From positions 116,317 to 180,316 of IMG/VR virus record IMGVR_UViG_3300024265_000030: a stretch of 64,000 nt of DNA; one strand, given 5' to 3'. Both the position numbers and the translations under genes were made by a program. This stretch comes from a virus. The notes beneath the pieces were generated by a model. The model did no database searches. It was not told the DNA's origin and was given only the letters and a program-made list of their open reading frames with translations. This document shows positions 1-64,000 of the stretch, piece after piece; position 1 is the stretch's first letter; the number at the start of each line of letters is the position of its first letter.

Positions 1-3000
1 AAGTCACTTAATAAAGAAGCTGTAGTTGATTACTTAGGGATAGAAAAATTTAAGAGATATTTTCCTAAGATACCAATTACTAGTAAACAATTTGCTTCAG
101 GTATTAGAATGGTTGAAGGTGGACAGTTACCCTTACCCAGAGCAGCAGTAAGAGGAAGATTTACACAGGAGGAAAAAGAGAAACAAGCTGAGAATCGTTG
201 GAAAGTAATGGCAAAGATAGCTTCTGCAGCTTGGAAGTTGGGCGGAAAAGGTGTTACAGGGTTTATGGGTTTAATAAGTTCTGCTCTTAAGAAAGAGATA
301 ACTCTTCCTGAAATGAATAATCAGTTAACTAAAGATCAGTTAGAGATGAGGGACGCGATAATGCGTGGTTTCGGAGGTAAGTATAAAACAGCAGATACGA
401 AAACTGACCTTAATTTTTGGAAAGATGTATATAGGGGTTTAGGGATTATGGGTAAAGGTCTTTCTACGGGATGGAAGGGATTTATTAAATTTATAAAAGA
501 TCATATGAGTTTAAAAGAAATATATTTAGGTGCTAGGGCACAGCAAGGGCAACCAACTGCACTTGATATAGCTGCTGGTCGTGCTTCTGGTTTACGTTTA
601 TCTGAAGGTGGACAGTTAGGCCATGCTGTTGCCGCTGCGGGTGAAGTAGCTGCAACATTACATCCAGGTGAGATAGTTGTACCGGCTCATCTTGCAGGGG
701 GAGTGCCGTATAATATTGTAAATAAGTTACCGGTTTATGACGGGTTTTCTTCCGGTGTACGTATGCAGGGCGGAGGTAGTATAGGGGGGGTTACTGAAGT
801 TAAAAGTGAATTAGATAAATCTTTTGCTAAGTTAGTGATAGGTTTTAAAGCAGCTGCATTGAACATGGAAGTATCAGATAAGGTTTTTAGACAGAATTTG
901 GAAGCTCAACGGAGTACTAACAGGAGCATGGAAGATGTAGGCAGGAACATGGAGGTAGTAAGTAAGGGTTATAAAAAAAGAGCTGCTGTTTCTGCTTCTC
1001 CTGAGGATAGTAGGAGTAGTGCTATACGCATAGATACAGACAGTATGGTTTCTAAAGGCAGTGTAGGTGGAGGAGGAGCTTCTCTAGAGATAGGTATGGT
1101 TAAAGCTACAGATGTTATAAAAGGATTTAATACTATTCTAAGTAAACAGGAAGACAAAGTTAAGGAGTTAACAGACGCTTATACAAAACTTAAACAAGAA
1201 ACAGGCGATCTTAAAACAGCTTCTAAAGAGGCGAAGGAGGCATTAGCAAAAGCTGATTGGGAGAAAGCTATTAATCAAGTTGGATTAGGTTTATTGCATG
1301 CGACTGAATTTGTTGCTAAGAAGGCTGAGCCTGTGCTTGTGGGTGGTTTTCAGGCAATAGTAGCCGGTATGAGCGGAAGTGCTGAAGTGTTAGCTATGGC
1401 TAGAGAAAAGTTAGGGGTAGAAATGGGTAAGCGTGAAAAGCAAGTTAGAGAAGAATTAGCAGGGAAAGCTGTAAAGAAAGAGGAAAAGAAACAAGTAACA
1501 AGAAGAGCTACTGAAATAACAGAAACAATAGGTATTCAAAAAGCCTCCGGAATAAAAATGCATTTAGGAAAGGCAGAAGGGGAGCGAAAAGACATAAGCC
1601 TATCAGCAGAAGACATGGTAAAGACAGTAATGCTAAGTACAGAGGACTATGCAAATGCCTTGTCTAATTTAAGAGACCCCGACACTGTAGATGCCCTGAA
1701 TGCTTTACAAATTCAAATGATAGGGGTTAGCGATAAAGCTTACAAAACAGCAGAGGCTGAACTTGTGAATGCTAAGGCTAAAAAAGAAGCTGAAACAGCG
1801 ACTCAGAAAGCTAGTGAAAAACAGTTAGAAGCTGCGAAAAAAAGTGATGCTTTTGGAAAAGCTATGGGAACGGTTATTGCAACGCTGGAGGTTGGTATAG
1901 GTCAGCAAATGATGAAGGATTTTAAAACATTAGCAGAAGATATAAGTTTAACAATCGGCGGAATAACACTTCAAGGGACAGGTAAGACAACAGGTACCCG
2001 AATGAAAGAAGCCGGATTAGAAGACTTTCAGATGAAGACTGCTGCAGATAGGCCAGAAGTGCAAGAATCTGTTTCTGGAGGAGGTGCGGTTGGTGCGGTT
2101 GTAGGTAAGCAGCTAGGTACTACTGCGGGTGCAGCTCTAGGGGCTGCATTAGGTGGTCCTGCAGGAGCTAAGATAGGTGCTGCAATTGGTGATGTAGCTG
2201 GTGATATACTAGGATCTGTAGTAGGTTCTTGGTTAGGGGAATTATTTGCTCCAAAGGAAACAGAAGAAGAAAAACAGAAAAGGGAAATTGAGTCAGCTAT
2301 TAACTCTGCTAAGTTATTTGGTTCTGCTTTAGATAGTTTAAGCTCGGTAACAGCTTTAGCTACGGAGAGTATGAGTGTAGTTTTTGACGATATGAAAGGT
2401 AAAATTGGGGAAGCTATAACTTCCTTTGGTAGAGGACTTGAAGATGGAAAATTACTTATTAGTACTTTTGGAAAGGAGTACATAAAAACGACAGATAATG
2501 TTAAAGATGCGGCTGGTAATATAACTCAGTTTGGTACTGTCGATATAGACTATGATAAAATAAAATCTGATTATGAGGATTTGAGTGTACAGATAAATGA
2601 AGCATCTTCTGCGGCACAGTTTAGTGCTGAGGGATTTAAGAAGGCAGCGGCTACAGGAGGAGAAGCTTCTTTTGTAAGTGAGGAAGGAGAGGAGACAGGA
2701 CTTTACGATTTATTGATCGATATAACAGATCAGATGAGTGAGTCTTTTGATTTACTGGATTCACAGGCAATAAAGACATCAGCTACTTTAAACCTATTTG
2801 GCGGTGTTATGACTGCAGCGGGTGGTAATGTAAAAGAAGCCGGACGTGCGATGATGGGTATGGTTGTTGAAGGCTACAAGGTAGTAGAAGTTTTTAAAGA
2901 TATGGGTGAAGGTGGTGGTAAGAAGTTAAACTTTGATGCGCTGTTAGGACCTACAATGGCTGAGATAGGTGCTATGATGGCTGATTCCGAACTTATAGGG

Positions 3001-4929
3001 GCTCAAAGAGATGCCTCTAATGCAATGCGAGATTTATATACAGAACAGGCTGGTGTTGAGGCTAAACAGGATGTTAAAGAGGATAAAAGTTTTTTATTTT
3101 GGAAATGGAAGGGTAAAGAAGATGATCCTATTAAGGTTGCTGAAAGAAATAAGGCTATATTGGACGCTCAAAAGAATGCTGCGGCTTCTGCATCAGAGGC
3201 AGCGGCTTTAGATAAAAAGATAGCAGACCTTAAGAAGGAAGTTGAAAAAAAGACACAAGAAGCAATTTCTAAGATGGACGAATACGCTAAGACTATTAAT
3301 GATTTAATGACTACTGGTGTTGCTTCTAGAGAGGCGTGGGGTATGGTAGGTAGTATGTTTCAGAGTATGGGAGGTCTTGCTAGTGAGTTTGATATGTTGG
3401 CTGATGCTTTTGGTCAGGCAGGTCAAGATATTGGAGGTCTTTTTTCCGGGGTTGGTGTTGCAGGCGGTTTATCTCTATTACCTGAGGGTGATGTTAATCG
3501 TGCATCTAAGATATTAACAAGTTCAACACAGGAAGGTTTAAATCAGTATAATAAAATAATAAAAGGTCAGGCTGATAATTTTGCGAAATCAAGCGATAAG
3601 CTAGTTTCTTCTACCGGAGATATGTTAGCTTTATCTGCTGAGCAGGTTTCTACGTTGTTAGGTGTATCTCAAGAAGTTGCTCAGCAGTTGGCCGGTATGA
3701 GTTTACGAGAAATATATCAGGAATATAGAAACTTCTTACAAGGTGAAGCTCAGAAGAGTGTAGAGTTGCAAAGAAAAGAATTAGATATGCTTGCCAATGT
3801 AACTGTTACTGGCTTTGATTCTATCATGTTTACTCATCAGGATTATTTGCAGGCAATGAGTGATACTTTATCACAGTGGGCGGCAGATAATGATTTAATA
3901 AAACAGGGAATAGGAGAAGCTATAGATAAGTTTAGTACAACAGCAGAGTATATAGCTAAAGATGTATTTGCTACATCTATATCTGGACTAGGAAGTGATC
4001 TTGCTGGGATTTTTGATGTTTTTGGTAACGCACCAAAAGAAAGTTTGCAGTTATTTACTGAAACAGGCCGAGGTCAGTTAGAAGTTTCAGGTGCAGCAAA
4101 AGAGTTTTACGGAGAACAGCTAAAACTTATGTCTGATCAGATTCAAGCAATAAAAGATATGCAGTTAGCTAATGTAGCAGGTATGCACTCTTTAGCTTCA
4201 GAGGTAGGAACTGCAGTCGTAGGGCAGGGTCCTGCAGTTGCTGCTGCAATGGGAAGACTAACATCTGCAACTACTTTTGGTAGTGCTACTTACGGAGAAG
4301 CATTGATTGCTGAGGATTTGGCTATTTTGGAGGAGGCAATTCAAAGTGGTAATTTATCTCAGGATGAGCAATTACGTTTACAAGGACGTTTGTTTTCCCT
4401 TAATTCAGATATAGCTAAAACAAACCTTGATATATCTCAAAAAGAATCGGAGTTGATTAATTTAGGTCAAGAGTCAAATGACTTATTGAATAGACAGATA
4501 GATGCTTATCAAAAAGAGTTTGGGAAACCAGGGTTAGAAAAGGAATTTATTCAACGTAACATGGAGTTTCTACGTAATATGCAGCAGTCTATTAACAGGG
4601 CAACTGGAGGAGTATTTACTACAGAGACTGGTGATATTTCACGAATATCAGAAGCTGAATGGGTGGCATTACAGGGAGTAGGTGAAGGTCAGTTTCAAAT
4701 AGCTCAGACATTAGAAGAGTTTGAGAAGTTATATGGTCAGAAGATTGATCGAGGACCTAAAGAGGTTGCTACTTATGCTACTGTAAGACCTATAACTAAT
4801 AATATAGATATTCGTATTGATGCTGACTTTATTGATCCTTCTCAGTTAGATGCCGATAGACAACGTAGTCTTGCATTAATGGTTAAAGACGCTTTAATTG
4901 AAGAAGGTTTTAGATACTCAACAGATTAA
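1..4929 (+). CDS. Tail tape-measure protein (5'-truncated by window edge)
   Basis: The frame is open from base 1 with no stop, so the first ATG at 109 is probably internal and the gene begins outside the window; about 1640 residues are visible. It looks like a tape-measure protein, which sets tail length inside the tube. Support: great length, long Lys/Glu/Ala-rich helical stretches, a PGEIVVP segment common in these proteins, and a Gly/Ala-rich hydrophobic zipper encoded around 2070-2250 that could insert in the host membrane. It is followed directly by other tail genes, as expected. No lysozyme or peptidase motif was seen in the visible part. Confidence 0.85.
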   Translation, partial: KSLNKEAVVDYLGIEKFKRYFPKIPITSKQFASGIRMVEGGQLPLPRAAVRGRFTQEEKEKQAENRWKVMAKIASAAWKLGGKGVTGFMGLISSALKKEITLPEMNNQLTKDQLEMRDAIMRGFGGKYKTADTKTDLNFWKDVYRGLGIMGKGLSTGWKGFIKFIKDHMSLKEIYLGARAQQGQPTALDIAAGRASGLRLSEGGQLGHAVAAAGEVAATLHPGEIVVPAHLAGGVPYNIVNKLPVYDGFSSGVRMQGGGSIGGVTEVKSELDKSFAKLVIGFKAAALNMEVSDKVFRQNLEAQRSTNRSMEDVGRNMEVVSKGYKKRAAVSASPEDSRSSAIRIDTDSMVSKGSVGGGGASLEIGMVKATDVIKGFNTILSKQEDKVKELTDAYTKLKQETGDLKTASKEAKEALAKADWEKAINQVGLGLLHATEFVAKKAEPVLVGGFQAIVAGMSGSAEVLAMAREKLGVEMGKREKQVREELAGKAVKKEEKKQVTRRATEITETIGIQKASGIKMHLGKAEGERKDISLSAEDMVKTVMLSTEDYANALSNLRDPDTVDALNALQIQMIGVSDKAYKTAEAELVNAKAKKEAETATQKASEKQLEAAKKSDAFGKAMGTVIATLEVGIGQQMMKDFKTLAEDISLTIGGITLQGTGKTTGTRMKEAGLEDFQMKTAADRPEVQESVSGGGAVGAVVGKQLGTTAGAALGAALGGPAGAKIGAAIGDVAGDILGSVVGSWLGELFAPKETEEEKQKREIESAINSAKLFGSALDSLSSVTALATESMSVVFDDMKGKIGEAITSFGRGLEDGKLLISTFGKEYIKTTDNVKDAAGNITQFGTVDIDYDKIKSDYEDLSVQINEASSAAQFSAEGFKKAAATGGEASFVSEEGEETGLYDLLIDITDQMSESFDLLDSQAIKTSATLNLFGGVMTAAGGNVKEAGRAMMGMVVEGYKVVEVFKDMGEGGGKKLNFDALLGPTMAEIGAMMADSELIGAQRDASNAMRDLYTEQAGVEAKQDVKEDKSFLFWKWKGKEDDPIKVAERNKAILDAQKNAAASASEAAALDKKIADLKKEVEKKTQEAISKMDEYAKTINDLMTTGVASREAWGMVGSMFQSMGGLASEFDMLADAFGQAGQDIGGLFSGVGVAGGLSLLPEGDVNRASKILTSSTQEGLNQYNKIIKGQADNFAKSSDKLVSSTGDMLALSAEQVSTLLGVSQEVAQQLAGMSLREIYQEYRNFLQGEAQKSVELQRKELDMLANVTVTGFDSIMFTHQDYLQAMSDTLSQWAADNDLIKQGIGEAIDKFSTTAEYIAKDVFATSISGLGSDLAGIFDVFGNAPKESLQLFTETGRGQLEVSGAAKEFYGEQLKLMSDQIQAIKDMQLANVAGMHSLASEVGTAVVGQGPAVAAAMGRLTSATTFGSATYGEALIAEDLAILEEAIQSGNLSQDEQLRLQGRLFSLNSDIAKTNLDISQKESELINLGQESNDLLNRQIDAYQKEFGKPGLEKEFIQRNMEFLRNMQQSINRATGGVFTTETGDISRISEAEWVALQGVGEGQFQIAQTLEEFEKLYGQKIDRGPKEVATYATVRPITNNIDIRIDADFIDPSQLDADRQRSLALMVKDALIEEGFRYSTD

Positions 4930-4939
4930 GGAACTATAA

Positions 4940-7000
4940 ATGGCTAATATAATATTACCTTATGGATGGCAGACGACAGGAATCAACAGATGGAGAATTG
5001 GTCCGTATGCGGCTTTTGGGAAAGGTCTGGAAAAAGATATAGACGGAACTGAGTATAAGCATTTGTTAGAAGTAGACAGCGTTGATCATTCTCCTGTGTA
5101 TGGGGATGTGGATGTAAAAAGTGAAGAAGAAAATAACTTTGAACTTTTATATAAAGATCAGAATAATAGTCCGGATTACCCTAACAATTTAGATTTAATA
5201 GATGACTTCCGTAATTATATAAATTCGGAACCTTTATATGTGTACAATGTTTTAAATTCAGAACCGACTAATTTAACAGTACATACTGAGTTTGGCCCTA
5301 TTATTCTTGGGGATGCTACGATGTATCCACTTGACTGCCCAGTCATTTTTATTATCAGTAAATCCGGAGTTATTAAAACTTATATAGATGATTACACACT
5401 TGAGGATTACGATTCTGCTAGTAAAGATAGATTAGCAGTTTATCCTGCTAATATTTTAATGAGTAATGAAATTGTTATAAACTCTTTTCCTGCATACCCT
5501 GCGTTTGAGTGGGAGGACGGGGATACAGTATTAATTTCTTATGTTTATTTTCATCATACTGACATGCTACGGGATAAAAAAGATTATACTGCTTGGTCGA
5601 GTGCAAAGGGCAGGATAAGTTCTTATGTATCTATCGATGTTAGTCCTGCAGGTAACGTTGGATTGTTACAGGAGATTAATAACGTAGAGCTTGTAGCTTC
5701 TGATATAAATTTACCGATAGGTGCCACAGAGTATATTGTACAAGCAGGTATACCCGATACATTTGGTAATATACAATATAAAGTATTAGCGAGTGGTAAT
5801 TTGCCAGCGATAGTATCCGGTGAAAGTTATGTAATAAAATTTGATGCTATTAGTTTAAGATACCTGAGAGTTATTTTAATGGGATCTTCAGTTGGTAATT
5901 ATATGACAGTAGATATACACAGTACTGATCCTACGTTATCTGCTAGTTTAACAGCAGATGATTTATACAATATAACGCTTGTACCTTACTATGTTAATGC
6001 TGATGTAACAGATGTTCAGAATACACTTTTAAGAGGCACCCCTATAACTGCTAAGGATATCAAGCATGATAATATAGGTAAGATGTATGTTCCCCAGTAT
6101 AATGTGTATGATGTTGCAGAGAGAAGGCATTACGTTTTATCTCATTTTGATTTAAGAATAGGCACTTCATTTATATACAGTGGGTTACCGAGTAGCTTTT
6201 TGAGATCAGATGCGTACACTATAGGAGGTATAGGTAAGGTTGCTATTGCTGATATATCTGAGATAGCGGGCGCAGATGTGTATTTACCAATAAAATATGA
6301 TTTAGTTTCTCGAAATAGTGCTTCTGATCGTTATTTTAGAACCATGTTTGGCAATATAGATACCTTTAAATTATTTTTAGTAGCTGTTACAGGCAGTGAG
6401 GTTGAACTAACTGAAACATATGATTATTTAGTGGATACTGTTACGGGTAACATAGACTACATGACCGGTTTAAATAGCGGAGAATCTTTAAAAGCTATGT
6501 ATACCTTTGATGTTGTTAAGTCTAATGAAGTAGATACACCGGAAAAATATCTTAACTTTATAAGGGCTCATAGTCATTTAGAATCTATAAATTATTCTGA
6601 AGTAAAGGTTTTTTTAAGTAATTATTTTCTTGATTTTGTACCTAATAACGAGTTACACGTATATGAGTTTGAGATTAATCCGGAACAGTTATCTGATACT
6701 ACGGGGTCAAAGGCTGGGTTAGTAGCATTGCTAGATGGATCTCATATTAAACAGTATTTCGGAAGCAGTAAATCGAGATGGAACTTATCCGGAAATAAAA
6801 TAAGTGCTACTATGTATAGCAAACTTAAAGAATTTGAGGCTACAAAAGAGCCGCTTGGTATTGTTGATGATATGCTTGAGTTAAAAAGGATAGTAATAGT
6901 ACCAGGTAGTTTAAAAGCACAGAGAAGAAGAACTACATTAGGCGAGCAGGAAGGTATGACTACAAGTTGGTCATACTCTATGGACGTTCAGGAGGTTTAA
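4940..7000 (+). CDS. Tail structural protein, unknown fold (686 aa)
   Basis: The ATG follows an AAGGA site that overlaps the end of the tape-measure gene. The protein is rich in beta-strand-type sequence, Asp, Tyr and Ser, has no signal peptide and no membrane segment. I do not recognise a family. Position between tape measure and hub suggests a distal tail or baseplate component. The C-terminus ends in a short strand-rich segment directly before the GGAGG that serves the next gene. The role is inferred from gene order only. Confidence 0.6.
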   Translation: MANIILPYGWQTTGINRWRIGPYAAFGKGLEKDIDGTEYKHLLEVDSVDHSPVYGDVDVKSEEENNFELLYKDQNNSPDYPNNLDLIDDFRNYINSEPLYVYNVLNSEPTNLTVHTEFGPIILGDATMYPLDCPVIFIISKSGVIKTYIDDYTLEDYDSASKDRLAVYPANILMSNEIVINSFPAYPAFEWEDGDTVLISYVYFHHTDMLRDKKDYTAWSSAKGRISSYVSIDVSPAGNVGLLQEINNVELVASDINLPIGATEYIVQAGIPDTFGNIQYKVLASGNLPAIVSGESYVIKFDAISLRYLRVILMGSSVGNYMTVDIHSTDPTLSASLTADDLYNITLVPYYVNADVTDVQNTLLRGTPITAKDIKHDNIGKMYVPQYNVYDVAERRHYVLSHFDLRIGTSFIYSGLPSSFLRSDAYTIGGIGKVAIADISEIAGADVYLPIKYDLVSRNSASDRYFRTMFGNIDTFKLFLVAVTGSEVELTETYDYLVDTVTGNIDYMTGLNSGESLKAMYTFDVVKSNEVDTPEKYLNFIRAHSHLESINYSEVKVFLSNYFLDFVPNNELHVYEFEINPEQLSDTTGSKAGLVALLDGSHIKQYFGSSKSRWNLSGNKISATMYSKLKEFEATKEPLGIVDDMLELKRIVIVPGSLKAQRRRTTLGEQEGMTTSWSYSMDVQEV

Positions 7001-10000
7001 TTGGCGTACCCACTACAGTTAGCTACAAAACGTGAACTAGAAAGTAAAGCACAAGATATTAAGTTTTTTGTTGAATTGGATTGGATGAGAAATAGATGGG
7101 AATATAATATAGATTCCTATGACGCTTGGGTTCAGTTTAGGGAAGTTATTTATTTATTTAATAGTTCTGTTTCGAGTGCAACTACCGACACACTAACGCT
7201 AAATGATAGTATGAGTGGTAGTAATATGTATATAGGAAAATATTTATTAATTAGAGAAGGAGGGGCAGAAGGGCAGCTAAGAAAAATTGAATCTCATACA
7301 ACAGAGGTTATAACTTTAGAAAATTCATTTGATATTGTTCCTTATGCGGGTGTATCTGCAAGTGTTATCAATATACTTGGCGTTAATGACATAGATAGTA
7401 ATTCAAGAATAGGCGCTAGTGCGTTTAATTCTTTTGGTGTTACTGCTCTTCAGGACAATATTGGTAGTGGGACAGTTGCCAATGTTGCTTATACACTATC
7501 TGCTCAATCTGATATCTGGACATTAATATGTATAACTTCTGAGGAGATTGATGGGGTACAGACAGCTAGGTTTTTAGTTAAAGGTGAAACTAATGGATTA
7601 CAGGAAGATGCTTTTTCTGATATAAGTTATAATAACGGACTTATATCTTTTACAGTAGAAAGCGGTAGTCGTGATTTTGAAGAGGGTGATACATTTATTT
7701 TAAGGCCAGCCTTAACTACAAAAAAAGATGATGCCGGTGATTTTCAGGAAGCTACTGTTTTTAGTGGTACAGATTATACTTCTGCTCCGCTATTATACGG
7801 TGGGCCTGATTTTTTAGCATGGGATGAAATAACATGGGAAGGTTCAAATGTTGAAGTTTATGTAAGAACAAGTAATAGTGATACTGAGCCAACTTGGTCA
7901 AGATGGAGTTTAGCTATTAAGGATCAAATTATATCTGGTGAACAATTAGGGATGTATTTACAGATTAGAGTAAAGCTTATACCCCCTACGCCGACTACGC
8001 AGCCTATAATATACGGTTTAAAGATTAAATATAAAGTAAAGGCACATACTAATTTTACTAGTCACTACCAGCATGTCTATGGTTTTAACAGAATAAAGAG
8101 TATTAGGGTTAGTAGGAGTAAGTCAGAAGCGTTGGAGGGTTATTCTGCTGCTGATATGAATATAACATGGGATAACAGTGATGGTAGTTTTAGTAAAGAG
8201 AATGTAGACAGTCCTTACTTTGGTTATTTAAGACCGAATATAGGGGTTAAAATATATACCGGTTTTAGTGAAGAGCTTATCCCCCGTCTTGATGGATTTA
8301 TAGGCGGATTTAACGTACAGGCCGGAGGTAGAAGTTTTACTACACGAGGTAAAGATAGAATTAAATTATTAATAAAAAAGAAAATCAAAAAAGGTGATGC
8401 CGGTTTTAGGTCTTGGACAAATCAGACATTAGCTTTTTTAGTTAAAATACTTGCTTTAGATTCTGATTTTCCATTAGAGGATTTAGACCTGTTTGATTTA
8501 GTTGTTAACCCTGAAATATCATATGTTACTTTTAAAGGTAAACATGCATGGGAGGCAATTCAGGCCTTGGCTACAGGTGCTTTAGCAGATGTATTTGCAA
8601 CAGAGAATGGTAAGTTAAAAGTTATTGATAAGTTTAGCCCTAAGTATAGTATTCCGGCACCTGGTATATACACAGACGGTGCAGATTATTTAAATATTAT
8701 ACATAATGATTATTTTAAACAGGTTGTTTTTAGTGTTATGTATAAACAGGCAAATGTTTTGTACAGTTACTTAAACAGTGAGCTCCAGTTAATAACCGAA
8801 GGTGTTTTTGGTATGACGTATGTATACAATGATGATTTTCAATCAGGCAGGGAAAGGCATAATATATGGTTTACTAGTGAAAATACTTTGTATAGATTAC
8901 TGGGCTCTTTAACAGAGATAGGATTTGAAGAGATAGCTAACATACAAACTATTGATATTAACATTAAATTTACTAACCTAAGTGTTTATAATAAAATTTA
9001 TAAGGATTTGATAGGTGGGTATGTAAGTAAAAATACAGAAGTCGATACGGCTACTGCGAATCTCATTACAGTTAAGGACAACTTAGGGGTAGTGGACACG
9101 TATAAAGGTGATTACGTGCTGATTAAAAGTGGGGTAGAGTCTGGTAATATGCGTCAGATAAAGACGCATACTAGCCTTGTAATTACACTTGAGACTTCTT
9201 TTGATACTGTTTTAGTTGCTGATGTAGACATAGATATCATAGAACTTCCGAAACGTACTATAGCAGATTTAATTTATTATGCAGGTGTATTTGGTATTAT
9301 TCTTTCTGATAGGTTATCTTACTATAAATATTCTGTTAGAGATACAGAGAATATAACAGAAGAGTTTCAAGCTGTTGATTTTGAAGATCATACGGATTCT
9401 CAATTAGATCCGTATGAGTATAACACTGCAACAGGCATTCTATATAAAAATTCAAAACTGAATTTAGAAAAAGAGTCTTCTGGTAAATTTGATACAGAAG
9501 TCTTTAAGGTGTCAGTTAGTGATGGTTCTTTAACTAAATTACAGTACGATGATACATTTAACGGTAATCAGTTTTTCTTTGTTCCAGAGGGTGAGACTGT
9601 TACAGAAGGTAATGGTGAGGAAGGAGGTTACAGAGTACCTTGGAGTGGAAACGGATTTAAGTCTGGCTACGCGCAAAGTCCTTCAAGCTGGAGGTTTGGC
9701 GACACTAATGACGAAATAATAATAAATTATAGAGGGTCATTTGAGGCTTTAGGTGATTATTATCGAATAGTATACACTGCTAAGATACCTATTAGAAAGG
9801 TACTTGATACAAACCTATATGAGGATTACAGAGTTTATAAAAATTTAACCTATAACGGTGTCCCTGGGTATATGCTATCTTTAGTAAGCGCACAGACAGG
9901 TTTTAGTGCAAGTGACGGGGATGTTGTGACAGGTAATAACGGAGAAGCAGTTGTTTTTAAACATATATTACCTGATGGTGACATTTACGATTTACATAGA

Positions 10001-13000
10001 CTTTATATTTATGACATTACAGGAGAATTTGAGGAAGAGGATACTATAACTGTAAATGGAAAAACTGCTGAAGTAGAACATGTATACAAGGTAGATAAAA
10101 CAAACGAGGTTTTCTTTAATAGAATAATAACAGTATATGAAGAGTCTGGAAGTGATTACCATGGACATTTATTTTATTTAGATACAGCAGATAGTTACTG
10201 GGGACCTGCTTCTCTTGTTGTTAAATCAACTAGTTTTGATTTTGCTACAAGTATTCCTGGTGCTTATCCGTATGCACAAGTAAATATGTTTACCATACCT
10301 AACAGTAGTATGCTGGATACATCACAGACTGGAGAGATACATAAAGTGATTGCGGTTGAGGCAATGCCTAACCACAGCATAGTTGTTGTACTGTGTGAAT
10401 GTTTTAAAGAGGCACAGGCATATCCATATACTACGTATAGTAAGACAGAGTATACTTATAAGTTGCATTGGTTTAAAGTAGATAAACCTTACGGGTATAC
10501 AGGTAAGGAAACAGAAGGAAGCGAGATAATTTACGGTGTTGAAACATTAGACTTAGGGGATCCTCGCGTTAGATTGTATGATGCTGTCTATAACCCTGTA
10601 TATAAACATCTTGATATAGCTGGTGGTTTTACTGATGATATTAATCAGATAGCTAAATTGTATAGATGGAGTTTAACTAATATTGTTGTTGAGTTTGATA
10701 ATTTAGCGGGTAAGCCTTTCAGTAATATTTATCCCGACAATGCTGTGGATATTAATACTGTTATAGAAAAAGAGTATTATTACTATTTTCAAAAGTATGG
10801 TGGTTATAAATCTACTACAAGTGAGATATATGCATGGACAGATTTTATGCGTACATCTGAGGATAAAGAGAGATGTGCTGTGACACAGGAAATAATTACG
10901 TTAGGTACAGGCGACGGGGTTATTACAGAATTTAGTGTACCTCTTGCTAATAGGCCTTTTGATTTACAATATGTTTATATTGACGGAGAAAGTATAGGGA
11001 CTAATTTTAACTTTGACGGTGAGAACGCTTTTCTACTGGAAGCACCTTCCTCAGGTTCTGTAGTTACAGCTGGCGCAGGTAAGAGAGTATATCGTTATTA
11101 TGGGACTTTTTTAAGTTATGATTTATCTTCTCAAATCGGAGGTACGCCTATCTGGAGAGACTTTACGGTATCACATGATCCTTATAAGCCATGTAAAATA
11201 CGTATTACAATTAATAGTGATTGTAATGCCGGTACAGTACATATATACGGGACAAATGAACTAGGATCTCCTATCGATGAGATATTTGATTTTGGAGGGG
11301 CAGGTATACAGACAGATGAAAATGGAGATAGATACTTAGAGTCCACTAATTTATTTGGTACGTTTAATAATGCTGCACCCTTAAGCGATGCAGATACTTG
11401 TTATAATACTACTGAGAGCCGGTTTAGGGTTGAGAGTGTTTATTCCGATTTGATACCTGGTGTTATACTTGAGATTTTTACTTCGGTTAGTGACCTGGAT
11501 GATCAATTTGGAGGAGATGGAACATTATCCGGTTATATAGACAAAGTACTTATTGATGTTAAGAAAGAGGGTGGCTTGGTAGAGGTGAAGAAGATAAGTT
11601 CTGAAAAAAGATTTAAAGTTTCTGTAGTTGATAAGCTAAATGGTGTACTATACCTAGGGACAGAAAATGCTGGTTTTACCAGTAGGTATTCAATCACTGG
11701 TTTAGATCCAATAGCCGACTATATATTAGAGTACGATAAGAACATAACTGATTTATCCTATGGCTGGGATGATAATAGTATTAAAAATGAAATAATAGTA
11801 AAAAGTAATAAGATGGAGACAGTACCTTACAGAGATGTTGATATAGAAACTGGTGATCCTGTAAGCGGTAATGTTCCTCCGAGCTTATGGTCTGGTACTC
11901 TAAAAGAATGGTTATGGGCTCGTCTTGAGAGAGTTTGGAAATCTTCAGCTCCGAATTACTTATATAAGGGTCATTACTTAGAGTATGATGTAACATTTAA
12001 AGACCCTGTTGATAATGGGGGTCAGATTAATAACATTAAGTTTAATGCTCAGTTTGTTGAGAATATAGGATACTTAGATGAAAATGGTTATTTTAAAGAT
12101 TCAGGAGATGCGTTGAATAGTGATTTTCCTGATCATAAATTAAGTGACACTTTATTTGGGCTGCATGCAGGATATGGCACAAGTCACACTATAGACATTA
12201 CTGAAAAATATTATAGGATTTTTACACCGTGGGATGTAAGTACAACTACGTTACCTGCTGTTTATCCAATACGTTATGAAGATGATTTTGAGATAAGCGG
12301 AGATGCTGTAGATGTGGATTTAACAGACGGTATAGACTTAAGTGGAGGAGATACAGTTATTTTGAATATAGGAGGCAGCGGTGCTGTAACGGTTAGTTGT
12401 GCGTCACATGCTGAAGATAATACGAAAGTGACTGCTACAGACATTGTTGTTGCTATCAATGAAGCATTTCTAGGGTTTCCGGCTAGTGTTTTTATAAGCA
12501 GGCATACTACAACGCCTCATGTTTTAGTTCAGTTAAAAAGTACTACACGTAGTGATTCTACAGTAATAAGTGGAGGTAGTGCTGCTGTAGCTATATTTGG
12601 AACAGCGAGCCTTACGAGAACTAGCAGAAGTTATACGAGAGGCGAATTAGAGAAGAGAAATCTTATTATATACGCAGGTACAGTTCGTGAGCCTTTAACT
12701 TATGAAGCTGGTGATTTTGATATTGTTGAAGTTCTTTATCCTATTGCTGGAGATGAGGTATGGGCGCTTGAGTTAACGAATCCAGGTGATCATGTTGATA
12801 AATTTTTACAACTAGTATATCCGGATAGAATAAATGTTGTAAGGTCGGATATTGATAAAACGTATAGAGACTCTGATGGAAGTATTACAAATCTTTTAAT
12901 ACAAGGTAGTGATAGAACATTAGAATCGTATGATCCTACCGGTGTATTATACACAACATCTGTAGGTATAAGCGGTTTTCATTTAAATATGATATGGCCG

Positions 13001-13552
13001 AACGATGCTGTACTACACGGTGTAAGTTTTTTAAGAATCGAGAATCCTACTAATGACCCTGTAGATTCTTTATATAGCTCAACTGAAGATCCATCACAAC
13101 TTGGAGTATGGATAAATAAAATTGAATTAAGAGGGCTTCCCGTAGTAGCACAGACTATAGATATGGCTTCAGTAAGAGATGAGAAGTCTATAAAAGAGTA
13201 TGGTAAGTCAGAGTTGTCTTTCCAGAATGAATATATACAAGACGGAGAAACTGCTTTAAAGGCTGGTAACTATTTGCTAAAAAGAAAAGCTCATCCTATA
13301 ATTAAACCTAATTTAAGTATTATTGGTTTACCTAATTTACAATTAGGAGACACAGTTAGTATTCGTGAGATTAATTCCGGGTTAGCTTATGACTTATGTG
13401 AAATTCTTAGTTTAGAGGATAATTTATCAGGAGCAACGTATACTATGAGTATAACTACTTTTAAAGTACTAGATAAACCTTTAGGTTCATTACTGATTGA
13501 AGATATATATAAAAGGAAATTATTAAAGAATAAATTTAAAGGGGCGGTATAA
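7001..13552 (+). CDS. Giant baseplate/tail hub-like protein (2183 aa)
   Basis: The start is TTG, directly abutting the preceding stop, with GGAGG at the end of that gene. Residues about 360-480 (IRVSRSKSEALEGYSAADM region, then a strand-rich segment ending in LDGFIGG) follow the pattern of phage hub proteins of the gp27/late-control-D type. The C-terminal 120 residues include LQLGDTVSI, a phrase common at the end of such hubs. Between them lies roughly 1500 residues of beta-rich sequence, far more than in typical hubs. Two copies of a roughly 70-residue module sit near residues 52-125 and 680-755, both with GQLRKI/GNMRQI and ITLE-SFD signatures. Hub assignment is an inference. Confidence 0.6.
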   Translation: MAYPLQLATKRELESKAQDIKFFVELDWMRNRWEYNIDSYDAWVQFREVIYLFNSSVSSATTDTLTLNDSMSGSNMYIGKYLLIREGGAEGQLRKIESHTTEVITLENSFDIVPYAGVSASVINILGVNDIDSNSRIGASAFNSFGVTALQDNIGSGTVANVAYTLSAQSDIWTLICITSEEIDGVQTARFLVKGETNGLQEDAFSDISYNNGLISFTVESGSRDFEEGDTFILRPALTTKKDDAGDFQEATVFSGTDYTSAPLLYGGPDFLAWDEITWEGSNVEVYVRTSNSDTEPTWSRWSLAIKDQIISGEQLGMYLQIRVKLIPPTPTTQPIIYGLKIKYKVKAHTNFTSHYQHVYGFNRIKSIRVSRSKSEALEGYSAADMNITWDNSDGSFSKENVDSPYFGYLRPNIGVKIYTGFSEELIPRLDGFIGGFNVQAGGRSFTTRGKDRIKLLIKKKIKKGDAGFRSWTNQTLAFLVKILALDSDFPLEDLDLFDLVVNPEISYVTFKGKHAWEAIQALATGALADVFATENGKLKVIDKFSPKYSIPAPGIYTDGADYLNIIHNDYFKQVVFSVMYKQANVLYSYLNSELQLITEGVFGMTYVYNDDFQSGRERHNIWFTSENTLYRLLGSLTEIGFEEIANIQTIDINIKFTNLSVYNKIYKDLIGGYVSKNTEVDTATANLITVKDNLGVVDTYKGDYVLIKSGVESGNMRQIKTHTSLVITLETSFDTVLVADVDIDIIELPKRTIADLIYYAGVFGIILSDRLSYYKYSVRDTENITEEFQAVDFEDHTDSQLDPYEYNTATGILYKNSKLNLEKESSGKFDTEVFKVSVSDGSLTKLQYDDTFNGNQFFFVPEGETVTEGNGEEGGYRVPWSGNGFKSGYAQSPSSWRFGDTNDEIIINYRGSFEALGDYYRIVYTAKIPIRKVLDTNLYEDYRVYKNLTYNGVPGYMLSLVSAQTGFSASDGDVVTGNNGEAVVFKHILPDGDIYDLHRLYIYDITGEFEEEDTITVNGKTAEVEHVYKVDKTNEVFFNRIITVYEESGSDYHGHLFYLDTADSYWGPASLVVKSTSFDFATSIPGAYPYAQVNMFTIPNSSMLDTSQTGEIHKVIAVEAMPNHSIVVVLCECFKEAQAYPYTTYSKTEYTYKLHWFKVDKPYGYTGKETEGSEIIYGVETLDLGDPRVRLYDAVYNPVYKHLDIAGGFTDDINQIAKLYRWSLTNIVVEFDNLAGKPFSNIYPDNAVDINTVIEKEYYYYFQKYGGYKSTTSEIYAWTDFMRTSEDKERCAVTQEIITLGTGDGVITEFSVPLANRPFDLQYVYIDGESIGTNFNFDGENAFLLEAPSSGSVVTAGAGKRVYRYYGTFLSYDLSSQIGGTPIWRDFTVSHDPYKPCKIRITINSDCNAGTVHIYGTNELGSPIDEIFDFGGAGIQTDENGDRYLESTNLFGTFNNAAPLSDADTCYNTTESRFRVESVYSDLIPGVILEIFTSVSDLDDQFGGDGTLSGYIDKVLIDVKKEGGLVEVKKISSEKRFKVSVVDKLNGVLYLGTENAGFTSRYSITGLDPIADYILEYDKNITDLSYGWDDNSIKNEIIVKSNKMETVPYRDVDIETGDPVSGNVPPSLWSGTLKEWLWARLERVWKSSAPNYLYKGHYLEYDVTFKDPVDNGGQINNIKFNAQFVENIGYLDENGYFKDSGDALNSDFPDHKLSDTLFGLHAGYGTSHTIDITEKYYRIFTPWDVSTTTLPAVYPIRYEDDFEISGDAVDVDLTDGIDLSGGDTVILNIGGSGAVTVSCASHAEDNTKVTATDIVVAINEAFLGFPASVFISRHTTTPHVLVQLKSTTRSDSTVISGGSAAVAIFGTASLTRTSRSYTRGELEKRNLIIYAGTVREPLTYEAGDFDIVEVLYPIAGDEVWALELTNPGDHVDKFLQLVYPDRINVVRSDIDKTYRDSDGSITNLLIQGSDRTLESYDPTGVLYTTSVGISGFHLNMIWPNDAVLHGVSFLRIENPTNDPVDSLYSSTEDPSQLGVWINKIELRGLPVVAQTIDMASVRDEKSIKEYGKSELSFQNEYIQDGETALKAGNYLLKRKAHPIIKPNLSIIGLPNLQLGDTVSIREINSGLAYDLCEILSLEDNLSGATYTMSITTFKVLDKPLGSLLIEDIYKRKLLKNKFKGAV

Positions 13553-16233
13553 TGAGCGGTAAATTAATTCCTATATTAGATGATAGCGCTATAACACACG
13601 GTAATCTATGGAATAACTTTAAGTATTTAGAGGAATATCTGAGAGCTATTGCTGTTAATGCTGAATTAATAACAGGCGTATCTTTGGATACTGATTTTCA
13701 ACAAGCTGTAGCTGATATACTGGCTGCGGATCTCGACTCTTTTATTACTAATTTAGCTGATTCCATATATAATCAGGATGATTTTCTATCTAGGATAGTT
13801 GAGGAAGATAGCAGCACAGGTGGAGAATTTGATGGATTAGAAAACAACCTAACTTTTTTAGGGAATCTTATCGATGAGTTATCTGATTCGACAACATTTA
13901 TATCTGCATTTGTTGATTACTTACAGAATAATGCACCGGACTTTTTTGCATCTTTAGAGGGTGATGTGTTTAAGGCTTACTTCGGGCCTGCTCTAGATTT
14001 ATTAATGTTTGCTACTACGTTACAAGAGACAGGGGTAGTGGGAGTATACTCGTTATGGGAGACAGGGGAGCCGGACATTATAGGGGATGATGCTACAAAA
14101 TATGTAGGTGTAACTTTTGGGTTAGAAGATAATTTTCAATCAGATTTTAATTTGTTTGTGTCTCGTGATAGTAATTTTTCTAATATAGCAGTACATCCTG
14201 ATGACGTAGGTGCTTATCCGCTAGAGGATCCCCCTACAGCTGTTTTAAGGTATACATATGATGCGTTTGATAATACAGGAGGTAATGCTGCCGGTGTTAT
14301 AGCGGGTGCTTTTTTTAGTTCTATAGACGGAGCGCTACTATTAGATATATCTAAATTGGAATGGGACGGGCAGTCAGAGTTATATGTTAAACTAATGGGA
14401 ACAAAAAGTAATTTAACGTATATAAGGGTTGGGTTCGATTATGCTACACATGCTTCTCAAGTTACAGAGGGTACTAGTGTAGGGGCTAGTACAGGGTTTG
14501 CAACAGTGGTTGTAAATACTCAGGATGAGTGGGAAAAAATTGCAGGTAAAGCAGGGGAGCCTGAAAAAGCTGTCGGGTACTGGGACGGAACTAAGATAGT
14601 GTGGCCAGCTACAATGAAAGTTATTCTTGGAACAATAGACATACAGGACGCAGGTGCGTCAGGCGGTGATGTATTTGATGGCGGTTATGCTTATAAGATG
14701 CCTTATTCGATTTATTTTGATGGAGATAATATACAGATATTAGGTCAAGGTAAGGTTACGCTTGTTAAGGGAAGTGATGATGCAGTATTTAAATCTTTGA
14801 TACAACTAGAGGAGGCAAGTACAGGCCACCTAGAGACAGGAGATAAGAACATAATTTACATAGTTATTGATGAAGGTGATTTCAAGAAAGGTGATTTGAT
14901 TCATTACGCATTAAATGATGGGTACTATACTGTAGTAGACATTGATGTGATAGGAAATAGTATTACGGTGGACAGAGCTATTATAGAGGCAACAGCAGGA
15001 AGTACGATTACAGTACTTATAAATAATCTTAAAATGGAAGGCTTCACTTTTGATGGTAGAGGAGGGGTACTTACAGGACATGGTTCTTTAAAGACCGGTG
15101 ATAATGATGGTGGTAATGAGGGGGGTGGTTTTGCTCAGTTACAGGCAGTAGGTAATAGCGAGATATCCTGTAGGGTTGTTAATTGTAAAGCGAAAAACGG
15201 TGGGGCGTTTTGGTTAGACCGGTGTTATAATATACAGATATCTAATATTCAGTTTTGTGAAGCAGAGAAATTTGTTGGAGTAGGTGGTATGGGCGGAGGT
15301 GTTTATGGAGGTCAGTTAATTAGAGGGCATGTACATAGATGTCATGCAGATCAGGGCGGTGGTTTTGCTGCAGTTAAGAATGGTGAGTTATATGTATTCG
15401 ATTGTACGTCTGGTGTTGTAGGTAAGGAAGCGTTTCATGTTTGTATTGATTCACTTATTGCTTTTAATAAGAAATTAATTATTGATGATCTTGACATATT
15501 GGGAGACTTTAATATTACAGGAGATGCAGATATTCAGGGAAATTTAAATGTTAAAAATGATCTTGATACAGAAGGTTATTCCTCTCCTTCAGGAACCGGA
15601 CGGTTATATGCTAAACTCGGTGAGATTCGTGATCAAGGAAATGCAGTAGTAATTGAGGCTGATGGACATCTACATCCCAGTGGGGCATCTGGAATTAAGA
15701 GATGTGCAATTGATGTTAGCGGTAGTCCTTCTACTGTGGGTACGGCAGGAGATGATGTGGCAGTAACTGAGGGGTCTGGAACAGTAGTTAACAGAGAATT
15801 TATTGCTGAAAAAGTATGGAATGCACAGTGGAATGATGTAGTTGATTTTATGGAGCTTGATGATAAACTGGTATCTGGTATGTGTTACTATATTACGGAC
15901 AAGGGCGCAAAGCTATGTACTAAGCGGTGTCAGGCAGGCGTAATAGGTCTTGCGTCAGATACATTTGGTTTTGGTGTAGGTAGTTCTCCGGAACGAAAAT
16001 TACCATTATCAATTGCTGGTCGTGTATTAGCGTATGTAGATAAATGCTATAAAGCAGGAACAGTTTTAGTTAATAATAGCAAGGGTGGTTTAACTAAAGC
16101 CCGTTGGTATGAAGAGATATTATTTAGTAGTAGACTAGCGGCTATATACCAGAAAAAGGAATATGCAAAAAAATGGGGTACTAGTAAAAAGAAGATTAAA
16201 GTTAACGGAAGACATTGGGTAAAGGTATTATAA
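13552..16233 (+). CDS. Tail fibre/spike with beta-helix domain (893 aa)
   Basis: The start overlaps the previous stop as TAATG. Residues 1-150 look helical and could trimerise. Residues about 350-640 carry Gly-rich, short-strand repeats (for example GGGVYGG and NGGAFWLDRC) typical of a right-handed beta-helix of the pectate-lyase-like kind used in phage spikes. After a linker with alternating DIQGNLNVKNDL, the last 190 residues form another domain containing SIAGRVLAYVDKCYKAG. This loosely resembles the autoproteolytic peptidase G2/IMC tail-fibre domain, but I cannot verify catalytic residues. Likely host-surface binding or glycan-degrading spike. Confidence 0.65.
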   Translation: MSGKLIPILDDSAITHGNLWNNFKYLEEYLRAIAVNAELITGVSLDTDFQQAVADILAADLDSFITNLADSIYNQDDFLSRIVEEDSSTGGEFDGLENNLTFLGNLIDELSDSTTFISAFVDYLQNNAPDFFASLEGDVFKAYFGPALDLLMFATTLQETGVVGVYSLWETGEPDIIGDDATKYVGVTFGLEDNFQSDFNLFVSRDSNFSNIAVHPDDVGAYPLEDPPTAVLRYTYDAFDNTGGNAAGVIAGAFFSSIDGALLLDISKLEWDGQSELYVKLMGTKSNLTYIRVGFDYATHASQVTEGTSVGASTGFATVVVNTQDEWEKIAGKAGEPEKAVGYWDGTKIVWPATMKVILGTIDIQDAGASGGDVFDGGYAYKMPYSIYFDGDNIQILGQGKVTLVKGSDDAVFKSLIQLEEASTGHLETGDKNIIYIVIDEGDFKKGDLIHYALNDGYYTVVDIDVIGNSITVDRAIIEATAGSTITVLINNLKMEGFTFDGRGGVLTGHGSLKTGDNDGGNEGGGFAQLQAVGNSEISCRVVNCKAKNGGAFWLDRCYNIQISNIQFCEAEKFVGVGGMGGGVYGGQLIRGHVHRCHADQGGGFAAVKNGELYVFDCTSGVVGKEAFHVCIDSLIAFNKKLIIDDLDILGDFNITGDADIQGNLNVKNDLDTEGYSSPSGTGRLYAKLGEIRDQGNAVVIEADGHLHPSGASGIKRCAIDVSGSPSTVGTAGDDVAVTEGSGTVVNREFIAEKVWNAQWNDVVDFMELDDKLVSGMCYYITDKGAKLCTKRCQAGVIGLASDTFGFGVGSSPERKLPLSIAGRVLAYVDKCYKAGTVLVNNSKGGLTKARWYEEILFSSRLAAIYQKKEYAKKWGTSKKKIKVNGRHWVKVL

Positions 16234-16234
16234 A

Positions 16235-17617
16235 ATGGCCGGTAAAATAAGGTATATTAGAGATCGTGTTAACGGTAGTAATGCAAGTGGTGGTAATTAT
16301 TGGGTGGAGATAGAAGTATATGACGAGGATGGAAACAATATTGCTCTGGGTACATCTGTTTCTGTTAGTCCTGCTTATGGTGGGAGTGGAACTAACCTAG
16401 CCAGACTTACAGATGGAAATTTAGATACAGCGCAGTATGGCTCTATTAGTGGTGGATCAGGCGGGAACGGGGAGATACAGATTGATTTAGGAGGATTGTA
16501 TCTTGTAGCTTATATAAAGGTATGGCATTATTACGGGGATAAACGAAATTTTAATAGTAAACGAACACAGGTATCTGATAACGGATCTACCTGGATAGAT
16601 ATGGCATTACCTGGAACAGGTAGTTACCAGGAGCATAGTGGTGGAACAGTAATTAGAATACCATCTGTTTATTTTGATTTAATTCCTGTACATAGTCATA
16701 AAGATGCTGAATCTTCTGATGTAACAGATGCGATCAAAGCATTGCGTCAGTCTATGTCTCAGCGGTTTGGTAGTATACCTGATTTAGGGGCTCAGTATAA
16801 TATAGGAAATGATATTAAGGAAGGAACGACACTAGGTACTATAAATACAAAATTAAAGGCAGTGGATGCTTTATATGGGTGGGATGTAGATCCTCCTAAT
16901 AAATTTGAATATGATGATATTCAAGGTATGCTTTCTGAGACGGATAGGATTTCTAGTTTAACAGAGTGTAGTTCAGACTGTTCTAGTTTATGTAAAAATA
17001 ATTGTTCAAATAGTTGTTTTGGTATATGTAAGGATTTATGTATAGTTGGTTGTGGTGATGGGTGTGCTGCTGCCTGCAGTACACCCTGTACTACAAATTG
17101 TTCAACAGCATGTTCAGGTTGTGGTGTGTCTTGTGCGATAGGGTGTGGGGCTGCTTGTCAGAGTAGTTGTGGTGGTTCTTGTGAATGGGGGTGTGTTGGT
17201 AATTGTGATACTCAGTGTGGTGTCTGTGATGTTCATTGTACGGCTAATTGTTCGGAGGGATGTCGTAGTTTTTGTGATGCTGGTTGTGGGGTTGTTTGTG
17301 ATGGTGGTTGTGGTAGTACTTGTGCCCATTCTTGCTATACTGGATGTAAGGACTATTGTGAACTTTCGTGTGGGGCACAGTGCTACGCTGCTTGTGCAAA
17401 TGGTTGTGGGACTGCTTGTGCTTCAGGGTGTGGTGCTTGGTGTGACGGTGGTTGTTCTTCTTCATGTGCAGGTAATTGTTATGCTGCCTGTGTAGCTTAT
17501 TGTGGTACAATATGTCAAACTAATTGTGGAGGTTTATGTTTTACATCGTGTTTAAATTGGTGTACAACAACTTGCGGAGATGAATGTTCAAATTACTGTT
17601 ATGGATCGGCGGTATGA
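16235..17617 (+). CDS. Discoidin-like tail protein with 54-Cys C-x3-C array
   Basis: The first 150 residues are strand-rich and resemble an F5/8 type C (discoidin) carbohydrate-binding domain: LARLTDGNLDTAQYG, IQIDLGG, VSDNGSTW. A short helical linker follows. Residues 1-244 contain no cysteine at all. Residues 245-455 contain 54 cysteines: 51 intervals are C-x3-C and two are C-x2-C (293-296 and 328-331). Intervening residues are mostly Gly, Ala, Ser, Thr, Asn and Asp with scattered aromatics. The stop overlaps the start of a radical SAM/SPASM gene, so the array is very probably its substrate (inference). The N-terminal domain suggests a virion appendage or adsorption protein. Metal binding by free thiols is the main alternative. 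Confidence 0.85.
   Translation: MAGKIRYIRDRVNGSNASGGNYWVEIEVYDEDGNNIALGTSVSVSPAYGGSGTNLARLTDGNLDTAQYGSISGGSGGNGEIQIDLGGLYLVAYIKVWHYYGDKRNFNSKRTQVSDNGSTWIDMALPGTGSYQEHSGGTVIRIPSVYFDLIPVHSHKDAESSDVTDAIKALRQSMSQRFGSIPDLGAQYNIGNDIKEGTTLGTINTKLKAVDALYGWDVDPPNKFEYDDIQGMLSETDRISSLTECSSDCSSLCKNNCSNSCFGICKDLCIVGCGDGCAAACSTPCTTNCSTACSGCGVSCAIGCGAACQSSCGGSCEWGCVGNCDTQCGVCDVHCTANCSEGCRSFCDAGCGVVCDGGCGSTCAHSCYTGCKDYCELSCGAQCYAACANGCGTACASGCGAWCDGGCSSSCAGNCYAACVAYCGTICQTNCGGLCFTSCLNWCTTTCGDECSNYCYGSAV
16967..17599 (+). repeat. Cys-array coding repeat, 12-nt period
   Basis: A Cys codon recurs every 12 nt, with two 9-nt intervals where the period slips. Fifty of 54 are TGT and four are TGC. The two slips divide the array into blocks of 13, 9 and 32 cysteines. 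The codons between cysteines are diverse, so the pattern is conserved at the protein level rather than being a recent DNA tandem duplication. Confidence 0.9.
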
Positions 17618-18879
17618 CGGAAACACATAAAGATTTTATGGTTATTTCTAAAGGTAACTGGTCTAACGACTATGCATCTATGTTTGGTGGAATAAGTATG
17701 CCTAAGTCTATATCTATTCAAGTTACTGAAAGATGTAATTTAAGATGTACCTACTGCTATTTTTATAAGAGGCGCGGTAAAGATATAACATATGCTATTT
17801 TAGACAAAATAATTAGTATGGTGTATACAAACCCTTTTTTTAGTGACACGCCTTCCTTTATATTTGATTTTATAGGAGGGGAGCCTTTACTGGTGAGCGA
17901 TAAGTTACAGTACTTTATAGAAAATTACTATAAAGAAGGCTTAAAGAGAAACGTTAAGAATATACAAAAATTGTATAGTACTCGATTCTCCATGTCTTCT
18001 AATGGGGTGTTATATTTTTCAGATAAAACTAGAAGTTTATTAAAAAGGTATGCACATATAATTAGTTTTGGCATTACTCTTGATGGTTCTCCCGAGATGC
18101 ATAATAAATGTAGAATTTATCCAAATGGTGATGGTTCTTATGCCGATGTAAGAAAAGCTGTAGATGAACAATTAAAATATAATAAAGGTTTATCCAGTAA
18201 GGTTACTTTTTCGGTGGACAATATACATATGCTATACGATGCTATAAAACATCTAATAAGTATAGGCATTAAAACAATACACGCTAATCCTGTTTTTGAA
18301 AAAGGATGGAAAATAAAACATGCAGAAATATATTATGATGAATTAATAAAATTAGCTAATTATATACTAAATAATGATTTGGAAAATAAAGTGGATGTTA
18401 ATTTATTTACACAAAATATCGGAAAACCAATGGATGAACGTGAGAATAGTAATTGGTGCGGAGGTACAGGTGCGATGTTAGGCATAGGTTTTGATGGTAG
18501 TATCTACCCATGTGCTAGATATTTTCCAACAGCTCTAAGTAAATATAAGCCACCTGTAATAGGAAATGTTTTTGATAATAAAATTGATTGGGCATGTAAT
18601 AAGGTAACAAAAGGTATTGATAAAATAACTCGTAAAAGTCAGTCATCAAAAAGATGTTGGGAATGTTTAGTTGTACAGGGATGTGCTTGGTGCTCCGCTT
18701 ATAATTATGATTATTATGGTATAATTAATAAACGGACAACTCATATTTGTAACATGCACAGAGCTAGGGTAAGGGCTAACTATTATTATTGGAATTCAGT
18801 TTATCAAAAATATAATATGGATACTGAGTTTATTCTTTATCCGTGTGAATGGGTTGAAGATCCTGAATACGGATACTAA
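17614..18879 (+). CDS. Radical SAM/SPASM peptide maturase
   Basis: The start is the ATG in the ATGA overlap with the Cys-array gene; an earlier in-frame ATG at 17584 would lie deep inside that gene. The CxxxCxxC 4Fe-4S/SAM motif is C41, C45, C48 (ERCNLRCTYCYF). The C-terminus has a seven-cysteine SPASM pattern: C282, C300, C348, C351, C357, C360, C379, expected to hold auxiliary Fe-S clusters. SPASM enzymes include those installing thioether bonds on Cys residues of ribosomal peptides (sactipeptides, ranthipeptides). At 421 aa the length fits. Its position suggests co-translational modification of the Cys array. The reaction (thioether, epimerisation or other) cannot be read from sequence. 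Confidence 0.9.
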   Translation: MTETHKDFMVISKGNWSNDYASMFGGISMPKSISIQVTERCNLRCTYCYFYKRRGKDITYAILDKIISMVYTNPFFSDTPSFIFDFIGGEPLLVSDKLQYFIENYYKEGLKRNVKNIQKLYSTRFSMSSNGVLYFSDKTRSLLKRYAHIISFGITLDGSPEMHNKCRIYPNGDGSYADVRKAVDEQLKYNKGLSSKVTFSVDNIHMLYDAIKHLISIGIKTIHANPVFEKGWKIKHAEIYYDELIKLANYILNNDLENKVDVNLFTQNIGKPMDERENSNWCGGTGAMLGIGFDGSIYPCARYFPTALSKYKPPVIGNVFDNKIDWACNKVTKGIDKITRKSQSSKRCWECLVVQGCAWCSAYNYDYYGIINKRTTHICNMHRARVRANYYYWNSVYQKYNMDTEFILYPCEWVEDPEYGY

Positions 18880-18892
18880 AAAGGAGAGTTTT

Positions 18893-19201
18893 ATGGATAC
18901 AGTAAGTAGTAATGTAAAAGTTAAAGTAGACAAGAAATTTGTTGACAGATTAAAGGGACTTAACTACGAGTTGGAAACAATTAAGATGTTATTTCAGATG
19001 GATGATGTTTCTGATAATGTATACCAGCGTATTAAAAAAGACCTTATTGCTGTTAAGAAACAGTATGACGAAGTTTGGTATGAGATGAAAAAGAAGTATG
19101 ATTTATTTAAGTATGAAAAACCACATTTTAGGTGGAATCTTGATTTTGAGCTTGCTGAGGTTATTTTAATTACACAGGGAGAGTATACGGGTAGGAGGTA
19201 A
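18893..19201 (+). CDS. Small helical protein after the maturase (102 aa)
   Basis: The chosen ATG has AAGGAGAG eight bases upstream and begins MDTVSSNVKVKVDK. An upstream in-frame ATG at 18845 lacks such a site and would overlap the maturase. The sequence is charged and mostly helical (residues 15-75, with YDEVWYEMKKKYD) with no Cys and no membrane segment. I do not recognise it. It could be a structural linker, a chaperone or a partner of the maturase; the last is suggested only by its position. Confidence 0.65.
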   Translation: MDTVSSNVKVKVDKKFVDRLKGLNYELETIKMLFQMDDVSDNVYQRIKKDLIAVKKQYDEVWYEMKKKYDLFKYEKPHFRWNLDFELAEVILITQGEYTGRR

Positions 19202-19204
19202 TCA

Positions 19205-19927
19205 ATGAGACGTAAAGAGTATAGAAGCGGTTTTATAGTACGTACTGCATTAGACAAGTTTGATCTTGTACCACGTACACTAAGAGATATCGATGGCTTT
19301 AGTGTAGTGGATGCTAATGATACAGATTTTACTGGACTGGGGGATAACAGGGTTGTAAAGTGGCAGGGTGATCTAGCTACAGGGAAAATGATTAAGGGCC
19401 CCTTACTCGTATCAGATATAGGCGACGATACTACACCTGGGAGTACTGATAAAGTACCGGATGAATTTGCTGTAAAGCAGTTCCTTAAACTATACATGTC
19501 AGGTTTTGATTTACAGGAGAGTGTTCTCCATAAAGGATTTAATAGCCCTTATGAAGCAGGAGGTGGACCTTTTACACATAATGAGGGTTATATGATTGGT
19601 GGGTCTCCGGTAGATGAATGGGCAGGACACCCTTATGCTTTAGCTTATTGGGATGAGGGGTTATATCCTGCAGAAGGTTGGCGTTTTGTTGATATAGATA
19701 CCGGCTTGATAGTAGAAGTTGAAGATGAAAATGCAGGGTTAGGGATATTTTATTATTGGACAGGAGGAGATACTTCTCAGGATCGGTGGAAGGCTATACC
19801 GTATTTACAAGATATAATAAAACTAGGTGCTATTGATCCTACAGAAACAATAAAAGGTGCAACTCATGAAGCAATATACAATTTTACTAAAGAGGAAGCA
19901 GTAAAGGCTGCTATAATTTTTGGCTAA
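19205..19927 (+). CDS. Tail fibre-associated protein (240 aa)
   Basis: ATG preceded by GGTAGGAGG, overlapping the end of the previous gene. The middle segment with a DDTTPGSTDKVPDEFAVK signature resembles short connector segments in phage fibres, where a value list is followed by an index-like helical stretch. The C-terminal half is rich in aromatics (FYYWTGG). No enzyme motif is visible. Probable virion component of the adsorption apparatus; family not recognised. Confidence 0.6.
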   Translation: MRRKEYRSGFIVRTALDKFDLVPRTLRDIDGFSVVDANDTDFTGLGDNRVVKWQGDLATGKMIKGPLLVSDIGDDTTPGSTDKVPDEFAVKQFLKLYMSGFDLQESVLHKGFNSPYEAGGGPFTHNEGYMIGGSPVDEWAGHPYALAYWDEGLYPAEGWRFVDIDTGLIVEVEDENAGLGIFYYWTGGDTSQDRWKAIPYLQDIIKLGAIDPTETIKGATHEAIYNFTKEEAVKAAIIFG

Positions 19928-19938
19928 GGAGTAGATAA

Positions 19939-20283
19939 ATGATTAAAAATATTGATTTTGTAAGTACAAGCGAGATTACTCTATACGAACGAATTGATAC
20001 TGATGATTCAGAAGCTATGATACTGACTGTGTATTTTCTTAACTATAGTGGTAGTTCAGTGAATCTTACTATATACCTAAAAGAGGTTGGGAATGCTACA
20101 GCAGATGATGATAATGCAATACTTAAGGATGAACCTATTGCAGCTGGTAAGACATATGAGCTTAATGCTTCCGAAAAGATTATGTTAAAAGGACATACGG
20201 CTGCAGCAAGTAGAAATAAACTATCAGCTAAAGTAGATACTGCGGATGCTATGACAGCTACTGTTTCTTACACTGATTTATAA
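19939..20283 (+). CDS. Small beta-sandwich virion protein (114 aa)
   Basis: ATG behind AAGGAG. The protein is almost wholly strand-forming with alternating hydrophobics (MILTVYFLNYSGSSVNLTIYL). Small all-beta proteins of this size and position are common phage tail or decoration proteins. No Cys and no catalytic motif. Function inferred from composition and neighbours only. Confidence 0.6.
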   Translation: MIKNIDFVSTSEITLYERIDTDDSEAMILTVYFLNYSGSSVNLTIYLKEVGNATADDDNAILKDEPIAAGKTYELNASEKIMLKGHTAAASRNKLSAKVDTADAMTATVSYTDL

Positions 20284-20296
20284 AGGGAGGCCTTAA

Positions 20297-21925
20297 ATGC
20301 CTGGTAGAAATAGATTAAAAAATTGGCTTAATCAGTCTTTCGAGATACCTGTATACTTTAGGGAGCTTTTTGATGTTCTTTTGAGTTATACTGGTTTAAA
20401 AGGAAGCCCTTTAGTTATAAACGATACAGAAGATGGTGTTAACACAAGCGAATTTTCTGCGGAGATATTTAACGTCGCTAAGCTTGCAGGGTTTGGAACT
20501 TCAGCCCTTGCTAAAGGGGATGGTACTTTATCAATAGCTCACGGCCTTGTTCCTTTTTTAGATACCGTAGGGGATTGCTACTTTATTATTTATAATAGTG
20601 GTTTTCAGGGTAGATGGAGATGGACTGCAGGAGGAGGGGCCGGTTTAAAATCGACTATTCCAGCACTTTCTGCAGACGGAGGAGGAGAAGGAGATTTTTG
20701 GTTAGGTACATCTGGTACTAATTGGACAAGTTTTGCGAATGTACCTACTGGCTATTATACGATTTGTTTACCCGGAACTACCGGTAGGCCTACTAGAATG
20801 TGGTACGATGAGACTAAGGTGACAGCTGCCTTGACCGGATCCAGTACTAAAGTATATGTAGATAAGGCCGGATGTATGTGGAAAGAAGGAGCAACATGGG
20901 CCAGAGGTGAGTTTATATGTGGTCCTACAGTGGTAGATGGGCACGGTAAGAACATGTTAAATTCTTATGCTGATGATACTAACCCTAGAGCAAATGTGAT
21001 AGGCTTTGCGCCTATGAAGGGCTCAGGAAATGCAAGTATAGAGGTAATAGGTGCAGGTGAATATGGGTGGTATTATGCATCTGTAGGAGATGCTGTCGCT
21101 ATAAACGGTATTGGTTGGGCTGGAGTATATACGAATGTTCCAGGGTTTTATCTTGTTACAGCAACTAATTGGGATACTTTCGCAGATGTTTCTCCAGGGC
21201 TTAAAGAAATTCAGCTTAAATATTATGATGGTGCCAATGTTGTAGATGGCACAAAGATTTTGATGTATTATGATAGGACAAAATTAATTAAATATTTTTC
21301 TGGTAATCAGGCTAATGCTTATATTGATATGCTTGGAAATATATGGAAAGGAAATCCGGAGTCTGGTGGTGTATTTGTATGTGGTCCTTATGAGTCTTCG
21401 GGTATTTTTGATGAAAGACATACTAAGTTGAAAATTTCTTCTAACGATACTACAGAAGATTACCTTATTAATAAATTGACTGAGACAGCTAACATAAAGT
21501 TGATTGAAATAAATGATGGCGGTGATGAAGGACTTGAGGTTAAGGCTACACGTCTCCCAGTATGGGATTCTACATATGAGTATGCAGAAAACGACCATGT
21601 TGTATATAGCGATAAGATTTATAAAGCGATACACAGCGGGGCAGGGAATACTAATAAAACGCCTTCCTCTGAAACTGCTTATTGGGAATTAGCTACGGGA
21701 AAGGCTGGTAATGGAACAATAAGTACGGGAAATACAGAAGTGGCTGTAGTCATTGTTGGTGAGTATAATAGGGCAGCAGTATCTGCTGTAGGGTTAAACG
21801 CTACGCAGCGTACACCTCAGGTTAAATCAATAGCTTATTCTGTCCCGAATACAACAGTGACGGTTATGATAGGTTCGTCTTATGTAGAAGATATAGTTGT
21901 ACATGTAATTGTTTCTAGGGAGTAA
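20297..21925 (+). CDS. Tail fibre with repeated modules and CBM5/12-like domain
   Basis: ATG behind GGGAGG. Two related modules occupy residues about 90-220 and 240-375; both share a WYxx/FVCGP-type core with MWYDETKV matching MYYDRTKL and FICGPTV matching FVCGPYE. Residues about 415-465 match the CBM5/12 chitin-binding pattern: W-x4-Y-x7-VxY-x4-Y-A, seen as WDSTYEYAENDHVVY then IYKAI. The C-terminal 60 residues are strand-rich. A likely receptor-binding or carbohydrate-binding fibre. Confidence 0.7.
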   Translation: MPGRNRLKNWLNQSFEIPVYFRELFDVLLSYTGLKGSPLVINDTEDGVNTSEFSAEIFNVAKLAGFGTSALAKGDGTLSIAHGLVPFLDTVGDCYFIIYNSGFQGRWRWTAGGGAGLKSTIPALSADGGGEGDFWLGTSGTNWTSFANVPTGYYTICLPGTTGRPTRMWYDETKVTAALTGSSTKVYVDKAGCMWKEGATWARGEFICGPTVVDGHGKNMLNSYADDTNPRANVIGFAPMKGSGNASIEVIGAGEYGWYYASVGDAVAINGIGWAGVYTNVPGFYLVTATNWDTFADVSPGLKEIQLKYYDGANVVDGTKILMYYDRTKLIKYFSGNQANAYIDMLGNIWKGNPESGGVFVCGPYESSGIFDERHTKLKISSNDTTEDYLINKLTETANIKLIEINDGGDEGLEVKATRLPVWDSTYEYAENDHVVYSDKIYKAIHSGAGNTNKTPSSETAYWELATGKAGNGTISTGNTEVAVVIVGEYNRAAVSAVGLNATQRTPQVKSIAYSVPNTTVTVMIGSSYVEDIVVHVIVSRE

Positions 21926-21933
21926 ATAGCATA

Positions 21934-24486
21934 GTGGCAGAACTAAAACTTTGGAATAAATTAGAATCAGGTACAAGTGAGGTCGGTGTAGATGGCTCAG
22001 TTACAGGAGGTACGTTTGTTCCGGCTAAATACAATAATGGATTTCAAATAGATGCTATTAGTGAGTATATAGATTTTAGTATAGTTCCTGATGAAGATTA
22101 CGGAGCTATAGAGTTATGGTTTATGCCATCTTTTTCAAGTACCGATACTACAAACAGATATATTGTGGACAGATCCGATGTAACTACTAGGGTAGGATTT
22201 AGGTGGGATTCTACTTCTATGTTTATAGTGCAGCACGGTGGTGTAACTGTTTCTGCAAACCCTGTATCCTTTTTAGCTGGAGATTTATTACACTTAGCTG
22301 TTGTTTGGGATGTTGACGGTATAGAAGGTTCTGCAGATACATTACGATTTTATTATAATGGTATATTGCTCGGTAGCACAACTTCAGTGTTGAGTTCACT
22401 AGCTCAAACAGATATAAGGGTAGGTACTGATCAGGCAAATGCATTGTATGCTAACGGTGTAATAGATAATTTAAAAATGTATGATTATGCTAAGACTGAT
22501 TTTTCAGATAGATTTTGGGAAGGTTATTCTCCTGTCACAGAGCAACAATTTGATCGGTTAGATAAAGCACCCGCAGTGTTGGAGTCTACTTCTTATCTAT
22601 CCGGTAAAGAGATCGAAGTACCGGAACCAGATCATTATTGGAAACTTGATGAGGTTAGTGGAGATAAAGTAATTGATTCTGGAAAAAATCAAATTAATGG
22701 AATAAATAGTAGAGTAGCTGTTAATCAAGATGGTTCTTATTTATTTGATGGTACCTCTGGTTATATAAATATAGCAGTTTCTGATATACCTATAGGAGCA
22801 GAGGCAAGAACTACTATTGCATGGATTCAAGCTTCAACTATTTCTGGATATGATACAATATTATCCTGGGGAACTGCTTCTGCTGATCAAATATGGACAA
22901 TGTATTCAAATGCAGGAGATTTGATATTATCTATGTCTGGTACTAGTTTAACAGCTTCTAGTGTTATATCAATTGATACTTGGTATCATGTAGCAGCAAC
23001 TTATGACGGTACAACAGTCAGATTATATCTTGACGGTGTTCTTATAGGTACATTGGTTCGTACTATTAATACCGGTTCTAGCGATTTTCACATAGGTGTA
23101 TATATTGATAAGTCTCAAGAGTGGTTTGATGGGAATATAAAGAATGTTAGTATATATAACCAAAATTTAAGTTTATGTCAGATAAAAACAATATATGAGC
23201 AGGAAAAAGCTGAGCTTATTGAATCAGATATACCAATACCAGAACATCACTATCTTCTTGATTCCCTTGCTATAGCAGATAAGGGTAAAGGTAGTTTGAT
23301 ACTGCCAGGTCATTATTATGCAATGGATGAAACAGAACAAACAGTCAAAGCATTAGATGGCGGGATATACCCAGTTATTGCAGCAATGAATAATACACCT
23401 GTTAGTGAGGTTGGTAAGTATGGAAAAGCATTGCATTTAAATGGTACTACTCAGTATGTTAGTGCTGTTTCTATAAGCATAGGTAAAAGTTTTACTGTGT
23501 GTGTTTGGGTAAAGGCAGATGGTACTACCTGGAATGATAATGCAGTAATAGGCAGCGCAAGGGCAGCTAATGGTTATGTAATGAACTGCGGTACCGGAGT
23601 TACTACATTTGGCGCATATGTTTATAATTCATCGGGGGGACCTATTCAGACGATGGTAGCTCAGGATATTGGATTTGTTAATCAATGGAGACATTATGCT
23701 ATAGTTCATGATAATGATAATGATAAAACATATCACTATGTGGATGGTAAGTTACTTTATATATACAGCGGTGCTATTGTAAGAACAGTAGGGACAATTA
23801 GTCCGGAAATAGGAAAAGATTCTACATTCGCAAGATACCACGATGGTCTTATAGATGATTATAGATTATATGATAAAGTATTATCGCAGCAGGAACTAAT
23901 TGCTGCTATGAATAATACAGATACACGCCGTCTTGCTTATGGTACTCTTTCAGCCACACCTCCTACTCTTGTATATGATAGTGAGATTGGTGAGTGTTTG
24001 AGCTTTAATGGTACAAATAACAGTATAGGTTGTGGTAATACTTGGAACTTTGAAAGTAATGAGAGTTTTGCTGTATCTGGTTGGTTCAAGATGGCATCCC
24101 CACCAGTAACTACAAGGGATGTAATAATTTCAAATAAATTAGAAACAGGTTCTCCTACCAGAGGATGGGAAGTATTTGTGCAACATACATCCGGTAACTT
24201 AAGATTTAGTATAACTGGAGATACAGGTACAAGTATAGCAGTAGAGCCTGCCGTAGATGTTGCTGATGATACCTGGCATAGTTTTTATGCAGAATATGAC
24301 GGTTCAGGAAAAGCTTCCGGGTTGCTTTTATATTTGGATGGCGTTAGGCTATCACAGACTATTGAGGCAGATAATCTTGCCGGTTCTATAGTAGACTCAG
24401 CTTCTGATGCGTCTATAGGCTCAAATAACAATGCTGACTTTTACTGGAATGGAAGACTAAAAGATATGAGGGTATGGAATAAATGA
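21934..24486 (+). CDS. Tail protein with four LamG-like domains (850 aa)
   Basis: Start is GTG, with AGGGAG at the end of the previous gene. About four concanavalin/LamG-like jelly rolls can be read (residues about 3-195, 233-430, 440-640, 650-850). Each has the typical order: a YWKLDE or LWNKL opening, YLFDGTSGYI-type strand, W-H/FVxxxYDG core, LYLDGVLIGT strand and a DxxIYN closing strand. The gene ends in MRVWNK, before the usual closing helix; that helix is encoded at the start of the next gene. Such domains usually bind glycans; here probably host adsorption. Confidence 0.8.
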   Translation: MAELKLWNKLESGTSEVGVDGSVTGGTFVPAKYNNGFQIDAISEYIDFSIVPDEDYGAIELWFMPSFSSTDTTNRYIVDRSDVTTRVGFRWDSTSMFIVQHGGVTVSANPVSFLAGDLLHLAVVWDVDGIEGSADTLRFYYNGILLGSTTSVLSSLAQTDIRVGTDQANALYANGVIDNLKMYDYAKTDFSDRFWEGYSPVTEQQFDRLDKAPAVLESTSYLSGKEIEVPEPDHYWKLDEVSGDKVIDSGKNQINGINSRVAVNQDGSYLFDGTSGYINIAVSDIPIGAEARTTIAWIQASTISGYDTILSWGTASADQIWTMYSNAGDLILSMSGTSLTASSVISIDTWYHVAATYDGTTVRLYLDGVLIGTLVRTINTGSSDFHIGVYIDKSQEWFDGNIKNVSIYNQNLSLCQIKTIYEQEKAELIESDIPIPEHHYLLDSLAIADKGKGSLILPGHYYAMDETEQTVKALDGGIYPVIAAMNNTPVSEVGKYGKALHLNGTTQYVSAVSISIGKSFTVCVWVKADGTTWNDNAVIGSARAANGYVMNCGTGVTTFGAYVYNSSGGPIQTMVAQDIGFVNQWRHYAIVHDNDNDKTYHYVDGKLLYIYSGAIVRTVGTISPEIGKDSTFARYHDGLIDDYRLYDKVLSQQELIAAMNNTDTRRLAYGTLSATPPTLVYDSEIGECLSFNGTNNSIGCGNTWNFESNESFAVSGWFKMASPPVTTRDVIISNKLETGSPTRGWEVFVQHTSGNLRFSITGDTGTSIAVEPAVDVADDTWHSFYAEYDGSGKASGLLLYLDGVRLSQTIEADNLAGSIVDSASDASIGSNNNADFYWNGRLKDMRVWNK

Positions 24487-26843
24487 TACTAACACCAAGC
24501 CAGATTAAATTTTTATACGATAACGGGATCGCTACTACACCAACAGATTATAGACATGGGAAGTTCCATAAAGGTGTATTTGATTTATCTTATTATGGTT
24601 TACCTACGAATTGGCAGTTAATGTCAAGCAGTACTTTATCTGCATGGATAAAGGCTAATCCAGATGTAGTACGTGATGACTATCACATATTCGGAAATGA
24701 TAAACTTGCGTTAGTTAGAAATGATAGCAAGATAGCTGTAGTTCAAAACATCCCAGAGAGGCAGTGTATACTATGGAACAAGATGAAAGCTGCGGAAAGT
24801 GAAATTGGTCCAGATGGTGTTGTTACTGGAGGAAGTTATGTAGCTTGTAAATTTAATAATGGTTTTCAGGTTGATGCTGATTCTGAGTATTTTACATTTA
24901 GTTCGATTGTTAATGGGTACGTTGGTTGTGTTGAGTTATGGTTAAAACCAGTTTCTTCTTTTGATGATGGTTCCACTGATAGATATATCTGGACATCAGT
25001 TGGTGGGGATACGTATTTATTTTATGACGCAAGTGCTAATGCTTGGGTATTTACTATTGGAGGCCAGTCAGTATCACTTTTAGATAGTTCTGTACCGGAT
25101 TCTACTTTAATACATATTGCAGCTTCTTGGAATTATTCTGAATCAAATAAAGCAATTGTTTTTAGGAATAGTGTTCAAGGAAGCGCTTTAACTACTGCTT
25201 ATACAGTTCCAAACGATACTGATTTTCGTTTTGGAAATAGTAATGTAAATACAGACGATGCTCATGCAATTCTTGATAACATAAAAGTATGGAATTATGC
25301 AAAAACTGATTTTTCTGACCGTGAAGTAGAGGATGCAGCTAATTTTACTGAGGGAGACAATGGTATAACAATTCCGTCTGATAATCAATATTTTCATATT
25401 GGTTGTAGAATTAACGATGACCAAACCTTTGATCTTTTTCTTGATGGTGTGAAGGTACATAGCTCAACTATGAAGATACCAGGTGAATGTTTTGAAGATA
25501 TTGAAGAGAAGTTCTGGCCAGAGCATTGGTGGAGGTTTGATGAGGGTTCTGGTACGGTTGCCTATGACTCTGGAAAATCGGGTGGCAAAAATGGAACCAT
25601 TTCAGGTAGTCCTTCTCTTGGTCAGATTGGCAAGAGAGGAAACTGTTTTGATTTTGTGGCAGCTAGTTCTCAATATGTAGATATAGGCGATGTAGCAACA
25701 AACATGAAGTCCATTAGTTTTTGGGCTAAGCTCGATAGTACTACAGAAGAACTAATAGCTTTATCAGGTGCAGTTCGAAGTATAGAAATAACAAGTGGCA
25801 CTATTACAGCTACAGGGTTAACGTCTCCAGATATATATATAGATGGCGTGAAGATATCAACTTTTGCTGATACCAATTGGCATATGATAACTGTTACTAC
25901 AGCGACAGCATTTGATCCTGATAATATGGATATAGGTAGAGTAGATACTACATATCTTGATGGTTTAATTGACGATGTAAGACTTTTTATTAATAAGTTA
26001 TCTATTCAGGAAGTTCGTCAGCTTTATGAATATACAAACAATTACTATTTTCCTCAACCAAGAATAAGTATAGGTGAAACCATTAGCGGAAGACTTGCTA
26101 AGTCACTTCATTGGTGGAAGTTAAATGAGAGAAGCGGTCTTACTATTAAAGATTATGGCATAAGTAAAAATGATGGAGCTATAACAGGAGGAACAGTAAA
26201 CCATCCAGGAAATTTTGGATCTAGAGTTTCAAGATTAGACGGTGGAACAGATCAGTTTTTAAGCACTTTTGTTTATGACCATACTAACTTTACTGTATCT
26301 TGGTGGATGTGTCCTGATGACACGTCTATAGCTAGTAATACTCTTGTAGCTGGAGATGACTGGACCAAGTTTTTATTTTATACAACTGTAGCAGCATCGC
26401 CTACTACAGGTTATATAGGTATAGCTACATCTGATAGAATTAACCCTACGAATTTTCCAACTCCGTGGATACATGCATATGAATGGCAGCAGATTGTTTT
26501 TGTGTATGATGGAACAAATGGGAATTTATATAGAAATGGGCAGCTCTTATATGCTAAAGCGATGGCAGCCCCAACTGCTAGTTTTGCTAGATTTCTTGTA
26601 GGGAACTACGGTGGTGGAAATGAGTTTAGTGGTAAATTTTCAAATATAAAAATTTATGACTTTGATTTAACATTAGATGAAATACGTCAGTTGTATACTT
26701 TAGGAAGAACTTCTGATGGTGAAGTTTGCGATATACGTTATGACAGATTGGCTTTATCTGATGAAGAGATTAAGTTATTAGCTGAATCTAATCGTCCGAC
26801 AGATTCCGATCAAAATTCTGAAGAGAGGTATATAAGATTATGA
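24483..26843 (+). CDS. Tail protein with three LamG-like domains (786 aa)
   Basis: Coupled to the preceding gene by ATGA. The first residues (MILTPSQIKFLYDNG) look like the closing helix of a LamG unit, SxxEIKxLYDxG, rather than a natural N-terminus. Full domains follow at about 93-290, 345-520 and 535-745, opening with LWNKM, HWWRFDEGSG and HWWKLNERSG. The second is closely related to domains in the genes at 26911 and 29925. Probable virion adsorption protein. Confidence 0.8.
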   Translation: MILTPSQIKFLYDNGIATTPTDYRHGKFHKGVFDLSYYGLPTNWQLMSSSTLSAWIKANPDVVRDDYHIFGNDKLALVRNDSKIAVVQNIPERQCILWNKMKAAESEIGPDGVVTGGSYVACKFNNGFQVDADSEYFTFSSIVNGYVGCVELWLKPVSSFDDGSTDRYIWTSVGGDTYLFYDASANAWVFTIGGQSVSLLDSSVPDSTLIHIAASWNYSESNKAIVFRNSVQGSALTTAYTVPNDTDFRFGNSNVNTDDAHAILDNIKVWNYAKTDFSDREVEDAANFTEGDNGITIPSDNQYFHIGCRINDDQTFDLFLDGVKVHSSTMKIPGECFEDIEEKFWPEHWWRFDEGSGTVAYDSGKSGGKNGTISGSPSLGQIGKRGNCFDFVAASSQYVDIGDVATNMKSISFWAKLDSTTEELIALSGAVRSIEITSGTITATGLTSPDIYIDGVKISTFADTNWHMITVTTATAFDPDNMDIGRVDTTYLDGLIDDVRLFINKLSIQEVRQLYEYTNNYYFPQPRISIGETISGRLAKSLHWWKLNERSGLTIKDYGISKNDGAITGGTVNHPGNFGSRVSRLDGGTDQFLSTFVYDHTNFTVSWWMCPDDTSIASNTLVAGDDWTKFLFYTTVAASPTTGYIGIATSDRINPTNFPTPWIHAYEWQQIVFVYDGTNGNLYRNGQLLYAKAMAAPTASFARFLVGNYGGGNEFSGKFSNIKIYDFDLTLDEIRQLYTLGRTSDGEVCDIRYDRLALSDEEIKLLAESNRPTDSDQNSEERYIRL

Positions 26844-26914
26844 TTGGCTGTGTACTTATAGGAATAGCAGTAGTATTATTTATTATTGATTTTATACAGG
26901 ATAGTAGAGTATGA
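26840..26914 (+). CDS. 24-aa single-span membrane peptide
   Basis: A 24-codon frame overlaps the previous stop by ATGA and its own TGA overlaps the next ATG the same way. AGAGAGG lies about ten bases upstream. The product is one hydrophobic helix (CVLIGIAVVLFIIDFI) with a short charged tail (QDSRV). Overlaps at both ends match the spacing of real genes here. Function unknown; a small lysis or membrane-associated peptide is possible. It could also be only a spacer that keeps ribosomes on the message. Confidence 0.55.
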   Translation: MIGCVLIGIAVVLFIIDFIQDSRV

Positions 26915-29031
26915 GTAATTATGATATAAACTGGGAACAGTATTTTTTACCCGATCATCACTGGAAGCTTAACGAGGAGAGCGGTATAGCTGTTCCTGAT
27001 TCAGGAAAGATACCGGCTTCTGATGGAGTAAATAATGGTCCTACTGATATTAATAGGATAGGCAAGGTTGGCAAATGTTATGAATTAGACGGTACAAGCA
27101 GTGAATATATAACTGTTGTAAATAACGGAACATTTCAGCTTGGGTTTCATTTTACCTTTACCGCCTGGATTTATATGAACTCAGTTGCTGGAGCACCAAG
27201 GTTTATATCAAAGAGTGAGAGTGCTGGTGGTACTTCATATGATTGGTGGTGGCAGATGGCAGCTGGCCCAAAGCTTCATGCTGGTTTTGTAATGGAAGAT
27301 GCAACTAATGTTAGTTACCTAAGCACAGGTCAAACATTAGTTATTGGAAGATGGTATTTTATATGTGTAGTATTTACAGGGGATTTGATACACCATTACT
27401 TAGATGGTGAATTTGATGATTCTGGAATAAGTACGCCTGTACCAGGCAAAAGACCTCGAGACACTGCTGGGCGAGGATTTAATATATGTAGACTTTTTTC
27501 AGGTGTTCCTGATTACTATGATTTCAATGGAAAAATAGATGATGTTCGTATTTATAATGAGAAAGCATTAAGTGCATCTGAAATCAAACAACTATATGAT
27601 TATACTAATAACTATCGTAACCAAGCACTTCCTATCGTACATAAACCAACACATGATAAATATACTAAGGTATATTGTACTTTTGATGGTGATTTACACG
27701 ATGAATCAGAAAGAGAACATATAGTAAATCCTTTTGATGCGGCTCAACTTAGCAATGCTCAGAGTAAGTTTGGTACTGAGTCTGTTTATTTTGATGGGAC
27801 TGGTAGCAGATTAGAAATACCGGATAGCGAAGACTGGTATTTTGGCACTGATGATTTTACTATTGACTTTTGGATATACTTTAATACGCTGCCTTCCACC
27901 TCTAGTTGGACTAATCTTATAACTCAGCGAGTAGACGGCACTAATATGCTTCAGTTTTTCTATGACGGTAGAACGGCAAACCAGGGATTTGCCATGGATG
28001 TATATGATAGTGGTCTGGTTATTCAGGTAGCGGCAACTGGTAACCCAGTAAGTACAGGACAATGGTATCACGTTGCGTATGTTAGAAACGGTACTAATTT
28101 CCGCATCTATCTGGATGGTTTGATGGTGGAAGAAATTACAGATGCAGACTTGCTACCTAATCTGGCTGCTCCTTTACTTATAGGCAGGATGTCCATAGCT
28201 AATGGTACATATTTTGACGGATACTTGTCTGATTTTCGTATATCAAAAGGTATAGCTCGTTGGTTTTCTGATTTTACACCCCCAACAGCACCCTATGTGT
28301 CTACAAGATACATTAATCTCAGTAGAAATAGGCAAGATATAGTTACACAGTGGCCTGTACATTGGTGGAAATTAAATGAGACAGTAGGCATAGATGTTAT
28401 TAATAGCGGATCAGCTGCTGTTTTAGGTGTTAATTCAAATGCAGGAATAGCACAGGAAGGCTATCATCAGAAAAAATGTTATAAGTTTAATGGAACTTCT
28501 AGTTACATTGATGTTGGTGATACAAATACTAATATTAAATCTGTTGGGTTTTGGATATATGTCAATTCACTTACAGAAGATATTATGGATCTCGATGGAG
28601 GCACGCATACTATAGAAGTGACAAACAGAACTATTACTGCTACTGGATTTGTTTCTCCTACAGTATATACAGATAGTGTAATAGCTTCAGATTTAACTAT
28701 TGGTTGGCATCATATCTTTATTACAACTGCTACTGCTATTGATGTTAATAATTTAGATATAGGTAAAGAGACAAATTATTTAGACGGGTATATGCAGGAT
28801 GTACAGATGTATACTGAAGAGCTATCATTTTCAGATGTATATCGTATTTATAAGTATGGATTACCTACAAATGCATTAGGCGATTATTGTGCCAAATATT
28901 ATCCGACCTTATTGGAAAAAGGCCAGATAAAGGCTGTATCTCAGAATAGATTTACCGGTGCAGTATTACCAGAAAAGCTAAGATCGGTTGATCCCGACGA
29001 GGCTCTTATCATACAGCCAGGGAGTTTTTAA
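26911..29031 (+). CDS. Tail protein with three LamG-like domains (706 aa)
   Basis: ATGA-coupled to the 24-aa peptide. LamG-like units lie at about residues 8-235, 245-460 and 478-655. The first opens DHHWKLNEESG and closes with SASEIKQLYDYTNNY. The second has the AQSKFGTESVYFDGTGS and QWYHVAYVRNG pattern. The third closely parallels domains in the genes at 24483 and 29925 (HWWKLNE, YIDVGDTNTNIKSVGFW, ITATGFVSPTVY). The last 45 residues differ. Presumed adsorption apparatus. Confidence 0.8.
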   Translation: MSNYDINWEQYFLPDHHWKLNEESGIAVPDSGKIPASDGVNNGPTDINRIGKVGKCYELDGTSSEYITVVNNGTFQLGFHFTFTAWIYMNSVAGAPRFISKSESAGGTSYDWWWQMAAGPKLHAGFVMEDATNVSYLSTGQTLVIGRWYFICVVFTGDLIHHYLDGEFDDSGISTPVPGKRPRDTAGRGFNICRLFSGVPDYYDFNGKIDDVRIYNEKALSASEIKQLYDYTNNYRNQALPIVHKPTHDKYTKVYCTFDGDLHDESEREHIVNPFDAAQLSNAQSKFGTESVYFDGTGSRLEIPDSEDWYFGTDDFTIDFWIYFNTLPSTSSWTNLITQRVDGTNMLQFFYDGRTANQGFAMDVYDSGLVIQVAATGNPVSTGQWYHVAYVRNGTNFRIYLDGLMVEEITDADLLPNLAAPLLIGRMSIANGTYFDGYLSDFRISKGIARWFSDFTPPTAPYVSTRYINLSRNRQDIVTQWPVHWWKLNETVGIDVINSGSAAVLGVNSNAGIAQEGYHQKKCYKFNGTSSYIDVGDTNTNIKSVGFWIYVNSLTEDIMDLDGGTHTIEVTNRTITATGFVSPTVYTDSVIASDLTIGWHHIFITTATAIDVNNLDIGKETNYLDGYMQDVQMYTEELSFSDVYRIYKYGLPTNALGDYCAKYYPTLLEKGQIKAVSQNRFTGAVLPEKLRSVDPDEALIIQPGSF

Positions 29032-29198
29032 TGTCAGTAAAGTATTTCAAATGCAGAAAGTGTAGGAGTGTGTGTATCAGGCATACTGATAGTGAAAATA
29101 TTATTTGTGATAGGTGCGCATTTAACTCTGTCATGGTTGAAATATCTGTAGAGGAATTTCAAAGGTGTTTTATTAAACATGGATCGGGAGTAAAATAA
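29031..29198 (+). CDS. 55-aa zinc-ribbon protein
   Basis: Starts in a TAATG overlap with the preceding stop and ends one base before the next GTG start. Cysteines C8, C11, C26 and C29 form a CxxC-x14-CxxC knuckle pair, with two extra cysteines at 15 and 46. This is the pattern of a small zinc ribbon. Its function among LamG tail genes is unknown; it could be a structural part, an assembly factor or a small regulator. Confidence 0.65.
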   Translation: MSVKYFKCRKCRSVCIRHTDSENIICDRCAFNSVMVEISVEEFQRCFIKHGSGVK

Positions 29199-29199
29199 G

Positions 29200-29928
29200 G
29201 TGGAAGGTAAAATAACAGTAATACCGAAGTTTGATTTAGATAACTATAATAACCTATACTGCGCACTGGAGGGTAACCTTAATGATGAATCCCGGTATAA
29301 CCGTATAGTTACCTCTGTCGGTAATAACGTATCTTTTAGTACGATACAAAGTAAATTCGGAAGCCGATCTCTTTATATTGACGGAACAGATTCTAATAGG
29401 CTAGAGGTAGATAACCGAGTTGGTGGTTTAAAAATGAGGCAGCAAGACTATACCATACATTTTTGGTGGTACAGAACGTCTATCATAGCAGACGAAAACT
29501 GCTTTTGTGAGATAGGTGATATTAATGTAGGAGCAGAGAAACATATTTTATTCAGAACAAGTTCTACAGGTCAGGGAATTCAGCTGTATATTAATGGGAC
29601 GGTAGGTTACATCATTAATAGTGCTTATACATTTTCTCTTAATCAGTGGTATCATATTGCTCTTGTAAGATCAGGCGGATTTACTACAGTTTATGTAAAT
29701 GGTCTATTCGTTGCATCAGGAGCAGACACACACGATATAAATCCTACAACTAGTAATGCATACCTTTTTTCTGCAGTTCATTCAACAACGCAAGTTGCTG
29801 AGGGTTATTTTTCTGATTTTGTTATAGATAGAGGAATAGGGCGCTGGAACTCTAACTTTACCCCTCCTTCTAGATATTCTATAGAGGCATTATCTATTTC
29901 TAAACATGGAGAACATATAGTATTATGA
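29200..29928 (+). CDS. Single LamG-domain tail protein (242 aa)
   Basis: GTG start with a GGGAG/AAGG site upstream. One complete LamG-like unit covers most of the protein: LYCALEGNLNDESRYN, IQSKFGSRSLYIDGT, NQWYHIALVRSGG, TTVYVNGLFVASG, then FSDFVIDRGIGRWNSNF. It is closest to the second domain of the preceding large gene, which ends with the same RWxSxFTPP signature. The stop overlaps the next ATG (ATGA). Confidence 0.8.
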   Translation: MEGKITVIPKFDLDNYNNLYCALEGNLNDESRYNRIVTSVGNNVSFSTIQSKFGSRSLYIDGTDSNRLEVDNRVGGLKMRQQDYTIHFWWYRTSIIADENCFCEIGDINVGAEKHILFRTSSTGQGIQLYINGTVGYIINSAYTFSLNQWYHIALVRSGGFTTVYVNGLFVASGADTHDINPTTSNAYLFSAVHSTTQVAEGYFSDFVIDRGIGRWNSNFTPPSRYSIEALSISKHGEHIVL

Positions 29929-32162
29929 GTAGTTTTAATAAAGAACAAGGGACTATAGGTTTTTGGGCTAAGAATAGTTTACCACAACCCTACACTTACT
30001 GGAAGTTAAATGAAACAACCGCAGGATCAGTAATAGACTATGGTTTTTTTACACTGCATGGTTCAAATAACGGGGCAACTATTAATCAAGACGGCTATCG
30101 TGGTAAATGTTATGATTTTAACGGTACATCCTCTTACATATCTGTAGGGGATACCCAGTCTGATATTCGTACAGTAGCATTTTGGATGAAAGCAGATAAT
30201 ACATCTAAAGATATTATTGACTTAGACGGAGGCACACATTCAGTAGAAGTTACAGCAGGAGTATTATCGGCAACAGGGTTTGTGTCTCCTAATATATATA
30301 TAAATGGTGTTAGATCAACCTCCGTAGATACAAGTTGGGTATTTGTAGTTGTTACTACAAGCACTGCTATATACGCCAGTAATGTACAGATAGGCACAGA
30401 GACCACCTTTTTTGACGGTAAACTGCAGCATATAGCTTTGTATCAAGGCAGCTTAACTGAAGATGAAGTTAAACAGTTATACCAAGATACGCGTTACATA
30501 GTATCAGCAGACAGTACCCCTACTCCTATACACTGGTTTCCTTTAGACAAGTATTATGTCGAAGATGTGGGTTTACGACTTGTTAGTGGGCCTTATAGTA
30601 ATGGAGCAGAACTAAGAACAGATAACTACAGAAAACATTATTATTTTAATGCTGATAATATCGAACTGTCAACGGACGATGGTATTCTTGAGCGCACAGA
30701 TAAGTTTACTATTAATGCCTGGGTGTGGGTTGATACCAGCGCTGGTGATTTTAGAATAGTAAAAAAATTGAGTGGGGCGGAAGGGTACGCTGTTGATTTA
30801 CTTGCAGTAACTGCTACCGAATTTATACTTTCTTTTTATATGGCAGGTCCTTCGAGTAGTGCTACTATAACCAGTTCTATGGATGCTGATGGGTATGTAT
30901 ATTCTGACGGATGGAATATGCTGACGGTAACTAATGACGGTACAGGAGATCATACAGGGATACGTTTCTACTGTAATGGAAGTGTACTCAAGATAGGTAC
31001 TGCAACCGGGGATCTTTCTCAATCAATAAAGTCTACTGTTCCGTTTTACGTAGGAACAATAGGGGTTGGAAAGATTAGTGATTTAAGGATATACCTGGCA
31101 CAGTTAACCGTAGAACAATTGCAGTTAGTAATGGATGAGCGCGAGTCATTTGAACTTAAGATAGACGAGAAAACCAGTCTTATTAAAGGATCGGTTAATG
31201 AGAGTGATACAGAAAGTTCCATGACACTGCCAGATTTGAGTAGTTGGTACCACATTGGGATTACTTGGTTACAGCAAAATATTACGAATGCAGCAAATCT
31301 TGTTTTATGGAATAAGTTAGGCAGCACCATAGAGTCTGGAAGTAGCGAAGTTGGATCAAATTTCACTGAAGTTGGAACACCGGTGTATGCTAGTGGAAAA
31401 TTTAACAACGGTTTTAATTCTACGAATAGTGCTAATTATCTAACAGTTACATTTCCAGTTTTACAACCTACACAAGGATGTATGGAAGTTTGGTTGAGAC
31501 CTCATTTTATACCTAGTAACGCTACTCCTTACCAGGTAACAACTGTTACTGATGGAGGGACAGCTAGTTCAGCAAATTGGAGAGGACCGCTTCTTTACTG
31601 GAGAGATGCTACTTTCAAATGGTCTTTTTTATGGGCAGATGGTACAGATAGATACTGTGATTCTAATCACGCAGGGTTTGATGCAGCGGAAGATTTAGTT
31701 CATGTTGCATGTGTTTGGGATCAGGCAGGTATTGATGGAAGTTCTGATACAATGAGAATATATATAAATAACATGCTTAAAGGAACTGTTACATCGGCTA
31801 TTACTGTTAGTAGTGATTATACGGATTTGTACTTAGGAAAAGAGCCGGCTGTTTATCCATCTAGAATAGCAAATGCAGTTATTGATAATATCAAAATATG
31901 GAGTCAGGTTAAGACTGATTTTAGTGATAGATTTTATGAGGCTCCCCAGGAAGTTGTAAATAAATTATATCTTAGCGGGCAGAAACAGGCTGAATCTACT
32001 AGTTCAGGATTGGTAAAGAAGCCAGCAAGACAGGCTTTATTTGGATCAGATAATGTTAAAGGTAGACAGAGTAACCTGTTATATGATAGAATATATATAG
32101 GTAGACGGCAGTTATCTGATTTAGAGATGTATAACTTATATGCATCTAAATATTTAAAATAA
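29925..32162 (+). CDS. Tail protein with three LamG-like domains (745 aa)
   Basis: The N-terminal NKEQGTIGFWAKN resembles the core strand of a LamG unit rather than a domain start, so the gene may begin inside a former domain. Units follow at about 17-190, 205-400 and 460-685. The first is close to domains in the genes at 24483 and 26911; the third matches the first domain of the 21934 gene (LWNKL, SEVGSNFTEV, KTDFSDRFYE). It is the last of the LamG run. Confidence 0.8.
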   Translation: MSSFNKEQGTIGFWAKNSLPQPYTYWKLNETTAGSVIDYGFFTLHGSNNGATINQDGYRGKCYDFNGTSSYISVGDTQSDIRTVAFWMKADNTSKDIIDLDGGTHSVEVTAGVLSATGFVSPNIYINGVRSTSVDTSWVFVVVTTSTAIYASNVQIGTETTFFDGKLQHIALYQGSLTEDEVKQLYQDTRYIVSADSTPTPIHWFPLDKYYVEDVGLRLVSGPYSNGAELRTDNYRKHYYFNADNIELSTDDGILERTDKFTINAWVWVDTSAGDFRIVKKLSGAEGYAVDLLAVTATEFILSFYMAGPSSSATITSSMDADGYVYSDGWNMLTVTNDGTGDHTGIRFYCNGSVLKIGTATGDLSQSIKSTVPFYVGTIGVGKISDLRIYLAQLTVEQLQLVMDERESFELKIDEKTSLIKGSVNESDTESSMTLPDLSSWYHIGITWLQQNITNAANLVLWNKLGSTIESGSSEVGSNFTEVGTPVYASGKFNNGFNSTNSANYLTVTFPVLQPTQGCMEVWLRPHFIPSNATPYQVTTVTDGGTASSANWRGPLLYWRDATFKWSFLWADGTDRYCDSNHAGFDAAEDLVHVACVWDQAGIDGSSDTMRIYINNMLKGTVTSAITVSSDYTDLYLGKEPAVYPSRIANAVIDNIKIWSQVKTDFSDRFYEAPQEVVNKLYLSGQKQAESTSSGLVKKPARQALFGSDNVKGRQSNLLYDRIYIGRRQLSDLEMYNLYASKYLK

Positions 32163-32175
32163 TAAGGAGTTACTT

Positions 32176-33138
32176 ATGTATTACGCGTATTTTAAAGGAA
32201 AGAATAGTGAGTTGGCTACAGAATTACCAGGGGTGGATTGTACAGTTGTTGCTCGTCCGAAAGACAATCAGAGTCTTCAGTTATTCAAGTATGTAGCAAA
32301 GGCTATTACTGCTCAAAATCCACTGGTTGTGACAGGAAATAAATTATATGAAATTACCTCCGATACAACTTGTGTAAAGAAACTTGAATTAGCTGAAAAT
32401 GATAAGTTTGGGGTGTTGGATAAAATAGATAATTATCCGGCAGAAGGATTTACACATAAACAGTATTATGATGAATATGCAGCACTTGATGATACAGTTG
32501 TTGCACGTATCTCAAGTGAATCGCCTTTTACACAGAGTATACTTACGTATACAGAAGCATTAGCTGAGGTTAAAACCCTTGAGGATGATGTTGATTTCAC
32601 ATTTGACAAAATCAGCAGTGAGATAAATTGGGAAGTTAAAAACCGTCTTGCTGAATTACGGATGGCTATGTCTAAAAGAGGAATGTTACTATCTAAGTTG
32701 TCTAACATAGCTGCTGCTAATGGTGGGTATGACGCTGCTAATTGTGTAGTTGATGCTTTTGATGGTGATTCGTTAGTTGATGCGTATAACTCTGATGAGT
32801 TTAATGTAGTTAATATTAATAATGAAACTGTATTACAGGCCGGATCTGGTCAGGAGTCTTATACTTTCCAATCATTACCTATATCAGTTAATATGACACA
32901 TTGTTTTGTAATGGGTTATTGTATTAGCGGAAGCTTTTCTGTTCAGATATCTAATGACGGCGGAGCTAACTGGGAAGATGTCACTTTTGGGGCAGGTGAA
33001 GACAGTAAGATTTCTAATGAAGTTACATTTTCTGAGAGTCCTACAGGATCTGTATTACTTAGAGTAACGATGGATAACGGAGACTTACAGTATAGCCCGA
33101 TTCTTGTTAGTTGGGGTATTCTCTGGAAGAATGTTTAA
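32176..33138 (+). CDS. Tail-associated structural protein (320 aa)
   Basis: ATG behind AAGGAG. Residues 1-110 are mixed, 110-205 are helical and Lys/Glu-rich, and 215-320 are strand-rich with an ISNDGGANWEDVTFG segment reminiscent of beta-sandwich fibre tips. The last residues are SWGILWKNV. No recognised family. It closes the structural module before the lysis genes. Confidence 0.6.
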   Translation: MYYAYFKGKNSELATELPGVDCTVVARPKDNQSLQLFKYVAKAITAQNPLVVTGNKLYEITSDTTCVKKLELAENDKFGVLDKIDNYPAEGFTHKQYYDEYAALDDTVVARISSESPFTQSILTYTEALAEVKTLEDDVDFTFDKISSEINWEVKNRLAELRMAMSKRGMLLSKLSNIAAANGGYDAANCVVDAFDGDSLVDAYNSDEFNVVNINNETVLQAGSGQESYTFQSLPISVNMTHCFVMGYCISGSFSVQISNDGGANWEDVTFGAGEDSKISNEVTFSESPTGSVLLRVTMDNGDLQYSPILVSWGILWKNV

Positions 33139-33153
33139 GGTAGGTAATACCCT

Positions 33154-33486
33154 ATGCAAGAATATTTAGCACGTCTTGTTAGTGTGGTTGATGGTGGAGT
33201 AATATATCTCGACATTGACTTGGGATTGTGTAATGTACATGTATACAAACGAGTTTATTTAAAAGATATAAATATACCTAGTATAGACTCTTGTTTACCA
33301 AAAGATAAAAATCAGGCGTTGGCGGCAAAACAGCGCTTAACAGATCTTTTAGCTAAAGCTGAGGGTGGTGTACTTAAGATTAAGACAGAAGAAGAAAAGG
33401 GGAATATTTTTGTTACTGTGTATATAGGTGGTATGAATGTCAACAAGACACTTGCGAACGACTGTTTAACAAAAAATTCCAGATAA
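33154..33486 (+). CDS. Degenerate SNase-like (OB-fold) protein, 110 aa
   Basis: The layout follows micrococcal-nuclease proteins: VVDGGVIYLDID in place of VxDGDTI, RVYLKDINIPS in place of RLxGIDxPE, then a helix with QALAAKQRLTDLL and a final helix. The catalytic DGDT aspartate is replaced by Gly and the catalytic Glu of TPE by Ser, while the Arg and one Asp remain. So the fold may be kept without nuclease activity. A canonical relative lies at 56085. Its position between tail and holin suggests a structural or binding role. Family assignment is by eye. Confidence 0.5.
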   Translation: MQEYLARLVSVVDGGVIYLDIDLGLCNVHVYKRVYLKDINIPSIDSCLPKDKNQALAAKQRLTDLLAKAEGGVLKIKTEEEKGNIFVTVYIGGMNVNKTLANDCLTKNSR

Positions 33487-33489
33487 TAG

Positions 33490-33518
33490 TTGAAAAATAA
33501 TGTGTAATATACTATAAT
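33490..33518 (+). promoter_or_regulatory. Possible sigma-70-type promoter before lysis genes
   Basis: TTGAAA (33490-33495), 17-nt spacer, TATAAT (33513-33518). It is one of very few gaps in this module. The expected start site would fall near 33525, on or after the AAAGGA ribosome site, so the transcript would be nearly leaderless. In AT-rich DNA this could be chance. Confidence 0.35.
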
Positions 33519-33530
33519 AAAGGAATTACT

Positions 33531-33902
33531 ATGGCAAAAGTAAAAGTTGAATTAAAAGATTATTATACAATAGCCAGTGTAATAATTGCTCTAGTGACCT
33601 TGTCTCTATGTTATTTACATAGAGAAATGGTCAGAGGCGTGATGGTTTTTGTCCCTATAATGCCGGGACATCAATGGACTACTGTAGCGACAATGCTTTT
33701 TATGAGAATGTTTGCTTCAAAATTAGCTAATAGAGAGCAGGCAAAAGTAATTCAGCATGTTTGCGGCATAGTTGTTGTCACTTTGTTTATACTGGCCGGT
33801 GTATTTGAGTATTTTAAGATTGATCCCGGATCTTTTTACTGGGGTTTAATAGGCTCAGTATTAGGTACTTGGTTAGGGACAGGTGAAGGCTCAGGAGTTT
33901 AA
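33531..33902 (+). CDS. Holin candidate, three membrane spans (123 aa)
   Basis: ATG behind AAAGGA. Three hydrophobic stretches are visible: TIASVIIALVTLSLCYL near residues 13-29, a middle weaker one around 40-60, and IVVVTLFILAGVF near 82-94, with a further GLIGSVLGTWLG segment near the end. Size, multiple spans and position directly upstream of a muramidase match a holin that times lysis. Small membrane proteins are hard to assign by sequence, so the call rests mainly on context. Confidence 0.6.
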   Translation: MAKVKVELKDYYTIASVIIALVTLSLCYLHREMVRGVMVFVPIMPGHQWTTVATMLFMRMFASKLANREQAKVIQHVCGIVVVTLFILAGVFEYFKIDPGSFYWGLIGSVLGTWLGTGEGSGV

Positions 33903-33917
33903 ATGTAAGGAGTAAAC

Positions 33918-34622
33918 ATGCAAGGAAAAATAGTCGGAGAAATGATTATTAGATTATTAAAGCTAATTATAGAGTTATTAAGTAAACAGGTAAAAAAGGG
34001 TAGAGAGGCAAAGGAACTTAGAGAGGAAGGGCCGGTTAATATTAATGTACCCAATAAGGAAGAGATAGTTAAGAAGTTATCCCCTCTAGATCAGGTAGCG
34101 ATTGACTTGGAAGTTGATAATAAACTAATCAAAGCGTTTATTGATGTAGAGTCCGGTAGGTATCATAAATTCGATGGTCAGCTTGTGATTAATTACGAAG
34201 CTCATTATTTTAAAAAGTTTTCAGGTATAGTTGTGCCTGATAGAAATATTATAAGAGGAGACGGACTTAATCAGGAAGATGAATGGCGTAATTTTATAGA
34301 GGCAAGGGGTAAGGAGGAGGAAGCTGCTTACAAAAGTATATCGATGGGGAAAACTCAAATTATGGGTGCTAACCATAAGATTCTTGGATATAAATCTGCA
34401 AAACTTATGTTTGAGGCATTTGATAAAACAGAAGATAATGCTATATACGGTTTTGGTTCATTTGTAAAAGCTCATAGGGGACTATTAAAGGCTTGTAGGA
34501 CAAAAGATTATCATAAAATGGCTTACTATTACAACGGAAAGGCATACAAAAAATATAAAGATTCTAAAGGACGTACTTACGCAGATAAAATCCGAGAGGC
34601 CTATGAAGCGCTATGCGTATAG
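33918..34622 (+). CDS. Endolysin, N-acetylmuramidase (DUF3380-like)
   Basis: ATG behind AAGGAG. Residues about 60-234 match the N-acetylmuramidase family: IDVESGRYHKF with the likely catalytic Glu, INYEAHYFKKF, GKTQIMGANHKILGY, and YYYNGKAYKKY followed by ADKIREAYEAL. It cleaves the glycan strand of peptidoglycan at lysis. The first 25 residues (MQGKIVGEMIIRLLKLIIELL) are hydrophobic-amphipathic and might act as a signal anchor, which is inference. It follows the holin candidate. Its stop overlaps the first glycan-island gene. Confidence 0.8.
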   Translation: MQGKIVGEMIIRLLKLIIELLSKQVKKGREAKELREEGPVNINVPNKEEIVKKLSPLDQVAIDLEVDNKLIKAFIDVESGRYHKFDGQLVINYEAHYFKKFSGIVVPDRNIIRGDGLNQEDEWRNFIEARGKEEEAAYKSISMGKTQIMGANHKILGYKSAKLMFEAFDKTEDNAIYGFGSFVKAHRGLLKACRTKDYHKMAYYYNGKAYKKYKDSKGRTYADKIREAYEALCV

Positions 34623-35419
34623 AAGATGCAACTATTATAATACCTTATTCAGGTGATTATACTTATTTAAAATTGTGTCTAAAAATAGGACTTGCCCGCC
34701 AGGAATTAAAACCAAAACATATCATAATTATATTTGATAACTGTAATTTAGACATAGAAGAGTATCCGGATAAGTATGCTGTTTCTGATATGGATGCTCA
34801 GGTGTTTAGTTATTCGGATCAGGAAGGTGCAGGAAATAGAGCTGCAGTTAGAAACTGCGGTATACGAGCAGTTAAAACAGAATGGTTATTTCTTTTAGAT
34901 GAGGATATAGTATTATTTCCATCTTATTTTACAGAGCTGCAAAGAGTAGCTAGTTCTATTCCACTTAATCATGTTATCCATGGATCATTAATTAATAGAA
35001 AAGTTGAAACTACTTTACCTCTTGAAGAAATAATAAAGATGACTGAAGATCCTGGTAAAGTTACGGATAAACATAGACAAGCAGCTTCTACGATTAGTCC
35101 TAATAGATGGATGTCTTTTTGTACAGGCAATTTATTAGTGTCTAAAAAGTTAATGGTAGATGCAGGGCTTTTTGATGAGAAAATAAAGGGATGGGGGGAG
35201 GAGGATACTGAGATGGGATTTCGTGTGTACAAGGCAGGAGGACAGTTTTTTAATATGCTTTGTTTAAGAGGGTTTCATCTTGCTCGATCCGGTATAAATC
35301 GTAGAAGTAGAAATAAAGGGTGGTCAAAGAATTTAGAGTATACTTTAGCGAAACATAAGGGCACAGAATATGTTAAACAGAGAAGTTCCAGTTTGAGTTT
35401 TGCAAGGAGGTATAGTTGA
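34613..35419 (+). CDS. Glycosyltransferase family 2 protein
   Basis: Overlaps the endolysin end by ten bases. A GT-A fold is shown by ATIIIPYSGD at the N-terminus, a NRAAVRNCGIR helix, LFLLDEDIVLFP (DxD-like metal site) near residue 95 and WGEEDTEMGFRVY (acceptor-side acidic motif) near residue 195. It would transfer a sugar from a nucleotide donor. First gene of the glycan island; the substrate is unknown. Confidence 0.8.
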   Translation: MRIEDATIIIPYSGDYTYLKLCLKIGLARQELKPKHIIIIFDNCNLDIEEYPDKYAVSDMDAQVFSYSDQEGAGNRAAVRNCGIRAVKTEWLFLLDEDIVLFPSYFTELQRVASSIPLNHVIHGSLINRKVETTLPLEEIIKMTEDPGKVTDKHRQAASTISPNRWMSFCTGNLLVSKKLMVDAGLFDEKIKGWGEEDTEMGFRVYKAGGQFFNMLCLRGFHLARSGINRRSRNKGWSKNLEYTLAKHKGTEYVKQRSSSLSFARRYS

Positions 35420-36033
35420 TTAATATTATAATCGCGACGTACAAATCTGCAGAAGAAATAAATCCCTTAGTTCAAGAAATACAGAGAGAAACACATTCAG
35501 ATTATAGATTAATTTTAACCTGCCAGAAGGACAGTGCGGCAGTTAATAGAAACTACGGGTTAGACAGGGCAGAGTCAGAAATAGTTATAATGATTGATGA
35601 CGATACTTTCGGGTATAAGTGTGACTGGGAAAAGAATCTTATTGAGCCTTTAAAGGACATTAATATTTTAGCTGTTTCTGCGAGATTGATGGGTAAGACA
35701 TTTAGAGGCCAGGTAGATTACACTAAGCCTGGGCTGGTGACCTGTCAAAACTATGATATTAATAAACCAGTTGTAGAAGTTAAGTATATACCTACTACCT
35801 GTGTTGCTTTCAGAAAAACTGATTTGAGATTTCATGAAGGATTTAAGGGTAGTGGTTTTGAAGATACATATTTCTTCTGGCAGTTGCAAAAAAGAAATAT
35901 TAATGGTAAATTGGTTATTTACAATGAGGTTAAAATTAAACATAAGAATGAAAAAAAGAACCAGATAGAGTATTGGATAGAGAACACAAATCTTTGGAAT
36001 AAATTAACTAATAAGGCTAAGTGGCATGGCTGA
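35416..36033 (+). CDS. Glycosyltransferase family 2-like, short (205 aa)
   Basis: The start is TTG in a TTGA overlap behind a strong AAGGAGG. The GT-A core is compact: INIIIATYKS, NRNYGLDRAESEIVIMIDDDTFG with the DDD metal site near residue 60, and GFEDTYFFWQLQKR near 155. It is clearly related to the next gene. It lacks any extra C-terminal domain. Confidence 0.75.
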   Translation: MINIIIATYKSAEEINPLVQEIQRETHSDYRLILTCQKDSAAVNRNYGLDRAESEIVIMIDDDTFGYKCDWEKNLIEPLKDINILAVSARLMGKTFRGQVDYTKPGLVTCQNYDINKPVVEVKYIPTTCVAFRKTDLRFHEGFKGSGFEDTYFFWQLQKRNINGKLVIYNEVKIKHKNEKKNQIEYWIENTNLWNKLTNKAKWHG

Positions 36034-36667
36034 GATAAGTATTGTAATACCTTCACTTAAACAAGAAGATGAGTTAAAAGATCAGGTTAAAAGTATACGT
36101 CAAACAGCTATTAATGATTGTCAAATATTAACTATTTGTAAAAAGCAATCTGCAGCAAAGAATAGAAATGAATGTATTGAAAGGTCTATATTCGATTTAA
36201 TTATAATGCTAGATGATGATATAGGTAATTTTTTTCCAGGGTGGGATGAATTGCTTATTCAGCCTTTTAGATCAAACCCTATTAAATATTCTATTGTTGC
36301 AGCTAGATTGATTGATAAAGAGGGTAATAGGTCTCCCCAACTAGGGGATTGTGATAGGTGGAATAAGTCCTTTGATTATGTACGTGCAGTGCACACATTG
36401 AAAACCGGTTTAAATGTTGTAGGTAGTTCTTGTATTTCTTTTTATAAAGATGATTTGAGATTTGATGAATTGTATCTAGGTGCTACATACGAGGACGCAG
36501 ATTTTTGTATGCAGATGAATAAACAATGTCCGGAGAAAGAGATTATAATAAATAATCAATGTAAGTTAATACATAATAATGAAGGTAAGGGTAGAAGTAT
36601 AGGGTCTAATAATTACAGTATTCATAATAAAAAATACTTTGCGAAAAAGTGGGGAATAGAGGTATGA
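36026..36667 (+). CDS. Glycosyltransferase family 2-like, paralogue (213 aa)
   Basis: ATG within the end of the previous gene. ISIVIPSLKQ opens the fold, IIMLDDDIGNFFPGW is the metal-binding site, and ATYEDADFCMQM is the acidic acceptor motif. It shares the NRNxxxxR helix and layout of the preceding gene, so the pair probably arose by duplication. Its product closes with NKKYFAKKWG, a tail typical of these short GT2 proteins. Confidence 0.75.
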   Translation: MAEISIVIPSLKQEDELKDQVKSIRQTAINDCQILTICKKQSAAKNRNECIERSIFDLIIMLDDDIGNFFPGWDELLIQPFRSNPIKYSIVAARLIDKEGNRSPQLGDCDRWNKSFDYVRAVHTLKTGLNVVGSSCISFYKDDLRFDELYLGATYEDADFCMQMNKQCPEKEIIINNQCKLIHNNEGKGRSIGSNNYSIHNKKYFAKKWGIEV

Positions 36668-37533
36668 TAAAGGATATAGGGTTGTATTGTTGTACTCCTG
36701 ATCAGATAGTAGGCTGTAGGAAAGTATCGTTAAATTTGTTAAGAGGGCTAGAGGAACTTGGAGTTACGGTACACCTTAATAAATCCAGGGAATCTACAGG
36801 CTGTATACAGGGTATTCTTCAGCTGAGGCAGCATAAACTACCTACGAATACTTTGGTAGGACCAGAGATAATGGTATTACCAAATGAGATGCCGCAGTTA
36901 TGGAAAAGACATCAGTATTGGGTACAACCTGCACAGTGGGTTTGTGATTATATGGATGAATTTAAAGAAATTCATGATAATAAAATAAAATTGAATGTAT
37001 GGCCTGTAGGGGTAGATGTGGATATGTTTAGTGATAGAGATCGAGGTCATTTTAAATATGACTGTTTTGTATATTATAAAGATGTTACTAAGCAAGTTAC
37101 ACATAAAGATCTTGTTACTATTTTAACTGGTTTAAAGGAAAGAGGCTTAACTTCGCTTGTTCTTACTTATGGTAAATATAAAGAGAAACAATTTATAGAG
37201 TATTGTAAGCGATGTCGTTTTGGTATATTTATAACAGGTACCGAGAGTCAAGGTATAGCTTATATGGAAGCTCTGGCATGTGGCATTCCTTTATTTATTT
37301 GGGAAATTGATTGTTTTTTGTACGGCAGCTACAAATTTTATGGAAAAAACGTTAGTGCTGCACCCTATTTTGATGAACGGTGTGGTATGAAGGCAAATAG
37401 ATACGATTGGAATAAATTTGATTTATTCCTTAGTAAATTGGCGGAGTATAGCCCGCGAGATTATATATTGGAGAACCATACTCCATGTATGGGGGCTAAA
37501 AAGTATATGGATATATTAGAAAGGATAATATAA
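36664..37533 (+). CDS. Glycosyltransferase, GT-B type (group 1-like)
   Basis: ATG in an ATGA overlap; an in-frame GTG at 36649 is less likely. The late segment FITGTESQGIAYMEALACGIPLFIWE is the E-x7-E donor-binding signature of GT-B glycosyltransferases (family 4-like). The preceding NVWPVGVDVDMF is the usual linker motif before the C-terminal lobe. The N-terminal lobe is short (about 125 residues). Predicted donor is a nucleotide sugar, unspecified. Confidence 0.75.
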   Translation: MIKDIGLYCCTPDQIVGCRKVSLNLLRGLEELGVTVHLNKSRESTGCIQGILQLRQHKLPTNTLVGPEIMVLPNEMPQLWKRHQYWVQPAQWVCDYMDEFKEIHDNKIKLNVWPVGVDVDMFSDRDRGHFKYDCFVYYKDVTKQVTHKDLVTILTGLKERGLTSLVLTYGKYKEKQFIEYCKRCRFGIFITGTESQGIAYMEALACGIPLFIWEIDCFLYGSYKFYGKNVSAAPYFDERCGMKANRYDWNKFDLFLSKLAEYSPRDYILENHTPCMGAKKYMDILERII

Positions 37534-38348
37534 TGATTAACATTTTAATCTTTAGTAAGGATAGGGCTTGTCAGCTTGATTTATGTATCAGATCTATACT
37601 TGAAAAGTTACACTTAGGCTATAGACTACATGTGCAGTATACTACTTCAGATGAGATGTTTGATAAAGGGTACGAGTTGCTAAAACAAAAATATGGGCAT
37701 TTTATTAAGTTTGTTAAAGAGTCTAATTTTAAAACAACACTGCTTGAAATGGTGTCGAAGTTCGAAAATGAATATTGTATGTTTTTGGTTGATGATGATG
37801 TATTTATCAATGATGTTAGTGAAGATGAGTTTTGTAAGCTATTTAAACTTTATAAAGAGAATACTAAGGTAGCTACAGTATCGTTTAGAATGAATCCTTT
37901 CATAGATTACTGTTTTCCTGCTAAAAAGAAAATGATAATACCAGAATTTATGGAAGAAACTATGTATCTTTTGTGGGCATGGGTAGACTACGATTCGTTT
38001 ACTTGTTGGGGATACCCCATGGCAATAGACACACATGTATATAATGTAAAGAGTATAAGTGCTTTATTTAACCGACTTAACTATAGCGATGTAAATACCC
38101 TTGAGCTTAATATGACGTATAATACACCAAAAGAGAAACCGTATATGATTTCGTTTAAAGAAACTAAAGTATATAATATACAACATAACTTTGTACAGGA
38201 GGACAGTCGCCAAAAAAGTAAGTGTGCTGTACATACATTAAATGAAAAGTTTCTTAAGGGTGCGGTTATATCTACAGAGGATATTTACAGGCTTAAGCCT
38301 ACGGCGGCGCATGGAAAACTTGAATATAAACTTATAGGAGGATGTTAG
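37533..38348 (+). CDS. GT-A-like glycosyltransferase (271 aa)
   Basis: TAATG overlap. INILIFSKDRACQLDLCIRS begins the fold and CMFLVDDDVFIND near residue 90 gives a DDD metal site. The next region, AWVDYDSFTCWGYPMAIDTH, is typical of a set of phage and bacterial glycosyltransferases with no firm family name. AGGAGG at its end serves the following gene. The function is likely sugar transfer; the substrate is unknown. Confidence 0.65.
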   Translation: MINILIFSKDRACQLDLCIRSILEKLHLGYRLHVQYTTSDEMFDKGYELLKQKYGHFIKFVKESNFKTTLLEMVSKFENEYCMFLVDDDVFINDVSEDEFCKLFKLYKENTKVATVSFRMNPFIDYCFPAKKKMIIPEFMEETMYLLWAWVDYDSFTCWGYPMAIDTHVYNVKSISALFNRLNYSDVNTLELNMTYNTPKEKPYMISFKETKVYNIQHNFVQEDSRQKSKCAVHTLNEKFLKGAVISTEDIYRLKPTAAHGKLEYKLIGGC

Positions 38349-39103
38349 TGGAAAAATTTGTTATTGATATAGTTATGCTTGTTGGTAAAAAGGACTGTAA
38401 TAAAGCTGTTAACTCGATAGCTTTTGTACTTAAACATCTTACAGATGTTATCATCGATAATTTCTATATTGTTACACCAGTTAAGGAGTTAAAAAATATT
38501 CTTACCTCTAGAGAGTTTATCTTTGTTGAGGATAGCAGTATACCTTTTAGTAAGGAAGGCATTAGTTTTCGTCCGGGATGGACATGGCAGCAATTAATTA
38601 AACTATTTAATACTTTTGTAAAAAACAGATACTATTTATGTATTGATTCGGATTGTTTTTTTATAAAAGATATTAGTTTATTTCATGAGAGGGGCATACC
38701 TTATATTTTTAGAAATATGCATAAGTATAACCTACATGGACCTTATTTTGATTTTATAGAAAAGAAATGTGGATTGCCTGTTTCCCGGGATAAAACTTAT
38801 GTATGTGATTTTATGCTGTTTGACAAGAAGATTATAGATTCTTTGATACTTGATCTTTTTGAGAACAGGGATAAAGCTATTGATACTATTATGAAGCATG
38901 ATGCTTCTTGTACGTTTAGCGAGTATGAAACTTACGGTCATTATGCTATACATAAGGGCCTTGTACTTGAAAAACAGATACAGGGAGGAATGAAGGGTAA
39001 GTATAATGAAGATGTTACAAATGAAGAATTTATTGATTTTATGAATGAGGTTAAACAAAACGATGATTTTACTTATTTTAGCTATCATACATGGGGATCG
39101 TAA
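38348..39103 (+). CDS. Putative glycosyltransferase, DUF6492-like
   Basis: I place the start at the GTG in a TAGTG overlap, six bases after AGGAGG; an ATG at 38342 abuts that site too closely. WTWQQLIKLFNTF then YLCIDSDCFFIKD gives the DxD-type site of DUF6492 proteins, followed by FMLFDKKI and EYETYGHYAI. These are GT-A-like, mostly uncharacterised. The gene ends in SYHTWGS, overlapping no important signal. Confidence 0.65.
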   Translation: MEKFVIDIVMLVGKKDCNKAVNSIAFVLKHLTDVIIDNFYIVTPVKELKNILTSREFIFVEDSSIPFSKEGISFRPGWTWQQLIKLFNTFVKNRYYLCIDSDCFFIKDISLFHERGIPYIFRNMHKYNLHGPYFDFIEKKCGLPVSRDKTYVCDFMLFDKKIIDSLILDLFENRDKAIDTIMKHDASCTFSEYETYGHYAIHKGLVLEKQIQGGMKGKYNEDVTNEEFIDFMNEVKQNDDFTYFSYHTWGS

Positions 39104-39105
39104 TT

Positions 39106-39633
39106 GTGAAATTATCTTATCGTGAGAGTGGTTATGCTACACATCAACCCTATATAATAGCTGTTTGTGATAAGATACATAACGGTAAAATAATAGAGTA
39201 TGGTTGTGGTAATTTTAGTACGCCATTATTACATGAGATATGTGAAAGAAATAGCAATCAACTTTTATCAGTGGACCATGATTCTGCATATATGGAACCT
39301 GTACTTAAATTAGAAACTGAGTGGCACAGGTTTGTAAGGTTAGTTGATTATACTGAATTGTTATTTGATTTTGATTTTACTTGTAATCTTGCTTTTATAG
39401 ACTCTGGGTTTTGGGGGTCTAGGCTGATGATCGTAAACGAGTATAAAAGACTTAACAGTTTTGATTATTTGATATTACATGATAGCGACTATATCCTTAA
39501 TAAACTTCCGGCTTTATTTAAAGAGTATCCTCATAAACAATATGGTGTTTTAAAACCGCCAACAACTGTAGTAAGGCAGGTATCACAAAAGAGATTAAAT
39601 ATCAATATAGATTTAGGTATGGAGGTGTATTAG
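39106..39633 (+). CDS. Class I SAM-dependent methyltransferase-like
   Basis: I prefer GTG at 39106 behind GGGGAT; an ATG at 39091 lies inside the preceding gene without a ribosome site. IIEYGCGNFSTPLLHEI is motif I (SAM-binding Gly loop) and LLSVDHD ends motif II with the acidic residue that binds the ribose. LAFIDSGFW and YLILHDSDY continue the Rossmann fold. It resembles the proteins at 39633 and 43289. Probably modifies sugars or a small acceptor; the target is unknown. Confidence 0.6.
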   Translation: MKLSYRESGYATHQPYIIAVCDKIHNGKIIEYGCGNFSTPLLHEICERNSNQLLSVDHDSAYMEPVLKLETEWHRFVRLVDYTELLFDFDFTCNLAFIDSGFWGSRLMIVNEYKRLNSFDYLILHDSDYILNKLPALFKEYPHKQYGVLKPPTTVVRQVSQKRLNINIDLGMEVY

Positions 39634-40133
39634 TGTCTCTTAATGAGCATATACTTAATAAGTATAAGAGAGAAGTGTTTATAGAGACAGGGTTACAGGA
39701 CGGAGAATCAGTAGATTATGCTCTCAAATGTAATTTTAAAGATATATTCAGTATAGAGGTAGATAGGCATTATGTTAGTCTGGGTTTAAATAAGTATGTG
39801 AATAACCCAAATGTGCATATAATACAGGGAGATAGTTCCGTAGAGTTAGAAAAGTTGCTTATATCCGTTACGGCTAGTCCTCTGATTTGGCTAGATGCGC
39901 ACCCCTTTAGGGAGGACATGAGGTTAAATCAATGTCCCTTATTAGCTGAGATAGAAGCAGTGGGAAAGCATTACGATAGATTAAAGCCTGTATTGATGAT
40001 AGATGATATGAGAGTTTTTAATGAAGAAGATAAAAACATTATAAAAGAGAAAGTGCTTGCTTTTGCTCCTGATCACGTAGTTTATTTAGATACAAGATGC
40101 GGAATTAGAGATATATTTTGTATAGAGGTGTGA
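39633..40133 (+). CDS. Methyltransferase-like Rossmann protein (166 aa)
   Basis: GTG in a TAGTG overlap behind GGAGG. FIETGLQDGESVDYAL is the first loop, FSIEVD the second strand acidic end, VHIIQGDSS the third, and LIWLDAHP and VLMIDDMRVF the fourth and fifth. The set fits a small class I methyltransferase of the FkbM/TylF kind. The short size leaves little room for a substrate domain. Confidence 0.6.
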   Translation: MSLNEHILNKYKREVFIETGLQDGESVDYALKCNFKDIFSIEVDRHYVSLGLNKYVNNPNVHIIQGDSSVELEKLLISVTASPLIWLDAHPFREDMRLNQCPLLAEIEAVGKHYDRLKPVLMIDDMRVFNEEDKNIIKEKVLAFAPDHVVYLDTRCGIRDIFCIEV

Positions 40134-40134
40134 T

Positions 40135-41106
40135 ATGGATTTAAATTGGGAAAAGCCTGACTACGGGAATGGTGTTTCTTCAATAATTTATAAATCGGAA
40201 TTTGTATATAAGAAGCAACCTGTAGGGATGCAAAAACGAGAGCTTGAATTTTTAAATATACTTTACCCTTATGGATATATACCGGATTATAAGATTATAT
40301 CTGAGGAGATAATTGAATTCAATAGAATTTATGTAGATAAGGTTACAAATGAAGATGAATTTTTATCACATTATGATAAGTTTTTAAGTATACTCAAGAA
40401 GAAAAATATAAGACACGGAGATCTTACTTCGGCTAATATACTACCTTATAAAAACAAGCCTTATATCTTGGATTGGAATGAGAGTAGGTATTACAGTGAA
40501 AATTTATCGGATAAAAGACCGGAGAAAGATGCTTTTTGGTTTTGGAGATCAATGGTATACTATATAGATATATCTATATATCCTCTGCCAGGTAACGGAC
40601 GTGGGCCTGAGATGTGGTATATATTGAGGGATCATGTATTAAATCCAGAGTACAAGACAGTTATAGACCTTGGGTGTGGTAGAGGTGATTTTAGTATACG
40701 TTCATTGATGAATGGAAAACAAGTAAATATGGTAGATTTTGATGAGGGGCAATTAAATATAGGGAAAGAAAAAATAGAGAAGAGGGGCCTTACTAATGTT
40801 ACATATTACATTGAAAATATACTTGACTTTATTAAAAGAGATATTCAGTCGGATATACTGTTTTGTTTTTCTGTTCTTCCTTATCTTAGTAGAAGTGATA
40901 TGCTTGAAGTAATACGCTACGCAAAAAAGTTTAGTAGATTTTCATTTTTTGAGATACAATATACAGGGGATGGTCCTGGATATATAAAAGGGGATTCTGA
41001 AATTATAGATATTTTTAAGCAATGCGGGTTTATACATGTAGAAAAGATAGGATTTACTACTGTGGAGTACAGAAAAAAAGATAGAATTATCTGGAGGTGT
41101 ACATGA
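40135..41106 (+). CDS. Kinase-like/SAM methyltransferase fusion
   Basis: Residues 1-150 have a kinase-like catalytic loop, RHGDLTSANIL (HxDxxxxN) followed by YILDWNESRYY in place of DFG, as in aminoglycoside and sugar phosphotransferases; a short N-lobe precedes it. Residues 165-323 are a class I methyltransferase: VIDLGCGRGDFSIRS, VNMVDFD and ILFCFSVLPYLSR. The gene has one uninterrupted frame, so the fusion is real unless there is a sequencing error. It could phosphorylate and methylate one sugar, making it a notable tailoring enzyme. The acceptor is unknown. Confidence 0.7.
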   Translation: MDLNWEKPDYGNGVSSIIYKSEFVYKKQPVGMQKRELEFLNILYPYGYIPDYKIISEEIIEFNRIYVDKVTNEDEFLSHYDKFLSILKKKNIRHGDLTSANILPYKNKPYILDWNESRYYSENLSDKRPEKDAFWFWRSMVYYIDISIYPLPGNGRGPEMWYILRDHVLNPEYKTVIDLGCGRGDFSIRSLMNGKQVNMVDFDEGQLNIGKEKIEKRGLTNVTYYIENILDFIKRDIQSDILFCFSVLPYLSRSDMLEVIRYAKKFSRFSFFEIQYTGDGPGYIKGDSEIIDIFKQCGFIHVEKIGFTTVEYRKKDRIIWRCT

Positions 41107-41921
41107 CATTGGTACTAATACATTTCGGGGAAAAGATACCCTATGCTGAACAGTGCGTTTCTGCTATTAAAAAAGTCTCTAATATAGTTATTCATTGGAT
41201 AGCTGAGTACCCTATCGAGGGAGTAGAATCTTTTGATATAAATAAATACTCTATGGATGATTACTGTGCTTGGTTTAACGGCCATAATAATTTCTTAAGA
41301 TGTTCCGGGGACCTCTGGAACTATTCCCTACAGAGGTTTTACATACTATACCTACATTGTTATGCACATAGCTTAGAATCAGTATTACACATTGAGAATG
41401 ACCAAGTAGTTTATTATGATCCTTTGGGTATTGGGGGTATATTAAAGAAGAGCGATAAGTTATTAGCATTAGATCTCGGACCAAAATATGCGTCCGGAGC
41501 AATAATGTACTTTAGTAATATAGGTTTACTATATAATATGAATCAGGAAATTAATAAGTGTTTGATTAAAGGTGATGCATGGATAAAAAAGACGATGAAC
41601 TTATGTGAGATAGAGGTATCTTCAGAAATGGTTATTTTAAAGTACTTATTGATGAATAATATTATTAAATCGCTACCTTTATTTCCAGAAGATTCAGATG
41701 AGTATGGTTATATATTTGATCCGGCAAGTTACGGACAATATTTTGGGGGTACCCCTGCAGGTCATTCTCCGGGTACATTATTTGAGCATCATTATATAGG
41801 TAAGAGGATTAAAGAGACAAATGAGAAATTAAGTATGATAAGGGGTAAGCCATACTTTAACGATACACCTATATTTAACCTGCACATACATACAAAAAAA
41901 TTGCAAGATTTTATTCAATGA
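41103..41921 (+). CDS. Putative glycosyltransferase (272 aa)
   Basis: ATG in an ATGA overlap after GGAGG; a GTG at 41097 is possible. LVLIHFGEKIPYAEQCVSAIK opens a GT-A-like fold and VLHIENDQVVYYDPL gives a possible metal site in place of DxD. The protein ends HLHIHTKKLQDF. No clear family signature; the call relies on fold pattern and location. Confidence 0.5.
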   Translation: MTLVLIHFGEKIPYAEQCVSAIKKVSNIVIHWIAEYPIEGVESFDINKYSMDDYCAWFNGHNNFLRCSGDLWNYSLQRFYILYLHCYAHSLESVLHIENDQVVYYDPLGIGGILKKSDKLLALDLGPKYASGAIMYFSNIGLLYNMNQEINKCLIKGDAWIKKTMNLCEIEVSSEMVILKYLLMNNIIKSLPLFPEDSDEYGYIFDPASYGQYFGGTPAGHSPGTLFEHHYIGKRIKETNEKLSMIRGKPYFNDTPIFNLHIHTKKLQDFIQ

Positions 41922-42559
41922 CATTTTCATTCCATGCTATGAAAAGAAGTGGGCATCATGCTGTTATCTATTGGGTAGCAAAACATTTACCTTATAATGT
42001 TATCCCTAATAGTTGTGGTGCTTACTTCCCTGAGGAGTATTGTAATAAAGGCTTTAAATTTACTGTTGAATTTTGTGATTATGAAGATTATGAAGTACGC
42101 ACTGAGATACATAAAAGATTTACAAGTATACTAGTAATGAGAGACCCATTTAATTTATTTGCTAGTCGAGAGAAATTAGCTGAACATAAAAAAATGGATG
42201 GATTATCTACAGGTGTACTCGACTTGTATGAGGGTCAGATAAAAGCCATGTCTGCTTTTTCATTCATTATATTTTTTAATTACTGGCTTGAAAAAGAAAA
42301 TAGAAAGATAATAGGAAAGATGTTAGGTTGTGATAAAAACTGTGAGGAGCTATACACTGGGATATCGAAAGAGGGATGGGGTAGTAGTTTTGATTTATTA
42401 AAGTATCAGGGGGATCCTCTGAAGATGGCTTTAACTAAAAGATGGAAATATTTAAGTAAAGGCAGGCTGGAGAGAATATTAAAAAGAAAGGTAATTTACC
42501 ATTTTGCTGAAACTTATTTTAGTGAATTATTAAACGATGTACTTGAGTATGTAGGGTAA
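41918..42559 (+). CDS. Sulfotransferase-like P-loop protein
   Basis: ATGA-coupled. SFHAMKRSGHHAVIYWVAKH near the N-terminus fits the 5'-phosphosulfate-binding loop of PAPS-dependent sulfotransferases (variant of the RSGT type), and SILVMRDPFNLFASR near residue 70 fits the 3'-phosphate-binding motif. Length of 213 aa is typical. It would transfer sulfate from PAPS to a sugar hydroxyl. The APS-kinase domain encoded at 46361 could supply PAPS. A generic P-loop nucleotide-binding protein is the alternative. Confidence 0.6.
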   Translation: MTFSFHAMKRSGHHAVIYWVAKHLPYNVIPNSCGAYFPEEYCNKGFKFTVEFCDYEDYEVRTEIHKRFTSILVMRDPFNLFASREKLAEHKKMDGLSTGVLDLYEGQIKAMSAFSFIIFFNYWLEKENRKIIGKMLGCDKNCEELYTGISKEGWGSSFDLLKYQGDPLKMALTKRWKYLSKGRLERILKRKVIYHFAETYFSELLNDVLEYVG

Positions 42560-43311
42560 TGGATATAACAAGAGATTATATACATGGAGATAAATTTGAA
42601 ATAATAGCTGATTTTATATGGTCTGATAGCGTGAAGGACATAATAGATAATGATGGCATAATACTGTGTTATACACATTATTTAAATGAACTGTTTGACT
42701 ATTTGAGAAATAAAAAGCATAAGTGTCTATTGATCAGTCACAACTCTGATGATAATATAAGTGAAGAATTGTACAGAAGAAAATCTGATTGTATAAAAGT
42801 GTGGTACGGTCAGAATAGGATTTTTAACTGTGATGTTACGCCGCTGCCTATAGGTATTGAGCGGCCTATATGGGGAAATTATGGAGATATGAGTTATGTG
42901 GCTAGTATTAAAAATTCAGAGAGAAAAGTTTTTAATAAGTATCTACTGGCGGTAAATATAAACAACAATCCCGGAGGCAGACAAGCGTGTATCGATTATT
43001 ACAGATCTTTTAAAACTGTCACTTACTTACCCGAGAAGATACCCTTTAAAGAATATGTGAAGTTATTATATACACATAAATATGTAATCAGTCCTCCGGG
43101 ACATGGCTATGATTGCCACAGAACATGGGAAGCAATGTACCTAGGTGTTATCCCTATAGTTTTTGATATGGATTATTTTTCTGATTTACCACTCATATCA
43201 GTACATGAATGGAAAGATATAACAGATGAGGTGCCTGGTAGGTGTATTGATAAGCTTGATATAAATTATTGGATGCAAAGGATAAAGGATGGTTATTCAG
43301 GACTTGATTAA
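42559..43311 (+). CDS. Exostosin/GT47-like glycosyltransferase
   Basis: TAATG overlap. The second half carries ISPPGHGYDCHRTWEAMYLGVIPIV, a signature of exostosin-like and related GT-B proteins (quoted in part: SPPGHGYDCHRTWEAM). The first half has VWYGQNRIF and TPLPIGIERP. Likely sugar transfer to a growing glycan. The substrate is unknown. Confidence 0.65.
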   Translation: MDITRDYIHGDKFEIIADFIWSDSVKDIIDNDGIILCYTHYLNELFDYLRNKKHKCLLISHNSDDNISEELYRRKSDCIKVWYGQNRIFNCDVTPLPIGIERPIWGNYGDMSYVASIKNSERKVFNKYLLAVNINNNPGGRQACIDYYRSFKTVTYLPEKIPFKEYVKLLYTHKYVISPPGHGYDCHRTWEAMYLGVIPIVFDMDYFSDLPLISVHEWKDITDEVPGRCIDKLDINYWMQRIKDGYSGLD

Positions 43312-43870
43312 TGAGGAAGGAACGAAGCTTCCTTGGTTTACGTATCCTGCGATAGAGTATTTGAGGCAATTAGATATGTCCGATAAGAAAGTATTTGAGT
43401 GGGGCTGTGGTAGTTCGTCTTTATTTTTTGCAAACAGGTGCTGCTCTATAATTAGTATTGAGCATAATATAAGTTGGTATGAGAAGATAATAAAAGGTAA
43501 ACCAGATAATTTGACCGTATTACATATAGATAATACCCTTGATGATTATTATTTATGTATAAATAAACATGATAAGTTTGATATAATTGTGGTTGATTCA
43601 GAGAATAGAAAGAAGTGTTGCGAGCAGGCTATTAATAAGTTAAAATCAGGAGGTATAATCATCTTTGATAATTCCAATTGGTTTGTAGATGCTTGTAATT
43701 ACCTTAGAGGGACAGGATTAATACAAGTTGATTTTCATGGTAATGGTCAGTCTAATGCATATGCTTGGACAACATCAGTATTTTTTACTAGGGATTTTGA
43801 CTTTTTACCAAAAGATAATACGCAGCCTATGAAGCCTATAGGAGGAACACTTTTTAATGAATCTCAGTGA
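43289..43870 (+). CDS. Class I SAM-dependent methyltransferase-like
   Basis: Starts inside the previous gene. VFEWGCGSSSLFFANR is motif I, ISIEHN ends the acidic strand, VLHIDNT the third, DIIVVDSENR the fourth and SGGIIIFDNSNWF the fifth. It parallels the 39106 gene, so this region has at least three related methyltransferases. The C-terminal 40 residues look disordered. Confidence 0.65.
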   Translation: MVIQDLINEEGTKLPWFTYPAIEYLRQLDMSDKKVFEWGCGSSSLFFANRCCSIISIEHNISWYEKIIKGKPDNLTVLHIDNTLDDYYLCINKHDKFDIIVVDSENRKKCCEQAINKLKSGGIIIFDNSNWFVDACNYLRGTGLIQVDFHGNGQSNAYAWTTSVFFTRDFDFLPKDNTQPMKPIGGTLFNESQ

Positions 43871-44468
43871 TTTTGTATTTGATCTGTTTAACTATAACAG
43901 AGGAGTCTATGTAGAGGCTGGAGCAAATAATGGTATTTCACAAAGTAATACATATAGACTGGAGAGAGAAAGAAATTGGTCAGGAATGTTGATCGAGCCT
44001 TCTTTAATAAGCTTAAATAAATGTATTGAAAGTAGAGGTAAGGGAAACATATTTGTTAATTGTTGCTTAGTGGCGGATAATTACGGGAAGAAATATATAC
44101 ATGGTGATTTTGACGGGCATTTGATGGCAAGTGTGGATGGTAAACGACTGAAACGGGGACGGGATATAAAGGCATTAGCGCAAACATTAATGAGTGTAAC
44201 AACTAAGTATAAGTTTTTTAGTGTGGATCTGTTAAGCTTGGATGTAGAGGATTACGAGGTACAGGTTTTAGAGGGGGCTGATTTTAATGTATTTAAACCA
44301 GAGTATATAATAATTGAGATTCATATAAACCATTTAGGTACAGTTAAAGGACAGCTATTGAAAAACTATAAATTTATAGGTAATATAACTAATTATAATA
44401 TAAAGGATAATCCTTTTTGGGATCAAGCTCATGATGATTATTTATTTAGAAGGAAGTTAGATGAATAA
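43857..44468 (+). CDS. FkbM-family methyltransferase
   Basis: Overlaps the end of the previous gene. GVYVEAGANNGISQSNTYRLER is the FkbM motif I with its bound-SAM Glu-Ala-Gly-Ala loop, GMLIEPS the next strand, and LDVEDYEVQVLEGADF the characteristic FkbM block near residue 130. FkbM enzymes O-methylate sugars and related hydroxyls. It lies next to fucose-pathway genes, so methylation of a deoxysugar is plausible (inference). Confidence 0.8.
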   Translation: MNLSDFVFDLFNYNRGVYVEAGANNGISQSNTYRLERERNWSGMLIEPSLISLNKCIESRGKGNIFVNCCLVADNYGKKYIHGDFDGHLMASVDGKRLKRGRDIKALAQTLMSVTTKYKFFSVDLLSLDVEDYEVQVLEGADFNVFKPEYIIIEIHINHLGTVKGQLLKNYKFIGNITNYNIKDNPFWDQAHDDYLFRRKLDE

Positions 44469-45396
44469 AAACTCAAAAGTATATGTTGCAGGGCACACAG
44501 GCCTTGTTGGTTCTAATTTGATAAAGGCTTTATATAGCAGAGGCTATAATAATATTATTTATTATACGCATAGGGGTTTAGGGGGTTTAGACTTACTTAA
44601 CCAAAAAGAAGTAACAAATATGTTTGATACGCAGCGACCAGAATATGTATTTTTATGTGCGGCTCGGGTAGGAGGTATTAAGGCTAATGATGACTTATGT
44701 GCTGATTTTATCTATGAGAATACCAGAATTCAAATAAATATAATAAAGGCCTGTCATGACTATAAAGTTAATAAATTGTTATTTCTTGGTAGTTCCTGTA
44801 TTTACCCTAAAAGTGTAGACACACCTATAAAAGAGAGTTCTTTACTGGAAAGCGTACTTGAAGAGACTAATATAGGTTATGCTATTGCTAAAATCAACGG
44901 AATAAAGATGTGTCAGTTATTTAATAAACAGTACGGCGATGTTTTTATTTCTATTATGCCTACGAATCTATACGGTAGAGGTGACACGTATGACCTACAG
45001 AAAGGTCATGTATTTTCAACCTTAATTATGAATATCCATAAAGCTAAGGTGACAAACGCACCATGTATAGAACTATGGGGCTCAGGGAAACCTTTAAGGG
45101 AGTTTTTATTCGTAGAGGATTTTGCTGATGCTCTTATATTTTTAATGAATGACTACAGTAGTCCGGAAATAATAAATGTAGGCACAGGTAAAGACATTCC
45201 AGTTTATGATTTGACTAAATTGATGTGCGTGATAATTGGATATGAAGGGAAAATTGTTTTTGATTCTTCAAAGCCTGACGGCACGTATAGAAAGGTTATG
45301 GATGTATCAAAAATAAATAGTTTAGGCTGGGAGGCCAGCACTTCTCTAAGAGACGGAATAATTAAAACATACCAATATTATCAGGAGACTTTATGA
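44461..45396 (+). CDS. fcl: GDP-L-fucose synthase
   Basis: ATG behind [23 protein letters not shown] is the NAD(P)-binding loop, [10 protein letters not shown] and [10 protein letters not shown] are family hallmarks, and YAIAK supplies the catalytic Tyr-x3-Lys. The serine and cysteine of SSCIYP are those used in the epimerase step. It converts GDP-4-keto-6-deoxymannose to GDP-L-fucose. The next gene makes its substrate. 311 aa is the usual length. Confidence 0.9.
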
Positions 45397-46364
45397 AAGC
45401 ATTTATTACAGGTATTACCGGCCAGGACGGATCCTACCTTGCTGAATTATTACTTGAAAAAGGGTATGAGGTACATGGACTTATTAGGAGAGCCGCTTCT
45501 TTTAATACAGGGAGAATAGATCATATTTTCGATAAATTACATTTACATTTTGGTGATCTCACAGATGGTTTAAATATATTTCATTTGATACATAAGATAA
45601 AACCTCAAGAAATTTATAATATGGGTGCGCAATCTCATGTACGTGTATCTTTCGATACCCCTGTCTATACGATTAATACTATTGTTCAGGGGATTACTCA
45701 TATATTAGAGTCAGTTAGACAAATTGATTCATCAATAAAAGTATATCAGGCTTCTAGCAGCGAAATGTATGGTGGAGTAGAAGAAGTACCGCAGTCAGAA
45801 ACAACTCCTTTTTACCCACGTAGCCCTTACGGGTGTGCTAAAGTTTTTGCTTATCACCTCTCACGGAACTATAGAGAGTCATATAGTATGTTTGTATGTA
45901 ACGGTATTTTATTTAATCACGAGTCGGAACGAAGGGGAGATACGTTTGTTACTAAAAAAATAACTAATTATATAAAGCTAATTCGTAAGTGTGATCACTG
46001 GTTTGATAATACGCCGGAATATATTATAAAAAATATAGGTAAGTTAAAGTTAGGAAATCTTGATGCTAAACGAGACTGGGGGTATGCTCCTGATTATATG
46101 GAAGCTGCTTGGCTGATGTTACAGCAGCAGGAACCCGATGATTATGTAATAGCTACAGGAGAAACGCATACAGTAAGGGAGTTTTTAGAGATAGCATTCG
46201 CTCACGTAGAAAAGGATTATAAAGACTTTGTTGAAATTGATCCTAAGTATTTTAGACCAACCGAAGTTGACACATTATTAGGAGACTATACTAAAGCTTG
46301 TAATAAGCTAGGATGGAAACCTAAGACTACTTTTAACAAACTAGTAAGAAGGATGATAAAATGA
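45393..46364 (+). CDS. gmd: GDP-mannose 4,6-dehydratase
   Basis: ATGA-coupled to the fucose synthase gene. [20 protein letters not shown] is the NAD(P)-binding N-terminus, [12 protein letters not shown] carries the family Ser/Thr-Asp/Glu residues, and [13 protein letters not shown] gives Tyr-x3-Lys. [16 protein letters not shown] matches the GMD substrate loop. It removes water from GDP-mannose, giving the 4-keto-6-deoxy intermediate for GDP-L-fucose or GDP-rhamnose. 323 aa is normal. Confidence 0.92.
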
Positions 46365-47170
46365 ACAAGACACTATTTTTTACAGGATTATCCGGGAGCG
46401 GTAAGACAACACTGGCTTTAGCATTAAAGGATAGGCTCGATGCTGTTTTACTGGATGGAGATATATTAAGAAAAGGACTCAATAAAGATTTGTGTTTTTC
46501 AAGAGAAGACAGGTGTGAAAATATACGTAGAGTTATAGAGCTATGTAAACTTTTTAACGTTAACGGTAGGGACGTAATAGCCGCCTTTATTTGTCCGTAT
46601 GAGGATTTAAGAAAAGCTGCCCAAAAAGGTATAGATAGCTGTTTTATTATTTACTGTGAGTGTAGTATTGAGGAGTGTGAGCGTCGTGATCCAAAAGGGC
46701 TGTATAAAAAAGCTCGTGCAAGAGATATAAAGTATTTTACTGGAATAAGTAGTGTCTTTGAGAAACCAAAGTGCGCTAATATTATTGTTAATACAGAAAA
46801 ATATACAGTAGACGAATGTGTTAGTCAAATTTTATTAAATGTAGATAATAATCAGCATCTTTGTTTTATCGGAAGATGGCATCCTCTACATGAAGGACAT
46901 AAGCATATAATGAAAATAAAATACAAAGAGAAGGGGTTACCCCTACTTATCCTTGTACGTGATACTCATGAAGCAATGTCTGCTTATAAAAGAAAACATT
47001 TAATTGAAAAATGGTTTGCAGAAGAAAATATTCAAGGTAAAGTAGTTATTATACCGGATATTGAAGGTGTATACTACGGTAGGGGTGTTGGTTACAATAT
47101 AGAACAAATAGAAGTCCCGAAGGGTATTGCTGATATATCAGGTACAAAGATACGAGAGGGATTAGTATGA
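46361..47170 (+). CDS. APS-kinase domain fused to HxGH nucleotidyltransferase
   Basis: Residues 1-160 match adenylylsulfate kinase: [11 protein letters not shown] Walker [41 protein letters not shown] and [14 protein letters not shown]. Residues 165-269 are a nucleotidyltransferase: [14 protein letters not shown] (HxGH) and [14 protein letters not shown] kinase makes PAPS. The second domain could make APS or activate another group, but it is not the classical ATP sulfurylase. An alternative is a CysC-like kinase in a phosphoramidate pathway, as in Campylobacter capsule, though no other gene of that pathway is visible. Kinase call is strong; the joint pathway is inferred. Confidence 0.85.
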
Positions 47171-47913
47171 TACCAAAACAAATATTTACATATTGGGAAG
47201 GTATGTCCTTCGATTATATCAAGTACTGCTTTAAAACAATTGAAGAAAGATCTGAGTGTAAGTTATTTAAATTAAATCCAACAAATATAGATGAGTATAT
47301 AGATGGCTCAGGATTAAGTAGAAGATGGAAATGTTTAAAGATTATATCTCAAAAAGTTGATTGTTTGAGGGCAGCCCTTTTATACAATAACGGAGGTATG
47401 TGGTGCGATGCAGATACGGTATGGCTTCATAAAATACCTGAGGAATTATTTCAGAATGATCATGACATTTGTCTTTTAAAGTGGCCAAGCGGTATTATCC
47501 TGAACGGTTATTTTATAGCTAAGAAAAACAGTGTTTTTTTACAGAAGGTGATTGAGAGAATTAACACATACTTAAGTGACGGACGAACTAAATATCCAGA
47601 GAATGGGTTTGTTTTATTCGGAGAAACTGTATTTAACGAAGTAGCTCAGCAATATCCGGATTTAGTTAATATATTACCAACCGATATTTTTCTTCCTGTT
47701 GAATTTCAATTTAATCCTAGGATATGGGAAGTGAAGAAAAAGATAAATGAGTTTATTAAACCAGAAACATTATGTATTGGTCTTAGCCATTCAACCAATT
47801 TTATTTATTCTCGTAAGTCTGTGTATCAGGCTGTGAGTATCTTAGCTAATCAGGACAATTTATTCGGAGATATTTTTAAACATTCTATAAACTTAGGCGA
47901 AGTAAATTCTTGA
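47167..47913 (+). CDS. GT32-like glycosyltransferase (capsular type)
   Basis: ATGA overlap. PKQIFTYWEG, then KVDCLRAALLYNNGGMWCDADTVWL (the KxDxxRxxxLyxxGGxxxDxD signature; quoted core LLYNNGGMWCDADT) identify a GT32/capsular-polysaccharide type transferase with a DxD motif. LFGETVFNEV follows. Its stop TGA overlaps the -35 element of the promoter for the replication block. Last gene of the glycan island. Confidence 0.85.
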   Translation: MIPKQIFTYWEGMSFDYIKYCFKTIEERSECKLFKLNPTNIDEYIDGSGLSRRWKCLKIISQKVDCLRAALLYNNGGMWCDADTVWLHKIPEELFQNDHDICLLKWPSGIILNGYFIAKKNSVFLQKVIERINTYLSDGRTKYPENGFVLFGETVFNEVAQQYPDLVNILPTDIFLPVEFQFNPRIWEVKKKINEFIKPETLCIGLSHSTNFIYSRKSVYQAVSILANQDNLFGDIFKHSINLGEVNS

Positions 47914-47938
47914 CATCTTAATATTTTGATGATATAAT
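47910..47938 (+). promoter_or_regulatory. Consensus sigma-70 promoter
   Basis: TTGACA at 47910-47915, 17-nt spacer, TATAAT at 47933-47938: a perfect match to both boxes and optimal spacing. The -35 box overlaps the stop of the glycosyltransferase gene. It would start transcription near 47945 and give a leader of about 115 nt before the 48060 ATG. Likely a strong early promoter read by host RNA polymerase for the replication block. Confidence 0.8.
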
Positions 47939-47953
47939 CCCCCTCACATATTC

Positions 47954-47981
47954 TTACAGTAGCGGGACATTTTTACTGTAA
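47954..47981. promoter_or_regulatory. Perfect 8-bp inverted repeat in the leader
   Basis: TTACAGTA (47954-47961) pairs with TACTGTAA (47974-47981), separated by 12 nt. It begins about nine bases after the expected start site. It could be an operator for a dimeric repressor or an RNA hairpin in the leader. No T-run follows directly, so a terminator is unlikely. Confidence 0.55.
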
Positions 47982-47983
47982 TC

Positions 47984-48032
47984 AAAAAAGTACTTAACTT
48001 TTTTTACAAAATGAGGATATATAGTAGTAGAG
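47984..48032 (+). repeat. 49-bp regulatory repeat, copy A
   Basis: Identical to 59505-59553 except at one base (G at 48027, A at 59548). It contains AAAAAAGT / ACTTTTTT, an 8-bp inverted repeat with a 5-nt gap, then a conserved core TACAAAATGAGGATATATAG. It stands 28 bases before an ATG. A phage-specific promoter or operator is likely. Confidence 0.75.
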
Positions 48033-48059
48033 AGAAATAATAAAAACGGGAGGGAAGAA

Positions 48060-48731
48060 ATGCCAGTCAAGATAAAAATTCCAACTTTAAAGTCATTAAA
48101 ACAGAATGCTAAAAGAACAGTTACTAAGTACTATGTTGAAGTTAATAAGCTGTTAAAGGAGTATGAGTCTAAAGATGCTCCTGCTTCAGCTAACCTGCAG
48201 TTTCATTTAGATAGGTTGATAAAAAGATACACAACGAAATCACTCGATACAATAGATAGTTACTTTAAACACAAAGGTACTGTCACTTGTCCTAAATGTA
48301 AGAAGAAGGTAGATACTGTTATTGTATCAAATTTTAGTACACGGTGTCCTTTCTGTGTTAATCTTAATTGGTTAGACCTCGTATCTACAGTAGGGAAAAC
48401 TCCGGAGGGGGCATCAAAAACAGTAGCTTTTTCTTGTCATATTAAAGACCCAAAACATAAAGAAAATAACATGGTTATTAAGGGCCCAAGACAATCACTA
48501 TTGTACTGGATATTAAATAAAATATCATTTGGAAAAATAAAAAAGAGGTATAGTCGGTTCGGTTATTTAAAAATATATGCTAACCCGGGTATATTAAAAA
48601 ACGCTAAGGAATTTGATAAAAAGTATTTAGTTGTAGTTGGCGCAACACCAAAAGAATTAATAGTAAAATATTTCGGGGACGTACAGATGACAGTAACAAA
48701 ACAGGTAGAAGATATGAAAAAGTCTAGGTAA
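48060..48731 (+). CDS. Zinc-ribbon protein, unknown (223 aa)
   Basis: ATG behind GGGAGGG. Basic and helical N-terminus (residues 1-65), then a CPKC/CPFC zinc knuckle pair at C77, C80, C96, C99. The remainder mixes strands with KRYSRFGYLKIYANPG. First gene after the strong promoter and the repeat. No family recognised; nucleic-acid binding is plausible because of charge and zinc ribbon. Confidence 0.65.
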   Translation: MPVKIKIPTLKSLKQNAKRTVTKYYVEVNKLLKEYESKDAPASANLQFHLDRLIKRYTTKSLDTIDSYFKHKGTVTCPKCKKKVDTVIVSNFSTRCPFCVNLNWLDLVSTVGKTPEGASKTVAFSCHIKDPKHKENNMVIKGPRQSLLYWILNKISFGKIKKRYSRFGYLKIYANPGILKNAKEFDKKYLVVVGATPKELIVKYFGDVQMTVTKQVEDMKKSR

Positions 48732-48736
48732 GAGTA

Positions 48737-51178
48737 ATGCCGGAGATTACTCTAACTGTTGATAATTTAATTCGTATCCCATTTCTTTTATCAGATCAAT
48801 TAATTTCTATGATCAAAAAACGATTTACAAAAAGAAATCCTGTTTATGATCTGCAGCTTGCGATGGCGTATGGTAAGCCTACGAAAGTGACAGTCCCCAA
48901 AATAATTATATCGTGGTGTGAAAACGAGAAATATTTAATGATACCCAGGGGGACAGGTAAGTATGTGCGGAACTTGTTAGAAGAACACGACTATACTGTC
49001 CATATAAATGATCAAAGGGTATACACTACTAAATTCATAAAGTTTTATCCTAAGCCAGGGTGGGATCTGAGATCTCATCAGAAAGAAGCGAGAGATGTTT
49101 TAAATAGCCATGAGCAAGGAGTCCTGGAGAGCCCGTGCGGCGGAGGAAAAACGTTATCCATGATAATGAATATAGCAGATAAGCGGCAGCCTAGTATTAT
49201 TATAATGCATAAGAAAGATCTGATAAAACAGTGGATGAATGAAATTAACGATAAGTTTATTTTAGAGGAAGGCGCTATAGGTACTATTGCAGAGGGTATT
49301 TTTAACCCACAGGTTATAACGCTGGCCTTAGTTCAAACTATGATTAATTTAACCCAGCAACAGTGGGCGCGTATACAAACAATTTTTGGGATGGTTGTTG
49401 TCGAGGAATGTTATGTTGAAGGATCTCGTGTTACCATGAGGGACGGTACATCAAAGACTATTGAAAATGTACATAACGGGGACAGAGTATATCTAGGTGG
49501 AAAAGTAAGTAATTACTTTAGCAGAGAAGCAGAGGGTTATTACTATATACGAACAAGCATAGGGCCCTTAAATTGTACAGAGAATAATGTATGTAAGGTT
49601 GTACAAAGACAGAGAGATAAAAAAAATAACCAATATTACGCTTTTGATCCAAAGACTGATATACGAGATAAATTAGCGAGGGACATTAAAAAAGGGGATT
49701 TATTTTATACACCTGTTTGGTACGATTTTCACGGTATGCTTGGATGCCGTGGTAATTTTCCTGCACTCCTAGCAGCTATTTTAGCAGACGGTAGTATTTC
49801 TAAGTGTAGAATTAGGATTGAGGTTGTTAAAGAACGGAAAGTATTAGCGTTTAAAAAGTTATTTAAAAAATGGAAATTTCGTTTTAACCCAAAGAAAAAA
49901 TCGTATATTTGGTGGATAAATAGTAAAGACGAAGATTATTATAGAATAAAAAAAGAGATACCCTTTGTTGGTAAAAAATCGGATAAGATATTTATTCCTG
50001 AATGCATTTATGAGGGTAACCTTGTTGTTAAGTATAAGTTTTTACAAATGCTTATACTTTGTGACGGTCACATATATCCTAACTGTGTAGATTACTACAC
50101 TACATCTTATCGGTTTGTTTATGATTTATTATTATTACTTAAACAGGTTGGTATTTACGCCACGGTTATAATGTGTAAAAAAAAGAAACAGTTTCACAAT
50201 ACTAGGTATAGTGTACGAATCGCAGGAAAATTAAATCTTGAGAAATTAAATAACATGCATAGAGCAGGGTATACTTTTAAAGAAAGGGATGTATGTAATC
50301 AAGGATATTCGATTGACTACGATTACCATCATGTAAAAGTTCTTGATATAAAGTGGGTTAATAAAAAAGTTATGGTTTATGATTTTACTACTGAAACTCA
50401 CCAGATAGTTGTTAACCATATGATTCATAAAAACTGTCACCATACACCGGCTGAAACATTTTTATATTGTGTAAATAAATTTCCTGCTAGGTTCAAGTAT
50501 GGCGCGACAGCTACGCCCACCAGGAAAGATCATCTGGATTTTCTTTTGTTCGATTTTGTAGGTGACATCTTATATTGTATCCCTGATATAGAATTAGAGG
50601 CGCGAGGGATTACTATGAAAGCTCAAGTTCAAAGAGTTATAACAGAATATTTTTATGACTATACAGGCCCCCATTGTTGGGTTTTTATGGTTACAGAAAT
50701 TACTAAGGATGAGGATAGAAACGAAATAATTATTCAGACAGTAGCCGAAGATGTTAAGCAGGGAAACTTTGCGCTTGTGCTGTCTGATAGAATAAAACAC
50801 TGTAAATACTTAGCTGAAAGACTATCTGCATATAATGTTACAGTAAGATTATTAATCGGTGATAAAAGTACTGAGGAAAGGGAAACAATACGCCAGGAAT
50901 GTTTACGCGGGGAAGTAGATGTACTCATAGGCACTACAGTAGCTGATGAAGGAATGGATATACCTAACTTAAATTCACTACATTTAACCTGTCCCTCAAA
51001 TAATGAGGGTAAATTAAAACAAAGATGTGGTAGGGTTAAGCGCAGTATAGCTAATAAAGATATGCCTACTATTTATGACTATGTAGATCATAACATAGAT
51101 AAATGTTGTAAGATATGGTGGAATAGAGAAAAGTGGTATATGAAATGGGATTTTAAACTATTATATACGGAGGGTTAA
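48737..51178 (+). CDS. SF2 DNA helicase with intein (UvsW/XPB-like)
   Basis: The extein halves total 471 aa. LRSHQKEARDVL and ESPCGGGKT (Walker A, near residue 131) precede motif II, which reads VVVEE then CHH after intein removal. Then KYGATATPTRKD (motif III), VRLLIGDKSTEERE, LIGTTVADEGMDIP (motif V) and KQRCGRVKRS (motif VI). Such helicases act in branch migration, replication restart and repair. The 342-residue intein sits exactly within motif II, so the protein should be inactive until splicing. Confidence 0.85.
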   Translation: MPEITLTVDNLIRIPFLLSDQLISMIKKRFTKRNPVYDLQLAMAYGKPTKVTVPKIIISWCENEKYLMIPRGTGKYVRNLLEEHDYTVHINDQRVYTTKFIKFYPKPGWDLRSHQKEARDVLNSHEQGVLESPCGGGKTLSMIMNIADKRQPSIIIMHKKDLIKQWMNEINDKFILEEGAIGTIAEGIFNPQVITLALVQTMINLTQQQWARIQTIFGMVVVEECYVEGSRVTMRDGTSKTIENVHNGDRVYLGGKVSNYFSREAEGYYYIRTSIGPLNCTENNVCKVVQRQRDKKNNQYYAFDPKTDIRDKLARDIKKGDLFYTPVWYDFHGMLGCRGNFPALLAAILADGSISKCRIRIEVVKERKVLAFKKLFKKWKFRFNPKKKSYIWWINSKDEDYYRIKKEIPFVGKKSDKIFIPECIYEGNLVVKYKFLQMLILCDGHIYPNCVDYYTTSYRFVYDLLLLLKQVGIYATVIMCKKKKQFHNTRYSVRIAGKLNLEKLNNMHRAGYTFKERDVCNQGYSIDYDYHHVKVLDIKWVNKKVMVYDFTTETHQIVVNHMIHKNCHHTPAETFLYCVNKFPARFKYGATATPTRKDHLDFLLFDFVGDILYCIPDIELEARGITMKAQVQRVITEYFYDYTGPHCWVFMVTEITKDEDRNEIIIQTVAEDVKQGNFALVLSDRIKHCKYLAERLSAYNVTVRLLIGDKSTEERETIRQECLRGEVDVLIGTTVADEGMDIPNLNSLHLTCPSNNEGKLKQRCGRVKRSIANKDMPTIYDYVDHNIDKCCKIWWNREKWYMKWDFKLLYTEG
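49409..50434 (+). other. Intein with LAGLIDADG homing endonuclease
   Basis: Residues 225-566 of the helicase. It starts with Cys (CYVEGSRVTMRDG), ends MIHKN, and is followed by the extein Cys (CHH). LLAAILADGSI (near residue 342) and LQMLILCDGHIY (near 435) are two LAGLIDADG-type motifs, so it is a self-mobile intein. Near the C-terminus VYDFTTETHQIVVN matches block F. Two features are atypical: block B reads CTENN, with Asn where His is usual, and the penultimate residue is Lys rather than His. Splicing is likely but not certain. Confidence 0.85.
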
Positions 51179-51181
51179 TAC

Positions 51182-52237
51182 ATGGATACAGAAGAACTTA
51201 AAGATATGCAGATATACATACCGGATGATAACAGTTCTAAACTAGAAGCTGTACTTTTCGGCTTGAGATTTGTAGATGGCCTTGATTCTTTAGATAGGGA
51301 TATTTTTAACTTAATTATAGGTACCCATAAGCGAAATACTTACCAAGGGCTTGACATGGAACTACTAATGGCTTTTACGCGTAGGTCTGAGCGTAGAGTC
51401 CGTGAAAGAATAAGGAGATTAATTAATTTTAAATTAATAATAAAAAAGAAAGAAGGAAATAGACATTTTTATAGATTTGATTTAAATCCAATAAGAAAAT
51501 TGGCCTGTACTTCAAACTTATGGGGTGTATACAAGGACTCCTTTAGTAATACCTACACACCTCCGCCTATTACATTTAGTACTGAAACTGAAGAGGAGGT
51601 AGAAGCTGCAGAGAAAATGGGTAAGGATGCTCAGGCTGTTAGAATTAAGCGCACAAAGAATTTAAATGAGATAAAAAAAAGTAATGAGGTAGATAGGGAG
51701 CGGTGCATCACTGCTTTTTACAAAGAATTAAACGAGAATTGTTTGAGGAAGTTTCTTAGCTTATACTTTTTTTTGCAGTTTAAAGAGTACGGGGAAGCTT
51801 TATATAAATTTGTTTTAAAGATAAGGGATTTAAAGAATCCGCATTTAGTAGATATAAAACAGTTCGAAGATACGTTAAGTGCATTTATTAAAATTGTTGA
51901 AGACGGTTCTCTTTTTAAAGGTAAAGGGAGAAATGTTTTTTATAAACGTGGCGTGCTTATGAAATATTTTAAGAATATTCAGCGGCCTAAATTTGCCAGC
52001 TGTATTAAAGGTGTTAGTAATGAGTTAGCAGACAAGTTAGCTTCTATGGATGGATTTAAGGAAAGAGCGATAGCTATATTTAAAGCAGTTAAAAATATTA
52101 AGTATCCGTATAAAGATAAATTGTGGTATGTTATTGATACTAATGGTTCTCCTTATCTCCCTGCACCGTATAGAGAAGATCATTTATATGCCAGCTACCC
52201 TATCTACAACGAAGCAAAATATAAAGATAAAAAATGA
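51182..52237 (+). CDS. Winged-helix protein of the replication block (351 aa)
   Basis: ATG behind GGAGGG. Residues about 35-105 look like a winged helix: LDRDIFNLIIGTHKRN, MELLMAFTRRSERRVRERIRRLINFKLI, then HFYRFDLN as the wing. The rest is helical with no known family. It sits between helicase and resolvase genes, so a replication initiator or regulator is possible. I can support DNA binding by pattern only. Confidence 0.6.
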   Translation: MDTEELKDMQIYIPDDNSSKLEAVLFGLRFVDGLDSLDRDIFNLIIGTHKRNTYQGLDMELLMAFTRRSERRVRERIRRLINFKLIIKKKEGNRHFYRFDLNPIRKLACTSNLWGVYKDSFSNTYTPPPITFSTETEEEVEAAEKMGKDAQAVRIKRTKNLNEIKKSNEVDRERCITAFYKELNENCLRKFLSLYFFLQFKEYGEALYKFVLKIRDLKNPHLVDIKQFEDTLSAFIKIVEDGSLFKGKGRNVFYKRGVLMKYFKNIQRPKFASCIKGVSNELADKLASMDGFKERAIAIFKAVKNIKYPYKDKLWYVIDTNGSPYLPAPYREDHLYASYPIYNEAKYKDKK

Positions 52238-52854
52238 GGAAAGTTATACTAGGTTTAGATCCCGGGTATGAGGGTGGTATGAGTGTGATAGATTATGCGG
52301 GGAATATAATTGAGAGTAGGCCAATGCCCTTGATTAAAACATTTAAAGACTACAAGGAGAGAAAGAATAAAAAAACAGGGAAAATACACCTGATTAAGCG
52401 ATATAATAAAGAAATAGATATATACGCAATAGCATACATCGTTAGATTATGTTGTGATGGTTCTACTTCGGATGTCTGGTATAACTATGTTATAGCGTTT
52501 ATAGAGCATGTTCATGCTATGCCAAAACAGGGCACTACGTCAATGTTTAATTTTGGTGAGGGATACGGGGAACTAAAAGGGTTCCTAAAAGTTTTACCTA
52601 TTGAGTTTTATAAAGTCTCACCTACTAAATGGAAGAATTATTTCTTTAAGACAGGCTATGATAAAAAGAGAAAACGTGCTATATACAGTATTTGTCTAGC
52701 TGATAAAAAGGCTGTTGCTATGTATGCTAAATCTGTAACAGGATTCCACTTTAAAACTAGTGACACAAGTACTATTCTTAATGACGGTATGGCAGAGAGT
52801 TATTTACTAGCAGAATACGGAAGGAGAAATTTAGATGAATATACCTCTAAGTAA
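52234..52854 (+). CDS. RuvC-like Holliday junction resolvase
   Basis: ATGA-coupled. LGLDPGYEGGMSVID gives the first catalytic Asp and Gly-rich strand of an RNase H fold, FIEHVHAMPKQGTTSMFNFG gives the second acidic residue (IEHVH) and the family Gln-Gly-x3-Phe segment, KVSPTKWKNYF is the conserved KxxW region, and LNDGMAESYLLAEYG supplies the last acidic residues (DGxAEA-type). It resolves branched DNA before packaging. 206 aa fits. Confidence 0.85.
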   Translation: MRKVILGLDPGYEGGMSVIDYAGNIIESRPMPLIKTFKDYKERKNKKTGKIHLIKRYNKEIDIYAIAYIVRLCCDGSTSDVWYNYVIAFIEHVHAMPKQGTTSMFNFGEGYGELKGFLKVLPIEFYKVSPTKWKNYFFKTGYDKKRKRAIYSICLADKKAVAMYAKSVTGFHFKTSDTSTILNDGMAESYLLAEYGRRNLDEYTSK

Positions 52855-53563
52855 AAAGTTTAAGCCGTGTGGTAAGTGCAATAAAGGATATGTTTTTAGA
52901 GGGGAAATGGCTGTTTATTGTGATTGCCTTAGAGAATATGAAAAGAAAGATAGTATACGAAGGATGGCTGGTTATACTAACTTACCTTTGGATTATCTGG
53001 ATTGTGAAATAAATAATTTTGAGGTATTGAGTAACGCTGCAGTTAATTTTGACTCTTTTACTAAGGTAAAACAATTTGTAAGTAGACTGGACTACCATTT
53101 AGAGGAGGGGCATGGTTTAGTTTTAATGGGGAATAATAATTGTGGTAAAACTCATATAGCAACAGCTATTCAGAAATTAACTTTTAGTAAATATACATCT
53201 CATTTTATACTAGCCGCTTCTTATATAAATTTAATAACAAAATCGTGGGCAACAAAAGATATAGAGGATATAGACGATATTGATAATATTAGAACAGTTG
53301 AGTTATTAGTTTTAGATGACTTAGATAAAGCTGTATTATCAGCAGCACCGTTCAAAAAAGAAGTTTTAGATGAATTACTAAGAACCAGAATAAGTAATAG
53401 AAGATCAACAATTATAACTACCAATCTACCAACCGAAGATGCAATAAAGGGTTTTCTAGAGTATCATATGTTTTCTTTATTAAAAAGAAAGAGTTACTTT
53501 TTAACGTTTGAAGGTGAATATACAGATACGATTGTAAATAATTTAGATAAGGATCTTACATGA
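52835..53563 (+). CDS. DnaC-like helicase loader (AAA+ ATPase)
   Basis: Begins inside the resolvase gene behind AAGGAG. CGKC and CDC near residues 12-31 could bind zinc, a known DnaC feature. LMGNNNCGKTHIATAI is Walker A (near residue 98), ELLVLDDLDK is Walker B (near 155), IITTNL is sensor 1. It would load the DnaB-like helicase encoded next. IstB-type loaders look alike, but context supports DnaC. Confidence 0.85.
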   Translation: MNIPLSKKFKPCGKCNKGYVFRGEMAVYCDCLREYEKKDSIRRMAGYTNLPLDYLDCEINNFEVLSNAAVNFDSFTKVKQFVSRLDYHLEEGHGLVLMGNNNCGKTHIATAIQKLTFSKYTSHFILAASYINLITKSWATKDIEDIDDIDNIRTVELLVLDDLDKAVLSAAPFKKEVLDELLRTRISNRRSTIITTNLPTEDAIKGFLEYHMFSLLKRKSYFLTFEGEYTDTIVNNLDKDLT

Positions 53564-55128
53564 GTGAAATTCCAGCTATACCATTAACCCCGGAAAGACT
53601 GAATGAGAAGGTACTCCTGGGATCATTATTAGTAAATGAAGATATAAGAAATGATTTTGCATTTGATATTTCTCCTGAGGATTTTATTGATCCTGATCAT
53701 GCGTGTTTTGCTTATGCTATCAGTTATGCTCATGGTAATAATATCACAGTGACAACTGATTCTATATTCGAATTATCTACTAAGTATAATAATAAAGTTG
53801 AAATAATGTATGACACTTTGTTACATTTAGTTAAGATAGGAAATGAACAAAATATAAATGCTACCTCCTTTAAATATTATTTAGAAAGAGTGAGGTGTAG
53901 GACATTAGCGGTAGCAGTTAAATTGGAGTACGGTGATAAGTTTATAGTGTTATTAAAAAATCCGGATGCAAAATATTCTGATATTATTACATCTATTGAG
54001 AGTATGCGGGATAAGTTTATCACATCTAAGATAGGAAACGACGAAGGTTATAAATCTTTAAAGATGTATGAGGCAGCATGGAGGGCTGAATTTGAAATAA
54101 GAAAAAAGGGACGGACTTTTTCTCCTTCAGGTTATCCTCATCTTGATTACTTTTTAACTGAGGGTTTTGCTATGGGTAAAGTATCTGTAGTCGCAGGACG
54201 GCCAGGTAGTGGTAAAAGCTCCTTCGTTTGTAATATAATGGATCGTATCTCTATTATGTCAACTACTGTAAGTATGAGTAATGTTATAGGAGGACCGCCG
54301 ATAAGTCCCTTTATTCTTAGTAGGCCTATTCCTTGTGCTCTATGTGCTTTAGAAATGAATAGTATAGGTACTATAGATAGGTTATTGGCGATAAGAACAA
54401 GATTACCTTTAATAGATATTATAAGAAACCCTAGTTACCTGAATAAGGATGAGCTAAAGACAATTGATACTTTTGTGACTGATTTTGCTGATAATCGTTA
54501 TTTGTATATAGATGATACTCCTCAGCAGAATATTGATATACTAGCTCAAAGAATAACTAGATTAAAGAAAAAGATAAATAGTGAAGAGCTGATTGTTTTT
54601 GTAGATCTATTCGGTAAATTAGAGGATATGAATGAAAATATAGCGACTACTACTGCGGCAGCTTATGAGAGTACCTTAAGAAAGATTCAGATATTAGCTA
54701 GGGATCTGAATGTTCATTTTTGTTTAGTTGCTCAGATTGGTAGAAAAGCAGAGGCAGTGAGGGATAAAGCTAAGAAAAATAAAGTGATAAACAATCGACC
54801 TGCTATGCGTCACTTAAAGAACTCTGGTGCATTTGAGGAAGTAGCAGATCTTATTTTGTTATTATATAGACAAAAATATTATCAACCAGACTTAACTACA
54901 GATATTTGTGAGGTAAACATCGCTAAACAAAGGCAGGGAGTAGGGGGTAAGGTAGTTAACTTATTGTTTGACGGAATAACAACTACACTACATTCAACAA
55001 ATGAGCGTTTAGTGGAGCAAGAGGCGCTTAATTTAAATATAGTAACAGAGAGGGATTTTAGTAATGAAGATAAGTATTTATACTATTCAGGATTTGATAG
55101 AGAGGAAAAAGAGAAGTTAAATGGCTAA
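53560..55128 (+). CDS. DnaB-like replicative helicase
   Basis: ATGA overlap. Residues 1-150 match the DnaB N-terminal helical domain (NEKVLLGSLLVNEDIR). The C-terminal RecA fold has VVAGRPGSGKSSF (Walker A near 215), CALEMNSIGTIDRLLA (motif H1a), VFVDLFGKL (Walker B) and LVAQIGRKAE (arginine/Gln region). About 20 extra residues lie between Walker A and H1a, after SIMSTTVSMS. Hexameric 5'-3' helicase of the fork. Confidence 0.9.
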   Translation: MSEIPAIPLTPERLNEKVLLGSLLVNEDIRNDFAFDISPEDFIDPDHACFAYAISYAHGNNITVTTDSIFELSTKYNNKVEIMYDTLLHLVKIGNEQNINATSFKYYLERVRCRTLAVAVKLEYGDKFIVLLKNPDAKYSDIITSIESMRDKFITSKIGNDEGYKSLKMYEAAWRAEFEIRKKGRTFSPSGYPHLDYFLTEGFAMGKVSVVAGRPGSGKSSFVCNIMDRISIMSTTVSMSNVIGGPPISPFILSRPIPCALCALEMNSIGTIDRLLAIRTRLPLIDIIRNPSYLNKDELKTIDTFVTDFADNRYLYIDDTPQQNIDILAQRITRLKKKINSEELIVFVDLFGKLEDMNENIATTTAAAYESTLRKIQILARDLNVHFCLVAQIGRKAEAVRDKAKKNKVINNRPAMRHLKNSGAFEEVADLILLLYRQKYYQPDLTTDICEVNIAKQRQGVGGKVVNLLFDGITTTLHSTNERLVEQEALNLNIVTERDFSNEDKYLYYSGFDREEKEKLNG

Positions 55129-56092
55129 TGTTCCTTATAGTATTTTAATTAAGTATGTAGATATCGGTGCTGTTATAAATGCTTTAGAGATAGAAGTATC
55201 TAAGATTACCGGTAGATCTATTATATGTCAGTGTATTATGCCGAAGCATAGAGATTCTACACCATCAATGCATATAGACAAAAAGACTGGTATTTACTAT
55301 TGTTTTGGATGTAGGGAGAAGGGTACTCTACTAAAAGCTATTACCATAGTAAACGGTATGGAATACCCTGAAAATAAACTATATCTGGAAAGTTTTTCTA
55401 ACATACATAATATTTCGATGAGGGATATTATTGACGATATAGATAGAGATAAAGAACCTGATGCTGAGCAATCCGATGTCTTAGTTAAAGGTTACAGGAG
55501 AAATTATTCTGCTGAGAGTATAAATACAAAGCCCGTCTACTACCCTATGGGTACTGATTCTTGGTCAGCAGAAGTTTATGAATGGTGCGAGAGGGCGTTA
55601 ATTAAATATAACATTGTTAAACCATATTTTAATTTAGGGTACTGTAGGGTAGGTAAGTATAAAGATAGAATTATTATCCCTGTATGGTTTAAAGGTAAAT
55701 TAGTAGATTTCCAAGCAAGAGCTGTTAATAAAGAGACAGAGCCTAAAGATTTGTTTATATATGGTATACCTGTGGGTGTATTTCTATTTAATTATGATAA
55801 TATTAATTGGGATTATGCTGTATGTATCGTAGAGGGGGCTGTTGATGTATTGCGTTTATGGCCTTACTCTACTAACTGTGTTGCTGCTTTAGGATCTTAT
55901 CTGTGTGAACCTCAGGCAGAGTTATTAAAGAGAAGTAAAAGTCTGATTACCTTACCTGATAATGATATGGGCGGTCTCAGCTTATTGAATTCTATTAAAT
56001 CTCAGCTGAACGGTATGGAACTATGGCTTAGGTATTTTGATAAGAAAGACATACCAAATTTATTAAAAAAGGTGGTGAAGGTAAATGGATAA
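55121..56092 (+). CDS. DnaG-like primase
   Basis: Overlaps the DnaB gene by eight bases. A CHC2-like zinc finger lies near residues 35-67 (CQCIMPKHRDSTPSM, then YYCFGCREKG). The Toprim core near residues 225-300 has CIVEGAVDVLRLWP with the catalytic Glu and TLPDNDMGGL with the DxD pair. At 323 aa it lacks the long C-terminal helicase-binding domain of bacterial DnaG. Makes RNA primers for the fork. Confidence 0.85.
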   Translation: MANVPYSILIKYVDIGAVINALEIEVSKITGRSIICQCIMPKHRDSTPSMHIDKKTGIYYCFGCREKGTLLKAITIVNGMEYPENKLYLESFSNIHNISMRDIIDDIDRDKEPDAEQSDVLVKGYRRNYSAESINTKPVYYPMGTDSWSAEVYEWCERALIKYNIVKPYFNLGYCRVGKYKDRIIIPVWFKGKLVDFQARAVNKETEPKDLFIYGIPVGVFLFNYDNINWDYAVCIVEGAVDVLRLWPYSTNCVAALGSYLCEPQAELLKRSKSLITLPDNDMGGLSLLNSIKSQLNGMELWLRYFDKKDIPNLLKKVVKVNG

Positions 56093-56462
56093 TCTAGTTT
56101 TAAACCCGTGGATATATAAAGCAACATATATATCAAACTACGATGGTGATACCATTCGATTTTTAAGAGATTGTGGCTGCAATGTTTTCCACACTGTTAC
56201 TGTAAGGCTGTGGGGGATTGATACTCCCGAGTTAAGAAGTAAGGATATTATTGAAAAAGAAAAAGCGTATGAAGCTCGTGATGTAGTTAAAAAGATACTT
56301 ACTGAAGCTAACTGTATCTATATTGAAACTATAAAGGGTAAAAAGGGTAAATACGGTAGATACATAGCGAACATATGGTACGCAGAGAAAAAGCTTGGTG
56401 AGTTATTTTGTTTAAATGAAGAGCTAGTTAATAGAGGCTTAGCTGTATACAGGGAGTACTGA
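56085..56462 (+). CDS. Micrococcal-type nuclease (SNase domain)
   Basis: Overlaps the primase gene. The motifs are complete: SNYDGDTIRF with the metal Asp, VRLWGIDTPEL with Arg, Asp, Thr and Glu, and GKYGRYIANIW with the second Arg. LNEELVNRGLAVYREY is the closing helix. It cuts DNA or RNA with Ca2+. 125 aa with no signal peptide, so cytoplasmic. It contrasts with the degenerate protein at 33154. Confidence 0.85.
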   Translation: MDNLVLNPWIYKATYISNYDGDTIRFLRDCGCNVFHTVTVRLWGIDTPELRSKDIIEKEKAYEARDVVKKILTEANCIYIETIKGKKGKYGRYIANIWYAEKKLGELFCLNEELVNRGLAVYREY

Positions 56463-59400
56463 TGGAAGAAAAGACATTATGTTTTGGCTGTGATCGTTCA
56501 AAAAATAGATATTGTAAGATGGATGCTGTTACTCATTATGATAAACAGGACGGGGTAATGCTTATAGGCTCTTTCCCGGACGAGAGTGCAGCTATTAATA
56601 ATACCCATTTTTACCAAGAATACCGTATGTTATTAGATAATATTTTACTAGAGGAAAAAGCGGGTATAGATCATTATAAGGTAATCTATACTTATGCCTG
56701 TAAGTGTAGGTTAAAAGGATATGATAAAGGTCCGTCTCTTAGTCAGCTTAGGTTGTGTAGACAGCGTACATGGGAAGAAATAAAAAAGTATAAGCCTAAG
56801 TTGGTTATAGCTATGGGTAAAGAAGCAATGGCCCTTTTCAAGAATACTGATCAGGGAATTATGCTTATTAGAGGAACAGGTGAAACTTATAGTGATGATA
56901 TTATAAGTGGTGTTACAGTATGCTATACATCAGGATTAAATATTTTCGATGTAAAAAAATCTAGTGCCGGTAAGTCAGAGGACTGGAAAAGGGACGAAAG
57001 GAATTTAATGTATAGCGATTTTGAGTGGATAGGTAAAGTGTATAAGGAACCTATATACTTACACCCACAACAGGCTTTGAATTTTAAGACAAATTATGTT
57101 GTTTTAAAAAACGATGATACCTTAGAGAAATACAAAGAGGCATTAGATAAGATTGAGAATGATAATCGGGGGATAATATCCTATGACGTAGAGACTAGAT
57201 CGCTAATCGATATAACAATTTTATGTTTATCTATAACATTAATACCAGGGGAGGCGTATGTATTTCCTTTGTTAAAAGAAAGGGTGGTTAACCAAGTTAA
57301 GGTTGACATGTATAATAAAAGCATAAAAATGGATAGCAATGGAAAAAAGCCATTAATAGATGATAAGGGTAAGGTACTAACTACTTTGAAAAAGAAGAAC
57401 GGAGGTATAAGTGTACGTGGGTATACCTATGCCGCATTACCGGATTATTTCGGAGAAGAGTACATAATTGAAAATAAGAAGGTAAGGAAATATGTATGTG
57501 ATAGGTTAAAGAAAATACTAACCAACCCTAATATAAAGAAAGTAACTCAGAATGGAATTTTTGACATTCATGCTGTAAGGCATACTTTCGGTATAGATGT
57601 TCAGGGGTGGTCTGACGATACAATGCTAATGTACAGTATGATCGATGAAGAAAGTATTAGGGGTTTAAAAGCTATGGCAGATATGTATATTCCGAGATTA
57701 AGAGGCTATGACCACACCCTATCAAGTTATATTAAAAAGAATAAGATAAAGGACCGTATAGAGTTACCTTATACCACTATGCAAGGTCCCTACAACGCTA
57801 TGGATACTGACGCAACGCTTTCTTTATACTGGCAGTTTAAGAGTATTATAATCGATAGAGACCCTAAAGATTGGGATTTTTATAAAAGATATGCTATGCG
57901 GTTACAGTTAATTATGTACGGTGTTGAAAAGAGAGGTGTTTATCTAGATTATAAATTTATTAAAAGTAAAAAAGAAGAACTTACACAGAAGATGAAAGAT
58001 ATGGCTATACCTATAATTGACTTTGTTTCTGGATCAGGCATTAAACGTTTTAAAGGCTTGACATATGATAACATTGATTTGGTAACAGGTAGGATGGATA
58101 AGCGTACAAAAGAATGCCCGGCTGGTTTTAAGGTAGAAGGTAACACAGATGTGAGTGATGTTTTAATAGCTGTAGGTGTTTGCTTAAAAGATAAAACTCC
58201 GAAAGGTACATATAAGCAGTCTGGAGATGCATTGAAGCAATTTTTAGATCATAAAGTTGCGGGTAAGTTTATTCAGGACGTTATAGGTTATAGAGAAATA
58301 AGTAAAAAGAATGCTTTCCTTATTGATTATGCTAAGAAATTAAAAGGGAAGGATAGACTCTATGCTAGATTTACTGTTCATGGTGCTAAGACTGGACGTT
58401 TTTCGGTCAAGGAGCCGAACCTGCAGCAGATACCCAGGGACGGTGATGTTAAAAATGTAATAGTGGCCCCAAAAGGATATCATTTAGTTCAGGTAGATTT
58501 ATCTCAAGCAGAGTTACGTATACTAGCACACTATGCCGATGAAATTTCAATGAAGCAGGTTTTTAAAGGGTTTACTGCTACATGTAGTGGAGCTAAGGAT
58601 GGTTATGTTTTTATAAAAGATAAAACAGCAGGAGACATGAATTTCTTTTTTGCTATTAAAAACCTTAGGGACGGGGAATATTATTGTTTTGACTCATTTA
58701 AAGATAGGCCTGATCTTATTCATGTCTTAGGGAGGATGTTACTAGAGAAAAGCGGCGATAAAGATTTTAAAATAGCGTCTGATAACGTAGAAAATAAACA
58801 GTGGATACACCCCCTAACCCCAGATGAAGTTAATAAAGTGTTTTTACCCGGTGATAGTCTAGATACCGGTTCAGGCGATATACATATGTTTATAGCATCA
58901 CAAATAAATAATAAGGTTATATGGAAAGTAATTAAAGAGGAAAGATATGATGCTAAGGCAACAAGTTTTGGGATACCTTACGGTACTACAGAAGTAGGAT
59001 TAGCTTATAGACTCAATAAGTCTATAGAAGAAGCGAAAATGTTAATAGCTCTTGTTTTTGGTAAATTTCCAAAAATAAAACAGTATATTGATGATACTAT
59101 AACAGCGGCTCAACTAACAGCTAGGCATAACGGGGGTATAGGTATAGTTAAGACTGAGTTAGGTAGAAAAAGACATCTTTTAGATATAGTAGATAGAAAT
59201 CCTAGGAGAAGAGCGCAGGCTAGAAGACAGGCGGTAAATTTTAGGATACAAGGTACCTGCCACGACTTAATGGTAAATCACACAATAAGGGTAGATGAGG
59301 AGCTAAAGAAACGTAAATCTGGCGCTTACATTGTTAATCAGGTACATGATAGTTTACTATTTTATTGTCCTAAAAAAGAAACAAAGGGTTTTATATCGTG

Positions 59401-59506
59401 GATAAAACCAATTATGGAGATACAGTATTTAAACTCAGATGTTGATTTTCCTGTTGATATAGAGGTGTATGAGAGGTGTTGGGGCGGAAAAAAAGTAAAT
59501 ATATAA
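56462..59506 (+). CDS. UDG-like/3'-5' exonuclease/family A DNA polymerase fusion
   Basis: TGATG overlap. Residues 1-180 resemble a 4Fe-4S uracil-DNA glycosylase of type 4/5 (cysteines CFGC, then MLIGSFPDESA, YACKCR, VIAMGKEAM). Residues about 240-455 are a 3'-5' exonuclease: SYDVET, QNGIFDIHAV and YNAMDTDAT. Residues about 480-1014 are the polymerase: LVQVDLSQAELRIL (motif A), ERYDAKATSFGIPYG (O helix with Phe) and VNQVHDSLLF (motif C). A 102-residue insertion splits the stretch between motif A and the O helix. There is no 5'-3' exonuclease. It is the replicative polymerase. Confidence 0.88.
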   Translation: MEEKTLCFGCDRSKNRYCKMDAVTHYDKQDGVMLIGSFPDESAAINNTHFYQEYRMLLDNILLEEKAGIDHYKVIYTYACKCRLKGYDKGPSLSQLRLCRQRTWEEIKKYKPKLVIAMGKEAMALFKNTDQGIMLIRGTGETYSDDIISGVTVCYTSGLNIFDVKKSSAGKSEDWKRDERNLMYSDFEWIGKVYKEPIYLHPQQALNFKTNYVVLKNDDTLEKYKEALDKIENDNRGIISYDVETRSLIDITILCLSITLIPGEAYVFPLLKERVVNQVKVDMYNKSIKMDSNGKKPLIDDKGKVLTTLKKKNGGISVRGYTYAALPDYFGEEYIIENKKVRKYVCDRLKKILTNPNIKKVTQNGIFDIHAVRHTFGIDVQGWSDDTMLMYSMIDEESIRGLKAMADMYIPRLRGYDHTLSSYIKKNKIKDRIELPYTTMQGPYNAMDTDATLSLYWQFKSIIIDRDPKDWDFYKRYAMRLQLIMYGVEKRGVYLDYKFIKSKKEELTQKMKDMAIPIIDFVSGSGIKRFKGLTYDNIDLVTGRMDKRTKECPAGFKVEGNTDVSDVLIAVGVCLKDKTPKGTYKQSGDALKQFLDHKVAGKFIQDVIGYREISKKNAFLIDYAKKLKGKDRLYARFTVHGAKTGRFSVKEPNLQQIPRDGDVKNVIVAPKGYHLVQVDLSQAELRILAHYADEISMKQVFKGFTATCSGAKDGYVFIKDKTAGDMNFFFAIKNLRDGEYYCFDSFKDRPDLIHVLGRMLLEKSGDKDFKIASDNVENKQWIHPLTPDEVNKVFLPGDSLDTGSGDIHMFIASQINNKVIWKVIKEERYDAKATSFGIPYGTTEVGLAYRLNKSIEEAKMLIALVFGKFPKIKQYIDDTITAAQLTARHNGGIGIVKTELGRKRHLLDIVDRNPRRRAQARRQAVNFRIQGTCHDLMVNHTIRVDEELKKRKSGAYIVNQVHDSLLFYCPKKETKGFISWIKPIMEIQYLNSDVDFPVDIEVYERCWGGKKVNI

Positions 59507-59553
59507 AAAAGTACTTAACTTTTTTTACAAAATGAGGATATATAGTAATAGAG
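59505..59553 (+). repeat. 49-bp regulatory repeat, copy B
   Basis: Copy of the element at 47984-48032 with one difference. Its first two bases overlap the stop of the polymerase gene; the next start is ATG at 59563. Conserved over 11.5 kb while neighbouring sequence differs, and placed just upstream of a gene each time. Likely promoter or operator. Confidence 0.75.
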
Positions 59554-59562
59554 GTGGCAAAG

Positions 59563-59904
59563 ATGAAAACAGAAGATTACTTTAAACCCATGTGTTTTTT
59601 AGAGAAACAGAATAGGGTGGCTTTAACTCTAATCTCAACAAATAATTACACTAAGCAGGCACAAGATATTTTAAACAGAAAAGGCGTGGTTAAAATATTG
59701 GATCTATATAATAAAAACATTAGAGATCAGATGCGGGTTGCTTTTTTAAAATACTATAGAAAAATAGACTATATTAGTAAATATAAAATACTTGATAAAG
59801 ATACAATGCTTGTAGAAGTAGCAACAACTTCTAAGGATAATAAAAAACAAACGCATCAGTATTATATAAGAGCTGTTAAAGTGTCAAAGGATTTTAAAAT
59901 TTAA
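59563..59904 (+). CDS. Small hypothetical protein (113 aa)
   Basis: ATG chosen because AGAGGTGG lies eight bases upstream; a GTG at 59554 is in frame but inside that site. The sequence is basic (KYYRKIDYISKYKILDKD) with no membrane span, Cys at only one position. Not recognised. First gene after the second copy of the 49-bp repeat. Confidence 0.6.
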   Translation: MKTEDYFKPMCFLEKQNRVALTLISTNNYTKQAQDILNRKGVVKILDLYNKNIRDQMRVAFLKYYRKIDYISKYKILDKDTMLVEVATTSKDNKKQTHQYYIRAVKVSKDFKI

Positions 59905-59934
59905 AGATACTAATTTTATAAAAAAGGAGGAATA

Positions 59935-60525
59935 ATGGAAGAAAAAACAGTGAAAGAGATAATTGCAGAGGTTGATGAGTCTATAGAAGGTTATATTAAG
60001 TACCTCAAGGAAAAGCATGAAGAGTTTGAAACAAAGTTTAATGTGTTAAAGGAGATCAAAAGTCAAGTAGGAACTAATCAGATTAAGACAATTAATCCTG
60101 ATCGCCTTATTTTAGTCTGTGCTGATTATCCTAACATAGCGGACTGGTTTTTAACTGAGTACGGTATAGTTACAAAAAGATTAACAGAGATGGAAGAAGT
60201 TTATGTTAAATGGTATGGCCCCAGAGCTAACTACGCTGAAACAGAAATGCAGAAAAATAAAGAGCATATAACACAGGCTACCATAAAAACTAAAGTTTCA
60301 ATACTGTATGCTACTGAGTACAAAGATTGGCAGAATGAGTTATTAAAAATGAAGGTTGATAAAGAAATGTTAAAAGAGAGACTTAAAATAATTCATGATG
60401 CGCGATACTCTTTAAATACGCTGTCCATCCTGCGTCCTATATGGGATGTGGCTACCAGAGGTGATGCTCCCGTTGACGCTAATATGATAGACGCAGCAGA
60501 CAATGAAATGAAAAACAATAAATAA
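59935..60525 (+). CDS. Helical hypothetical protein (196 aa)
   Basis: ATG behind AAGGAGG. Charged, mostly helical, with a probable coiled coil in residues 1-50 (EVDESIEGYIKYLKEKHEEF). DPKxx-like motifs absent. Not recognised. It stands before the putative ssDNA-binding gene, so a recombination or replication accessory role is possible. Confidence 0.65.
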   Translation: MEEKTVKEIIAEVDESIEGYIKYLKEKHEEFETKFNVLKEIKSQVGTNQIKTINPDRLILVCADYPNIADWFLTEYGIVTKRLTEMEEVYVKWYGPRANYAETEMQKNKEHITQATIKTKVSILYATEYKDWQNELLKMKVDKEMLKERLKIIHDARYSLNTLSILRPIWDVATRGDAPVDANMIDAADNEMKNNK

Positions 60526-60544
60526 AATAATTAGGAGGATTTTA

Positions 60545-62128
60545 ATGAAAACAGTAAATGGTTTTACTTATGAACAACTAAAACTTGCAGGATGGACTGA
60601 CGAAGTAATAAAAGGACATCCTGTGTACAAAGCTTTTTTTGAACCTGAATCAGCTCCACAGGCATCTGATGCGACACCTCAGGTTGTAAAAGGGGATGAC
60701 AGATCCACTTTGAGTAAAGGAATGCATTCGTCGGATGATATGCAGGGAGATGCCTCTAATGTTCAATTTGGCGGTCCAAAGTTTGAATCTTGTGTAGTAG
60801 AGGCTAATAACCAGAAAACAATGAGATTTAAAGGTCCTTACACCAGATCAAGAAAACATTGGATAGTGTGTGATGATGGAACAACTAGGCCTTTTAATTG
60901 TGGTTACGTTGAAGATGGAGGAAGATGTATAGTAGAGGATGTTACGGATCCTCTGATTGGCGAAGATTCTTATGAGTTAAAGGCTGATCCTAATGTTCAT
61001 GTATTACCCGGACAGAGACCGGCAAAGAAAAGACATTACAAATGGAAAGAATATAACCCTACCCTTTTAGCAGAATTACTAGGAGAGGGCGCAGCTAATG
61101 CAAATTCATGGTATTCCAGGGAAATGTTTCTTTTTAATACAATTGATAGGGATTCTGTATGGTGTCAAAAAAATAAACATACAAAAATACTTTGTAAATC
61201 AGATAAAACAATAGGGATAGGCTCAACTCTTTTTATTGAGATAAATAACCAAGCCAACGTGCATGGTAAGTATTTTACTTTTGATTATGTTATTGGTAAA
61301 CAGGGTAGCGGTAGAAATACTAAGTATTCTGCTACAGTTGCTCCGGGAGAGAATGCCAAGAATGCTTTAACACCAGAGGAAGCGGCATATGAAACATACG
61401 ATTTATCTTCTTTTATAATACCTGCTGCTGAAAAATATATACTAGAGAATCTGGCGCAAAAGTTTAAACTGGTAATAGACTTTTGTAGAAAGATGAAGAT
61501 TATTACCCAAAAACAAATAGAGGTAGAGAAAAGATTATACGCAGAAGGTTATCTTACAGATGACGGTTTAACAACGGCTAATTATACCCCACCGAGCCCT
61601 GCTCCCACGGATACACCTGTATCACCTGCACCTGCACCTGCACCTGCAGCAGAAGTAGTAACAGAGACACCGCCTCAGCTTGTTAATACAGCTTCAGATG
61701 CTTCGCCTGTACTACCATATGCCCCGCCTGTACCACCAGAGGCTCCACCTGCACCACCAGCTGCTCCAGTTGCTTCATCTGCTCCAGTTGCTTCATCTGC
61801 TCCGCCTGCACCACCAGCTGCTCCGCCTGCACCACCAGATGCTCCGCCTGCACCATCAGAGACTCCACCTGTTGCTCCAGTTGCTTCAGCTGCTCCGCCT
61901 GTGCCTCCAGATGCTCCATCTGCACCACCTGTACTGCCAGCCCCAGAAAAAACTGCTGCTGCACCGCCACCTCCTTCTGCTCATGTATCATCGGCTTTAC
62001 CAGTAGCAGAAGAGCTTCCTATAGATGTATCTGAACCGCCGGGAGTTCAATGTCCTTCATGTAGAACAGTTAGTGGATTAAATGAGACGGCGTGTAAGAA
62101 CTGTGGAGGAAAACTAACACCATTTTAA
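60545..62128 (+). CDS. Putative ssDNA-binding-like protein with zinc ribbon
   Basis: ATG behind AGGAGG. Residues about 80-320 are a compact, aromatic-rich domain (MRFKGPYTRSRKHWIVCDDG; FIEINNQANVHGKYFTFDY) that could bind ssDNA. Residues 348-498 are Pro/Ala-rich and low in complexity. The last residues carry a CxxC-x10-CxxC zinc ribbon: C503, C506, C517, C520. Next gene is RecA-like, and phage recombinases are often next to their SSB. The function is inferred; a scaffold role for a zinc-ribbon tail is equally possible. Confidence 0.4.
   Translation: MKTVNGFTYEQLKLAGWTDEVIKGHPVYKAFFEPESAPQASDATPQVVKGDDRSTLSKGMHSSDDMQGDASNVQFGGPKFESCVVEANNQKTMRFKGPYTRSRKHWIVCDDGTTRPFNCGYVEDGGRCIVEDVTDPLIGEDSYELKADPNVHVLPGQRPAKKRHYKWKEYNPTLLAELLGEGAANANSWYSREMFLFNTIDRDSVWCQKNKHTKILCKSDKTIGIGSTLFIEINNQANVHGKYFTFDYVIGKQGSGRNTKYSATVAPGENAKNALTPEEAAYETYDLSSFIIPAAEKYILENLAQKFKLVIDFCRKMKIITQKQIEVEKRLYAEGYLTDDGLTTANYTPPSPAPTDTPVSPAPAPAPAAEVVTETPPQLVNTASDASPVLPYAPPVPPEAPPAPPAAPVASSAPVASSAPPAPPAAPPAPPDAPPAPSETPPVAPVASAAPPVPPDAPSAPPVLPAPEKTAAAPPPPSAHVSSALPVAEELPIDVSEPPGVQCPSCRTVSGLNETACKNCGGKLTPF
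61588..62040 (+). repeat. Pro/Ala-rich linker with 21-bp tandem repeats
   Basis: Encodes a Pro/Ala-rich linker. Three adjacent 21-bp units begin at 61799, 61820 and 61841 (GCTCCGCCTGCACCACCAG core); the 18-bp unit GTTGCTTCATCTGCTCCA also repeats just before. Local GC is far above the window average. Variation in unit number between relatives is likely. Confidence 0.75.
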
Positions 62129-62144
62129 TAAAGGGTAAAAAAAA

Positions 62145-63569
62145 ATGAGTAAGAAAGATAATTCAATTCCTTCCCTAATAGATTTTATGACAAAATCTAT
62201 AGGGAAGAGCGAATATATATTTAAACTAAGCGAGATAAAGGAGCGGGATTATGTAGGCTGTCTCGTTCCTTCTCCCCAGTTTGAGCATGTTCTTGAAAGT
62301 AGTAAGGGCTTAATTCCTTATGGGAGTATAGTGGAATTTATAGGATGGGAGTCTGTAGGGAAGACAACATGGGCATGGCAGATTTTAGCATCTGAGCTAT
62401 TATATGATCTTAGGTCTATAGGACATTATAACGATGTTGAAAGGTCTGGTCAGGGATATCAGATGGCTGAAGTTTTTAATGTAGATAACAATAGGTGTTG
62501 GATAAGTCAGCCTAATAGTGCAAAAGAAGCACTAAACAGCACTACAGCTTTTTTATTAAAGATGAAAAGTTTTAGGGAACAGCCGGGAGTTATAAATTTA
62601 CCTGAAAAAGATAAACCGCATTGTGTTTGTATACTGGATTCAGTTGCAGCTTTAAACCCAACAGTTTTAATAGCAGGGGATGAAAAGGAAGAGAAGAAAT
62701 CAAAACAGAAAGCTCTTTTAGCTAGTATGATGAGTGAGTACTGTAAAGGGATTACATCATTAGTAGTTAATGCAGGAGCTATACTAATCTTTATAAACCA
62801 GTGGAGACATGCTTTTGATTTTAAAAGATCGTGGAATGAGCCTTGTGGAGGTACAGCTCTGCGTTTTACTTATGACCTTAGATTTAGCATCATAAAATTA
62901 TCTGTTGAAAAAGTAGGGGATGAAGAAGTTGGTTTAAAATGCCTTATAAAAAATATTAAACATAAATTTGGAACATCTAACAGAAAAGCAGAAGTTGTAT
63001 TTGGGTGGGGTAACGGTCCTTATGATTTAGGTATGGATTTGTTTTATGATTTACATATTATATCAGAAAAAAAAGGATTTAGATTTCAGCCTAAAGGTAA
63101 TACGTGGTCAACTATATTTATAAATGAAAAGGGTAGTGTAGCCTGTACCTCAGATTTAGAACCTGAGTTATTAAAGACACTAGCTGATACAAAAAATAAA
63201 ATAAAAAGAAATGATACGCTGAAAGAGTTAAAGTTAACGGATATCAGATTTCAAGGCATAAGCGGATTGAAAAAAAAGTTACTTAAGGATAAAAAGTTAC
63301 TTGATGAGTTAATAGATGCATGTGAGCTTAAAAGGTATAAAGCTTTATTTCATGACAGGTATAAGGCAATGAAAAAAAGACAAGAGGAGCTTAGTATAAT
63401 AGAAGAAGAAGATATTACACATGAAGTTGATATTGAAAAAGATGAGAGTGGTGGTAAGATTAAGCAGATAGATGATGGAGGGTATACCTCTCCATTAGAT
63501 GAAGCGCATAAACGTATGACGGAAGATGTGGCGGCTTTAAAAGGGAAAGAAAATGGAACTCAAGTTTAA
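62145..63569 (+). CDS. uvsX: RecA/UvsX-like recombinase
   Basis: ATG behind AAAGGG. EFIGWESVGKTTWAWQIL is Walker A near residue 68, CVCILDSVAAL is Walker B near residue 170, ILIFINQWR is the L1-preceding strand and NEPCGGTALRF the L2-type segment. The C-terminal third is charged and helical, ending in an acidic tail. It catalyses strand exchange on ssDNA, as UvsX does. At 474 aa it is longer than bacterial RecA. Assignment is by core motifs. Confidence 0.8.
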   Translation: MSKKDNSIPSLIDFMTKSIGKSEYIFKLSEIKERDYVGCLVPSPQFEHVLESSKGLIPYGSIVEFIGWESVGKTTWAWQILASELLYDLRSIGHYNDVERSGQGYQMAEVFNVDNNRCWISQPNSAKEALNSTTAFLLKMKSFREQPGVINLPEKDKPHCVCILDSVAALNPTVLIAGDEKEEKKSKQKALLASMMSEYCKGITSLVVNAGAILIFINQWRHAFDFKRSWNEPCGGTALRFTYDLRFSIIKLSVEKVGDEEVGLKCLIKNIKHKFGTSNRKAEVVFGWGNGPYDLGMDLFYDLHIISEKKGFRFQPKGNTWSTIFINEKGSVACTSDLEPELLKTLADTKNKIKRNDTLKELKLTDIRFQGISGLKKKLLKDKKLLDELIDACELKRYKALFHDRYKAMKKRQEELSIIEEEDITHEVDIEKDESGGKIKQIDDGGYTSPLDEAHKRMTEDVAALKGKENGTQV

Positions 63570-63825
63570 AAGTTTACCTATTACTGAAAAGCAGAAAGAG
63601 TTATTTACAAAGATTTATCAGCTTTTTTTTAAGTATTGTAGTAAGAAATATGGCAGAGATACTAAGCACATGAGTTATATAAGTGCTTTTTTAAAGATAA
63701 TAGAGCTAGACGTACTGCTGCTTCTATCTGCAGAAAAAGATCCTGATTATTTTATTGAATTAATGCAGCAGTTTGCAGCAAATATAGAAGATAAACTAAT
63801 AAAATTAGAAAAGGGGTCCGCATGA
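63553..63825 (+). CDS. Small helical protein after recombinase (90 aa)
   Basis: Starts inside the recombinase gene and its stop overlaps the next ATG. Helical throughout (LFTKIYQLFFKYCSKKYG), no metal motif. Not recognised. Translational coupling on both sides suggests a partner of the recombinase, but nothing in the sequence shows it. Confidence 0.65.
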   Translation: MELKFKSLPITEKQKELFTKIYQLFFKYCSKKYGRDTKHMSYISAFLKIIELDVLLLLSAEKDPDYFIELMQQFAANIEDKLIKLEKGSA

Positions 63826-64000
63826 AAGAAATAATTGTAGCTTTAGACTTAGACACACCTGTAGAGGCTATGGAATTAGTAAAGAAATTTCGTGAAGCAA
63901 AAGAGGATGTTTGGTTTAAGGTAGGTAGTGTATTGTTTACACATAAACATGGTCGACAGCTTATTAGTAGAATTAAAGGGGGTGGTTTTAAATTGATGCT
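63822..64000 (+). CDS. Orotidine-5'-phosphate decarboxylase-like (3'-truncated)
   Basis: ATGA-coupled. The first 59 residues read IVALDLDTPVEAMELVKKF, then VWFKVGSVLFTHKHG, then GGGFKLML at the edge. These match the OMP decarboxylase N-terminus (VALD loop with Asp and FKVG-x-LF with Lys). The gene is cut by the window end, so the catalytic DxKxxD region is not visible. OMPDC makes UMP in pyrimidine synthesis. A phage copy is unusual. A hexulose-phosphate synthase of the same fold is the alternative. Confidence 0.7.
   Translation, partial: MKEIIVALDLDTPVEAMELVKKFREAKEDVWFKVGSVLFTHKHGRQLISRIKGGGFKLM

Follow-up and report, generated by a model that had tools for sequence, protein, structure and literature searches.

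The 64,000-nucleotide window analysed here lies in a virus record of 180,316 bases. On its plus strand it carries a tail-type gene ending in a dense cysteine array (ORF A), with genes for a radical SAM/SPASM enzyme (ORF B) and a small third protein (ORF C) on its 3′ side. The features, in window coordinates, are the following:

13552-16233, plus strand: 893-residue gene immediately 5′ of ORF A, with a C-terminal Peptidase_G2-like fibre end
16235-17617, plus strand: ORF A, 460 residues, tail-type N-terminus and CXXX cysteine array (presumed substrate)
16376-16612, plus strand: F5/8 type C (discoidin-like) domain, ORF A residues 48-126 (PF00754)
16667-16966, plus strand: cysteine-free segment preceding the array, ORF A residues 145-244; likeness to domain D (see below) by eye, not significant
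16967-17599, plus strand: cysteine array, ORF A residues 245-455, 54 cysteines in 211 residues
16967-16993, plus strand: array start motif CSSDCSSLC (CxxxCxx[LM]C), from motif counts in viral and genome arrays
17584-18879 (alternative start 17614), plus strand: ORF B, radical SAM/SPASM enzyme, 431 residues (TIGR04115, PF04055)
17734-17757, plus strand: CxxxCxxC motif of ORF B, CNLRCTYC, residues 51-58
18457-18750, plus strand: seven SPASM cysteines of ORF B, residues 292-389
18893-19201, plus strand: ORF C, 102 residues, distant relative of TIGR04116 (E 4.4e-6)

The array operon within the tail module

A recount agreed with the cysteine distribution given in the original prediction: residues 1-244 of ORF A are free of cysteine, and all 54 cysteines fall between residue 245, the first, and residue 455, the last. 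Consecutive cysteines are spaced by four positions in 51 of 53 cases and by three in the other two, which makes the repeat a CXXX array; acidic residues account for 9% of its non-cysteine residues. ORF A is the sole such array among the 252 ORFs of the record, whose mean cysteine content is 1.6%. Its N-terminal part was matched by phrog_21973, a “tail protein” family (residues 4-143, E 3.3e-11), the same residues being spanned by phrog_36443 together with phrog_21973. The earlier label “discoidin-like” is a fair one, although the PF00754 match (E 1.2e-4, 22.7 bits) stays below the curated cut-off of 28.2. None of the NCBIfam target models matched ORF A to E 0.1, and its N-terminus (MAGKIRYIRDRVNGSNASGGNY) showed no twin-arginine export signal.

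The enzyme had been described as complete, and both CNLRCTYC and seven SPASM cysteines (residues 292, 310, 358, 361, 367, 370 and 389) were found in ORF B. The ATGA overlap with ORF A, of four bases, holds if translation begins at ATG 17614; ATG 17584, preceded by GGAGATGA, is another possible start and gives an overlap of 34 bases. The top NCBIfam model for ORF B was TIGR04115, with 341.4 bits (9 short of the cut-off of 350) and E 7.8e-102; it describes the “radical SAM peptide maturase, CXXX-repeat target family”. Next came PapB (NF047865, 168.9 bits, under the cut-off of 340). The SCIFF model TIGR03974 reached 79.6 bits, under its cut-off of 425, and PF04055 matched as well. Judged by sequence, ORF B appears to belong to, or to border on, the bacterial family TIGR04115. 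A second radical SAM match in the record (8271-8450, L002; PF04055, 19.2 bits, below cut-off) lies far from the tail module.

The original prediction described a pair, and array and enzyme proved real, but it missed both ORF C and the kinship with the known bacterial TIGR04115 system. ORF C scored 26.8 bits, well under the cut-off of 50, against TIGR04116, the “CXXX repeat peptide modification system protein”. A TIGR04116-like ORF occurs near the enzyme in about 40 viral loci; the place of ORF C on that list is circular, the seed of the profile having included it, so that the independent evidence is the NCBIfam match. With ORF B related to TIGR04115 and ORF C to TIGR04116, the three genes form a set akin to the bacterial CXXX system. 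The AlphaFold2 model of ORF C (pLDDT 88.7) has the order beta-alpha-alpha-beta-beta and no significant match in the PDB. On both counts a classical RRE is no more than a possibility for ORF C, this order not being the one known for PqqD.

The claim that the locus sits in the tail operon was borne out by gene order, tail PHROG matches and a shared upstream fibre-end domain. The gene for terminase is at record position 86,207, that for the portal at 88,056 and that for the major head protein at 93,885; the giant ORF, the tail genes, the array and the enzyme come next on the same strand, and 3′ of the enzyme lie more lectin-type proteins and then replication genes. A 2183-residue gene at window position 7001 matches a tail-fibre PHROG. 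The 893-residue gene directly upstream of ORF A matched L041:56-700 (phmmer, E 1.7e-13), and its C-terminal domain is common to genes directly 5′ of arrays in other phages: an iterated profile recovered it in L004, L008, L013, L035, L039, L040, L044, L054, L056, L061, L066 and L067. The L035 copy exceeds the cut-off of PF11962 (Peptidase_G2), and the L013 copy is matched by PF06605 (Prophage_tail). No transporter or protease gene was found between ORFs A, B and C.

Two further features of the module were recorded. Downstream of the array operon, window positions 21934-32162 encode five consecutive large Laminin_G_3 (ConA-like lectin) proteins. The ORF at window positions 1-4929 is probably the end of the giant ORF (record positions ~106186-121245, ~5000 residues) that precedes the fibre genes, for which L173:6186-17000 is also cited; it is a candidate tape-measure protein or giant adhesin.

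Distribution of arrays and maturases

An enzyme profile built from three sequences (A1) retrieved 80 viral and 80 genome loci, and removal of near-copies left 70 viral ones; a single-sequence search of the viral contigs with ORF B returned no matches. The profile search for the same pair in other phages, proposed with the original prediction, found a cysteine array on the strand of the enzyme and no more than 3 kb from it in 61 of the 70 non-redundant viral loci, comprising 50 of 54 TIGR04115-like and 11 of 16 more distant ones. The background was three arrays in 456 kb farther out in the same loci, and control loci held five array-like ORFs in 763 kb. Some phage enzymes exceed the TIGR04115 cut-off (L026, 507 bits; L013, 429 bits). 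The viral loci without an array are L043, L046, L049, L063, L071, L076, L078, L080 and L087; seven of these nine records, searched whole, contained no six-codon CXXX pattern. L063 looks bacterial, with a fused enzyme adjoining ABC-transporter genes, and the enzymes of L071, L078, L080 and L087 make up a branch of their own.

An array-first census, using a DNA pattern of ten TGY codons, returned mostly DNA minisatellites. The credible Gly/Ser-type arrays had the enzyme in the locus (L008, L212, L249) or in the record (L201). Array-like ORFs in L191 and L198, possibly minisatellites, had no enzyme in their records of 7.6 and 38 kb. Cysteine proteins lacking an adjacent radical SAM gene, named beforehand as evidence against the prediction, were not found among clearly credible arrays. 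In the enzyme tree, viral sequences cluster (8 changes, compared with 33 after shuffling) and the clade of Tat-type Bacteroidota enzymes stands apart (SH-aLRT 99); ORF B lies on a long branch amid the viral sequences, with weak support. As far as the sequences go, phage array and maturase appear to constitute a large unrecognised class.

The motif CxxxCxx[LM]C opens 33 of 73 viral arrays, that of ORF A among them, versus 3 of 27 genome arrays, counts that are inflated by relatedness of the arrays; in later repeats, leucine or methionine precedes cysteine in 1.6%. Domain D, of 97 residues, occurs in about 50 array proteins, placed before the array or, in L013, L017, L039, L040 and L047, after it; in L064 it stands behind a GDSL lipase. 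Its predicted structure (pLDDT 78, helical) had no PDB match. Comparison of residues 145-244 of ORF A with domain D gave no significant match: hmmsearch returned 0.0083 (single sequence, without filters) and hhalign a probability of 0.8%.

Several peculiarities were noted among the collected loci. The arrays of L014, L023 and L065 are complete only when TAG codes for Gln; these contigs, along with L043, L046, L049 and L051, read through better with that reassignment, and their arrays or enzymes look interrupted when the standard code is used. Inteins or intein-like insertions (Hint, LAGLIDADG) lie within the radical SAM gene of L041, L058, L065 and L066, and in L069:4405-5520 a Hint-type domain directly follows the cysteine array in the same protein. 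Five cysteine-array ORFs, one of 968 residues, accompany one maturase in L045:243-6653, and the L054 record (G004) has four TIGR04115-like matches in ~6 kb. In L107-L110 (Termititenax / Margulisiibacteriota), which are possibly prophage, cysteine-array proteins of 495-667 residues adjoin TIGR04115-like enzymes.

The closest known arrangement is the bacterial CXXX-repeat system (TIGR04114, 04115, 04116, 04117 and 04119), the product chemistry of which is, to our knowledge, uncharacterised. It shares with our locus a CXXX array with Gly/Ser/Thr residues between cysteines, an enzyme of or near TIGR04115 with a TIGR04116-type small protein and, in some Bacteroidota arrays, a similar start motif, CxxxCxGLC. 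However, the Bacteroidota arrays stand behind a twin-arginine (Tat) signal, RREFFK, whereas that of ORF A stands behind tail-type domains, so the same array is found behind either an export signal or a tail domain. Bacteroidota clusters also have TIGR04119, which is present in L003 and L101, but none was found among the scanned ORFs adjoining ORFs A, B and C. The CXXX cluster of L003 has TatA/TatC-like genes after it.

Arrays at fibre ends and in cultured phages

Three array proteins carry recognisable fibre domains: L083 has an N-terminal phage tail-collar fibre domain (PF12571, E 1.8e-40) with the array at its end, and L072 and L079 match the tail-fibre families phrog_2631 (E 2.7e-32) and phrog_6722 (E 2.3e-40). 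These fusions provide direct evidence, at the level of sequence, that such arrays make up the C-terminal end of tail fibres. L083 resembles the present locus in joining a tail protein with a terminal cysteine array to an adjacent radical SAM enzyme, but differs in its classical fibre body, its array of only ~10 cysteines and its SPN3US-like enzyme branch.

Comparable genes are found in all six cultured jumbo phages examined, namely SPN3US (host Salmonella), CR5 (Cronobacter), phiEaH2, Kwan and SNUABM_29 (Erwinia), and Proteus phage 7. Each has two arrays, largely unannotated, between a virion, fibre or baseplate gene and two radical SAM genes, and the enzyme is present in 62 phage records, nearly all of cultured jumbo phages. 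The SPN3US arrays belong to phrog_6085 (function unknown) and have gp168/gp167 on one side and the radical SAM genes gp164/gp163 on the other:

JN641803 143828-144220: SPN3US array ORF 1, 130 residues, 21 cysteines in the array, unannotated
JN641803 143413-143817: SPN3US array ORF 2, 134 residues, 20 cysteines in the array, overlapping gp166, which uses another frame

Both this set and ours thus combine arrays and radical SAM genes next to baseplate or fibre genes. The SPN3US enzyme is much farther from TIGR04115 (125.6 bits) than ORF B, and SPN3US-type arrays have 20-23 cysteines, compared with 54 in ORF A, behind a short, different N-terminus; jumbo arrays contain no acidic residues. Existing descriptions of these genes go no further than radical SAM, hypothetical protein or no annotation. 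Jumbo array genes are absent from public records, or masked by genes annotated in a different frame or on the other strand, at L174:4094-4486 and 4497-4901, L006:2115-2920 and L295:3093-3900. SPN3US gp168-gp170 are baseplate/tail-fibre candidates (PMC5694885, PMC5105663), and gp163-166 go unnamed in the main text of the published virion papers. Mass spectrometry of SPN3US virions took cysteine carbamidomethylation as a fixed modification (PMC10052503), so that crosslinked cysteine peptides would have been missed. As JN641803 annotates neither array ORF as such, both may also have been outside the database searched, and the arrays contain hardly any Lys or Arg.

Radical SAM genes have also drawn comment in other cultured phages: their abundance in Campylobacter phages was described as highly unusual (PMC2853527), and eight such genes in a structural cluster with tail fibres were likewise remarked upon in Aeromonas phage 332-Vera (PMC12390700). 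In the record of Campylobacter phage F379 (L007), which has 11 radical SAM matches, gene F379_160 (L007:1-1059) encodes CDCNYCTC repeats ~4 kb 5′ of a radical SAM gene.

Probable function and competing explanations

The reading that we favour, with moderate confidence, makes ORF A an adhesin of the tail or a component of its fibres, and the C-terminal array the substrate on which ORF B acts, probably to form thioethers, with ORF C helping. ORF B would join array cysteines to neighbouring residues by means of SAM radicals and auxiliary clusters. Since it retains the SAM-cluster and SPASM cysteines, sulfur-to-carbon bonding at the array cysteines, giving thioethers, is the most likely chemistry. 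ORF C might, at a guess, assist in recognition or delivery of the substrate, and it is a fair guess that the array start CxxxCxxLC would serve as the recognition or entry site. Once modified, the array would give the tail protein an exposed end that is compact and chemically stable; that this product is rigid or a spike, as originally proposed, would be a guess. We infer that the array is modified, the chemistry of that modification, its location in the virion and a role in adhesion or stability.

The closest relative that has been characterised is PapB, of the freyrasin-type ranthipeptide system PapA/PapB, the second-best family for ORF B; there, as proposed here, several crosslinks are placed in one peptide. 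PapB forms six thioethers between Cys and Asp, both in-line and nested, with 2 Da lost for each (PMC9413430), and one of its auxiliary clusters binds the substrate thiol (PMC10470005). Whereas ORF A is a tail-type protein, PapA is a short peptide. The acceptor also cannot be that of the PapB pattern, CX3D, as position +4 is itself cysteine in nearly every repeat (51 of 53 in ORF A) and the jumbo arrays lack acidic residues; it would have to be Gly, Ser, Thr, Asn or Ala. This missing acceptor, together with the cyclophanes and other products made by related SPASM maturases, is what speaks for a different reaction on the array, such as epimerisation, the formation of carbon-carbon cross-links or the joining of chains in a fibre trimer. 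We regard such a reaction as unlikely, as TIGR04115 and PapB, which forms thioethers, are the enzymes with the nearest scores, and cysteine is the sole invariant residue of the repeats.

Two other explanations would separate the array from a modified fibre end, and we give little credence to either. The array might be a RiPP-like accessory product, released or displayed on the cell surface, that benefits the infected cell or eliminates competitors and whose gene only happens to be located in the tail operon. Secreted antimicrobials are common among RiPPs, and the Bacteroidota relatives carry Tat signals and are exported; but the N-terminus of ORF A is tail-type with no twin-arginine signal, the stretch from ORF A to ORF C has no transporter or protease gene, and the array is a tail-fibre end in L072, L079 and L083. 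Alternatively, the array could be left unmodified, holding disulfides, metal or Fe-S clusters, with ORF B acting on another protein. Cysteine-rich repeats can bind metals, and modification is itself our conjecture, but array and enzyme stay paired in phages and bacteria that are only distantly related, disulfide formation or metal binding by an array calls for no dedicated radical enzyme, and the cytoplasm is reducing during virion assembly. Finally, a metabolic gene that supports the host when oxygen is scarce, the role proposed in Campylobacter phages CP220 and CPt10 for their 11-12 radical SAM genes (PMC2853527), is very improbable here, because ORF B matches a peptide-maturase family and adjoins its substrate type in a tail module.

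Modified fibre ends thus remain our preferred reading: a known bacterial array-and-maturase system has probably been re-used to make modified, and probably thioether-cross-linked, ends of phage fibres. We consider it an even call whether these genes define a widespread but unrecognised class of tail fibres, with distal cysteine arrays densely crosslinked within the chain by phage radical SAM enzymes. The original prediction knew of no phage tail protein made in this way, and a literature search for phage tail cysteine arrays with a radical SAM maturase found no description; we are aware of no virion protein whose maturation depends on a radical SAM enzyme. SPN3US, for which amber mutants exist and virion mass spectra have been published, makes the reading directly checkable. 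If it is true, a maturation pathway of natural-product peptides builds part of the virus particle or its surface, adding new chemistry for receptor binding or survival outside the cell, and the puzzling radical SAM genes in structural clusters of cultured phages would have a testable reason.
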